Below are positions 1 through 45,839 of a DNA stretch of 45,839 bases, in pieces (the first letter of the stretch is position 1; the number at the start of each line of letters is the position of its first letter). The position numbers and the translations under genes were made by a program. The stretch is from assembly GCA_007694185.1 (NCBI GenBank), contig RECD01000119.1, forward strand, positions 1 through 45,839, written 5' to 3'. Below the pieces are notes generated by a model. That model did no database searches and was not told the DNA's origin. It worked only from the letters and a program-made list of their open reading frames with translations. Source of the DNA: Planctomycetaceae bacterium. Lineage in GTDB: Bacteria; Planctomycetota; Planctomycetia; Pirellulales; Pirellulaceae.

Positions 1-52
1 CCGCCTGCAATGCGGGATCGATCTGCTCGGCTCGGGTTTCGGCTTCGTTCAT
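1..52 (-). CDS. hsdR: Type I restriction enzyme R subunit, 5' end only (runs off window)
   Basis: Only the first 17 codons are present; they read MNEAETRAEQIDPALQA on the minus strand from an ATG at 52. This is the classic N-terminus of type I restriction R (translocase/endonuclease) subunits of the MNEAETRAELIDPAL type. The ATG overlaps the stop codon of the preceding GmrSD-like gene (ATGA, 52-49), so the two are translationally coupled. The gene would continue for roughly 800-1,100 codons outside the window, with a PD-(D/E)XK nuclease and a DEAD-box motor if intact. Whether it is intact cannot be seen here. The identification rests on a short but very characteristic match and on its place after hsdM and hsdS. 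Confidence 0.8.
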   Translation of the reverse strand, partial: MNEAETRAEQIDPALQA

Positions 53-2172
53 GGATCCCCACCGTTGCCGAGTTGTAACTCAAGAGACTGCCGAACCAAC
101 CCCAAAACATATGGTAACTCGTCAAGGCTAGAGATCCCGACCTCAACGTCACCGTTCCCCCAACGGCCAATGTTCGTCACGTCCTTACATAGCCCCTTTG
201 GGTCGATCAAATCTGAAAATCGCATGTTGATCGCGAGCCTCAAACGTTTGGCTTGCGGTACAACATCTACAAAGTTCGTCTCCGCTTTAAAGGCGACATA
301 CAGTTTAAGAAACTCCTCGCTCACGCAGGGGTCGAGAGCGATTACGGCTTTTCGGAACGCTTCAAACACCGGACGCATTGTCGCTGTCAACAGGTTCGGA
401 TGATCCTCGATGGCGTATCCCGTGACCGCGTCAGACTTCCGTTGGTAAGCGTCCAGAATATCTTTAGGGAGCTTCGGCGCGAGCCAGACGCCGACTCCGA
501 TTTCAGCGAGCTTTGCGGCGCGCGCCTTGATGGTGTCCTCGTCCCACGTTTCCAGCGCACCGAGCCCCTGATTTAACCTGAGCGGACTTTGTTTCAGGCC
601 CTTTTCGGGTGCATCTGGCATATCTCGCTTTTCGGTGAAGGCGCGGTCACTGTAGTCGATATTGTAGGCGGTGAGCGTGAGATTGCCGAGCGTGTGCAGC
701 CATGTTTGTTGGATGCGCTGCCAGTCCTTTCCGAGTGCTTCCCGCCATTGGGACGAGAGATTTTCGTTCTGAGGGAGGATGTGTTCGATGGTGTATTCAT
801 CCACCGCCACGCGTTCTTTGCGTCCGTGGTTCTCCAACCGGCGCAGCCAATAGCTTCGGCTGCGGAAATTGTAGAGGTCACGGGTCTGGAAGTCCCGGCG
901 GAACTCTTCGTCCGAAGGAAATCGCCGGTATGAAGGCAGCCCGAGGAAATGCGCCTGAATGCTCTCGAAGTATCGGTCCTTCTTCAACGCCTTGGTAAAC
1001 GTGGCGAATGTTTTATTCATTGAGTTCGTAGGGATGGCGCAGATGCCGCGGCGGAAGACATACGCCTCAATGAGCCGAACGCTAGTCAGCAGATCCGCCT
1101 TCGAGAGCATGTCCGCCTTGTAGTCGTGATATAGCTCCAGCAGGAACGGGTATGCGACTTCCACCTTAAGTTCACGCAGGTCGTGGAATGCTAACTTGAG
1201 CTCGGCATCGGGTTCGCTGCCCAGCGCCATGGCGCAGAAATGGCGTGCGTAGTCGCGAATTTCGCGGACGAGGCTTTCGATGTGGCTCGTGTCATCGGCA
1301 AAGTCGACCCGTGAGGCACGCGCATGACCTTTGAACGCGTCGTAAACCGCGTTAATATTGGGAATCTCACCAGTCATCACCGTCAGGTAATGCCGCATGA
1401 AGCTATCGAAATGCGTGCCGTACGCTTCCTGACCGAAGTCGATTTCCATCGGCCTCCAGAACTGTTCGTAGAGCTTAGTTTGCAACACAGGCTCCAAGCC
1501 CATCAAGATGAAATTGCGAATGAGGTCAGCCTGGCTCAGTTCCTTGCCTGTCGAGTTCATACTCTCGAAGATGAGCTGTGGGTTGTCTTGATCGCGGGTC
1601 AGCGCGATGTCCACAACCACCAGCTTCGCCAGCCCTATGCATAAGGTCGCCAACCCAACCTTGCCTTCACCAATCCACCTCTTGAACGATTCAAAATTGG
1701 CGTTGATGCGAAGCGACGCCTGCTGCGGCGGTTCGCCATCACCCACCAGTGCTGTCAGCGTTGCCTTGTCTGTTTGCGAGAGCAGTAGCTTGAAATGTCG
1801 CTCACCCGTCTCTTCCGGGTTCACCAAGTAGTAATTCTTGATCTTCCGTTGCGAGAAACCGTCGAACGGTTCGCTTTCTGCCACCGCTTTAGCGAGGGCG
1901 GCCAATAACAGTGAAAGCGTCGTGAGGCGTTGCTGGCCGTCGATGACGAGCAGCGGCGCTTGGTGCGTTACCTGCGAGAGCCCGCTTTCAACATACACAA
2001 TCGATCCGACGAAGTGAACGGCGATCTTGTCACTACTGCCGCAGCGCACGATGTCGTCCCAAAGTTGGCGGCATTCCTTCTCCGTCCACGAGTAGGTGCG
2101 CTGGTAGATTGGGATGACGAACTGCGGCGACTTCTTCAAGAAATCAAGGAGCTTGGCTTCGGTGGCTTTCAT
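49..2172 (-). CDS. GmrSD-type DUF262/DUF1524/DUF5655 protein embedded in the type I R-M operon
   Basis: 707 aa. The N-terminal DUF262 (ParB-like NTPase) domain shows IPIYQRTYSW near residues 20-29 and the nucleotide-binding DGQQRLTTL near 78-86. A DUF1524 HNH nuclease lies around 459-505 (EHILPQ, then LGNLTLTAYN). Residues about 600-700 look like DUF5655. This is the architecture of single-chain GmrSD-like type IV enzymes and of BrxU/SspE-like defence nucleases. The start is the ATG at 2172; the upstream TTG at 2190 lies inside hsdS. GGAG in the last codons of hsdS serves as ribosome site, 4 nt separate the hsdS stop from this ATG, and its own stop overlaps hsdR. It is therefore an integral operon member, probably restricting modified or foreign DNA alongside the type I system. 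Its base composition is more AT-rich than the housekeeping genes nearby. Confidence 0.85.
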   Translation of the reverse strand: MKATEAKLLDFLKKSPQFVIPIYQRTYSWTEKECRQLWDDIVRCGSSDKIAVHFVGSIVYVESGLSQVTHQAPLLVIDGQQRLTTLSLLLAALAKAVAESEPFDGFSQRKIKNYYLVNPEETGERHFKLLLSQTDKATLTALVGDGEPPQQASLRINANFESFKRWIGEGKVGLATLCIGLAKLVVVDIALTRDQDNPQLIFESMNSTGKELSQADLIRNFILMGLEPVLQTKLYEQFWRPMEIDFGQEAYGTHFDSFMRHYLTVMTGEIPNINAVYDAFKGHARASRVDFADDTSHIESLVREIRDYARHFCAMALGSEPDAELKLAFHDLRELKVEVAYPFLLELYHDYKADMLSKADLLTSVRLIEAYVFRRGICAIPTNSMNKTFATFTKALKKDRYFESIQAHFLGLPSYRRFPSDEEFRRDFQTRDLYNFRSRSYWLRRLENHGRKERVAVDEYTIEHILPQNENLSSQWREALGKDWQRIQQTWLHTLGNLTLTAYNIDYSDRAFTEKRDMPDAPEKGLKQSPLRLNQGLGALETWDEDTIKARAAKLAEIGVGVWLAPKLPKDILDAYQRKSDAVTGYAIEDHPNLLTATMRPVFEAFRKAVIALDPCVSEEFLKLYVAFKAETNFVDVVPQAKRLRLAINMRFSDLIDPKGLCKDVTNIGRWGNGDVEVGISSLDELPYVLGLVRQSLELQLGNGGDP

Positions 2173-2176
2173 ATTT

Positions 2177-3352
2177 TCACAGTTCTCCAATAAGGGCGTG
2201 ATGCAGCAGCGATTTTTTTAACGTTGCAAGCGCCGCGAGTTTGCGGAAGTAGATAGCTTCAAGGCGTTGAGTTTCTTCGCGGAGTTCAATGAGTCTATCC
2301 ACAATTGCTTTTTGTTCGGGAATCTTTGGAAATGAAACCGGATATTTGGCGACACTTTTTGCTCCAAGATTCGGCTGAGCCGCGCCATTCTCGAATCCTT
2401 TGATGAGTCCTTTCCCGACTGGGCTGGTGAGAAAGAAATAGAGAAAGCTTCTGTCCAGAAGCGATGACGGCCGGAGTATTACCAAAGAAGAAGCGACTGC
2501 GCCCTCGATTAGTGGATCGACCAGTGCAGTTTTGCCAAGTGTTGCCCCTCTCAAACAATAGACCAAGTCACCTGATTGAATTTTGCCACTGCGGAGCGAA
2601 TCGAACTTCTCCCGAGTGATGAAATTCATCTCTTCCATCGAGAGGGTTCCGTCGGGCTGAATGTGTCCGGTATTAATCCACGGAACGCCTGTTTCAACAT
2701 ACTCGTTTCGGTTGGGATAGTTTTTGCCACGGTCACCATTCTCAAACTCGCAAACGTTCGCGAGCGATGTCTCCATCCATCCCTTGCCGCGCTGTTTGAA
2801 GACGGATTGGAGGTGGCTTTCGTAGAGGTCGCGGGCGTTTTGGATATTCGTCTCAAAGCTCGCTTCGGCGGTGGCGAGGCCCTCAAACGCTTCGTCCAGC
2901 AGGCGGATGATCCGCTGCTGTTCGGCGAGCGGGGGGAACGTGAGAGGCAGGGCTTCGATTTCGCCTTTGTTGATTGAGGCAAACACCGCGCCTTCTTTTC
3001 CGGCAATCTCAGGTTGCAGGTGTAGCAACTGGTAGAAGAGGAAATCGCGATTAAGTTGAGTCCCGCTGCGGATTGCAGCCAATCCGCGACCTATGCAGAT
3101 TTCTTCAGTAGAAAAGTTCACTGGGCCGACAGGTGCGCGGACGGACATCAAAATATCGCCTTTTTTGGCAATCCTTGTCGTCTGCGTAGTCCAAGTTGAC
3201 GGAGCATCGATGAACTTGTCACCAAAGTCTTTTTTGCCTTGATGGAACGGCAGTCCACGGCCTTCAGAATTGTAGAACTTCCCATCTGGCGATTGTCCTG
3301 CGATGACCTCGCACAAATCGCCAATCGTCTTCGTCTGCCACTCGTTTTTCAT
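2177..3352 (-). CDS. hsdS: Type I R-M specificity subunit HsdS
   Basis: 391 aa, the usual HsdS length. Two target-recognition half-repeats are visible. The first begins near residue 3 (EWQTKTIGDLCEVIAGQSPD) and ends in a conserved PLAEQQRIIRLLDEAFEGL helix near 140-160. The second begins near 190 (GWMETSLANVCEFENGD) and ends in IPEQKAIVDRLIELREETQRL near 345-365. Each half would read one part of a bipartite DNA site, and the two coiled-coil spacers dock HsdM and HsdR. The ATG at 3352 overlaps the hsdM stop (ATGA). The reading frame is intact, so a full enzyme is plausible. Codon use is noticeably AT-richer than the flanking planctomycete genes, fitting horizontal acquisition of the specificity module. 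The target sequence cannot be predicted from this. Confidence 0.93.
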   Translation of the reverse strand: MKNEWQTKTIGDLCEVIAGQSPDGKFYNSEGRGLPFHQGKKDFGDKFIDAPSTWTTQTTRIAKKGDILMSVRAPVGPVNFSTEEICIGRGLAAIRSGTQLNRDFLFYQLLHLQPEIAGKEGAVFASINKGEIEALPLTFPPLAEQQRIIRLLDEAFEGLATAEASFETNIQNARDLYESHLQSVFKQRGKGWMETSLANVCEFENGDRGKNYPNRNEYVETGVPWINTGHIQPDGTLSMEEMNFITREKFDSLRSGKIQSGDLVYCLRGATLGKTALVDPLIEGAVASSLVILRPSSLLDRSFLYFFLTSPVGKGLIKGFENGAAQPNLGAKSVAKYPVSFPKIPEQKAIVDRLIELREETQRLEAIYFRKLAALATLKKSLLHHALIGEL

Positions 3353-4809
3353 AGCAGCATCCCCCGAATCTTCCCCAACACCTCAGCACTCAGGGCATCC
3401 AGCGCGGCGATTTCGTCCAGGATTTCTTGCGGGCTGCGGTGGGCGATTTCCTCGCCGCCGTTAGGATTTTTTACTGAGAGATCAAACGTCTTCGGGTCGA
3501 TGGCCGCCACGTCGACGCTCCAGCTTTTGGGCGAGTCGGCTTTGGTCTTTTGTAGTTCGATGAACTCGCCCAAATCCGCGTCGTTGAGCGGGTTGGTCTT
3601 GCCCATTTTTCGACCGGGGTCGAGCTGGTAGAACCAGACCTTGCGTGTCTTCGTCCCTTTCTCAAAGAACAGCACCACGGTCTTCACGCCCGCGCCGATG
3701 AACGTGCCGCCGGGGCAATCGAGCACGGTGTGCAGGTTGCATTCCTCGAGCAGCTTTTGACGCAGGCTGACGGAGGCGTTGTCGGTGTTGGAGAGGAAGG
3801 TGTTCTTGATGACGATGCCGGCGCGGCCTCCGGCCTTGAGCAGCTTGATGAAGTGCTGGAGGAACAGGAACGCGGTCTCGCCGGTGCGGATGGGGAAGTT
3901 TTGCTGCACTTCCTTGCGTTCTTTGCCGCCGAAAGGCGGATTGGCGAGGATGATGTGGAAGCGGTCCTTCTCCTGCACGTCGGCGAGGTTCTCGGCGAGC
4001 GTGTTGGTGTGGATGATGTTGGGCGCTTCGATGCCGTGCAGGATCATGTTCATGATCGCGATGACGTAGGCCAGCGACTTCTTTTCCTTGCCGTAGAGGG
4101 TCCGCTCTTGCAGGGCGCGGTCCTGGGCGGTGCTCCGCTTGGGGTTCTGGGCTCGCAGGTACTCGAACGATTCACAGAGGAAGCCGGCCGAGCCGACGGC
4201 AGGGTCGCAAATGGTCTCACCGAGCTTTGGCGCGGTGACGGCGACGATGGCGCGGATCAGCGGACGCGGAGTGTAGTACTCGCCGCCGTTCCGCCCGGCG
4301 TTGCCCATGTTTTTGATCTTGGCTTCGTACAGATGCGACAACTCGTGCTTCTCGGTTTGAGAGGCGAAGCGGAGTTCGTCGATATGATCGATGATCTCGC
4401 GCAGGTTGTAGCCGCTCTGGATGCGGTTCTTGATCTCGCCGAAGATCTCGCCGATCTTGTATTCGATCGTGTTCGGGCCGGTAGCCTTGGCCTTGAAGCC
4501 GTGCAGGTAGGGGAACAGCTTGCCGTTGACGAACTGGATCAGGTCGTCGCCGGACAGGGCGGTGTTGTGGTCGATCTTGCCGTCCTTGCCCTTGGGCGCG
4601 GCCCAAGCTTCCCAGCGAAAGGGCGGGTCGAGGATGTGGCCGTATTTCTTGCCGCTCAGGGCGGCTTCGGTCGCCTTGTCGTGCTCGAGGGCATCGAGGT
4701 ATTTCAGAAACAGCAGCCAAGAGGTCTGCTCGGTGTAATCGAGTTCGCTGGTGCAGCCCGCGTCCTTCCAGAGCACGTCGTCGATGTTTTTGAACGCTTG
4801 TTCGAACAT
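3349..4809 (-). CDS. hsdM: Type I R-M DNA methyltransferase subunit HsdM
   Basis: 486 aa N6-adenine methyltransferase. The N-terminal helical HsdM domain covers about residues 1-130 (begins MFEQAFKNIDDVLWKDAG). The SAM-binding motif I DPAVGSAGF is at 202-210 and the catalytic motif IV NPPF at 290-293. The protein methylates adenine in the host target and is also the core of the restriction complex with HsdS and HsdR. The frame stays open upstream to 4950 but offers no better start, and MFEQ is the normal family start. No clear Shine-Dalgarno precedes 4809. It is the first gene of the hsdM-hsdS-GmrSD-hsdR run and overlaps hsdS by ATGA. Upstream lies a 357-bp non-coding stretch likely to carry the promoter. 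Confidence 0.95.
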   Translation of the reverse strand: MFEQAFKNIDDVLWKDAGCTSELDYTEQTSWLLFLKYLDALEHDKATEAALSGKKYGHILDPPFRWEAWAAPKGKDGKIDHNTALSGDDLIQFVNGKLFPYLHGFKAKATGPNTIEYKIGEIFGEIKNRIQSGYNLREIIDHIDELRFASQTEKHELSHLYEAKIKNMGNAGRNGGEYYTPRPLIRAIVAVTAPKLGETICDPAVGSAGFLCESFEYLRAQNPKRSTAQDRALQERTLYGKEKKSLAYVIAIMNMILHGIEAPNIIHTNTLAENLADVQEKDRFHIILANPPFGGKERKEVQQNFPIRTGETAFLFLQHFIKLLKAGGRAGIVIKNTFLSNTDNASVSLRQKLLEECNLHTVLDCPGGTFIGAGVKTVVLFFEKGTKTRKVWFYQLDPGRKMGKTNPLNDADLGEFIELQKTKADSPKSWSVDVAAIDPKTFDLSVKNPNGGEEIAHRSPQEILDEIAALDALSAEVLGKIRGMLL

Positions 4810-5166
4810 GGCAAAGCAGTAGGCGAGGACGTCGTCGGCTCGGAAATCGGGGTGAACGTCGCGGCGGAAGAGGGTGGCGTGCTCGGAGACCAGAGTCGGG
4901 TCGGAAGCGGCAAGCGCGTCGGCCGATCGACCGGCAGACGCCGCGGTCGATCAGGCGTCGCGTGCCCGACGCCCAGAACCATACCAGACCCACAAGGCGG
5001 CCACAATTTGCGGTCAGCCCCTCGCTCACGGTCGCCAGGTCGATCCCGTGGCGGGCTGAGCGGCTCACGTCTTGGGCTCGGTTTTCGGCTTTGTTCCTGA
5101 TTCGCCGGCCTTTTTTTGTGACCGTGTTGACTGCATTGACCCTATTGCCAATGCAGTCAGTTGCGT
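4810..5166. other. Intergenic region upstream of hsdM with an 11-bp inverted repeat
   Basis: 357 bp between the four-helix protein gene and hsdM. No convincing coding sequence was found on either strand; the open frames are shadows that run into hsdM. The only clear structure is the perfect inverted repeat at 5128-5138 / 5149-5159. Any hsdM promoter must lie here, but I could not pick a convincing -35/-10 pair. Confidence 0.5.
5128..5159. promoter_or_regulatory. Perfect 11-bp inverted repeat, candidate operator or attenuator
   Basis: TGACTGCATTG (5128-5138) is followed after a 10-nt spacer by CAATGCAGTCA (5149-5159). It starts just beyond the stop of the four-helix gene and about 320 bp upstream of hsdM. 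No T-run follows it on either strand in the sense needed for an intrinsic terminator: on the minus strand an A-run follows. A protein-binding operator is therefore at least as likely as a terminator. No regulator is visible. Confidence 0.4.
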
Positions 5167-5919
5167 TCATTTCGCCCTTGTCCCTTTGCAGTCCGGGAAG
5201 GCGGAACATCCCCAGAAATCGCCTTTTGCCGACTTTCGCTTACGCATGGGCTTGCCGCACTGAGGGCAGTCCGGCGTGTCCGCGGTCTGTTGCTGCTCGC
5301 GGGCCTCGATGCGTTTGGTCATCAGCCGCTCGCTGAAGCCACCGGTCTCCTCAAAGGCTCTGCCTTGCGATTCAATTTGCCGCTTCAGCATGTTCAGAAC
5401 GCGCCCGATGATGATCAGCATGGCATTGGCGACTACCACCGCGTCGTCTGCATCGAGCCAGCGGGCGTAATGGCGTCGCTGATTCCGGGCATGCTTTGCC
5501 GATTCGTGGACCATGTCGTCGGCGAAAGGGGCGGCGTCCAGCGAGATGGCGTTGACCGCTTTGGCCTCGGGCGAATGGACCGACCACGGGAGTTGCCCAC
5601 GGTCAAGAATGACAACCTCGTAGTCGCCCCGCAGTTCGCTCAGGCTCGCCCTCGCCACGTCGGTCAGCTTCATCTCCGTGTCCTTCGACGTGGAAGAGCG
5701 TTCCGAGCCTTCGATGATGTTTTGGCGCCCGCTGCGGGCCGCTTGGGTCATCTGATCATACTGCCGCCCCTTCGGGTCGTAGAACTTCGCGTCCGCTTCG
5801 CGGTGGTCGAAGGTCAGAAAACGGCGGCAGAAACGGAGCGTCTCGAGCTGCACGATCGTCGCCAGCGTGAAGGTGTGCAGTTTGCGGAACCCACCATGTT
5901 TGTCGAACAACGCGGGCAT
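5167..5919 (-). CDS. Four-helix bundle protein with C-terminal topoisomerase-type zinc finger
   Basis: 250 aa. The N-terminal half resembles the small four-helix bundle family (S23/Avd-like, 'four helix bundle suffix domain'). It shows a helix around RKLHTFTLATIVQLETLRFC (12-31), the signature RSGRQNIIEGSERSSTS near 83-99, and LTDVARASLSELRGDYE further on. The C-terminus carries a zinc ribbon with Cys 218, 221, 238 and 244 (CPQCGKPM ... GCSAFPDC), as in the C4 zinc fingers of topoisomerase I. The function of this family is not established; a nucleic-acid-binding accessory role is an inference from the zinc ribbon. It lies upstream of the type I R-M operon in the same direction but 357 bp away, so it may be a separate unit. 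It is complete, and no frameshift is seen. Confidence 0.75.
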   Translation of the reverse strand: MPALFDKHGGFRKLHTFTLATIVQLETLRFCRRFLTFDHREADAKFYDPKGRQYDQMTQAARSGRQNIIEGSERSSTSKDTEMKLTDVARASLSELRGDYEVVILDRGQLPWSVHSPEAKAVNAISLDAAPFADDMVHESAKHARNQRRHYARWLDADDAVVVANAMLIIIGRVLNMLKRQIESQGRAFEETGGFSERLMTKRIEAREQQQTADTPDCPQCGKPMRKRKSAKGDFWGCSAFPDCKGTRAK

Positions 5920-5987
5920 GATGGCCTTCCTACGGTGTGAAGGACTTGATTGGCCTCATCGATCTCATTGCTAAGATCGGCCGAAAG

Positions 5988-6725
5988 TCAGGGCTCGAAA
6001 TGGGGTTCTTCCGCAGCCGGCCAATGCGTCGGTCGGTCGACCCAATACGCCAAACGTTCGATCGGCAACCCGACGACGTTGCTTTCGCTGCCGCTTCCCC
6101 GGATCTGCAACCAATCGTTGCCGTCTTGGTATCCGAAGCCGCCCGCTTTGCCCTGCCAACGCCCGCCGGCGAGATAGGCATCGATCTGGGCATCGTCGAT
6201 CGGGCTCATTTCCAGATCGGTGCGGACCGCTTCCAGAACCCTGCGTCCACGTCCGAGGTCCCACAGGCAGATTCCTGTCAACACGTGATGCACACGGCCG
6301 CGAAGCAGCCTGAGCATCCGCCGTGCGTCCTCGGCGTCGACCGGCTTGCCCAGCAGCACGCCGTCACATACCCCCAACGTGTCGGCGGCCAACAGCACCC
6401 CGCCTCGCAATCGCCGGGCGACGTTGATCGCCTTCTGATAAGCCAATCGCCTGACGGCCTGCTCCGCCGACTCGCCCGCTCTTGGCGGGTCCTCGGCGTC
6501 GTCGTCCGGCAATTCGGTGCGATACCGACAACCGGCCGCGGTCAGCAGTTCAGCGCGTCGGGGCGAACCGCTGGCGAGGATCATCGGCTCGTCGCCAGGC
6601 AGCTTCACTCGCGGCAGACCGCGCATCAGCGGCAAGGACGATTTCTCCTGAGAACCGCCCGCGGCGGCGTGGTCCGTAACGATATCGCCCGCGAGCGGCT
6701 GATCGTTGTCGCTGCGGTCGGTCAT
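5988..6725 (-). CDS. maf: Maf-family nucleotide pyrophosphatase
   Basis: 245 aa from the ATG at 6725, which overlaps the stop of the upstream cytochrome gene (ATGA), implying coupling. The canonical Maf start motif MILASGSPRR is at residues 48-57. Further family landmarks follow: LLAADTLGVCDG, LLGKP, a VLTG segment and the GRWQGKAGGFGYQ loop near the C-terminus. Maf proteins hydrolyse non-canonical or methylated nucleoside triphosphates (dTTP/UTP/CTP types) as house-cleaning enzymes. The 47-residue N-terminal extension is unusual. Either it is real, as the coupled ATG suggests, or translation begins at Met34 or Met48 (base 6584). Gene length beyond the motif matches the family. Confidence 0.88.
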   Translation of the reverse strand: MTDRSDNDQPLAGDIVTDHAAAGGSQEKSSLPLMRGLPRVKLPGDEPMILASGSPRRAELLTAAGCRYRTELPDDDAEDPPRAGESAEQAVRRLAYQKAINVARRLRGGVLLAADTLGVCDGVLLGKPVDAEDARRMLRLLRGRVHHVLTGICLWDLGRGRRVLEAVRTDLEMSPIDDAQIDAYLAGGRWQGKAGGFGYQDGNDWLQIRGSGSESNVVGLPIERLAYWVDRPTHWPAAEEPHFEP

Positions 6726-9700
6726 TTCTGTCCCAACGGGATTTCGCCTGACAACAACCGCCACCGCTTCAGGTAGGCGATCAGGTCTCGCATCGCCGCC
6801 GGGTCGATCTGGTTCTCGAAACCCTCCGGCATCATCGAAACTCCCGTCGCCCGCAATTGCTCGATCTGGTCTCGCGGGATGGTCCGCCGCAGGCCGTCCT
6901 GCATCTTCAACACGACCGACTGCTGAGAACTGTCTTCGAGCAGCCCTTCCAGCAATTGGCCGTCGTCGGTCAACACGGCGTAACGGTAGTAGTTCGCGTC
7001 GATCGCGGCGTTGGGATCGAGGATCGACAGCAGGATTTGCTCCGGCGTTTGCGTCCGCATGTCCGAAATGTCCGGCCCGACGACGACCCCTTCGTTATCG
7101 ATGCGGTGGCACCCAGCGCACTGCTTGACGAAGACGGCCTTGCCGGCCGCCGCGTCAGCACGCCCCGCCAGAACCGATTGGTAACGACCGATCAACGCTT
7201 GTCGATCCTCGGTCGTCCTGCCGGCGCGAAGTTTCTTGACCCGATCGGCGATCGCCTTATCGCCGTGACGTTCCAACCGACCGACGGAGGTCGGGTCGAT
7301 CAGACCCCAAGGGACGCGTTGCGATTCGATCGCATCGAGCAGCGCCGAGGTCCATTTGGCGTTGCCGATCATGGCGGCGACCGTCGACGTTGCGGCTCGC
7401 GGCGGCAACTCGACCAGTCGGCTGACCAACTGTTCTCCGACTTCCGGGGCATCGAAATGCCTCAGGATTTGCAACGATTCCACGTACAACTCGTCGCCCT
7501 GTCGTTCCGCCATGCGGCGAGCCAGCTCGAGCGTTTCGGGGCTGCGATCCGATCCGACCCGTCGGAACGCGGCGACCCGCGCCGGCATCGCGACCGATTC
7601 GTCGAGCACCCGCAGTCGATCCGAAGCCAACCGTTCGGCCAACCGAGTGCGGGCCGATTCCGGCAAGTCCTTGGCAACCCGATCCCACGGGGTCGATCGG
7701 ACCGCCAGGCCGGCGGCGTATTCGGCGAACAGCGTTCCGATCGGTTCGTCGCCGGGGCCGACCGCCGTTGTGGTCCCTGCGTCGGCCGAGCTGTGCTCGA
7801 GGATCGCGGCGAGTGTCGCGGACGAACCGGCCCAACCCATCCGCTTGACCAGTGGGCCGAGTACCACCGCGGTCGAAGCCGCGTCCGTGTTTCCTTCCGC
7901 TGCCAGCTGGTTACGGATCAACTGGGGAGCGATCGATTCGGCGGTCAGCGAAACGGCGTTGGCAAGCCAAGTCCGATCGGTAGCGGAATCCTGCCGACTG
8001 GCTCGCAACAAGCCGACGAGCGAATCGAGCCAACTTTCATCCGCCCGTGCGGCCAATTCCAACAACCACTGGTAGCGAACCGAAGGAGCCGGATCGGTCG
8101 CCATTTGCCGAAGCAGCGAGGCTGCTGCCGACGACGAATCGGCGTCGTCCAACCGCCGTGCCAGCAACCGGACGGCTTGGCCGCGGACGGCAGGATCCGA
8201 CGATGCGGCCGCGACCTTCAAGTCCGCGGCTTGCAATTCCCCGTTGCTCTGCAGCAGCCACACGATCCGGATCAGGGTTTCTGATGATGCCGCCGAGCCG
8301 TCTTGGGTAGTCGACTGATGGAGCCGCTCACGCAGCGCCGCGATCAATCGGTTCGAAGTTTCCTTCGCGGCAACCGAATCACCGTCAGGCTGGTGTAACG
8401 CTTCGGCGATCCTCCGTCCGGCGGTCTTGCGCGCCCACCGGTTCTCGCTGGCGAGTGCCGGCAACCAGCGGTTGGGGTCGTCCGTGGCCAAGTCGGCCCG
8501 CGACTTGTTCGTCGATGAGGCAACGGTTGTCGCTTCCGCCTCGGCGGGAACGATCCGGTAAATTCGGCCCGCGGCGTCGCCCCAACGCATGTCCCCTCGT
8601 TCCCGCAATTCTTTCGGCATCCAAGCGGGGTGTTCGATCACGGCTCGATGCATGTCGATCACGTACATCGAACCGTCCGGTCCGTCCAACAGATCGACCG
8701 GGCGGAACCAGGGATCTCGCGACGCCAAGAACTCCATACCGGCTCGTCCACGTTCGGCGATCGGGACGATGCCGTCCGCCGTCAAGCGATACCGCTGGAC
8801 CAACGAACCGGTCGGTTCACAAGCGAAGAAGTCATCGCGCAACCATGGGGCCAACCGATCACTCTGATAGCGATAAACGCCGCATGCCGCGGTGAATTGT
8901 CCGGCGTGCAGGTTGCTGGTCGTCCAGGCGGCGACCAGCGGAAAGACTTCGCTCTTTTCCGCCGCCGGCATCACGTCGACCCGCCACTGCGCTAGCGGCA
9001 GCAACGGGTTCGCTTCGGCCTGGTTCGCCTCGGCCAGCAACAGGGTGCAGGGATTGCGGTTGCTGCAGATGAAATTGCGTCCCTGGTCGTCTTGGTAATA
9101 ACCGAACTGGGAGTTCCCGGCGACGGCTCGCCAGTCTCCGCCGAATGGCGAAAAACGAAAGTCACGAGCGGACAACGAGATCGGCTTGTCATCTCCAGTC
9201 CAACGGGCGTCCGACGATCGTACTTCCCCACCTCGCAAACCGCTGGCGACATGGATCTCGTTCTCGATCGTCCAAGTCGGGTGGTTCGCCCGCAACTGCT
9301 CGTTGTCTTTGCTGAACCCCGTGAACCAAACTTCGCGGGTGTCGCAGACGCCGTCACCGGTGGTGTCTGCCAGGTAAGCGACTTCACCCGCCAGCGTCGC
9401 GATCACGCCGTCACGAAAAGGCTGGATTCCGGTCGCGAAGACGAGCGAATCGGCGAAGACGGTCGCGGTTTCGAAGTAGCCGTCGCCGTCGTTGTCGACG
9501 AGCAACTTGATCCGCCCGTTGAAGCCTTCGCCTTCCTTCGGGCCTGTCGGGTAGTCGTTCATTTCGACCACCCATAACCGCCCGAGGTGATCGAAGGCGG
9601 CAGACACCGGATCGATCACTTGCGGCTCGCTCGCGGCCAGCTCGACCCGCAATCCCGGCAAAATCTCGAACTCGGCCAAAGCCTGTTGCGGCGACAGCGG

Positions 9701-9910
9701 TTCGCGGCGGATGTCTGCCGCGACGACGGCCGGGTCATCCGCCACGGCGGATCGGGTCGCCACCAGCAGCGCGACCGGCGTTGCGATCAAAGTGACCAAG
9801 CCGACAGCGATCCGAGCGAGCGGACCGACAGGGAGGCTGGTCGAACGGGTGAGGCTGGTCGTTGACGGTTCGTGGCGCCGGGGGACAGCGTCGTGATGTC
9901 GCATCTGCAT
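6722..9910 (-). CDS. Large secreted PVC-type c-type cytochrome (propeller, HEAT, CxxCH)
   Basis: 1,062 aa from ATG 9910. Nothing upstream in frame looks coding, and a further ATG lies two codons on at 9904. The N-terminus is basic and then hydrophobic (near VGLVTLIATPVALLVATRSA), consistent with export. Next comes a propeller-like, glucose/sorbosone-dehydrogenase-type region (phrases LRVELAASEPQV, GRLWVVEMNDYP, DNDGDGYFETATVF), then an alpha-helical HEAT-like stretch. A C-terminal cytochrome c domain has its haem motif CAGCH near residues 930-934 and a distal MMPEGFENQ region. This is the 'PVC-type heme-binding CxxCH protein' architecture, abundant in planctomycetes and thought to take part in periplasmic carbohydrate or organic oxidation; the substrate is unknown. 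It precedes maf in translational coupling and follows the M14 peptidase gene by 83 bp. Confidence 0.88.
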   Translation of the reverse strand: MQMRHHDAVPRRHEPSTTSLTRSTSLPVGPLARIAVGLVTLIATPVALLVATRSAVADDPAVVAADIRREPLSPQQALAEFEILPGLRVELAASEPQVIDPVSAAFDHLGRLWVVEMNDYPTGPKEGEGFNGRIKLLVDNDGDGYFETATVFADSLVFATGIQPFRDGVIATLAGEVAYLADTTGDGVCDTREVWFTGFSKDNEQLRANHPTWTIENEIHVASGLRGGEVRSSDARWTGDDKPISLSARDFRFSPFGGDWRAVAGNSQFGYYQDDQGRNFICSNRNPCTLLLAEANQAEANPLLPLAQWRVDVMPAAEKSEVFPLVAAWTTSNLHAGQFTAACGVYRYQSDRLAPWLRDDFFACEPTGSLVQRYRLTADGIVPIAERGRAGMEFLASRDPWFRPVDLLDGPDGSMYVIDMHRAVIEHPAWMPKELRERGDMRWGDAAGRIYRIVPAEAEATTVASSTNKSRADLATDDPNRWLPALASENRWARKTAGRRIAEALHQPDGDSVAAKETSNRLIAALRERLHQSTTQDGSAASSETLIRIVWLLQSNGELQAADLKVAAASSDPAVRGQAVRLLARRLDDADSSSAAASLLRQMATDPAPSVRYQWLLELAARADESWLDSLVGLLRASRQDSATDRTWLANAVSLTAESIAPQLIRNQLAAEGNTDAASTAVVLGPLVKRMGWAGSSATLAAILEHSSADAGTTTAVGPGDEPIGTLFAEYAAGLAVRSTPWDRVAKDLPESARTRLAERLASDRLRVLDESVAMPARVAAFRRVGSDRSPETLELARRMAERQGDELYVESLQILRHFDAPEVGEQLVSRLVELPPRAATSTVAAMIGNAKWTSALLDAIESQRVPWGLIDPTSVGRLERHGDKAIADRVKKLRAGRTTEDRQALIGRYQSVLAGRADAAAGKAVFVKQCAGCHRIDNEGVVVGPDISDMRTQTPEQILLSILDPNAAIDANYYRYAVLTDDGQLLEGLLEDSSQQSVVLKMQDGLRRTIPRDQIEQLRATGVSMMPEGFENQIDPAAMRDLIAYLKRWRLLSGEIPLGQK

Positions 9911-9993
9911 CTTCAATCGGTGGGCTGCGAGGAAGGCGGGAAGAACGCCTTCGATTGTACCCGGGTGACGCGGATGCTGGGAAACCGCAGCTG

Positions 9994-11250
9994 TCATTCG
10001 TCCGTCAGAAAATCGGCGAGCGCCCGTGCCAGGCCCTGTCCGACTTTGCGATATCCCGAGATCGTCCCGTGGTCGGTGTCCCAAGAGGTTTCGAGCGTCA
10101 GCGCGGTCAAATCGGGGCCGCCCCGCCCCGCCACCCAATGACGGCTGACCCGGTCCCGTTCCTCTTTCGTTTTGATGTAATCCGAAGACCGAAAGTGCGG
10201 CAGAAACCCGATCGGCTCGCCGACCCGCCGCACCGTGTGGCTCAAAAAACGGTCGTAATTGCTACGTTCAACCTCGGGCAGGTTTTCGTAATCGCTCGGC
10301 CCGAAGTAGAACGGCAATTTGTCACCGGCGGCGGGATTGTGCAGATCGAGGAAGACCCGCAAACGGCCGGCATCGATCAGTTGCCCGATCAGGACTTGCG
10401 CCGCGGCGACTTCGGGGTAAATCGGCTCGGTACACCAGTCGCGGTTATGGTCGCGCGGCGTCGCGTCTTTACCACCGGCTCCGAGCTGCACGTTGTCGAC
10501 GTCCATGATCGGAATGAACACGATCTGAGTTCGCTCGCGCAACCGCACGGCCGCCGGATCGTCGCAGGCGACCCAGCGAACAAATCCCTCCGCGACCCAG
10601 GAACTGCCGCTCTCCCAAGCGTGTTGTCGGGCTTGAATCCAAACGACATCGCCCGCGTCGGGATTGCCCAATCGGATGCCGTTGACCGCGCGGCCTTCGC
10701 GGGTTCGGGCCAGCTCGAACGGGGTTGCCGGTTCGACCTTGGCCGCGATCAGAGCGAGCAATTCGTCCGCATGGGCGGACTGGAACGGCGGCCCCCAGGC
10801 GAGCCAGAAGGTGGTTGCCGGAGCGAGCACCGGATAGGTGATCCGGTCACGCTGGGCTTCGCCCGGATCGGTCTGCGACCAGTGGACGTTATCGCTGCTG
10901 ATCGCCGCCCGTCGCGGCAACGCCCACGCCGGCGAGAGCGTGCGGCCTTCGCGAAACGGCTCCTGATTGGCTCGGACGGTGACGTTCAGCCGCTGACCCG
11001 CGACCGCTCCGTCGACCCGGAAGTACCACCAGCAGGGCCATCCGCGATCGTACCGCAGCTTCGGGCGAACCTCGATCGATGCGATCTCCGAATCGACATC
11101 GATGACGAGCACTTCGGCCGAGCCGCCAGGAAAATCAGCTGAAACGGTCAGCTGGCCGAGAGCGGCCGGCGTGCCTGCGAAAACGATCAAGCAAGCGGCT
11201 AAGCCGCAACCGATATGCCGCCCGGTCGCGGCGAGGAAGATGCGGGACAT
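9994..11250 (-). CDS. Secreted M14-family zinc carboxypeptidase
   Basis: 418 aa from ATG 11250, preceded by GGAGG six bases upstream; the GTG at 11253 is too close to that site. A signal peptide ends near TPAALGQ (about residue 33). An N-terminal beta-rich domain (about 34-150) precedes the peptidase fold, as in cytosolic-carboxypeptidase-type M14 enzymes. Zinc ligands are visible as QHAWES (His210, Glu213) and LDLHNP (His304). HNRDW near 268-272 supplies the Asn-Arg substrate-binding pair, and the catalytic Glu is likely in LTLETSWD near 385. Predicted activity is removal of C-terminal residues from peptides in the periplasm. It lies upstream of the cytochrome gene on the same strand. Confidence 0.88.
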   Translation of the reverse strand: MSRIFLAATGRHIGCGLAACLIVFAGTPAALGQLTVSADFPGGSAEVLVIDVDSEIASIEVRPKLRYDRGWPCWWYFRVDGAVAGQRLNVTVRANQEPFREGRTLSPAWALPRRAAISSDNVHWSQTDPGEAQRDRITYPVLAPATTFWLAWGPPFQSAHADELLALIAAKVEPATPFELARTREGRAVNGIRLGNPDAGDVVWIQARQHAWESGSSWVAEGFVRWVACDDPAAVRLRERTQIVFIPIMDVDNVQLGAGGKDATPRDHNRDWCTEPIYPEVAAAQVLIGQLIDAGRLRVFLDLHNPAAGDKLPFYFGPSDYENLPEVERSNYDRFLSHTVRRVGEPIGFLPHFRSSDYIKTKEERDRVSRHWVAGRGGPDLTALTLETSWDTDHGTISGYRKVGQGLARALADFLTDE

Positions 11251-11392
11251 CACGTACCTCCGGGCCGACCATCGCCGGCAAGAAAAGTTGGCTAGTCACG
11301 TTCGAACCGCCGCCCGCTTGCGAACTCATACCTCCTATCAGGCTAACCCAGGAGGATGGTGATGTTCCAGTTTTTCGCGAGATTTTTCGTGA

Positions 11393-12832
11393 TCATGAAG
11401 ATTCGGTGACCCGCAATTGCAGCCCGCCGAGCGCCGCGTCCCAGCCGACCACTTCCGCCACGCCGCGCCATTCCTGGCCGATCCGGCCTGCCTGATCGTC
11501 ATCCAGGTGTTCCGGGATGTACAACGTCAACGGCAGCGGCGGGTCGGCGAATCGGGCCGACACGACGTGATCACCTTGCCGCACCTCGACGCCTCGCGAG
11601 CCGCCCCGAACCGATCGGTGTCCGATCGTCGCGGTGACCTCCATCGGCAAGCCCGCGACCGCTTCGACCAACAGCGCGAGCCGCTCCGGGTCGTCACGCG
11701 ATTCCCAAATATGCCAGGCCGTTTCGGCAAACGACAGGTCGTCCCCGCTCGCCGAAATCGCCTCGGCTGGCAACCCACCGACGTGCAGATCGAAATCCTC
11801 GGCCGCCAAGCCGGTGAAGGTCCCGGCTTCGATCGCGGGCAACAAGACCGTCTCGTCATCGACCGGCGGCGCGACGAAAATCCGGATCTGACGCTGCCAA
11901 CGGATCGGCCCGGCGATGACGATTTCGGCGTCGACCGACCACACCAATTCGTGTTGCGGTTGCTTCAGCGAATAAGCGGCGAGCGGCGGGATGCGGGTCC
12001 GAAAATCGAGCCGACGCGGTTGATCGCCAGCCAGTTCCAGCGATCGTTCCGGGAACGCCAACAGCGTGCGGGCATACAATTCGGTCTCTTCCGCCCCCTC
12101 ATCTTTGTTTTTCGCTGTCCGGCAGATCTCCGTCGCCGTCAAACGCACCAACACCCGTTCGGGCCGCAGCAGCCGCCGCGGGCGGACCGTCAGATGGCCG
12201 GTCAGCCAATCCCCCGGTTGCAACCGCTGTGGGCTCAATTCGAACTCGGACCGACCGACCCGGCGTTCGGGGAACCATCGCAACAACAGCCAGGTCCCAA
12301 GCCCCAGCACGACCAGCATCGTGGGGACGATGACCATCAGCAATTTGGTGCCGAGGAACCGGAACGTGAACAACAGCGGCACCAACAGCCCCGACGCTTT
12401 GGCTAACCAGACCCCCACCGTGGCATCCTTGGTGTGGACGGGCGGCTGCCAGCCCACCGCGTCAGGGACCAACCGGATCGGGACCGTCGCGGAGGGATCA
12501 GCCGCCCAGGGGATCTCCGCGAACGCCTCGACGGCATGCTCGATCTGGAACGAATAGCCGAAATAGGCGGCTGGCCAATCGGGGGCTTCCAGCTCGAACG
12601 CAAATCGCTTCGATTCCCCCGCCTCCAGATCGCCGCTAAACAGCTTCACGACCCCGCCGACCGATTCGTCCGTCCCGTTCGGCCCGGTGGTCCGCATCAC
12701 CACCTGAGCGCGCAGCGAACGGATTCGCGTGTCCGCGTCGACGGTGACGGAAACATGGCCACGGATCGGGTGCCCCGCGCGGAATCCGCGACCGGCGTCG
12801 TCGAGTTCGATCGTCAGGTCACATCGGCTCAT
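11393..12832 (-). CDS. Membrane-anchored arrestin-like protein
   Basis: 479 aa from ATG 12832 (MSRCDLTIELD). Residues 1-125 form an arrestin/Vps26-like beta-sandwich: a raised-strand pattern with GHPIRGHVSVTVDAD, and a family-like SGDLEAGESKRFAFELEAP segment typical of bacterial arrestin-like or Spo0M-type domains. Two adjacent hydrophobic helices (about 145-163 and 164-186) are followed by basic residues. A second beta-sandwich (RLQPGDWLTGHLTVRPRRLL) follows and then a C-terminal domain. The role is unknown; such proteins are scaffolds in eukaryotes, and bacterial members are poorly understood. It lies downstream of the two ABC transporter pairs on the same strand with a 132-bp gap, so co-expression is possible but not shown. 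Confidence 0.6.
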   Translation of the reverse strand: MSRCDLTIELDDAGRGFRAGHPIRGHVSVTVDADTRIRSLRAQVVMRTTGPNGTDESVGGVVKLFSGDLEAGESKRFAFELEAPDWPAAYFGYSFQIEHAVEAFAEIPWAADPSATVPIRLVPDAVGWQPPVHTKDATVGVWLAKASGLLVPLLFTFRFLGTKLLMVIVPTMLVVLGLGTWLLLRWFPERRVGRSEFELSPQRLQPGDWLTGHLTVRPRRLLRPERVLVRLTATEICRTAKNKDEGAEETELYARTLLAFPERSLELAGDQPRRLDFRTRIPPLAAYSLKQPQHELVWSVDAEIVIAGPIRWQRQIRIFVAPPVDDETVLLPAIEAGTFTGLAAEDFDLHVGGLPAEAISASGDDLSFAETAWHIWESRDDPERLALLVEAVAGLPMEVTATIGHRSVRGGSRGVEVRQGDHVVSARFADPPLPLTLYIPEHLDDDQAGRIGQEWRGVAEVVGWDAALGGLQLRVTESS

Positions 12833-12964
12833 TCCGTCTCCACACTCCCCACAACCCGCACGAGCCACGCCCGCCTGCTGAAGCCTTGCCCACCTTCCGA
12901 TGCCGCCCCCGCGTGACGGGGAACGGCCAATCGCACGTATGATAATTGAAGCGACGGAATCGGT

Positions 12965-13753
12965 TCAGCCTTCCGTTTCCGGAGCGGCGGCGAACTCGCG
13001 ATACCGCAACAGCAATCCGGCGACGGTCACGAAGCCCACCGCCATCAGCAGCAACAGCGAGACGTGCCAAATGGCCGGCTCCTCGCCGAGGTAGGACCGC
13101 AGGATCGGGTTCCGTTCCAGCCTGCTGACGTCAATCTCCATCCCGCGAACGAGCAGGCAACGCAACCGGTATTGGATCGTCAGCAGGTTGATCGCGGCAG
13201 GGACCAGCGACGCCCCGACCTCGAAAAAGATCGCGTACATCACCCCCAACACCATCGCCCGCTTGGGCGCGATCACGCCGATCAACAAGAAGGCGGCGGC
13301 GTAAGCGACGCAGGACAGCACCACCAGCCCACATTGCACCGTGATCAGCCGCCAGGAAACTTCCCGCATCAGCACCAACGACCCGCCGATCGCGCCGATC
13401 AAGCCGACCGGCAACGCCCAACTGACCGCCACCAAATACTTGCCCAACAGCACCGCCAACGGCCCGTGCGGCCGCACGGCAAGGTAAACCCAACTGCGGC
13501 CTTCCAGCTCCGCCGAAATCGCCGGGGCCGCCCCCAAAAAGACGCTCATCATGCAGGCCAAACAGGGGGCCAGCACATAAACCAAGATCGCGGCGATCTC
13601 CAGCGGCGGGTCGCTGCCGGCCGCCGAACGGACCACCCCCAACAATACCGGTGGCAGCGCCGCCAAGGCGACCAACCACGCCAATCGCGGGAAGGTCAGC
13701 GCCCGACGCCACTCGAACGCGAACACGGCCGGTACCCGTCCCAACGCGTTCAT
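12965..13753 (-). CDS. ABC-2 type transporter permease (second pair)
   Basis: 262 aa with about six hydrophobic segments, among them LVALAALPPVLLGVV, ILVYVLAPCLACMMSVFLG, VSWALPVGLIGAIGGSLVLM, a segment near CVAYAAAFLLIGVIA, and a C-terminal LLLLMAVGFVTVAGLLL. The start ATG overlaps the stop of the ATPase gene upstream (ATGA at 13753-13750), so the two proteins are made together and surely form one exporter. A cytoplasmic N-terminus leads into the first membrane segment, as in ABC-2/CcmB-like permeases. The substrate cannot be told from the sequence. Homologous arrangements in other bacteria serve as efflux pumps, gliding (GldA/F-like) exporters or drug exporters. Confidence 0.83.
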   Translation of the reverse strand: MNALGRVPAVFAFEWRRALTFPRLAWLVALAALPPVLLGVVRSAAGSDPPLEIAAILVYVLAPCLACMMSVFLGAAPAISAELEGRSWVYLAVRPHGPLAVLLGKYLVAVSWALPVGLIGAIGGSLVLMREVSWRLITVQCGLVVLSCVAYAAAFLLIGVIAPKRAMVLGVMYAIFFEVGASLVPAAINLLTIQYRLRCLLVRGMEIDVSRLERNPILRSYLGEEPAIWHVSLLLLMAVGFVTVAGLLLRYREFAAAPETEG

Positions 13754-14682
13754 GCCTGCCCCCGATGGATCTTCATCAACGAAGAAAAGACTTCCTGCAA
13801 CGAATCGTCAGCCGCGCGCATTTCGCGGATCTGGTACCGGCCCGCTGCCGCTTCCTGAACCAGGTGCTGTCCGAGTTCCAAGGAGGACGCGGTGGTCAAC
13901 AGCAACTCGTCCTCACTGACCACCCGAACCGACTCGGCCAACCGCTCGCGGATCAGCTCCGCCGCCAAACCACGCGGGTCGTCCAGCCGAAGTCGGATTT
14001 CCGCCGGGACGGCCGTCAACAACGACCCCATCTCCTCCGTCGATCCGCTGGCCAGCAACCGCCCGCCGCTGATCAGCAAAAACGAATGGGTCAACGATTC
14101 GATCTCGTGCAACACGTGGCTGGAAACGAGCAGGCTGCGGTCTTCCGCGATCCACTGCCGCAACATCGTCGTCATCGCGTGCCGCGCGATCGGATCGAGC
14201 CCGTTGAAGGGCTCGTCCAAAATCAGAAATTCCGGCTCATGAGCGATCGCCTGCGCGAGCCTCGCCCGTTGCCGCATGCCGCGGGAATAAGTCGAAATCT
14301 TGCGGTGCATGTGCTCGGTCAATTTCACCCGCTCGAGCGCTTGCCTTGCCAACCGATCGGCTTCCCGCGCCGAATACCCTTGAATTCGCGTCAGGTAAGT
14401 GACCCACTCGATCGCCGAGACGTCGGCGTACATCCCCTCGTTTCCCGGCAAGTAGCCGATCCGCCGCAACAACTCCGGGTCGTTGCCGGGCCGCGACCCG
14501 AGCACCCGGATCGAGCCGATCGTCGGCTTGAGTTGCCCGGTGATCAGGTTCAAGAGCGTCGTCTTGCCGGCGCCGTTGGGTCCCAACAACCCGTGTGCCC
14601 CGGTCGGCAACGACAAGCAGATGTCGTTGACGCCGATCACGATGCCGTACAAGCGGGTGACCCGATCCAGTTCGATGAGCAT
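13750..14682 (-). CDS. ABC transporter ATP-binding protein (second pair)
   Basis: 310 aa from ATG 14682 (MLIELDRVTRLYG). Walker A is GPNGAGKTT at 34-42. The Q-loop region has RRIGYLPGNEGMYADVSA, the ABC signature is YSRGMRQRARLAQAI, and Walker B is FLILDEPFNGLDP. A C-terminal regulatory region, without obvious motifs, follows residue 230. The long open frame upstream of 14682 is a shadow of the neighbouring permease. It powers the permease it overlaps (12965-13753). The first permease gene ends only 14 bp upstream, so the four ABC genes are best read as one operon encoding two exporters, or one exporter with two different subunit pairs. Confidence 0.92.
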   Translation of the reverse strand: MLIELDRVTRLYGIVIGVNDICLSLPTGAHGLLGPNGAGKTTLLNLITGQLKPTIGSIRVLGSRPGNDPELLRRIGYLPGNEGMYADVSAIEWVTYLTRIQGYSAREADRLARQALERVKLTEHMHRKISTYSRGMRQRARLAQAIAHEPEFLILDEPFNGLDPIARHAMTTMLRQWIAEDRSLLVSSHVLHEIESLTHSFLLISGGRLLASGSTEEMGSLLTAVPAEIRLRLDDPRGLAAELIRERLAESVRVVSEDELLLTTASSLELGQHLVQEAAAGRYQIREMRAADDSLQEVFSSLMKIHRGQA

Positions 14683-14696
14683 CTTGAATTTTTCCC

Positions 14697-15686
14697 CTAA
14701 GCTCTCATCGGGGCCTGAACCCGCCGGTACAGGATCGCGAGCGCCACGCCCGAAACCACAGCCAAATAGAGGAACGCCGGCAACGTCGCGGAGCCGTTTC
14801 GGGACAGCTCGAAGATCGCCGATTGCGCGTTGCCGAGCACGTGGTAGGGCGACGCAAGCTGGCGCCAACCGGGATCGTAGAGCTGCTGCAACCGCTGCGC
14901 TTCTATCGACGGGATCACGGTCAACGCCGAGTAGGTGACGTGACCGATGATCCAGACCGCGAACCAGGCGAACCCCGCGTAACGACTCTCCAGCGTCAAC
15001 GACGAAATCGCCAGCGCCACGAGCGTCGTCGGCACGACCAACACCGCGGAACCGACGAGCACCCGCAGCGGCAAATCCCAAGTCGAATGGAGGACGCCGA
15101 CCGACGGCGACAGCAAGATCCCGACGACGTAGAGGATCAAGGCGGGGAGCGCCGAAATGATCAACAAGAAAAAAGCGACCACGCCGAACTTGCCGACGAT
15201 GTATTCGGTCCTCGTCAACGGCCGCGAAAAGTAGATCAGGTAAGCCCGTGTCCGCAGGTCTTGCGAGATCAACGGCGGCGCGACGATGCCGACGACCAAC
15301 ACCATTAGGAAAGACTGCGGGTAACGGAGCATCGTCAGCAACAGGTACGACCAGGCGTCGTAACGCAACGTCTCGACCTCCTCGTCGCTCGGCACCGCCG
15401 GCAACTGACTGATCTGTTGGCTCAACCCCGAAGTCTCCGGCATCGCCCGCAAGAAAACTCCCAACATCCGCCAATGATCCGGGTCCCGCAGCGATTGCTC
15501 GAACAGGAAAAAGGGGATCGCAAAATAAAGCAGCGGCAGGAACGCGGCCAACATCAGCCGTTTCAGCCAGGGCGATCGCAACGAACGCCGCACGCCAGTG
15601 ACCGTGATCGTCCAAAACCGCGACCAGCGGCCGACCCGATCCCCCTGCCAACCACGATACGACGCGTCATGAATCGGCATCGCCAC
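14697..15686 (-). CDS. ABC-2 type transporter permease (first pair)
   Basis: 329 aa (327 if Met3 at 15680 is used). The N-terminus carries the DASYRGWQG stretch common in planctomycete ABC permeases of this class. About six membrane segments follow: LMLAAFLPLLYFAIPFFLF, a segment ending in VLVVGIVAPPLIS, VVAFFLLIISALPALILYVV, VLVGSAVLVVPTTLVALAIS, a segment with WFAVWIIGHVTYSALT, and a C-terminal FLYLAVVSGVALAILY. The ISQDLRTRAYLIYFSRPLTR loop is typical of ABC-2 permeases. Its start overlaps the end of the upstream ATPase gene by about 14-20 bp, marking them as partners. Substrate unknown. Confidence 0.85.
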   Translation of the reverse strand: MAMPIHDASYRGWQGDRVGRWSRFWTITVTGVRRSLRSPWLKRLMLAAFLPLLYFAIPFFLFEQSLRDPDHWRMLGVFLRAMPETSGLSQQISQLPAVPSDEEVETLRYDAWSYLLLTMLRYPQSFLMVLVVGIVAPPLISQDLRTRAYLIYFSRPLTRTEYIVGKFGVVAFFLLIISALPALILYVVGILLSPSVGVLHSTWDLPLRVLVGSAVLVVPTTLVALAISSLTLESRYAGFAWFAVWIIGHVTYSALTVIPSIEAQRLQQLYDPGWRQLASPYHVLGNAQSAIFELSRNGSATLPAFLYLAVVSGVALAILYRRVQAPMRA

Positions 15687-16617
15687 CTCCGGCGCGAGTC
15701 GCGTCTTCGACGGCCTGCAGAAAAATCGTTTCCAGCGAATTGCGGGCCGGCGTCAACGATCGCACCATCACGTCGCCCTCCGCAGCCGCCTGCCAAATCG
15801 CTTGCAAACATTCAGGGGAATCGCCACCCACGACCACCGTCCCCGGCGGCCCCGGTTCGATCCGCATCCCACGCGACGACAAGGCATCCCGAAACCGCTC
15901 GGCCGAACCGATCACCCGCACGTGCGTCGATGGCGTCAACGGGCGAGACAACTCCGCGAGCGATCGGGAGACCGAAATGCGTCCGGCGGCCAAAATCACC
16001 ACCTGGTCGCTGACCCGCTGGACGTCCGGCAGGATGTGGGTGCAGATCAGGATGCTCTTGCCGTGACCCCGAGCCAACACGCCGATCCGGTTCAACATCG
16101 CCTCCCGCTCGTCCGGGTCCAATCCCGCGGTCGGCTCGTCAAGGATCAGCAATTGCGGGTCATGCACGAGCGATTGCGCGAATTTCAACTTCTGGCGCAT
16201 GCCCGTCGAATAGGTTTCGACCGTGCGATAACGCTCCTGCCCCGCACCACAAAAATCGAGGATCTCGTGCGCCCGCCGCAACGCTTCCAATGGCGGCAAG
16301 CAATTCAAACGGGCGGCGAACTGGACGCATTCCACGCCGCTGAGCGTCGGCAGGTAACAGTCGTCCTCGGGCATGTAGCCGACCTGCTGGCGGATCGACA
16401 TGCTGTCCCGCCAAACGTCGAGCCCCAATACCGTGGCCCGGCCCGATGTCGCTTTCAACAGCCCCAACAAAATCTTGATCAACGTGCTCTTGCCCGCCCC
16501 GTTGGGCCCCAGCAACCCGGTCACCCCGGCGGGAATCGTCGTGGTGACGTCGTGCAGCGCCGGAAATCGCTGATACGACTTGGTGACCGCCTCCAGTTCG
16601 ATGATCTGGTTGGGCAT
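15667..16617 (-). CDS. ABC transporter ATP-binding protein (first pair)
   Basis: 316 aa from ATG 16617 (MPNQIIELEAVTKSYQRF); the upstream in-frame ATG at 16692 overlaps the SUKH-like gene's coding sequence and is unlikely. Walker A is GPNGAGKST at 37-45, the signature YSTGMRQKLKFAQSL, and Walker B LLILDEPTAGLDP, followed by a C-terminal region with GSAERFRDAL. It resembles CcmA/NatA/GldA-type ATPases. Its 3' end overlaps the permease gene 14697-15686. It begins 44 bp downstream of the SUKH-like gene, which may be the first gene of this cluster. Confidence 0.92.
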   Translation of the reverse strand: MPNQIIELEAVTKSYQRFPALHDVTTTIPAGVTGLLGPNGAGKSTLIKILLGLLKATSGRATVLGLDVWRDSMSIRQQVGYMPEDDCYLPTLSGVECVQFAARLNCLPPLEALRRAHEILDFCGAGQERYRTVETYSTGMRQKLKFAQSLVHDPQLLILDEPTAGLDPDEREAMLNRIGVLARGHGKSILICTHILPDVQRVSDQVVILAAGRISVSRSLAELSRPLTPSTHVRVIGSAERFRDALSSRGMRIEPGPPGTVVVGGDSPECLQAIWQAAAEGDVMVRSLTPARNSLETIFLQAVEDATRAGGGDADS

Positions 16618-16661
16618 GAACGACCGGCTGCCGAGCGATGAGCGGGAAGAAATAGAAACGG

Positions 16662-18158
16662 TCAATCGAGGAAATAACGCGATTCCAGACAAGCCTGGTG
16701 AGTCCGAGCGAGCGTCGCTCGCGCCGTCTGACCCGTCGCCGCGGCCGCTTCAGCCAACTTCCCTAACAGGTCGCGGTAACGCTGAATCCCGTCGCAGCCG
16801 ACGTCCCAACCCGCTCGGTAAATCAGATCGTATCGCGTTCCCATCCACTCCGCTGCGTCGGCCGCGGAGTCACCGGAATCCGCCGACGGAACCGCCCCCA
16901 AACGCGCCGCCCGTTCCAGCCAATAATCCGATACCCGATCCCGCCAACCGCCTGCTTTCGGTTCAACCTTCGAATCGACCCTCAGCCGCCGGACGTAATC
17001 CGGGTCCAAGCGGTCCGCGGCACCCAACTCAATCAGCCTCGCGACCGAAAACTTGCCGATCCGGTCGCTGTCAAAGTGAGTTCGAAACCGCACCGATTGG
17101 TCGGTGAACGACGACGCCAAGCCGCCGAGTACGTACTGGCCGATCGCCGCTTCCAGCCCGCCTTGCCGCTGCGCGTGCCAACCGAGCACGTCATGCACCC
17201 AAGCCAAATCGCCCCGTTTCGCGGCGATCCGCTCGGCGTGCCCCGCAGCCGTTTCCCAGTCCTGTGCCGGCCATTCGCCTTCGGCGATCCCCCAACGGCT
17301 CGCCAAAAATCGCCGCGTCGCCGCTGGCACCAGCTCCGCATCGAACATCCAACGGGCCACGTCCCGTTCCCAGTGCGCGTTGCAGTCCGCCGCCAACGAT
17401 TGCGTCATCCGCCGCCGAATCGGGTTGTCGAGCGCCGCCAGCATCAGGTCGCAGCGTACCGCCACCTCCGCGATCCCTTCACCCACCAACCGGTCCGCGA
17501 CCGCGGCGGCCGATCGGTCTCGATCGAACACCTCGTCGATGCCGGTTGGCAGATGAGCAAGCGCCCAGCGAACGCAACGCCGGCTTTCCAAGTTCTCCCG
17601 AACCCCGCCCCGAGGCGACTCGGCCGGGACCGCAAGCCCTCGTGAACGACCGGGAAAACGCCCGTTCAAACCGTCGTACAAGATCGCTTCGGCGAGCGTC
17701 TTGCCGAACGGCAGACAATCTCCGCCGCCGTGATACCAATGCACGACCTCACTCAGCCCGTTGTCCGGTCCGACGCGGCCACACAAGTAATCGCCCATCC
17801 CGTTGCCGACCAGCGGCAACAGGTCAGGCTGCATCAAGCCCGGCCAAATGACTTCCGGTGCCGCTTCCAACAACACCGCCGGATGGACCGAGTCGCCAAA
17901 TTCGCCCGCAGAGAGCGTCTCGCCAGCGATTCCGTCGAACCAATCCGCCCAGCCTGAGGTCAGCGTCAGCCCGTAACGGTCCGCAATCGCCGAGGACCAA
18001 CCCGCCGAAACGCTACCAATTGGATTGACAGATCGGTCCAAGGGATTGATCGGTTCGAATGCCGTGAGCAAGAAAAAGGAGTGCGGTCGGTGACACCATC
18101 GATCGGCACCATCACCCACACCCGACCAGTTTACGCCACATTCCCGTCGCCTGACCAC
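16662..18158 (-). CDS. SUKH (SMI1/KNR4)-like protein of unknown role
   Basis: Up to 498 aa. The start is uncertain: the longest frame uses GTG 18158, and a TTG at 18071 is another choice; neither has a clear ribosome site. Residues about 50-170 look like a SUKH/SMI1-KNR4 domain: an N-terminal AIADRYGLTLTSGWADWF helix, then LLPLVGNGMGDYLC, VHWYHGGGDCLPFG and a terminal helix. The C-terminal 300 residues are helix-rich (many Ala, Arg, Trp) and I do not recognise them. SUKH domains occur in immunity proteins against polymorphic toxins and in regulatory scaffolds. No toxin gene is visible here, so the immunity reading has no support beyond the fold. It lies 44 bp upstream of the ABC operon on the same strand. 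Confidence 0.55.
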   Translation of the reverse strand: MVRRRECGVNWSGVGDGADRWCHRPHSFFLLTAFEPINPLDRSVNPIGSVSAGWSSAIADRYGLTLTSGWADWFDGIAGETLSAGEFGDSVHPAVLLEAAPEVIWPGLMQPDLLPLVGNGMGDYLCGRVGPDNGLSEVVHWYHGGGDCLPFGKTLAEAILYDGLNGRFPGRSRGLAVPAESPRGGVRENLESRRCVRWALAHLPTGIDEVFDRDRSAAAVADRLVGEGIAEVAVRCDLMLAALDNPIRRRMTQSLAADCNAHWERDVARWMFDAELVPAATRRFLASRWGIAEGEWPAQDWETAAGHAERIAAKRGDLAWVHDVLGWHAQRQGGLEAAIGQYVLGGLASSFTDQSVRFRTHFDSDRIGKFSVARLIELGAADRLDPDYVRRLRVDSKVEPKAGGWRDRVSDYWLERAARLGAVPSADSGDSAADAAEWMGTRYDLIYRAGWDVGCDGIQRYRDLLGKLAEAAAATGQTARATLARTHQACLESRYFLD

Positions 18159-18359
18159 CGCCCGCCGCCGCCAAAACGAGCCGAATCCGAGGCGCCAACG
18201 CCGCCGGTTCCCGCGACAAATTCCCCACCCGTCACGTCCGGCCGACTCCTGCGAATTTCCGAACCAACAGACACAGTCCCGATGCCGTGCGCGAACCGGG
18301 CCGAACCGACGACAGATCGATCATTCCTGATCCCGGCGGGATTCAAGTCAGCAGCCGAG

Positions 18360-18450
18360 GGTCGGTCTCTGCGACCCATTCGGGGTCGAAATTTACGGTT
18401 TGTCATCCATCCCCGGGTGCGCTGCACGACCTGGGGCCAATTTCTGTCAT
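18360..18450 (-). repeat. Palindromic intergenic repeat, family A copy 1
   Basis: Read on the minus strand, this segment matches 29989-30082 read on the plus strand. A first block of about 40 bases (ACAG-AATTGGCCCC then GCAGCGCACCCGG) differs at about five positions. A last block of about 32 bases (TTCGACCCCGAA then GGGTCGCAGAG-CCGACC) differs at about three. The central 15-20 bases are diverged. The end block folds into a short hairpin CGACCC/GGGTCG. Both copies lie in gene-free gaps. Confidence 0.75.
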
Positions 18451-18618
18451 CCCTGCGGGATCGGGAGAGATTGATGGATCGCCCTTGTCGACTTGTTTCG
18501 CAGATGGCGTTTCGCGATGGCGAGCTTTGCAGCTGACAGTTGCACCCGCGGAATGGTCACCTGCCGGAAACGGTGATCGCCTCGGAATCGCACGGACGAG
18601 CTTGCTGTGGCTATTGGC

Positions 18619-18658
18619 AAAAAAAACCGTGCCGGCCTGATGGAGGCCGACACGGTTT
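18619..18658 (-). terminator. Intrinsic terminator of the ribosomal protein/RNA polymerase operon
   Basis: On the minus strand, 27 nt after the rpoC stop, a 15-bp stem (18644-18658 with 18624-18638, a single G-U pair, 5-nt loop) is followed directly by eight T residues (18626-18619). This is a textbook rho-independent terminator and marks the end of the rpoBC transcription unit. Confidence 0.93.
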
Positions 18659-18684
18659 GCATTTTCAGTTGGCGAGTCGAAAGC

Positions 18685-21600
18685 TCATTCCTGACCGCCG
18701 CCGAACATGCTGTCGAGCGTCTCGGTCGGCTTGGGCGGCTTCGGCGCTGCCGCAGGGGCGGGCGCTTGTGCCGGTGCCTGTGCCGGGGCTTCGGCGCCGG
18801 CGGCCAACAGCGGGAAGCTCTCTTCCAGGGCGCCGGGCGAGTCGGCCAATTCCTGCAACGCCTCGCGACGGAAGCTGACCTCCGCATCCTGGAAGACGCG
18901 GAAGCCGGTACCGGCGGGAATGAGGTGTCCGAGGATGACGTTTTCCTTGAGACCGACCAGGCGGTCGACCTTGCCTGCCAAAGCGGCTTCGGTCAACACC
19001 TTGGTCGTTTCCTGGAACGACGCGGCGCTGATGAAACTGTTCGACTGGACGGCCGCCTTGGTGATCCCCAGCAACTGGGTGCTGGCGGTCGCCGACTTGG
19101 CACGCTTGCCCTTAGCGGGCGTGCCGCCCATCGCTTCGGTCTCGGCGTTCTTCTCTTCCAGCAGGGTCTTGGGGATGATCACCCCTTCGCTCAGGTCGGT
19201 ATCGCCGGGATTGGTGATCTTGATGCACTTGGCCAATTCCAAGTTCACCCGCCGGAAGTCGAAGCGGTCCATGACCATACCGGGCAGCAACGTGGTGTCG
19301 CCGGCATTTTCGATCTTCACCTTCCGCAGCATCCGGGCGATGATCACCTCGAGGTGCTTGTCGTTGATTTCGACCTTTTGGATCCGATAGACCTGTTGGA
19401 TCTCGTGCAGCAGGTATTGCTGGACCGCTTCTTCGCCCGAAACCCGCAGGATGTCGTGCGGGACCAACGGGCCGTCGACCAGGGCTTGGCCGGCTTCGAC
19501 GATGTCGCCGGTGTGGACCAAGAACCGTTTACCGGCCGGGACCAAGTGTTCCCGTTCGATCCCCGATTCGCTGCGGACGATAATCTTCCGCTTGCCACGG
19601 CTCCGCTCGTTCATGATCTCGACTTCGCCGTCGATTTCGGCGATCACCGCCGGGTCCTTCGGCTTACGGGCTTCACAGATTTCGGTAACCCGCGGCAGAC
19701 CGCCGGTGATGTCCGAAACGCCGCCGGTTTCGCGAGGATTCTCGGCGAGCACGGTACCCGGGAGGATTTCATCGCCGTCGTTGACTTTGATGCTGGCCCG
19801 TTCCGACAGGTATTGGACGTCGACCGCGTGTCCCGATTCGTCTTGGATCGTGATCTGCGGGTGATGTTCGCCCTTGTGCTCGATGATGACCATCCGGTTT
19901 TGGCCGCTGGTTTCTCGTTCGTACCGCATCGTCACCCCTTCGATGACGTCGTCCAGACGGACCTTGCCGCCGAAGGCCGAGATCACGGGGATGGAGTACG
20001 GGTTCCATTCGCAGAGAACCTGGTTTTCCTTGACGGTGTCGCCATCGGCAACCCGCAACTTCGACCCGGTGGGGATCGCGAACGATTCGACTTCACGGCC
20101 CCGGTCGTCGACGATGCTGATCTCGCCATTCCGGGTCAACACGACGTCCAGCCCTTCGCTGTTTCGCACGACCCGCATTCGGGTCAGCCGCACGGTGCCG
20201 CCCCGCTTGCACTTCAGGTCGCTTTCTTCGAGCACCTTCGAAACGCTACCGCCGATGTGGAACGTCCGCATCGTCAACTGCGTCCCCGGTTCCCCGATGC
20301 TCTGGGCGGCGATGATACCGACGGCCATGCCCTCTTCGACCAGCGAACCGGTCGACATGTCCATGCCGTAGCAGCGGCGGCAAAGACCCAGCGGCGCGTC
20401 GCAGGTCATCGGCGAGCGGACTTGGATTTTGTCCAAGCCGAGGTCGGCGATGCGGCGAGCCGTTTCGGGGGTGATCATCTCGTTCTCGCCGACGATCAAT
20501 TCGTCCTTGAAGGGGTCGACGATCGATTGGCGGCTGACGCGCCCGGTGATCGAATCGACCAGCTTCACTTCGACCGTTTCGCCGCGGTAGACCGTCCCCT
20601 TGGTGATCCCTTGGGTGGTGCCGCAATCCTCCATCGTGACCACGACGTTCTGCGCCACGTCGGCCAGCTTGCGGGTCAAGTAGCCGCTGTCGGCCGTCTT
20701 GAGCGCCGTATCGGCCAAGCCTTTCCGGGCACCGTGGGTGCTGGAGAAGTATTCGAGCACCGACAACCCTTCGCGGAAGTTCGCCTTGATCGGCGTTTCC
20801 AGGATCTCGCCGTTGGGCTTGGCCATCATCCCCCGCATCCCGGCGAGCTGACGGATCTGTTCCTGACCACCACGAGCACCCGAGTTGGCCATCAGGTACA
20901 CCGGGTTGACGTAAGAACCGTCACCGCGGGTGTCGTTCTTCATGGCCTCCATCATGTCGCTGGTGATTTCGTTACGCACCCGCTGCCAGGAGTCGACCGC
21001 CTTACCGGCCCGTTCGATGTCGGTCATTTCGCCACGACGGAAGGCTTTTTGAAGTCGCATGACTTCTTCTTCTGCCTTCTTGATGTAAGTCACCTTCGAA
21101 TCGGGGGTGACCAAATCGTCGACGGCGAACGACAGGCCGCTGCGGGTCGATTCCCGGAAACCGGTCTGCATCATCTCATCGAGCAGATCGATCGTCGCCC
21201 GCCGACCCAGCCGTTGGTAGCAGTCGCTGATCACGTTGGCCAAATCGGACGACTTCATCGCATGGTTGTAAAAATCCATGCCGATCGGCAGCATCAGGTT
21301 GAACCGGTTGCGGCCGGGGGTGGTTTCGATCACCGCGCCATAAGCGTGCCGGCCTTCCTTTTCCTTTTCGCTGTCGAGCTTGAGCTTCCGGTATTTCGGC
21401 AGCCGAAGCTTGACCCGCGCGTGCAGATCGACCGCGCCCTGATCGAGCGCCAATTCCAATTCTTGAGGGCTGCTGAAGACCATCCCTTCGCCCTTGCGAT
21501 CGGGCAGGTCGACCGTCACGTAGTAGCAACCCATGACGATGTCCTGCGACGGACTCATGATCGGCTTGCCGTTGCTGGGGGCGAACACGTTGTTCGTGCT

Positions 21601-23052
21601 CATCATCAGCGTGTGAGCTTCGACCTGGGCTTCGATCGACAGCGGCAGGTGAACGGCCATCTGGTCACCGTCGAAGTCGGCGTTGAATCCGCGACAGGCC
21701 AACGGGTGCAAGTGGATCGCGTTGCCTTCGACCAGGATCGGCTCGAACGCCTGGATCCCGATCCGGTGCAGCGTCGGTGCCCGGTTCAACAGCACGGGGT
21801 GATTCGTGATCACCTGTTCGAGGATATCCCAGACCTCTTCGTCCTTGCGTTCGAGCATCTTCTTGGCCGACTTGATCGTGTCGGCATGCCCGAGCTCCTT
21901 CAGTCGACGGATGATGAAGGGTTGATAGAGCTCCAAAGCGATCTTCTTGGGCAGACCGCATTGGTGCAGCTTCAGCCGCGGGCCGACCACGATCACGCTC
22001 CGGCCGGAGTAATCGACTCGCTTGCCGAGCAGGTTTTCGCGGAACCGGCCCTGCTTGCCCTTGATCATGTCGGTCAACGACTTCAGCGGCCGGTTGCTCG
22101 ATCCGAGCACCGGACGCTTGCAGCGGTTGTTGTCGAACAACGCGTCGACCGATTGCTGCAACATCCGTTTTTCGTTGCGGATGATGACTTCGGGCGCGTT
22201 CAGATCGACGAGCTTCCGCAACCGGTTGTTGCGGTTGATGATCCGGCGATAAAGGTCGTTCAAGTCGCTGGTGGCGAAGTTGCCGCTGTCCAGCAAGACG
22301 AGCGGCCGCAGGTCGGGCGGGATCACCGGGATCACGTCCAGGACCATCCATTCGGGACGGTTGTCGCTGTCGCGGATCGATTCGACGATCTTCAGCCGGT
22401 TGATCAGGTCCTTTTTCTTCTGCTTGCTGCCGGTTTCGTGCAAGTCCTTGCGGAGTTGTTCGCTGAGCTTGACCAGATCGAGCCGATTCAGCAGTTTGCG
22501 GATCGCCTCGGCACCCATGTCGGCTTCGAACGCCCCTTCACCGTACTGGGCCCGGGCCGCCCGGTATTCCTCTTCGTTCAGCAGTTGCCGCTCTTCCAGC
22601 TCGGTCGTGCCCGGATCGATGACGACGTAATCCTGGAAATAGATCACCTTTTCCAGGCTGTTGGTCTTCATCTCCAGCAGGTTGCCCAAGCGGGAGGGCA
22701 TCGCTTTGAAGAACCAGATGTGAACGATCGGCGCGGACAGCTCGATGTGCCCCATCCGTTTGCGACGCACCCGGCTGTGGGCGACCTTGACGCCACAGCG
22801 GTCGCAGATCATCCCCTTGTACTTCATCCCACGGTATTTGCCGCAGGCGCATTCCCAGTCCTTCTCAGGGCCGAAAATCCGTTCGCAGAACAGGCCGTCC
22901 TTCTCGGGACGGTAGGTTCGGTAGTTGATCGTTTCGGGTTTCTTGACTTCCCCGAACGACCAACTCTTGATGTCTTGGGGGCGGGCCAGCGAGATCTTGA
23001 CCGCGGCGTAATCGTTGATGCGGTCGTAATTGCTGTTTTCGCCAGTCGACAT
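18685..23052 (-). CDS. rpoC: DNA-directed RNA polymerase subunit beta'
   Basis: 1,455 aa. The start is ATG 23052 ([10 protein letters not shown]), chosen over the in-frame ATG at 23076 because AGGAG lies nine bases upstream of it. The N-terminal zinc site [20 protein letters not shown] is near residues 70-95. The catalytic magnesium loop [16 protein letters not shown] is intact, as is the second zinc site ([11 protein letters not shown]). The trigger-loop region contains [20 protein letters not shown]. It forms the active-site clamp of RNA polymerase together with RpoB. The C-terminus adds a Pro/Ala-rich tail of about 35 residues ending DSMFGGGQE. It follows rpoB by 142 bp and is closed by the terminator at 18619-18658. 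Confidence 0.99.
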
Positions 23053-23194
23053 AGCGGGGCACTCCTGAATGGACACCGACCGGCAATCCGGTTCGGCGGG
23101 ACGGTGATTCTTGATGACGCCACAGGCCCGCGGGCCCGTGGCAAGGTGGATCGGCAGTTCGCGGGGCTGCCTTCGCCGGTCTTCGCGGTGCCGA

Positions 23195-26100
23195 TCAGAG
23201 CGGCCGTTTTTCCAACTGCATGTTCAGACCCAAGCCACGGATTTCGTTCGTCAACACGTCAAAGCTGGCGGGCGTGCCGGCTTCCAGCGTGTTTTCTCCC
23301 TTGACCATCGATTCGTAGATCTTCGTGCGGCCTTCGACGTCATCGCTCTTGACCGTCAGCAATTCCTGCAGGATGTAAGCGGCGCCGTAAGCTTCCAACG
23401 CCCAAACTTCCATTTCGCCGAACCGCTGACCGCCGAACCGAGCTTTGCCGCCCAGCGGTTGCTGGGTGATCAACGAGTAAGGTCCGGTGCTGCGGGCGTG
23501 GACCTTGTCGTCGACCAGGTGGTGCAGCTTGAGCATGTAGATGTAACCGACCGTCGTTTCTTGCCCCATGGGCTCCCCCGTCCGGCCGTCATTCAGTCGC
23601 ACCTTGCCGTGCCGCGGCAACCCGGCTTCTTCCAACGCGTCGTTGATGTCCGCTTCCGATGCCCCGTTGAACACCGGGGTGATCGAGCTGAAACCGAGCT
23701 TCGCGCCGGCCCAACCGAGGTGCGTTTCGAGGATCTGGCCGACGTTCATACGGCTGGGAACCCCCAGCGGGTTGAGCATGATCTGCAACGGCGTGCCGTC
23801 GGGCAGGAAAGGCATGTCCTCGATCGGCAGGATCTTGGAAATGACACCCTTGTTCCCGTGCCGACCGGCCATCTTGTCACCGACCCCGATCACCCGCTTG
23901 GTCGCGACGTAAACCTTGACCATCTGCAGCACGCCGCTGCGGAGTTCGTCACCCCGCTTCATGCTGTTCAGCTTGCGGTCGCGTTGGTCGAGCGCCCGTT
24001 CGACGTTCTCCCACTGCTGCTTGTAAACCTTTTCGACTTCCTTCTTAGCGGCCGCATCCTTGACTTGGTCCAGGATGTGGTCCAACCGGAAGCCGGCGGC
24101 CCGTTCGGCGACGAACTTGGGATCTTGGCCGTCGGCCAGCGGTCCGCCTTCGATGTCCTTCAATTTGCTGCCGGCGGCCGTTTCCAGGTCGCGGACGAAC
24201 GCTTCGAAGGTGCTGGCGATCTCCGCATTCCCTTCGCCTTCCGCAGTCTTCAATTCCTTCTCGAACAACTTCCGCTCGTCTTCGGTGAGGCTCATCCGCC
24301 GCGAAAACTTCTGCGTGTCGATGACGATCCCTTCGATGCCCGAAGGGACTTCCAACGAATCGTTCTTCACGTCCTCACCGGCGCGGCCGAAGATCGCGTG
24401 CAACAACTTTTCTTCCGGCGTCAACTCCGTCTTGCTCTTGGGGCTGACCTTGCCGACCAACACGTCACCCGGGCGGACGTAGGTCCCCACCTGGACGATC
24501 CCGGTTTCGTCGAGCGACGCGAGCGCCTTTTCCGAAACGTTGGGGATGTCCCGCGTGAACTCTTCCCGTCCCAACTTGGTCTCGCGGATTTCGACTTCGA
24601 AGTCTTCGATGTGGATCGACGTGTAGGTGTCGTTCCGCACCAGCTCTTCGCTGATGATGATCGCGTCTTCGAAGTTGAACCCGTCGAACGACATGAAGCC
24701 GACCAGCACGTTGCGGCCCAACGCCAATTCGCCGTTCTTCGTCGCCGCACCGTCCGCGATGATCTGACCCTTTTCGACCTTGTCACCGATCTGAACGATC
24801 GGCTTTTGGTTCTGACAGGTCCGCTCGTTCAGCCCGTGGTATTTCTTCAAATCGTAGTGGTCGCTGCCGATTTCGATCCGCGTCGAATCGACATAAGTGA
24901 CCTTGCCACCGCGTCGGGCTTTGACGACCATCGCGCTGTTCCTGGCAACTTCCGTTTCCATCCCGGTGCCGACGATCGGCGGTTCGGCGACCAGCAACGG
25001 CACCGCTTGCCGCTGCATGTTGCTGCCCATCAACGCCCGGTTCGCGTCGTCGTGCTCCAGGAACGGGATCAGACCCGCCGAGATCCCGATCATCTGGCTG
25101 GGCGCCACGTCCATGTACGAAACCTGGTTCGGCTGCACGATCAAGAAGTCGCTGCGGTGACGTGCGATCAAATTCGGACCGGGGACAAGCGCCCCGTCTT
25201 TGACCTCGGTGTCCGCCGGGGCGACATAAGAATCGTCTTCCTCGTCGGCCCGCAGCAACACCACCTCTTCGGTCACCCGCCCGTCCTTGATCTTGCGATA
25301 AGGCGTGACCAAAAAGCCGTACGAATCGACGCCCGAATAGATCGCCAGCGAACTGATCAGACCGATGTTCGTGCCTTCCGGCGTCTCGATCGGGCAGATC
25401 CGGCCGTAGTGCGAAATGTGAACGTCACGGACTTCGAAACCGGCCCGTTTGCGGTTCAAGCCGCCGGGGCCGAGCGCCGACAACCGTCGCTCGTGCGCGA
25501 GTTGGCTGAGCGGGTTCGTCTGGTCGACGACCTGTGACAACTCGCCACGACCGAAGAAGTAATCGATCGCCGCCGAAACGCTCTTGGGGTTGATCAACGA
25601 ACGCGGGGTCATGTCCTCCACGTCCTTGAGACTCATCCGCTCCTGGACCGTCCGGCGGAGCTTCAAAAAGCCCTTTCGCAACTCCTCGGCGCAGAGTTCG
25701 TCGATCGTCCGCAGACGGCGGTTGCCGAGGTGGTCGATGTCGTCCTCTTCGGCGCCCCCTTCGTGCTCCATCAAGTTCATCACGTACTTGATCGAGGAGA
25801 TCAAATCCTCCGGCCGGAGCGTCATCACCGACTCGTCGATCTGCTGACCGAGCTTGCGGTTCAAGCGGAACCGACCGACCCGACCGAGCCGATACCGATT
25901 GGCATCGAAAAACTTTTCTTGGAATAGCGTCCGCGCCTTTTCCAACTGTGGCGGGTTGCCCGGCCGAAGTCGTTGGTAAATCCGCAACAACGCTTCTTCG
26001 TGGCTGTTGGTGTTGTCCTCGGCCAAGGCGTTGAAAATCAGCGGGCTCTTGGGCGGGTCGATCACGTCGATCGACTTGACCCCCGAGGTGCAGATCTGCT

Positions 26101-26914
26101 CCGCCACGTCCTTGCTGATCCGCTGGCCCGCCTCGATCAGGATTTCGCCCGACCGTTCCGTGTTGGACGGATAAATGACGTCGTCGATCGCGATTTTGCC
26201 TTCGATCGAGCCAGCCGCCTTGGAGTTGATCTTGACCGACTTGGACTCGAAAAACTCCGCCAACAGCGCCGCATCATCCGACAAACGCGGGTCCATCGCC
26301 CGCAGCAGCGTCATCGCACTGAACTTGCCGCTCTGGTCGATCTTGACCGTCATCGAGTCTTTCTTCGTGACGTTCAGCTCGATCCAGCTACCCCGCTCGG
26401 GGATGATCCGGCAACTCGGCAACCGGCGGTCAGTCGTCCCTTCCTGTTCGAACACGAAGTCGACGCCGGGACTGCGGTGCAACTGCGACACCACGACCCG
26501 CTCGGCACCGTTGATGATGAACTCGCCACCACCCAACATGATCGGCAAGTCACCCAAATAAACCTCTTCGTCGATCGGCTGCTCCCGCTTCAAACGCAGC
26601 CAAATCCGCAGCGGACGACCGTAAGTCAGCCGCAATTGGCGACATTCGTTCGCCGTGTATCGCGGCTTGCCCAACTCGTAACGCAAGTACTCCAATTCGA
26701 CCGTTCCGTCATAGCTGCTGACCGGGAAGATTTCGCGCAAAACCGCTTCCAAACCGTGATCGTCGCGTTTGTCAGACGGAATTTCTTCCTGCAAAAAGGC
26801 GGCGTAGGATGCCGTCTGCAATTCGGACAAATCGGGCAATGGGAACGTGTCGTGTTCCGACCCGAAACGGCGAACGGTGGTCGGCTCAAGACAACGCTTG
26901 GAAGTACATGCCAT
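23195..26914 (-). CDS. rpoB: DNA-directed RNA polymerase subunit beta
   Basis: 1,239 aa from ATG 26914 ([11 protein letters not shown]), with GGAG ten bases upstream. The longer frame to 27109 adds 65 residues without family resemblance. Family landmarks: the N-terminal [10 protein letters not shown], the rifampicin-pocket segment with [20 protein letters not shown] and [35 protein letters not shown], the [20 protein letters not shown] region, the [13 protein letters not shown] loop and the C-terminal [17 protein letters not shown]. It lies 897 bp downstream of rplL rather than close behind it and 142 bp upstream of rpoC. Confidence 0.99.
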
Positions 26915-27811
26915 CGGAAAAACGCTCCATCGGAAGGCCACAGGGGCCTGACGAGGTGAATGGAAATCGAACGCGAAAACTAAACTGCGAACCGCAAACC
27001 GGCCGACCCGGCGGGAAAACCCCGCTCTACCCAATCCCGAGTTGAAATTTGAGACAGAAATGCCCCAGAGGACCCACAAAATCGGTGACCGACTCGAAGC
27101 CGAAAGCAAGTCGACAGGAAGGGCGCAGAGATGATCGGGCGGTGCCCAAACCTTTGCCAGACGCGATAGTCCGCCACGAAACGCAAAGAGCCACTTCCGA
27201 AAATAACGAAAATTGCCGGGAAAATCGCACTCAACGAGCGGATCGTGCCAGTCCCGCTCGGGCCGATCGACGACTTAACCAACACTTTGCGAAGGAACAC
27301 ACGGAAGAAAATAACCGTTTTCTTGCCGATTGCAAACCCCGTCGAGAAAAATTGGCGCAAGTTTCGCTATACGGATGCGAACCAACGCCGAAGCCCCGCA
27401 GTTTTCTCGCGAACGCTCAACGCCGACACAACAACCGCCCACACGCGACGCCGTCTTCGCGGTCGAACCGCCAAAACGCCTGAATATTCGCATGTTGTGG
27501 CACGAAACCGGACGATGACCGACGCTTCCCCGGACCGCCACCCGGTTCTATGCCGTCAACCAATCGCCGCGCATCCGCCCCCCGAACCCGGCCCTCATCC
27601 GCAGATGAAACGAATTCGAAATTTCCACGGATTTCTCCACAAAGCCTGTTGACTAACCGCGATTCCGAACGAGCGTCAGCGAATACCGACGACCGTGTCG
27701 CCGGTTCGAGTTCGATCGCAGGATCGGGTGATGATCACAGCCTAACACCGTCCGCACGGCAGCCGGGCCCGGCAGCAAACGCCACCTGACCCGAACGCAA
27801 CCCGCAGCGAA
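26915..27811. other. 897-bp gap between rplL and rpoB; no gene seen
   Basis: Open frames on both strands are short and without recognisable protein features. The stretch is long for this operon boundary, which in many bacteria is about 100-350 bp. It may carry an independent rpoBC promoter (candidate at 27308-27335), an attenuator, or a processed leader. A 12-bp palindrome GCCGGGCCCGGC lies near 27764-27775. No intrinsic terminator with a T-run was found after rplL. Confidence 0.5.
27308..27335 (-). promoter_or_regulatory. Weak candidate sigma70 promoter for rpoBC
   Basis: On the minus strand, TTGCAA (27335-27330) and TATTTT (27313-27308) are separated by 16 bp, each matching four of six consensus bases. 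It points at rpoB about 395 bp downstream. Planctomycete promoter consensus is not well known to me, so this is a pointer only. Confidence 0.25.
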
Positions 27812-28219
27812 TCACTTCAGCTCGACGGTACCGCCGGCGGCTTCGACTTCGGCCTTGACCTTGGCTGCGTCTTCCTTGCTGACAGCTTCCTTCAGCTTGG
27901 CGGGGCAGCTTTCGACCAACTTCTTGGCGTCCATCAGCGACACGCCGGTCAGGTTCTTGACGACCTTGACGACATCGAGCTTCTTGTCGCCGAAGCCGGT
28001 CAGGACGACATCGAATTCGGTCTGCTCGACAGCGGCCGGAGCGGCACCGTCGCCAGCAGCCGGGGCCATCATGACGGCCCCGCCAGCGGCGGGCTCGATG
28101 CCGTGTTCGGCCTTCAGATAATCGCTCAGCTCCTTCGCTTGCTTCAGCGTCAGATTCGCGATCTGATCGCCGAGCGTCTTGGATTCGGCACTGAACTCGA
28201 TCGTGGCAGATTCAGACAT
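27812..28219 (-). CDS. rplL: 50S ribosomal protein L7/L12
   Basis: 135 aa. The N-terminal dimerisation helices are LGDQIANLTLKQAKELSDYL (residues 17-36), followed by an Ala/Pro/Gly-rich hinge (EPAAGGAVMMAPAAGDGAAP). The C-terminal factor-binding domain begins EQTEFDVVLTGFGDKKLDVV and ends AAGGTVELK. It makes the ribosome stalk that recruits GTPase translation factors, bound through L10. AGGA lies eight to nine bases before the ATG at 28219. It is 169 bp downstream of rplJ. It starts with about 12 extra residues (MSESATIEFSAE) compared with the usual form. Confidence 0.98.
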   Translation of the reverse strand: MSESATIEFSAESKTLGDQIANLTLKQAKELSDYLKAEHGIEPAAGGAVMMAPAAGDGAAPAAVEQTEFDVVLTGFGDKKLDVVKVVKNLTGVSLMDAKKLVESCPAKLKEAVSKEDAAKVKAEVEAAGGTVELK

Positions 28220-28388
28220 TTCTCAATTCCTAAAGGGCAAGTGGTGATTGGTTGCGTGAACAAAGGGGTCGGCAACGCCGGTCCGGCTCAGATGTTCGAC
28301 CCCGCAACAGCCGGCCGGCCGCTGTCGCGCCTGCGGAGCCCAGTGGGGCGCTCCGAGGAGTTGTCGTGCGTGGCATGGAACACCCCGG

Positions 28389-28928
28389 TCATTCGACCGC
28401 TGGGGCATCGCCTTCCTCGCCCTTTTGCTCGATTTGGCTGGCAAGCGCCCCTCCGGGCCCCAGCAAAGCTCCCGCCAGGTTGGCTCCCGGGCTGAGGATC
28501 TGGCCGATCAACAGCGAGATCTGCTCTTCACGGGTCGGCCACTTGCTGACCGCCAGCACCTGCTCGGCATTCAGCCGCTCGCCGTCGAGCACGCCGCCGG
28601 TCGCCTTGAATTTTTCGAACCGACCGCCTTCGCGATCAAGCTTGACCATTTCCTTGGTCAAGGAGACGAAGTCGGTCGATCCCCAACAAACGCCGACCTG
28701 GCCGGAAACACCCTCGAAGGCCGCAACCAACGAAGTTCCCTCCGTGGCCCGGCGGCCGAGCGAATTCTTGATGACCAGCAGGTGAATGTCCTTTTTCTGC
28801 AACTCGCCCCGCAAGGCGTTCGCAGCGTTGGCATCCATCCCCGTTGTCGTCACCAGAACCGCGTCGGAAACATCCGCCAACCGCTTGGCGATATCCCGAG
28901 TGACTAATTGCTTGACGTACTTACTCAT
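28389..28928 (-). CDS. rplJ: 50S ribosomal protein L10
   Basis: 179 aa, normal length. It begins MSKYVKQLVTRDIAKRLAD, has the L10 core KKDIHLLVIKNSLGRRATEG near residues 45-65, and a C-terminal L7/L12-docking helix rich in Leu/Gly/Ala (LAGALLGPGGALASQIEQK). It is the base of the ribosomal stalk and, in many bacteria, represses its own mRNA as a complex with L7/L12. Only 126 bp separates it from rplA, and I cannot identify the classical L10 leader structure by eye. The 169 bp that follow before rplL contain no gene. Confidence 0.98.
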   Translation of the reverse strand: MSKYVKQLVTRDIAKRLADVSDAVLVTTTGMDANAANALRGELQKKDIHLLVIKNSLGRRATEGTSLVAAFEGVSGQVGVCWGSTDFVSLTKEMVKLDREGGRFEKFKATGGVLDGERLNAEQVLAVSKWPTREEQISLLIGQILSPGANLAGALLGPGGALASQIEQKGEEGDAPAVE

Positions 28929-29054
28929 GCTCGCTTACCCACGCTTGAGCCATTCCGAAACGGCACCGATTGATTCATGACCTGTCGCCCATGGGATCGG
29001 AAAAGCCGGCCTGACACAACGGCCGAACCACCCCCGAAACACCCAAGGCACCAG

Positions 29055-29732
29055 CTAGATGCTTACACGGACACTGGGGCTCATCGTCCCGCAGATCGCA
29101 ACCCCGCGAACGTAGGCCCCGCGGACCGCCGATGGCTTCATGCCGACCACGTGATCGATGAACGCCCGGATGTTTTCACCGAGCTTCGCTTCATCGAAAC
29201 TCAGTTTCCCGACCATCGCGTGGACGTTGCCGCCCTTGTCGTTGCGGAACTCGACCTTACCAGCCTTGTATTCCGCAACCACCTTGGCGACGTCCGGCGT
29301 GACCGTGCCGGCTCGAGGGCTCGGCATCAAACCCCGTGGGCCCAAAACCCGACCCAGCGGGCCAACCAGACCCATCATGTCCGGAGCCGCGATGCAGACG
29401 TCGAATTCGGTCCAACCTTCGCGAATCCGTTTCGCCAAATCGTCGCCGCCAACCACATCAGCCCCGGCAGCTTCCGCCGCCGCCGCCGCGTCGCCCTTGG
29501 CGAACACCACGATCCGCTGCTGCTTGCCGATGCCGTGAGGCAGCACGATGCTGCCACGGACGATCTGGTCCGCCTGATTGGGGTCAACACCCAACCGCAT
29601 GTGAACCTCGACCGTCTGATCGAACTTGGTCGAATTGAACTTTTTGAGAGCCGTGACCGCGTCACCCAAGGGCAACGTTTCCTTCGGCTGATTCTGGATG
29701 TCGGCGCGATAACGCTTCGATTTCTTGCCCAA
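29055..29732 (-). CDS. rplA: 50S ribosomal protein L1 (TTG start)
   Basis: 225 aa. The start is TTG 29732: an in-frame stop lies at 29745-29747, no ATG exists between, and [13 protein letters not shown] is the normal L1 N-terminus. AAGGGG lies seven to eight bases upstream. L1 signatures include [20 protein letters not shown] near residues 38-57, a VVFAKGD segment, [20 protein letters not shown], and a C-terminal [21 protein letters not shown]1 binds 23S rRNA at the E-site stalk and often controls its own operon. An out-of-frame ATG at 29748 opens a 28-codon frame overlapping the rplA start. The usual upstream partner rplK is absent here. Confidence 0.97.
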
Positions 29733-29815
29733 CTGGCAGCCCCTTCATGTTTTAGGTGGTCATCGAGTCACCCGACCCTCTGCACGCCGGGTTAGGCTGT
29801 GGCGAAAATCACGAA

Positions 29816-29889
29816 CCCTGTGTGGGAACCGATTAAGCAACAGCACCGCGGCGTGGCGAGGCGGCAAGCCCTCCCACAGCCCAACAGGG
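29816..29889. repeat. 74-bp imperfect inverted repeat in the rplA leader region
   Basis: The left arm has CCCTG then TGTGGGA (29816-29827); the right arm has TCCCACA then CAGGG (29872-29889, with a few extra bases). The interior is GC-rich and can form further small hairpins. It lies 84 bp upstream of the rplA start, so it could be a transcribed leader structure or simply a mobile palindromic element. No second copy is in this window. Confidence 0.5.
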
Positions 29890-29988
29890 AATCGTTCGCG
29901 ACCCCTGAGAATCAAGTCGCGATAACTTGGTAGATGATCGCTTTGCTGTCAACGGCAAATGGTAGCGGTGGCCAAGTTTTTTGAAGGC

Positions 29989-30082
29989 ATTACAGCAATT
30001 GGCCCCGGGTCGCGCAGCGCACCCGGAGGTTTTACGAATAAAAACGACGACTTCGACCCCGAAGGGGTCGCAGAGGCCGACC
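29989..30082 (+). repeat. Palindromic intergenic repeat, family A copy 2
   Basis: Homologous to 18360-18450 on the opposite strand (see that entry). It contains GGGTCGCGCAGCGCACCC and the perfect hairpin CGACCCC GAA GGGGTCG (30054-30070). The two copies are oriented oppositely relative to the chromosome but both lie beside ends of the ribosomal/RNA polymerase cluster. Confidence 0.75.
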
Positions 30083-30115
30083 GCCGGACGATGGCTGCGA
30101 CCGGTTCGGGAACCG

Positions 30116-30148
30116 GGCGGACGGCACAGGGACTGTGCCTGCTACTTT
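30116..30148 (+). repeat. REP-like hairpin, family B, identical to 40727-40759
   Basis: 33 bases identical to 40727-40759. The core is a perfect 7-bp stem with a 3-nt loop, GGCACAG GGA CTGTGCC (30123-30139), followed by TGCTACTTT. It is a single end only; the matching inverted left end found at 40661-40675 is not present here. Confidence 0.8.
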
Positions 30149-30163
30149 TGCCCCGACGTGCTC

Positions 30164-30862
30164 CTACGCGACCCGCCGTGCTGGCAGCTCGGCCGGCTCC
30201 ACGGCGGGCTGGCTGCGGTTGTGGATCGCCTCTTTCGGATCGTGCTGCCGTTCCAGTTCCCGTAATCGCGTTTCAATCCGCTGGCGATAGGTTTCGAGCT
30301 TTTCGCCTGCGCGAGGAAAAATCGGCTCGGCGAAGTAGCCATCGATCCGCGTCCCGGGCAACGGGATTTGCAGCCGATCCCAGGAACCGAAGGCGATCAA
30401 TCGCTGGCGGGGGATGGGCGTCAGCAGCAGCACCGCCGCGCCGGTTTGTTGGCTCAGCCACGCGATCCCTTTCTGCACGCAGCCGCGTGGGCCACGTGGC
30501 CCGTCGACGGTGATCGCGGCGCTGCCGCCGGATTGAACGTGCTCGGCCAACTCTTCGATCGCCCGCTTGCCGCCGCGGTCCCGCATGTGCGACCGCGTCG
30601 AGCCGCGGACGACATCCATGCCGACCCGCTGGAGCGCCGGGGCGATCAATTCGCCGTCTCGGCTTCGTGATACCATCGCCTTGATACCCGGCTCGACGTC
30701 GCAGATGACACCGAGCTGGTGGCCGTGCAGCGCGCCGTAAATGTAGGGAATGCCCTGCCGCTTCAGTTCCGGCCGCGGGTCGTCGTGAAAGCGAATCCGA
30801 CAGGTCCACCGGATCACGTCGACCAGCCCGATGACCAGTCGCAACAACAGCCAATCCCGCAT
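30164..30862 (-). CDS. DUF374-type lysophospholipid acyltransferase-like protein
   Basis: 232 aa from ATG 30862, which has GGGGGGAG seven bases upstream. The frame extends to 30985, but the added 41 residues look non-coding. A hydrophobic N-terminal stretch (WLLLRLVIGLVDVIRW) anchors the protein. A DUF374/LPLAT fold follows with GALHGHQLGVI (the HX4-type catalytic area), AMVSRSRDGELIAPALQRVG, GGSAAITVDGPRGPRG (the substrate-binding G-P-R-G block) and VLLLTPIPRQRLIAFGSWD. Such proteins are thought to acylate lipid A-like or lyso-lipids. It ends 431 bp before rplA on the same strand, and the DUF4432 gene lies 218 bp upstream. No terminator was seen between it and rplA. Confidence 0.85.
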   Translation of the reverse strand: MRDWLLLRLVIGLVDVIRWTCRIRFHDDPRPELKRQGIPYIYGALHGHQLGVICDVEPGIKAMVSRSRDGELIAPALQRVGMDVVRGSTRSHMRDRGGKRAIEELAEHVQSGGSAAITVDGPRGPRGCVQKGIAWLSQQTGAAVLLLTPIPRQRLIAFGSWDRLQIPLPGTRIDGYFAEPIFPRAGEKLETYRQRIETRLRELERQHDPKEAIHNRSQPAVEPAELPARRVA

Positions 30863-31080
30863 GACGAAACTCCCCCCCAACGTGTCGTGGTTGTCCCCCG
30901 GGTGCCAACAACCTGGCTCATCGAGCCAGCCCGGTTCGGCGAAATCTGATCCGGGCGCGAATCGGCACCGCCGAATTTCGCTCAACAGCCGACACCCCTC
31001 GCAAGTGGCTATATCCGATCGGCTCGGGGCGGGTAAAGAGGAACAGAAAATGAAGACTCGCCAGACCGCTTTTGACGGTG

Positions 31081-32247
31081 CTACCCATGCGGATCAGGCC
31101 GGTCGTGGATTTCGGCCGTTCGGCCCGCTCGAAGCTGCTCAATTTGCTGCTCGAAACCGCGCACGGACTCCAGCCCGACGAGCGGTTCCAGCCCGACTCG
31201 GAAACGGACGGATTGGCCACCGGCGAGCGACACCACACGCCCACGTTCGGCCTCTCGGCTCTTCGGATTCGGATAATTGGTGGCCGGTTCCAGTCCGACG
31301 ACGTAGCCGTCTTCCATCGCGGCCGTGTTTTTCCAGAGGATGAAGTAAGGCAAGTTCTCGGTATCGATCCGCAGTCCCAACCCTGCGTCGCCGTCGGCGC
31401 CACGCAACAGCACGGCGGTTTGTCCTTCGGCATCCGCAGCCAATTTCGCAAAGTAAACCCGCTCCTGATAACCGCTTTCGGGCGGCCCGATTTCGTGCCA
31501 ACGGTCGATTTCGTCAGCGGACAGGTCATCCTTGGGGATCAGCTGTTCGATCGGTGCGATGACCTGAGCCCCCGCCGACAAGACCGGGGCGCCGGCGTTG
31601 ACGTGATAGAGCATTTGAATGGTGGTGGGCGTGGAGAGTTCGTTGGTGACGGTGTCGACCCAGTCGATCCGCGAGGCACCCGGTGTGAACTCGATCCGGC
31701 TGCTCAGCCGCAAGCGTTTGAAGAACAGCTTGGTCTCGACGGCGTCACCGATCACCGCGACCCGGCCGGACTCCTGATCGACTTCGACCCGCAGGTCGGC
31801 AGCGGGCAGATTGCCGATCCGGCCGTGCAGCGGATAACGCAGGCCGCCACCTGGCCCCTTTTCGGGCGCCCCGTTGCTTTCCAAACCGCACCGCACGAGC
31901 AGTTCGTCAAAACCTTCGAGCCAGCCCAGCCCATCCGGATCGTGAATCGGCACCAAGCAGGGATGGACCGGTCCGTCGACGGGCGATTTCCAGCCGTACC
32001 GCAAGCCGGCAGCTTCGATCTGCCAAATTCCCATGCCGCGGCCGGGCAGCAGGATCGTGCGAGCCGCTCCCGTGTCGACCCAAATGACCTCCAACCCAGC
32101 CGATTTGCCGGCGGTGCAGACGCCATGGCGGGTCGAAACGCTTCCGTGCGCACTGCTGTGCTCGCCCGAGACCGGCGAGTCGTCCATCCAGTGGACTTGG
32201 ACTAAGGAGTCGTCGCGGAGCCGGGTCAGTTCGGGAGTGGCGTTCAT
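31081..32247 (-). CDS. DUF4432-type aldose-epimerase-like (galactose mutarotase fold) protein
   Basis: 388 aa from ATG 32247. It has the beta-sandwich pattern of galactose-mutarotase-like proteins. Landmarks are VDTGAARTILLPGRGMGIWQ near 60-80, LEGFDELLVRCGLESNG, LRYPLHGRIGNLPA, IQMLYHVNAGAPVL near 220 and LPYFILWKNTAAMEDGYVVG with GLEPATNYPNP near 330-345. I recognise this as the DUF4432 family, whose members bind or interconvert sugars; their precise reaction is not settled. It is divergently transcribed from the sugar operon at 32793 with 545 bp between, consistent with a shared regulatory region and a role in the same carbohydrate pathway. Confidence 0.82.
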   Translation of the reverse strand: MNATPELTRLRDDSLVQVHWMDDSPVSGEHSSAHGSVSTRHGVCTAGKSAGLEVIWVDTGAARTILLPGRGMGIWQIEAAGLRYGWKSPVDGPVHPCLVPIHDPDGLGWLEGFDELLVRCGLESNGAPEKGPGGGLRYPLHGRIGNLPAADLRVEVDQESGRVAVIGDAVETKLFFKRLRLSSRIEFTPGASRIDWVDTVTNELSTPTTIQMLYHVNAGAPVLSAGAQVIAPIEQLIPKDDLSADEIDRWHEIGPPESGYQERVYFAKLAADAEGQTAVLLRGADGDAGLGLRIDTENLPYFILWKNTAAMEDGYVVGLEPATNYPNPKSREAERGRVVSLAGGQSVRFRVGLEPLVGLESVRGFEQQIEQLRAGRTAEIHDRPDPHG

Positions 32248-32792
32248 CAGCGGGCCTCGGTCGGGAGGGCGAAAGCGGAAAGTGCCGAAAAGTGGTTGAA
32301 TAACAGGAGGACAAGTGGCGAAGAAAGCGGGAAGGTGACGAGAGGCCGGTCGAGGGGTCGCCCGGCCTTTCGCCGGACAAGGTACCGACGCATGCCACGA
32401 TGACGCACGCCACGATAACGGATGGCGCCGGGGGCCGTGCGGGACGTCGCGACGAAGCCTAGCGGTCCGATCTCGGCCAGGTCCTTCTTGTAACCGCGCC
32501 GCGAAGACAATAAAACATCCGACGCCGGGAGCGGCCCTCTGGAGGTCCGTTTTGGCCCCTTGATGACAATCGGCTTGACCGCCTGACGACCCGAAATTTG
32601 ACTGCCGACTCGCTTGTCGGCCAACTCGACGGCTGACTCGTCCGGGGCGGTCAACGCCTCCTCAAGTGCCGCCTTTTTCGCTCAACCGACCACTTGCCAT
32701 CCCGATTCCATTCGAACCCTCGCGCGGCTGGCGATTCAGCCTTGCTGCCGGCGACCCACCGATCACCGATTTTTTCACCAGGAGCCCCTTCG
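32248..32792. other. Divergent intergenic region between the DUF4432 gene and the sugar operon
   Basis: 545 bp. It holds an imperfect tandem duplication of 15 bp at 32388-32417 (ACGCATGCCACGATG then ACGCACGCCACGATA, two mismatches). A GC-rich hairpin GGCCGG/CCGGCC lies near 32344-32366. The minus-strand open frame 32247-32654 is not convincing as a gene. Promoters for both directions must lie here, but none could be picked with confidence. Confidence 0.5.
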
Positions 32793-34043
32793 ATGTCCAG
32801 CGTCCGTCTCGATGAAGACATGATCTCGGCCGATAACGTCGCCTCGGTCCTCGATTCGGCGCTCGACGCCGGCGACGGGCTGCTGCGGCTGACACCGACC
32901 TGGGTCCCCCGATCGTTCCTCCACCCGGGGCGCCGCATCAAGCTGCATCCTTCGGATTACTACCGCTTCGGCGCCGACCGCGGCGGGATCGACGAACGCT
33001 GGTTCGGCAGCACGACCGAAGCGGCGAACGAGGGACGCGTTTGGCACGAGGGACTCAGTTTCTGTCTGTTCGAGGGGAAAAAGTTCCTACTTCGCGACGC
33101 CGTCGCCGAGCGAGGTGCCGACCTGGTCGGCGCTAAAATCTACGATCAATACGGTCGCTGGCCCGTCTATTCGAAATTCTTTGACAACATGGGGCCGATC
33201 CCCCACCACATGCACCAAAGCTTCGAGGATGCGGCGCTAGTGGGCCAAGAAGGCAAACCCGAGAGCTATTACTTCCCGCCGCAATTGAACAACGTCGACA
33301 ACAATTTTGCCTACACCTTCATGGGGCTCGAACCGGGCACGCAGCCGGAAGACGTCCGGCGTTGTTTGGAGAATTGGAACGAAGGGGATAACGGGATTCT
33401 CGACCTCAGCCGCGCCTATCGGTTGAAGCGGGGTACCGGCTGGCTGATCCCGCCCGGCGTGTTGCACGCCCCCGGGTCGCTCTGCACTTACGAGCCGCAG
33501 TGGGGCAGCGACGTGTTCGGGATGTTCCAATCGATCGTCGAAGGCCGCTACGTGCCGTGGTCGCTGCTGGTCAAGGACATGCCGCCCGAGAAGCACCAGG
33601 ATCTCGATTTCATCGTCGGCCAGCTCGATTGGGACAAGAACGTTGACACCCACTTCAAGCAAGCGAATTACCTGGAACCGATCCGCGACGAGGCCGCTAG
33701 CGGCGACGGGTTCGAGGACCTGTGGATCGTCTACGGCACCGTCGATGGCAAGCAGCTGTTCAGCGCCAAGGAATTGACGCTCCAACCGGGTGCCAAGTGC
33801 GTGCTTCGCGACCCCGGGGCCAGCTCCTGGATCACCGTCCAAGGCCGTGGCCGGATGGGCAAACTCGATCTGCAAACCCCGGCGATGATCCGCTTCGGGC
33901 AAAACACGACCGACGAAGTTTACATCTCGCACATCGCCGCGACCGGCGGGGTCGAGATCGAGAACACCGGCAGCGAGCCGTTGGTCGGGCTGCGTTACTT
34001 CGGCCCCGATACCCACGCCAACCTGCCCAAAGCCGGTAGCTGA
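32793..34043 (+). CDS. Cupin-fold sugar isomerase-like protein
   Basis: 416 aa from ATG 32793, with AGGAG nine bases upstream. A first cupin-like domain includes GPIPHHMHQS near residues 134-143, with His residues suited to metal binding, and a GTGWLIPPGVLHAPGS block near 220-235, the other typical half of a cupin/phosphomannose-isomerase-type metal site. A second beta-rich region (LTLQPGAKCVLRDPG to RYFGPDTHANLP) closes the protein. It is similar in style to class I mannose-6-phosphate isomerases, but the sugar is unknown. It is the first gene of a three-gene plus-strand run with the TIM-barrel and Gfo/Idh/MocA genes, which together imply conversion of an unusual sugar. Confidence 0.75.
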   Translation: MSSVRLDEDMISADNVASVLDSALDAGDGLLRLTPTWVPRSFLHPGRRIKLHPSDYYRFGADRGGIDERWFGSTTEAANEGRVWHEGLSFCLFEGKKFLLRDAVAERGADLVGAKIYDQYGRWPVYSKFFDNMGPIPHHMHQSFEDAALVGQEGKPESYYFPPQLNNVDNNFAYTFMGLEPGTQPEDVRRCLENWNEGDNGILDLSRAYRLKRGTGWLIPPGVLHAPGSLCTYEPQWGSDVFGMFQSIVEGRYVPWSLLVKDMPPEKHQDLDFIVGQLDWDKNVDTHFKQANYLEPIRDEAASGDGFEDLWIVYGTVDGKQLFSAKELTLQPGAKCVLRDPGASSWITVQGRGRMGKLDLQTPAMIRFGQNTTDEVYISHIAATGGVEIENTGSEPLVGLRYFGPDTHANLPKAGS

Positions 34044-34161
34044 GCCGCGGCAACCATCCGCCGGGCTGAGCCGCTAGGCTGAGCCCGTGGGATGAGCCAT
34101 ATGGTTTCGCCTTGACCCTTTTCCTTCCCGACCGCGTTCCTCCATTTTCTCGGGTAACTTC

Positions 34162-35223
34162 ATGTCTTCCGCATCGCATCCGAACCAATTCCCCAAGCTC
34201 CACAACGCCGCCTGGCCCGGGGTGGTCGGCAAAGGAGGCGAAGGCAACGACCCGCCGATCTCGCTCGACCAGATGCTCGATCTGACCGCCGCGGCGGAAG
34301 TCGACGGACGGAAGTTCGACGGCGTCGACCTGTTCCTGTTCGACCCGCACGTCTCGATCGACTCGACGGATAAGGAACTGGAAGACTTGGCCGAGCGGGT
34401 ACGGAGCCGTTCGCTGGTGATCGGCAGCGTCGTCGCCCCGGTTTGGCCGCCGACCGGTGGCGGTTCCGCGGGTGGTGAGCCGGAAGAGGTCGAAGCGTTC
34501 TTGACGCAGGTCCGCAAGGGTTGCGAGATCGCTCGCAAACTTCGCCAACTCGGCGTCCGCCCCTACGGCGTGGTCCGCATCGACAGCGGCATGTCGCCGG
34601 CGGACTGGGTCGAGGACCCCGAGACGAACCAATCGCGGATCGCCGACACGTTCAAGGCGGCCTGCGACATCGCCGAGGAATACGACGAGCGGTTGGCGGC
34701 CGAAGGCGAGATCTGCTGGGGCGGGATGCACTCCTGGCGCCGGATGGTCGATCTGCTGGAGCGCGTCGGCCACCCCGAACGGCTCGGTTTCCAAGCCGAC
34801 ATGGCTCACACGCTGTTGTACCTGATGGGTTACAACGCCCCGGAAGACGCGTTGTTGCCAACCGATTTCGATTGGTCCGACAAGGCGAAGAAGCAAGATG
34901 CACTCAAGAAGTTGACGCACGCGCTGCGGCCCTGGACGATCGATTTCCATGTCGCCCAGAACGACGGCACCGTTCACGGCACCGGTTCCCACGACAAAAC
35001 CGGCCGGCATTGCTTGCCCGACGCACCGGGCGGAAAACTCGACATCGCCACCGACGCCGGTTTCTGGCTGCGCGACGAACATGGCGACGTGCTGAGGACC
35101 TGCCGCCACATCTGCTGGGACGGCTGCATGTTCCCCAACTCGGTGATGGAACAACCCGAAACTTGGAACAAGATCCTCGCTTCCATGTTGTCCGTGCAGG
35201 ACGCTCACGGCTGGAACGAGTGA
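34162..35223 (+). CDS. TIM-barrel sugar isomerase/epimerase-like protein
   Basis: 353 aa. It follows the AP-endonuclease-2/xylose-isomerase-like barrel: KFDGVDLFLFDPH near 51-63, RSLVIGSVVAPVWP near 81-94, GVRPYGVVRIDSG near 130-142, GEICWGGMHSWRRM near 187-200 (a Glu and a His in metal-ligand positions), LGFQADMAHTLLY and TIDFHVAQNDGTVHG near 260-275, which offers more His/Asp ligands. Members isomerise or epimerise sugars with a divalent metal. It is 118 bp after the cupin gene and 102 bp before the Gfo/Idh/MocA gene. The start ATG 34162 has only a weak ribosome site, so a few residues' shift is possible. Confidence 0.82.
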   Translation: MSSASHPNQFPKLHNAAWPGVVGKGGEGNDPPISLDQMLDLTAAAEVDGRKFDGVDLFLFDPHVSIDSTDKELEDLAERVRSRSLVIGSVVAPVWPPTGGGSAGGEPEEVEAFLTQVRKGCEIARKLRQLGVRPYGVVRIDSGMSPADWVEDPETNQSRIADTFKAACDIAEEYDERLAAEGEICWGGMHSWRRMVDLLERVGHPERLGFQADMAHTLLYLMGYNAPEDALLPTDFDWSDKAKKQDALKKLTHALRPWTIDFHVAQNDGTVHGTGSHDKTGRHCLPDAPGGKLDIATDAGFWLRDEHGDVLRTCRHICWDGCMFPNSVMEQPETWNKILASMLSVQDAHGWNE

Positions 35224-35325
35224 CCCTTTTCCGACTTCTCCCTTGTCTGACCGCGAATACCCTCTCGCCCGACACCCTTTCGCCCAACTCCTTCCCGCCC
35301 GCCCGGCACCACCAGGAATCACGAC

Positions 35326-36459
<1,134 letters not shown>

Positions 36460-36466
36460 GGAACGA

Positions 36467-36526
36467 GTGTCCGTTGCTGCTCGGCCTCGTAACCGAGAGG
36501 CCGATCGCACGGTCATTCGCGGACAC
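36467..36526. terminator. Nested hairpin between convergent genes
   Basis: Inner stem TCGGCCTC (36481-36488) pairs with GAGGCCGA (36497-36504) around an 8-nt loop. An outer pair GTGTCCG (36467-36473) and CGGACAC (36520-36526) encloses it. It sits between the ends of the Gfo/Idh/MocA gene and the minus-strand secreted protein gene, so it may act as a bidirectional terminator. A proper T-run is missing on both strands. Confidence 0.35.
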
Positions 36527-36578
36527 GGGTCCAAAAATACGCCGGCCGTAGCAGACACCGGCGTTAGCAGACACGGCC

Positions 36579-37112
36579 TCAGCGGACTCGCGTCATCCGG
36601 AAGACGCCCGAATCCTTGCCGCTCATGAAATTCGCTTCGAAGTGGTTGCCGGAAATCCTCGCGGTCATCCGGTAGGTGCCGACCAGCGGCATCCGCTTGA
36701 CCGATTCGTACAAATCGGCGGTTCCGGGGACGCGGTGCAGCGTCGCGCGGTAGGCGAACGGGAACAGCACGAAGAAGCGGCCGTAGAAAGTCGCTTCGTA
36801 GCAATCGGGCGAAACCCGCCGGATCGTCGCGTTGACCGGCCCGCGGTGCCCCGTCGGGTGGCTGAACCATTGCCCGCGCCAGACGCCCGACGCGTCGCCG
36901 CAGGGGTCGACGTAATGGATCGTGCTGTGGGTCCCACACGGTTCAACGCACGGGCCCACGTGCTGGCCCACAAATTGGCTCGAGCTGACGACCGTTTCAC
37001 AACAGGGCTGACCGGCTGACGCTGTCGGACCGGCGGCCACGAGCAGCCACAATACCGCCGTCATGCAGGTCGTGCGGCGCAAGAATTTGAGCAGGTTTCG
37101 GCTGGTAGTCAT
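36579..37112 (-). CDS. Small secreted Cys-rich hypothetical protein
   Basis: 177 aa from ATG 37112 (MTTSRNLLKFLRRT); the longer frame to 37244 would add 44 residues without a plausible signal. The hydrophobic segment TCMTAVLWLLVAAGPTASAG, about residues 15-34, looks like a signal peptide. The mature part has Cys pairs (QPCCETVV, GPCVEPCG, VDPCGDASG) in its first 45 residues and then a beta-rich domain with WRGQWFSHPTGHRGPVNATI and a FYGRFFVLFPFAYRATL block. The pattern resembles small secreted planctomycete proteins I have no function for. It is convergent with the sugar operon and divergent from guaB, with 198 bp to the latter. Confidence 0.7.
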   Translation of the reverse strand: MTTSRNLLKFLRRTTCMTAVLWLLVAAGPTASAGQPCCETVVSSSQFVGQHVGPCVEPCGTHSTIHYVDPCGDASGVWRGQWFSHPTGHRGPVNATIRRVSPDCYEATFYGRFFVLFPFAYRATLHRVPGTADLYESVKRMPLVGTYRMTARISGNHFEANFMSGKDSGVFRMTRVR

Positions 37113-37310
37113 GGCTAGGCGGTGCTCCACAAGTAGGAAGTCAAAGGTTGCGTTGGGATACGGTCCGAGAAGCGTCGCGGGGGCGATCAGGCTGACGTCC
37201 AGCACGACCGCTGGGACGAGTCTGTCGCTCGGCGCCCCCTTCACGCGATTCGCCGGGTAACCCTATCATCCTAAATTGAGCTCCGCGACTTTCTATACCC
37301 CGGATTCCCC

Positions 37311-38849
37311 ATGTCCGAAGACTCCATGACGCCTGGCGGAACCGCCGGGATCGCCCGTGGTGAGATCCTCGAGCAAAAAATCGTGCTCTCCGGCGTCACC
37401 TTCGACGACGTCCTGCTGCTGCCTCGCTACAGCGACTGCGTCCCCAGCGAAGTCGACGTCAGCAGCCGGTTGACCCGCCGCATCCATCTGCAGATCCCGC
37501 TGCTCAGTTCGCCGATGGACACGGTCACCGAAGCCGAAATGGCGATCGCGCTCGCTAAAGAGGGGGGGTTGGGGATTATTCACAAGAACCTGACCCCGAG
37601 CGAACAGACCGAAGAGGTGCTGAAGGTCAAGCGTTCGGCGAACGGGATCATCGTCGACCCGGTCACGCTCAGCCCCGAGGAACGGGTCGGTCGGGCGGCC
37701 GAGCTGATGGACCAAGCCAACGTCTCGGGAATCCCGATCGTCCGAGCTGACCGGACGCTCGCCGGCATCCTCACCCGCCGCGATCTGCGGTTTTTGGAGG
37801 ACCCGGAACTGCCGATCAGCTCCGTCATGACCCAGGAAAACCTGGTTACGGCTGTAGGGAATGTGACGCTTGAGCAAGCTGAGAAGATTTTAACGGCAAA
37901 AAGGGTCGAGAAACTTCTGCTGGTTGACGAAGATAGAAAACTGACGGGACTGATCACGATCCGCGACATCGACATGATGAAGCGGTTCCCGAACGCATGC
38001 AAAGACTCGCACGGCAGGTTGCGAGCCGGGGCGGCGATCGGGGTTTACGATTTTGATCGGGCGGAAAGCTTGATTCGGCAGGGCGTGGACGTCCTGGTCG
38101 TCGATTCGGCTCACGGCCACAGCAAAAACGTGATCGAGACGGTTCGCGAGATCAAGGAACAACGGGGCTGGGACATCGACGTCGTGGCCGGCAATGTCGC
38201 CACCAGCGAAGGTGCCGAGGCGTTGATCAACGCCGGGGCCGACGCGGTCAAGGTGGGGATCGGGCCGGGTTCGATTTGCACGACGCGGGTGATCAGCGGC
38301 ATCGGGGTTCCGCAGGTGACGGCGATCGCGGAAGCGGTTTCCGTCGCTCAGAAACGAGACATACCGGTCATCGCCGACGGAGGGATCCGGTTCAGCGGTG
38401 ACCTGACGAAAGCGATCGCCACCGGGGCGAGCACGGTGATGATCGGCAGCCTGTTTGCCGGTTTGGCCGAAAGCCCCGGCAAGATGATCCTGTTCCAAGG
38501 AAGGACTTTCAAAGCCTACCGCGGGATGGGGTCGATCGGGGCGATGGTGCAAGGGAGTAGTGATCGGTACCGGCAAAAAGGCGCCACCGTGGGGAAATTG
38601 GTCCCCGAAGGCGTCGAAGGCCGGGTGCCGTTCAAAGGCCCGCTCAGCGATTTCGTTTACCAGTTGGTGGGCGGGTTGCGGGCGGGCATGGGTTATTTGG
38701 GTACCAGGACGATTGATGAACTGCGCCGCGACGCACGCTTTGTGCTCGTGAGCGCCGCGACGGTGAGGGAGAACCACCCGCATGACATTGCGATCACTCA
38801 AGAAGCCCCGAATTACAGTCCGGAGGCGAACACGATCGACCCCAAGTAG
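37311..38849 (+). CDS. guaB: Inosine-5'-monophosphate dehydrogenase
   Basis: 512 aa. It oxidises IMP to XMP with NAD, the committed step to GTP. The catalytic barrel is split by two CBS domains (about residues 112-228; the second includes [20 protein letters not shown]). The catalytic loop GPGSICTTR has its Cys at 323. [19 protein letters not shown] (31-49) and SSPMDTVTE are family marks, and the mobile flap region is [20 protein letters not shown] 15-20 residue N-terminal extension precedes the usual start. A short AT-richer patch lies within the CBS region (about 37850-37960). The following gene starts inside its 3' end. Confidence 0.98.
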
Positions 38850-40605
38850 CGGCTCGGCCCGCAAAGCAGCCCGCGTGGCTCGCTTGGGGATGCTGCTGGC
38901 CGCCTGCTGCGGTGGCTGGGCAGCCTTCAGCCCCACGTCCTTCGCCCAATCGCCGGCTCGCCAACCGAGCGGCTTCTCGCAACCGGCGGGCTCCGCAGCC
39001 CAACCGGCCGCCGCGGAACTGAAGCCGGTTCCCAAGTTCGGCGGTTCCGGTGTTCGCGACCCGCACCGCGACAACCGTCCCGCTAACCAGACGCATCCTG
39101 GCAATCAAGCTCGTCCGACGAACCAGGCGGGTCAGTTGGTGTGGCGAAAGAGCGACCGGGTCGCGACGCCAGCCTCATCGACCGTCAGCCGTGCGCACGG
39201 TCAGGCCGACCCGACGAATCCGGTCCGCCAATCGGTCCGCCAAACCCAATTCGAATTGCCGGCCCCCGTCGGCGAGCGGGAGGAAGTCGCCGGCGCTGCG
39301 TCCGACCAATCGTCAGGCGAATTGCCGGTGCCGCAGGGGCTTCGCGGAAACTCCCAAGCAGCCTCGGGCCCGCTGCCCGATTACTTCGCCGACCCGTTCA
39401 GCGATCTGCCCGCCTCAGCTCCCAAATCCGCTTCGGACCGTTCGCTAACGGCGTCGCCGACCACGGCCCCGCAATCGTCCAACATCCCATTGACCCCCGC
39501 CATCCCCGCGGCTCAGAGCCAGCCACAAACCGCACAACTGGGGGCGCCCAACGCCCTTCGCGGTGGTGAACCGGCCCCTTCGTCGACGGTTCCGGACGCC
39601 CCTTCGGCGACGCTGCCGGCGCCGGTGGTCGTGCCGCCGATCGCAGACCCACGTGCCGCGGAATCACCCGCGTTCGAACCGCCGACACTCGACGACCTGC
39701 TGCCACCCGCCGATTCGCCGGCACCGACGCTGCCGCCGATCCCGGACCCGGTCGAAGTGCCGCTGTTCCCCGACTTGCCGGTTCCCCCGCCTTCGCCCCC
39801 GTCCCGATCCGATCGGATCGATCGCGAGCTCGAAGGGTTGCAATTGCGTCGCCCCGATTCGGCCCAAGCTGATCAGCCGCTGCCGTCACGGGAATATGGC
39901 GACATCACAGCGGTTCGCCCCGTGGCGTTCTCGTGCGACGACTTCCGCACGAACATCGCTCAAGCGACCATCCAGACGATCTCGCTCGATATCTCGCCCC
40001 CGTTCCGTCCCGACGTGATCGAGATGGACGAGTTCGACAAGTTGCGGAACCGCTTCCAGGAACGGCAGGAGGTCCGCGAGTGGACCTCGGTCGACGGCCG
40101 CAAACTCGGCCGTGGGCGGTTGCATGACATGGGTTACGAAAAGGTGATCATCGAAACCGAATTCGGGACGCGGGAAGAACTCCCGATCAGCCGCATCGCC
40201 GAGGCCGACTTGGCTTATATCTCCGAACAGTGGGGATTGCCGGATATCTGTCTGATCGATCGCCCCGATTACCAGCCGCGTGCTTGGCAGCCCTCGAAGA
40301 TCACTTGGAAGGCATCGAACCTGATGCACAACCCGCTGTACTTCCAAGACGTCAACTTGGAACGCTACGGTCACACCGCCGGCCCGATCCTGCAACCGGT
40401 CGTTTCCTCAGCCCACTTCTTCGCCAACATCGCGACGTTGCCGTACCAGATGGGTGTTCACCTGCCACGGGAATGCCAATACCCGCTCGGTTACTACCGC
40501 CCCGGCGATTGTGCCCCGTGGATCACGCCGCCGGTGCCGTTGAGCCTCCGTGGGGCGTTGTTCCAAGCGGGAGCGGTCGGAGCCGCGGTCGGCCTGATCC
40601 CGTGA
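38782..40605 (+). CDS. Secreted SHD1-domain protein with Pro/Ala-rich linker
   Basis: 607 aa from ATG 38782, overlapping the last 68 nt of guaB; ATG 38890 is a shorter alternative. A basic N-region with a hydrophobic core ([20 protein letters not shown]) suggests export. A long low-complexity Pro/Ser/Ala region fills about residues 60-390. Residues about 432-483 ([12 protein letters not shown] ... [16 protein letters not shown]) match the SLA1 homology domain 1, which is frequent in planctomycetes and rare elsewhere in bacteria. The C-terminal 120 residues ([38 protein letters not shown]) are a conserved-looking block of unknown role. Probably cell-envelope associated; function unknown. Confidence 0.72.
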
Positions 40606-40660
40606 TCGCCTGCTGCCTTGATCGCCGATCACGCAGAGACTGTGAATTTTTGCGAAAGCC

Positions 40661-40759
40661 AAAGTAGTAGGCACACACCGCTGGCAGCGACCCTCCAAAA
40701 GCAACGCTTTTGGGAGGAGGACGGCCGGCGGACGGCACAGGGACTGTGCCTGCTACTTT
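40661..40759 (+). mobile_element. 99-bp REP/MITE-like element with terminal inverted repeats
   Basis: Left end AAAGTAGTAGGCACA (40661-40675) and right end TGTGCCTGCTACTTT (40745-40759) are 15-bp inverted repeats with one mismatch. Inside are a hairpin AAAAGC AAC GCTTTT (40697-40711) and, at the right end, the hairpin GGCACAG GGA CTGTGCC (40734-40750). The last 33 bases are identical to 30116-30148. There is no coding capacity, so it is non-autonomous. Planctomycetes carry REP-associated tyrosine transposases that could move it, but none is in this window. Confidence 0.65.
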
Positions 40760-40787
40760 AGAGCAACGCTTTTGGGAATCGCCCGTT

Positions 40788-40829
40788 CGCCCGATCGTCA
40801 CTGCGCCCGATCGTCACTGCGCCCGATCG
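40788..40829. repeat. 16-bp tandem repeat, 2.6 copies
   Basis: Unit CGCCCGATCGTCACTG occurs twice perfectly (40788-40803, 40804-40819) and then partially as CGCCCGATCG (40820-40829). Confidence 0.9.
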
Positions 40830-41057
40830 CCGCGCCGCATGTGCTCGCAACCAGGTTTTCGTGGCACTTCGATACGGATCGTTGCGAATCTGCCAGAGGC
40901 TATTTCGGCCTGCCCGGGGACCGCCTACATTGCGTCCACCGCGGGACAGCGACGCCTGAACTCATCTGGTTTTTTTGCGGCCGGTCACCTTCGCCTGCGA
41001 CGGTTCCGATCTTTTCTCATCTCAACGCGACCGGTGGCTCAACCGGTAACCCAGCCC

Positions 41058-42329
41058 ATGAACGCACCCGCATCGCCCGGCACCCGCTTGGTGTCGCTCG
41101 ACCAATTCCGCGGCTACACCGTGGTCGGCATGTTCCTGGTCAACTACCTCGGCAGCTTCGCGGTTTGCCCACGGTTGTTCCGGCACACGCACGACTACAT
41201 CAGCTACGCCGACACGATCATGCCGCAGTTCCTGTTCGCGGTCGGCTTCGCGATGCGGTTGAGCATGACACGGCGGATGGAGACCCAGGGGGTGTGGGGG
41301 ACGGCGTGGCGGATGACCCGGCGACTGCTGGGGCTCGTCCTGGTGTCGTTGGTCATCTACACGGTCGGCCGTCGAGCCGAGAATTGGGAGGCGCTAACCG
41401 CGCTCGGTTTTTGGGGGGCGATCGGCGAACCGCTCAAGAGAGGTTGGTTTCAAACGCTGATGCACATCGCGGTCACGTCGTTATGGCTGATCCCCGTCAT
41501 CCACCGCGGCGCAAGCGCCCGCGTCGCCTGGATGCTCGGTTCCGCGATGGCTCACGTCATCCTGTCGTACCTGTTCAATTTCACTTGGGTCAACAACCCT
41601 CCGAACGGCATCGACGGCGGGCCGCTCGGGTTCTTGACCTGGACGATCCCCGCGATGGTCGGGACGCTGGCCTGCGACGTGTTTCACACCGGTGGCGAAC
41701 GATTGAAAGTTCGCTCGCCCGCATTCCTGCGGGTTTCGATCGCGGCAATCGGGTTGATGCTGCTCGGTTATGGTTTCTCGTGTGGCACCCGGTTCTATGA
41801 TGTGGTGCCCATGGCGGCGAGCGACGCCGTGAATGATTCCGACGACGAAGCGTCGGCGGTCGCAGAAGAAACAATCGCGGCAGTACCGAAGTTGGCGGAA
41901 GACCCGGTGTGGCCGTCGCCCGAGCGGAGGCGGGCGAAACTGGACAGCGAGCGACCGAGTCTTTTGGCCGAGCCGCCGTTTGTGGCGCCGCCCCCGCCGG
42001 ATCAGCGTCAATGGAATTACTGGATGATGAGCCAGCGATCGGGGTCGCTATCCTATTTGACCTTCGCCGCTGGCTTTTCGCTGGTCGTCTACCAGCTCTT
42101 CTACATCGCCTGCGACCTGTGGGGATGGCGCTGGGCATTGTTCCAAACGTTCGGCTCGAACGCCCTATTGGCCTACGTCCTGCACGACCTGGTCAGCGGC
42201 GCGATCAAGCCGTTCGTCCCCAACGACTCACCGGGCTGGTATGTCGCCGCCTCGTTAGCCCTATTCTTCTGGGTCACCTGGCTCTTCGTCCGTCACTTCG
42301 AAAAGCAAGCGATCTACCTCCGGGTCTAA
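41058..42329 (+). CDS. HGSNAT/DUF5009-like membrane acyltransferase
   Basis: 423 aa from ATG 41058 (MNAPASPGTRL); the longer upstream frame crosses the repeat region and is rejected. It has the DUF5009/heparan-alpha-glucosaminide N-acetyltransferase-like signature near the start (VSLDQFRGYTVVGMFLVNYL, residues 12-31) and about eight to ten membrane helices, including LLGLVLVSLVIYTVG, a LGFLTWTIPAMVGTLA segment and a C-terminal LALFFWVTWLFVRHF. A loop of about 80 residues (around 255-330) is charged and Pro-rich. Relatives in bacteria are thought to transfer acyl groups to sugars at the membrane; the acceptor here is unknown. It stands alone on the plus strand. Confidence 0.8.
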   Translation: MNAPASPGTRLVSLDQFRGYTVVGMFLVNYLGSFAVCPRLFRHTHDYISYADTIMPQFLFAVGFAMRLSMTRRMETQGVWGTAWRMTRRLLGLVLVSLVIYTVGRRAENWEALTALGFWGAIGEPLKRGWFQTLMHIAVTSLWLIPVIHRGASARVAWMLGSAMAHVILSYLFNFTWVNNPPNGIDGGPLGFLTWTIPAMVGTLACDVFHTGGERLKVRSPAFLRVSIAAIGLMLLGYGFSCGTRFYDVVPMAASDAVNDSDDEASAVAEETIAAVPKLAEDPVWPSPERRRAKLDSERPSLLAEPPFVAPPPPDQRQWNYWMMSQRSGSLSYLTFAAGFSLVVYQLFYIACDLWGWRWALFQTFGSNALLAYVLHDLVSGAIKPFVPNDSPGWYVAASLALFFWVTWLFVRHFEKQAIYLRV

Positions 42330-42799
42330 GGCCATCTTCGGCATAACACCAAAAGCACTCGTACTCAGTCGCGAAGCGACGGTACTCGTACTCGGCGCAG
42401 CGGTACTCGTACTCGAAAGGCGCGACGCTCCCGGACGGCATCAGCTACCGGCCACTTCGCCACGCCGCCAATCACCCGCAGCTGTGCGGGAAGGGACGGG
42501 AAAAGGTGGGTCCGTCCGATTCGGGCAACGATCTGCCGGGCCGAATGCACCTCTCGGCAACCCGGCGGCGCTGATCTCCGAAACGGAGGAACGAACGGCG
42601 GCACCATCCGGCGCGACCGCACCAACCGGTTCGATAAGGTCGGCAGTTTCAGAGCGTCGGTGCCGGTGGCCACTCGGCGGACGCTGCATTTCGTCAATCT
42701 GAGCTTCACCGCCACATCAGGGGAGCCACGCAGCAGCGGTCTCCCTTGGCTCCAATCAGTGTGACCATAAAGGTGACGCCGGGAGCGGTTCACCACAGT
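42330..42799. other. Gap with short direct repeats; no gene supported
   Basis: 470 bp. It contains repeated GGTACTCGTACTCG at 42381-42394 and 42402-42415, preceded by a diverged copy at 42355-42368, with a small hairpin GTCGCGAAGCGAC between. A minus-strand frame at 42365-42796 has atypical, Arg-rich composition created by these repeats and is not called. The rest shows nothing recognisable. Confidence 0.55.
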
Positions 42800-43513
42800 C
42801 TATCGCCGACGCCGCGCCAGCAGATCGGCATCGGATTCGTGATCGCGAAGCAGTTTTTCTACTCTTGCGATGGTGGCCCTGTCGTTAACCGTGATCGCGA
42901 TCACACAGATCATGGCGAGCAAGCTCAACGAAGCCCACACGCTGACGCCCCATAAGACGGACGGGCCTGAAAAAAGCGATGACACGATCCACAACAGGCC
43001 GAACAAAGACAGGAAAACCCCGCCCCTGACCGCCTTGCGCGAATTGGCCTTGCAACGGCGAATGATCCTGTCCGCCGCGAGTACGGCGTCTCCAGAACGA
43101 AGCGATTGGTGTTCGTCGTACTGCAAGTTGAACCCGATTCGCAAGTCGTCGGCTAGCGTTCCGGGAATCGAGCCCTTTTCACCGTTTTCGGCAACGTACG
43201 CGACCAAGGCGATACGCAGCGCCGTGGTTTTTACATGACGTCTCCAAAGCCAAAAAACGCAAATGGCAAAGCAGATCGCCCACAGCGTGTAGGGGCCCGC
43301 CGAAATCATGCCACGTGCAACCAAAATTGCGAACGTCGCGGCCAGCAACGCCAAAAACAACGTGAACCGCGTGCGTTTTACAACCAGTTGAGTCGCAAGC
43401 AAGCCGATGCCGTCGCCGTGCAACAGTTGATGCTGTTCATACGTGAGAGAGAATCGCTTCAACGTCCTGGCCAGCGCGTCGCGTGCATGGGTGTCAGGCG
43501 GTTCAATTTCCAT
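42800..43513 (-). CDS. Four-TM hypothetical membrane protein
   Basis: 237 aa. Two pairs of hydrophobic helices are seen: FTLFLALLAATFAILVARGM with YTLWAICFAICVFWLW (residues about 51-90), and GGVFLSLFGLLWIVSSLFSG with a VSVWASLSLLAMICVIAI stretch (about 164-210). Soluble segments lie before, between and after them, including a repeated motif: HQLLHGDGIGLLATQLVVKR near 28-47 and HQSLRSGDAVLAADRIIRRC near 133-152. The protein is thus an internal duplication of one unit. I do not recognise the family. It is flanked by repeat-filled gaps and has no operon partner. Confidence 0.7.
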   Translation of the reverse strand: MEIEPPDTHARDALARTLKRFSLTYEQHQLLHGDGIGLLATQLVVKRTRFTLFLALLAATFAILVARGMISAGPYTLWAICFAICVFWLWRRHVKTTALRIALVAYVAENGEKGSIPGTLADDLRIGFNLQYDEHQSLRSGDAVLAADRIIRRCKANSRKAVRGGVFLSLFGLLWIVSSLFSGPSVLWGVSVWASLSLLAMICVIAITVNDRATIARVEKLLRDHESDADLLARRRR

Positions 43514-43942
43514 CTCGCAGAAGCCAAAATGTCATAGTCAAATGTGTCGCCTGATGAATAAGCATTTCAACAGGTCTCCGGGCTTTGTGAGTTTATTTTC
43601 CTGGTTCCGGTGGCTTACGCCACCGGCAAGTATGTGTCGCCCTACGGGCTAAGAAAAAAGGCGGTCATTCTCGGTTCCGGCTTTACGCCACCGGCGGGCA
43701 ATCGGCTCCACAAAATTTTTTCGGAAAATTCTGGGCGAACGCCCAACGCCGGTGTCGGTTAATGCGTTCAAGTTATGCGGATTGAGACCTGCTGACGTGC
43801 TTATCTGCCGCCCTTTGGGCTCTTTTGCCGAACCGCGCCAATTATCGAGAAACGGTGCCAGTCTTGAAGTTCGGTTTCTCCAGATTGATCAGCTTTTCTG
43901 TTGGGTGATATGGCTGTCGGTGGCGCTGTTCCTGGTTTGGGG
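43514..43942. other. Gap between the four-TM gene and SUI1 gene; repeats only
   Basis: 429 bp. It has a family C repeat (43576-43650), a degenerate second piece at about 43670-43700 (TTCCGGCTTTACGCCACCGG), and a CCGCCCTTTGGGCTC palindrome near 43808-43823. No gene is supported; the short plus-strand frame at 43752-43961 is created by repeat sequence. Confidence 0.6.
43576..43650 (+). repeat. Palindromic repeat, family C copy 1
   Basis: Contains the perfect hairpin CCGGTGGC TTAC GCCACCGG and a CCGGGCT / TGTCGCCCTACGGGCT frame at its ends. Over at least 67 bases it matches 45772-45839 with about two differences, in the same orientation. Confidence 0.85.
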
Positions 43943-44284
43943 TCAGCCGCGGATTCGGTAACCGGTTTCGGAGAGCAGGCCGCGGACGCGGTCCAGGTGC
44001 TGGCCTTGGATTTCTAACTGGTCGTCCTTGATCGTTCCCCCCGCGCCGCAAGCGGCCTTGAGGCGATCGAGCAGTTTCGGCAAGTCGTTCTGCTCGGCAG
44101 GTAACCCCCGCACGACCGTCACCGACTTACCCCGCTTTCGCTTTTCGATTCCCAGCACCGCCGTCTGCTGTTCGGGCGGCGTCAAAACCTTGGCCGGTGC
44201 CGGGCACTGGCAATCCGCCTCCAATTCCCCACATCGCTCGCACCGGGGAGGGCGATCCCAAACCGTCCCCTCAAACAATCTCAT
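43943..44284 (-). CDS. yciH: SUI1-family translation factor (YciH/eIF1-like) with N-terminal Cys cluster
   Basis: 113 aa from ATG 44284, with AAGGAGG about six bases upstream, fixing the start; the longer open frame to 44530 is not used. The C-terminal SUI1/eIF1 domain covers about 45-113: KRGKSVTVVRGLPAEQNDLP, LLDRLKAACGAGGTIKDDQL and a C-terminal GYRIRG. The N-terminus contains Cys 15, 18, 25 and 27 (CERCGELEADCQC), which could bind a metal. eIF1-like bacterial proteins influence start-site fidelity on the ribosome, but most bacteria live without them. It is transcribed divergently from the GIY-YIG nuclease gene. Confidence 0.9.
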   Translation of the reverse strand: MRLFEGTVWDRPPRCERCGELEADCQCPAPAKVLTPPEQQTAVLGIEKRKRGKSVTVVRGLPAEQNDLPKLLDRLKAACGAGGTIKDDQLEIQGQHLDRVRGLLSETGYRIRG

Positions 44285-44812
44285 CTCAGCCTCCTTAATG
44301 ACCGGTCCAATTTTCCCATCCGCCCGTGAGCAAAAAACCCAATTTGCCAGTGTTCGCACGGCAAAACGCAGCCGAAACCGGCAATCTTCTGTGCCGAATA
44401 TCGGCGTGGATTCCTCGGAGTCGTCAGCCAGACCTGAGCGACCGCCGCGATCACAGCAATCGCTCGGGCGATCCCATTCTGTCGCGATCGCGACATTTCC
44501 GAAAGCGAGGTGAGATGTGCGAGTTCTCAATCGCCACCGGCCGCCGTCGTCACGGACCCACCATCGGCCCCGCCAGACCGCCCCGTCGCGGTTTTGAATC
44601 CGTTACCATGTGTGGCCAGTCACGCACGATTCGAAATACAGTCGACAGCCAAAGTGCGAATTGATCAAGACAACCCACGTCTCCGTTTACGGTTCCACCG
44701 CAAGAAAGGGTGGCCAAGCGGGCGTCGCTGGAAGGGCATTCCGACGCGAATTGAGTGAACTACGGTCACGCGGACGGAAAATCGCCTTCTATTCGAAACA
44801 ACGAGGAATCGC
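44285..44812. other. Divergent gap between SUI1 and GIY-YIG genes
   Basis: 528 bp without a confident gene. A plus-strand frame starting at ATG 44516 (GAGGTG just upstream) would give a 49-aa peptide of unlikely composition and is not called. Around 44705-44770 the sequence resembles the D-arm half of a class II tRNA but lacks a T-arm. The promoter of the GIY-YIG gene must lie in this stretch. Confidence 0.5.
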
Positions 44813-45595
44813 ATGCAGCGCCTACTGGATATCGGCTTTAAAAAAACAGCCCATTGGACCCTGGAGGGTCAGGACTTGCGGTGTGTTTTCAAAGAGCTGA
44901 AGACGCAAGAGAACGTCCTGTATGCCTTCGTGGTCGATTTAGAGGTCAAGTATATCGGGAAAACCACGCAGCAACTCCATAAGCGAATGTATGGATATGT
45001 GCGACCTGGCGAAACACAGACTACCAACGTAAAAGGCAATCGTTTGATCCGAGAGTGCTTGCAAGCCGGCGCGGCTGTGGAGGTCTACGTCTTGCCCGAC
45101 AACGGCCTGATGCATTACGGTGACTTCCATATCAATCTAGCTGCCGGCCTTGAAGACAGCCTGATCGCTATCATCAAGCCGGATTGGAACGGAGGGCAAC
45201 CCAGCCCGAGAGCTGTTGCTGCCGAGATTGAGGAGAGCGGGGTCGAAGAGAGCGATCTTGAAGAGTTGCCCGCGCCGGGGTCGTATTCCTTTGAGTTCAA
45301 GTTGCAGCCGACGTACTTTACCAAGGGCTTTTTCAACGTTGCAAAGGAACATTCCGCGAACTTTGGCGAGGACGGTCAACAGATCGAGATTTCTTGTGGC
45401 GAGTCGCTCACACCGCTTACGGGTGTGATCAACCGCCAAGCCAACGGGAATAGCACTCCCCGAATTCTCGGCGGCGCTCAGCTCCGCAATTGGATTCAAT
45501 CGGTGTTTAAAGAGGGTGATTACGTGGCGGTCGACGTTTATTCGCCCGTCAGTATCCGACTGTCCAAGAAAGGCATCTCCGGGTTCGCGGGTTGA
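44813..45595 (+). CDS. Two-domain GIY-YIG nuclease, possible stand-alone restriction enzyme
   Basis: 260 aa from ATG 44813, with GAGGA six bases upstream. The GIY-YIG domain is in residues 34-127: a LYAFVV strand in place of GIY (36-41), KYIGKTT (46-52), catalytic-type Arg58, Glu114 in GLEDSLIA, and KPDWNGG (122-128) supplying the Asn. The acidic linker EIEESGVEESDLEELPAPG (138-156) leads to a C-terminal domain (about 158-255) containing FFNVAKEHSANFGEDGQQIE and STPRILGGAQLRNWIQSVF, then GDYVAVDVYSPVSIRL. This pattern recalls the beta-barrel DNA-recognition (B3/EcoRII-N-like) domains, but that is an inference by eye. It lies between two family C repeats; no methyltransferase is next to it. 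Confidence 0.8.
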   Translation: MQRLLDIGFKKTAHWTLEGQDLRCVFKELKTQENVLYAFVVDLEVKYIGKTTQQLHKRMYGYVRPGETQTTNVKGNRLIRECLQAGAAVEVYVLPDNGLMHYGDFHINLAAGLEDSLIAIIKPDWNGGQPSPRAVAAEIEESGVEESDLEELPAPGSYSFEFKLQPTYFTKGFFNVAKEHSANFGEDGQQIEISCGESLTPLTGVINRQANGNSTPRILGGAQLRNWIQSVFKEGDYVAVDVYSPVSIRLSKKGISGFAG

Positions 45596-45771
45596 CGTGG
45601 GATGTGGACAGTTCGTGATAAGTACCTCAAGAGAGCCATATCGGAATAATCTGGTGACAGACTACGTTTGCGTCAGATGATGAGCGCAAGTCATGTGGGA
45701 AGAGACCCGTTGAATCAGTTAGATTGTGTGAATGAAAAGCATTGTCGGTATCGCTGTGATGATGTGTCGCC
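45596..45771. other. AT-richer tail after the GIY-YIG gene
   Basis: 176 bp without a gene, noticeably less GC-rich than the rest of the window and ending in the family C repeat. No terminator with a clear stem was found. Confidence 0.4.
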
Positions 45772-45839
45772 CTCCGGGCTTTGTAAGTTTATTTTTCTGG
45801 TTCCGGTGGCTTACGCCACCGGCAAGTATGTGTCGCCCT
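45772..45839 (+). repeat. Palindromic repeat, family C copy 2 (cut by window end)
   Basis: Same sequence as 43576-43650, with about two differences over the shared length, including the hairpin CCGGTGGC TTAC GCCACCGG and the trailing TGTCGCCCT at which the window stops. The two copies are direct repeats bracketing the SUI1 and GIY-YIG genes. Confidence 0.85.

Follow-up and report, generated by a model that had tools for sequence, protein, structure and literature searches.

A gene at the edge of a planctomycete contig raises the question of how a single protein, predicted to join a GIY-YIG nuclease domain to a B3 DNA-binding fold, might attack foreign DNA and spare the DNA of its own host. 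The gene lies in a stretch of 45,839 nucleotides (hereafter the window), which is one whole contig (RECD01000119.1) of a 5.78-Mb Planctomycetaceae bacterium genome assembled in 288 contigs (GCA_007694185.1). A first-pass annotation of this DNA had proposed a solitary protein with an active GIY-YIG nuclease domain and a possible B3-like domain, which would be either a modification-dependent restriction enzyme or an endonuclease of a mobile element. The explanation favored here, with moderate confidence, is that of a stand-alone, restriction-type defense nuclease that is targeted by its B3 domain, acts without a partner methyltransferase and is spread on mobile DNA.

Gene and Genomic Setting

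The open reading frame (ORF) was found at positions 44813-45595 on the plus strand, as annotated, where it starts with ATG and encodes 260 amino acids. Related proteins share 75% identity with the window protein in the same genus, 51-54% in the same family and 43-44% on plasmids and viral contigs. Comparison with the same-genus copy (L030) revealed purifying selection, with an overall dN/dS of 0.18. Judged from these sequence comparisons and from a match to a PHROG family described below, the ORF is a real gene and more than a product of chance.

The gene stands alone. Upstream of it, on the opposite strand, are a SUI1-type gene (43943-44530; PF01253) and a gene without a Pfam family above its cut-off (42800-43513), and a promoter and terminator scan returned nothing above chance. 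Its GC content is 53.6% vs. 61.4% for the window, which is in line with acquisition from elsewhere and is not proof of it. The contig stops 244 bases past the stop codon, inside a repeat, and a search with this contig end gave 52 matches in the genome, the query itself included. Up to this end at position 45839, no adjacent methyltransferase is visible beside the gene.

Two further features of the contig were observed. A short dispersed repeat with two small hairpins is present at 45722-45839 and 43576-43643, and several of its genome copies are located at contig ends. The segment 45756-45839 folds better than 200 of 200 shuffled sequences (z −3.4), while the other copy gave a z of −2.5. The repeat looks REP-like; a Y1 (RAYT-type) transposase was not found in the genome. 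At the opposite end of the contig, a restriction cluster occupies positions 49-4809 of the minus strand and comprises a GmrSD (Type IV) restriction gene (49-2190; PF03235 and PF07510), a Type I specificity gene (2177-3352; PF01420) and HsdM (3349-4809; PF02384).

The Predicted Nuclease Domain

The N-terminal domain covers residues 1-128 (44813-45196, plus strand). Residues 6-126 match PHROG_1111, annotated as “endonuclease” (E 1.2e-16), and residues 29-126 match the PDB sequence of T4 endonuclease II in phmmer (E 7e-4), while Pfam, NCBIfam and PADLOC gave no match to the window protein up to E 10. An AlphaFold2 model of the full-length protein, computed from an alignment of 21 rows, reached a pLDDT of 82.9 and a pTM of 0.49; given this whole-model pTM, the packing of the domains is not predicted. 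In VIA-align, residues 1-127 of the model were superimposed on the T4 endonuclease II structure 2wsh_D with a Z-score of 15.7 and an rmsd of 1.9 over 119 aligned residues. Lower scores were obtained for Hpy188I (Z 11.2), UvrC (8.4), CMoRE/PD-T4-3 (6.0) and Eco29kI (4.8).

Residue conservation was counted over the first 12 rows of the GIY-YIG family alignment, using for each column only the rows that hold it. Arg58 (codon 44984-44986) is identical in 10/10 rows, as are Tyr37, Tyr47 and Gly49, whereas Glu114 (45152-45154), at which phmmer sets a one-residue gap, and Asn126 (45188-45190), part of a P-x-W-N motif, are identical in all 12 GIY-YIG rows. Glu114 precedes Asn126 by 12 residues, which equals the E118-N130 spacing of T4 endonuclease II, E118 being named in the title of 2wsh and N130 being what we take to be the corresponding residue. 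Arg58, Glu114, Asn126, Tyr37 and Tyr47 are presumed to be catalytic from general knowledge of GIY-YIG enzymes and T4 endonuclease II. The window protein reads L36-Y37-A38-F39, and phenylalanine occupies the position of the third tyrosine in 10/10 rows holding it. By sequence and model, residues 1-128 are a T4 endonuclease II-type GIY-YIG nuclease domain that keeps the Arg, Glu and Asn ascribed to it in the first-pass annotation and that is predicted to cleave DNA.

The Linker and the B3 Domain

The two domains are connected by a presumably flexible linker (residues 129-156; 45197-45280, plus strand), in which pLDDT falls below 50 at residues 135-155. Relative to L030, the linker is fast-evolving, with a dN/dS of 0.62 over 25 aligned codons vs. 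0.13 in the flanking GIY-YIG part and 0.14 in the B3 part.

A strand-rich second domain containing Asn and Arg had been placed at residues 155-260, and the full-length model shows strands and helices at 158-251, with a pLDDT of 88-97 per ten-residue block over 161-250. When the domain (residues 157-253; 45281-45571, plus strand) was modeled alone, pLDDT was 91.2 and pTM 0.82. The 28 best PDB rows for this isolated model are all B3 proteins, with Z-scores from 9.7 to 6.2, and the next row, an unrelated ATPase subunit, drops to 3.3. Plant matches include At1g16640 (9.7), VAL1 (9.5), VRN1 (9.1) and FUS3 (8.8), and restriction-enzyme matches include LlaJI.R1 (9.5), BfiI (8.2), the N-terminal domain of EcoRII (8.0), NgoAVII (7.6) and UbaLAI (6.2). 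Rows without B3 in their PDB title (ARFs, VRN1, At1g16640, full-length BfiI, LlaJI.R1 and others) are here assumed to be B3 proteins. The list is a VIA re-examination of Foldseek's own matches, and a Z-score below 8 alone can, according to a warning of the tool, reflect a common arrangement of elements; the assignment is nevertheless made because of the clean fall from 6.2 to 3.3. The B3-like character suspected at first is thereby confirmed at the level of the predicted fold, from which DNA binding would follow.

Sequence searches are silent on this kinship. A PDB sequence search with a B3 profile gave no match up to E 10, and a Pfam search with nine B3-family domains up to E 1 returned three unrelated weak matches, each for one member (E 0.11-0.19). 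No convincing model of the B3 family was detected in Pfam, NCBIfam or PADLOC, for which several members were used, or in PHROGs, for which the window protein was used. Since sequence profiles are blind to the relationship, the domains form a B3 subfamily of their own at a large distance from the known ones. Divergence of this extent does not count against the predicted fold.

The DNA-contacting parts of B3 domains are referred to as N-arm and C-arm in a passage of an earlier report (PMC8398556). Their counterparts in the window protein can be mapped from strand order and topology of the model. The presumed N-arm spans residues 166-176 (45308-45340, plus strand; T-Y-x3-G-F-F-N) and is invariant in the B3 alignment, partly by construction, as residues 167-175 were the pattern of the genome search; because its columns served this purpose, N-arm invariance was not counted as a statistic. 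The presumed C-arm (residues 207-221; 45431-45475, plus strand; N-R-x-A-N-x4-P-R-I-x-G-G) lies outside the search pattern. Its mean column entropy is 1.10 bits vs. 2.17 bits elsewhere (Mann-Whitney p 1.2e-4), as determined with the N-arm pattern columns excluded and for 18 non-redundant domains, three of the 21 alignment rows having been dropped at 80% or more identity to another row. The conservation of the C-arm across phyla and architectures suggests one shared target, and if the arms read DNA, a single feature is probably read by all members of the B3 family.

Distribution and Modularity of the B3 Family

Matches to the gene were detected in seven of 147 genomes of relatives and are nearly full length in four of them, namely the own genome, G002, G076, where a stop lies inside the gene, and G078. 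The copy L011 carries an internal stop codon. Among 72,556 plasmid records, 20 match; the match spans at least 80% of the query in three of these and is confined to the nuclease part in 15. The Phaeobacter plasmid pP18_i holds the B3 part alone, and on a Massilia putida plasmid (L021) the nuclease half (12067-12468) and the B3 half (18111-18389) are separated by about 5.6 kb containing metal-efflux genes and IS5 transposases.

A genome scan with the B3 part identified 17 loci, all on contigs whose titles denote bacterial genomes. Eight of these encode GIY-YIG plus B3 proteins (L030-L037), of which L034 is cut by a contig end and L033 has a broken nuclease part. In five loci B3 stands alone (L040, L042, L043, L044, and L046), and in two it is joined to extra parts without a known family (L038 and L045). 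The remaining architectures are a fusion to HSDR_N in L039 (PF04313; E 1.5e-5, 25.3 bits vs. a cut-off of 25.1) and, in L041, to a Swt1-like HEPN domain (PF18731; E 4.7e-14). Judging by these sequence matches, the family of about 100 amino acids is modular and occurs joined to a GIY-YIG domain, an HsdR-N nuclease or a Swt1-type HEPN domain, or alone. The Variovorax copy (L031) has an extra C-terminal stretch of about 150 amino acids (6274-6729) without a Pfam family.

B3 profile searches matched two of 392 genomes of the phylum, the own genome included, one of 385 in the class of G540 (G540 itself) and four of 295 in the family of G535, three of them already known. In view of these few matched genomes, the family is regarded as rare. 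A tree of 25 B3 domains, in which most inner branches are weak, assigned 13 of the 15 GIY-YIG-linked domains to one side with weak support (83/62) and united all eight domains that stand alone or have a partner of unknown family (85/83). The window gene is joined first by L030 and then by Variovorax, and not by L012, a member of its own family, which suggests horizontal transfer within the limits of these mostly weak inner branches.

Mobile Carriage and Neighboring Genes

Alignment searches revealed four IMG/VR contigs with GIY-YIG plus B3 genes, one of which is as long as the Variovorax contig of L031; a viral-contig scan with the window protein alone gave no relative, and the matches were obtained with family alignments as query. 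On one viral contig, the gene (L028) is located in P2-like phage DNA between P2 gpA (PF05840; E 1.8e-127) and portal and terminase genes. In P2-like phages of E. coli, the stretch from gpA to gpQ is a hotspot for anti-phage genes, according to a passage in Rousset et al. (PMC9122126). The gene L029, on another viral contig, is found near tail-sheath and gpD-type genes. A blastn search with L028 against 5,426 E. coli genomes gave no match.

These viral copies bear on the idea of a phage takeover nuclease, in which a mobile element would degrade host or rival DNA in the manner of T4 endonuclease II and the B3 domain would add a degenerate preference. The IMG/VR contigs are consistent with such a role, as is the fact that T4 endonuclease II is the closest relative in fold and sequence. 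Against it, only one of 50,697 phage records was matched (E up to 1e-5), by an endonuclease II and in the nuclease part only, while the B3 part of L028 had no match in the same records; L028 occupies an accessory position, and the contigs of the 17 B3 loci are bacterial genome contigs by title. Takeover is the least probable of the readings considered here. In a Foldseek comparison of the B3 model with viral predicted structures, none was recovered at E ≤ 0.001, the best being A0A646QVF9 (E 9.7e-3, probability 1.00, TM 0.54).

Several B3 genes are found near restriction-type genes, in a locus-by-locus description that covers the eight tree members with a lone B3 domain or a partner of unknown family and is set against no background rate. 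In L044, a weakly Mrr_cat-like ORF (E 0.044) follows the B3 gene at a distance of 11 bases, and a full Mrr is nearby. L045 encodes a 346-amino-acid protein (2426-3466) with an N-terminal B3 domain and about 250 amino acids without a known family; its gene is convergent to a Type ISP restriction-modification enzyme (3675-8591) and directly follows a HIRAN gene. L046 has an Eco57I-type methylase in its vicinity, as well as an ORF with weak similarity to HEPN AbiU2 (E 0.066), and L038 is near an HNH_2 gene. In a PADLOC search with 10 family proteins up to E 1, the matches were confined to L036, at E 0.1, and to the HsdR-N part of L039. Many copies are located outside a recognizable defense island, among them the window gene beside its SUI1-type neighbor, L030 between housekeeping-type genes and L040 among metabolic-type genes. 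For L040 and the plasmid locus L020, no restriction-type neighbor was seen by eye or annotation.

In two Robiginitomaculum genomes, a GIY-YIG-like gene is followed by a B3 gene at a distance of about 170-300 bases. In L042, a small GIY-YIG gene (2579-2914; PF01541, E 7e-17) lies upstream of the B3 gene (3087-3398) on the same strand, and the B3 gene of L043 (5986-6288) follows a GIY-YIG-like ORF (5344-5679), likewise on the same strand, in an arrangement resembling that of L042. These pairs are possibly a split version of the same GIY-YIG/B3 idea with a different GIY-YIG subtype.

Three copies (L019, L020, and L032) are located beside resolvases or transposases, a setting that fits selfish DNA as well as defense. 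Together with the copies on plasmids and viral contigs, the sporadic distribution and the GIY-YIG fold itself, which is a classical homing fold, these neighbors would agree with a selfish homing-type endonuclease that spreads its own gene by cutting empty sites. An unsystematic view of the loci showed no intron, intein or shared insertion site, and the flanks of the window gene differ from those of the same-genus copy L030. Furthermore, the nuclease domain belongs to the endonuclease II type, and the B3 part is also found with no nuclease at all or fused to HsdR-N and HEPN. A homing role is therefore considered very improbable. The presence of copies on plasmids and in P2-like phage DNA, together with the fusion of B3 to other nuclease or toxin-type domains, instead argues for restriction-type defense. 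The choice between the two functions originally offered is thereby decided in part: a restriction-type enzyme, with or without modification dependence, is favored over a mobile-element endonuclease.

Proposed Mode of Action and Protection of Self DNA

As a restriction-type defense nuclease, the protein would grip one fixed feature of duplex DNA with the two reading loops of its B3 domain (residues 157-253), and the endonuclease II-type GIY-YIG head (residues 1-128), held on a flexible linker, would cut the gripped DNA by means of the usual GIY-YIG residues Tyr37, Tyr47, Arg58, Glu114, and Asn126 and a metal ion. No partner methyltransferase would be required, and the gene, serving against phages or other invaders, would travel on plasmids, on phages and on further mobile DNA.

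The composition of the host DNA constrains such an activity. A 440-kb sample of host DNA, made up of the window and 20 further stretches, lacks no 4-mer or 5-mer and only two 6-mers, both AT-rich (expected 4.5 and 1.6). In 80 kb from three plasmids with family genes, CCTAGG is the sole missing 6-mer, and the two sets have no missing word of 4 to 6 bases in common. Consequently, an enzyme that is active at all times and recognizes 4-5 unmodified bases, or nearly any 6, would cut its own chromosome unless this were protected, and self DNA must either lack the target or have it hidden or modified.

The absence of a linked methyltransferase, which formed part of the original proposal, holds for the window up to the contig end and for the neighbors of nine loci, in which a crude motif scan found no methyltransferase motif; it does not extend to the plasmid copy L018, where an annotated DNA methylase is located about 0.5 kb away in divergent orientation. 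Elsewhere in the host genome, eight methyltransferase matches score above their cut-off (three N6_Mtase, two N6_N4_Mtase, one C5, and two D12), one of them at the far end of the same contig as the nuclease gene, and these could protect host DNA.

Both the host enzymes and the methylase near L018 would suit a Type II-like enzyme, whose B3 domain reads 5-6 bp of unmodified sequence, as in BfiI and EcoRII, and whose host is guarded by an unlinked methyltransferase, or whose cutting needs several sites or a phage signal. Such specificity has precedents in EcoRII, BfiI, UbaLAI, and LlaJI.R1, which we take to be sequence-specific B3 nucleases, and in NgoAVII, for which it is documented in the literature. 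The crude motif scan of the nine loci and the lack of any missing 4-mer or 5-mer in the host DNA speak against it, and identical reading loops across phyla would demand the same protecting enzyme in each host. A sequence-specific enzyme of this kind is thus rather unlikely.

Within the favored reading of a solitary defense nuclease, the recognized feature is most likely a base modification of invading DNA, an option that ranks first and is still held tentatively, at somewhat under even chances. It is followed by a plain sequence whose cutting is restrained by conditional, multi-site activation and then by protection through an unlinked methylase. We know of no earlier case of a modification-sensing B3 domain, and the characterized B3 nucleases known to us all read plain sequence. 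A wider, more doubtful proposal is that the B3 subfamily, with its motifs T-Y-x3-G-F-F-N and N-R-x-A-N-x4-P-R-I-x-G-G, might be an undescribed, shared targeting module of bacterial defense, which would read one fixed non-self feature, probably a modified base, and be plugged into endonuclease II-type GIY-YIG, HsdR-N, Swt1-HEPN or separate partners.

The apparent methylase independence of the enzyme bears on how a single protein may tell self from foreign DNA. If it senses modification, the protein would be a novel type of reader that might be of use as a tool enzyme. A small B3 family that is missed by the domain libraries searched is combined with at least three effector types.

Comparison With Known Systems

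T4 endonuclease II (DenA; PHROG_1111; 2wsh) has the same GIY-YIG subtype and the same Arg, Glu and Asn as the window protein. Enzymes of its type consist of a single domain, whereas the window protein differs by the added B3 domain at residues 157-253. In the part of the literature cited here, T4 endonuclease II is described as a phage enzyme that degrades bacterial DNA and spares modified T4 DNA (PMC1564403). Unlike this phage-borne enzyme, members of the window gene family reside in bacteria, on plasmids and in P2-like phage DNA.

The GIY-YIG Type II restriction endonucleases Hpy188I and Eco29kI have the fold in common with the window protein. They read DNA through additions to the nuclease fold other than B3 and are part of restriction-modification pairs.

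CMoRE/PD-T4-3 (9U75, 9U7U, and 9U7Z) is likewise a single protein with an N-terminal GIY-YIG domain and a C-terminal DNA-sensing domain that acts without a methyltransferase. Passages of its description report a UvrC-like GIY-YIG domain with a GIYxY-YIG motif and a C-terminal domain that had no known homologs (PMC12923530). The third tyrosine of CMoRE corresponds to Phe39 in the window protein, of which only residues 23-128 aligned with 9u7z (Z 6.0). CMoRE/PD-T4-3 is a plausible functional analog by this domain layout and the nearest in presumed mode of action among the systems compared. Membership of the window protein in this group was considered and rejected, as the third tyrosine is missing and the C-terminal fold is B3; the two may still work alike.

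B3 domains are DNA readers of plant transcription factors and, in bacteria, of a handful of restriction enzymes, whose catalytic parts are of non-GIY-YIG types. BfiI, NgoAVII/CglI, EcoRII, UbaLAI, and LlaJI.R1 share with the window protein a B3 recognition domain joined to a nuclease or to its partner. They differ from it in the catalytic fold, and for the window family no linked methyltransferase was seen beyond the case of L018 described above. For CglI/NgoAVII, the site GCCGC, and for BfiI, R.CglI, and R.NgoAVII, a PLD catalytic part are given in sections of two studies (PMC4267653; PMC4081073). No published GIY-YIG plus B3 enzyme was found in an open-access library; in passages of papers with both terms, such as PMC4081073, the two stand in separate contexts. 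The GIY-YIG/B3 protein is a new combination of known modules, which adds a nuclease type to the list of B3-guided enzymes.
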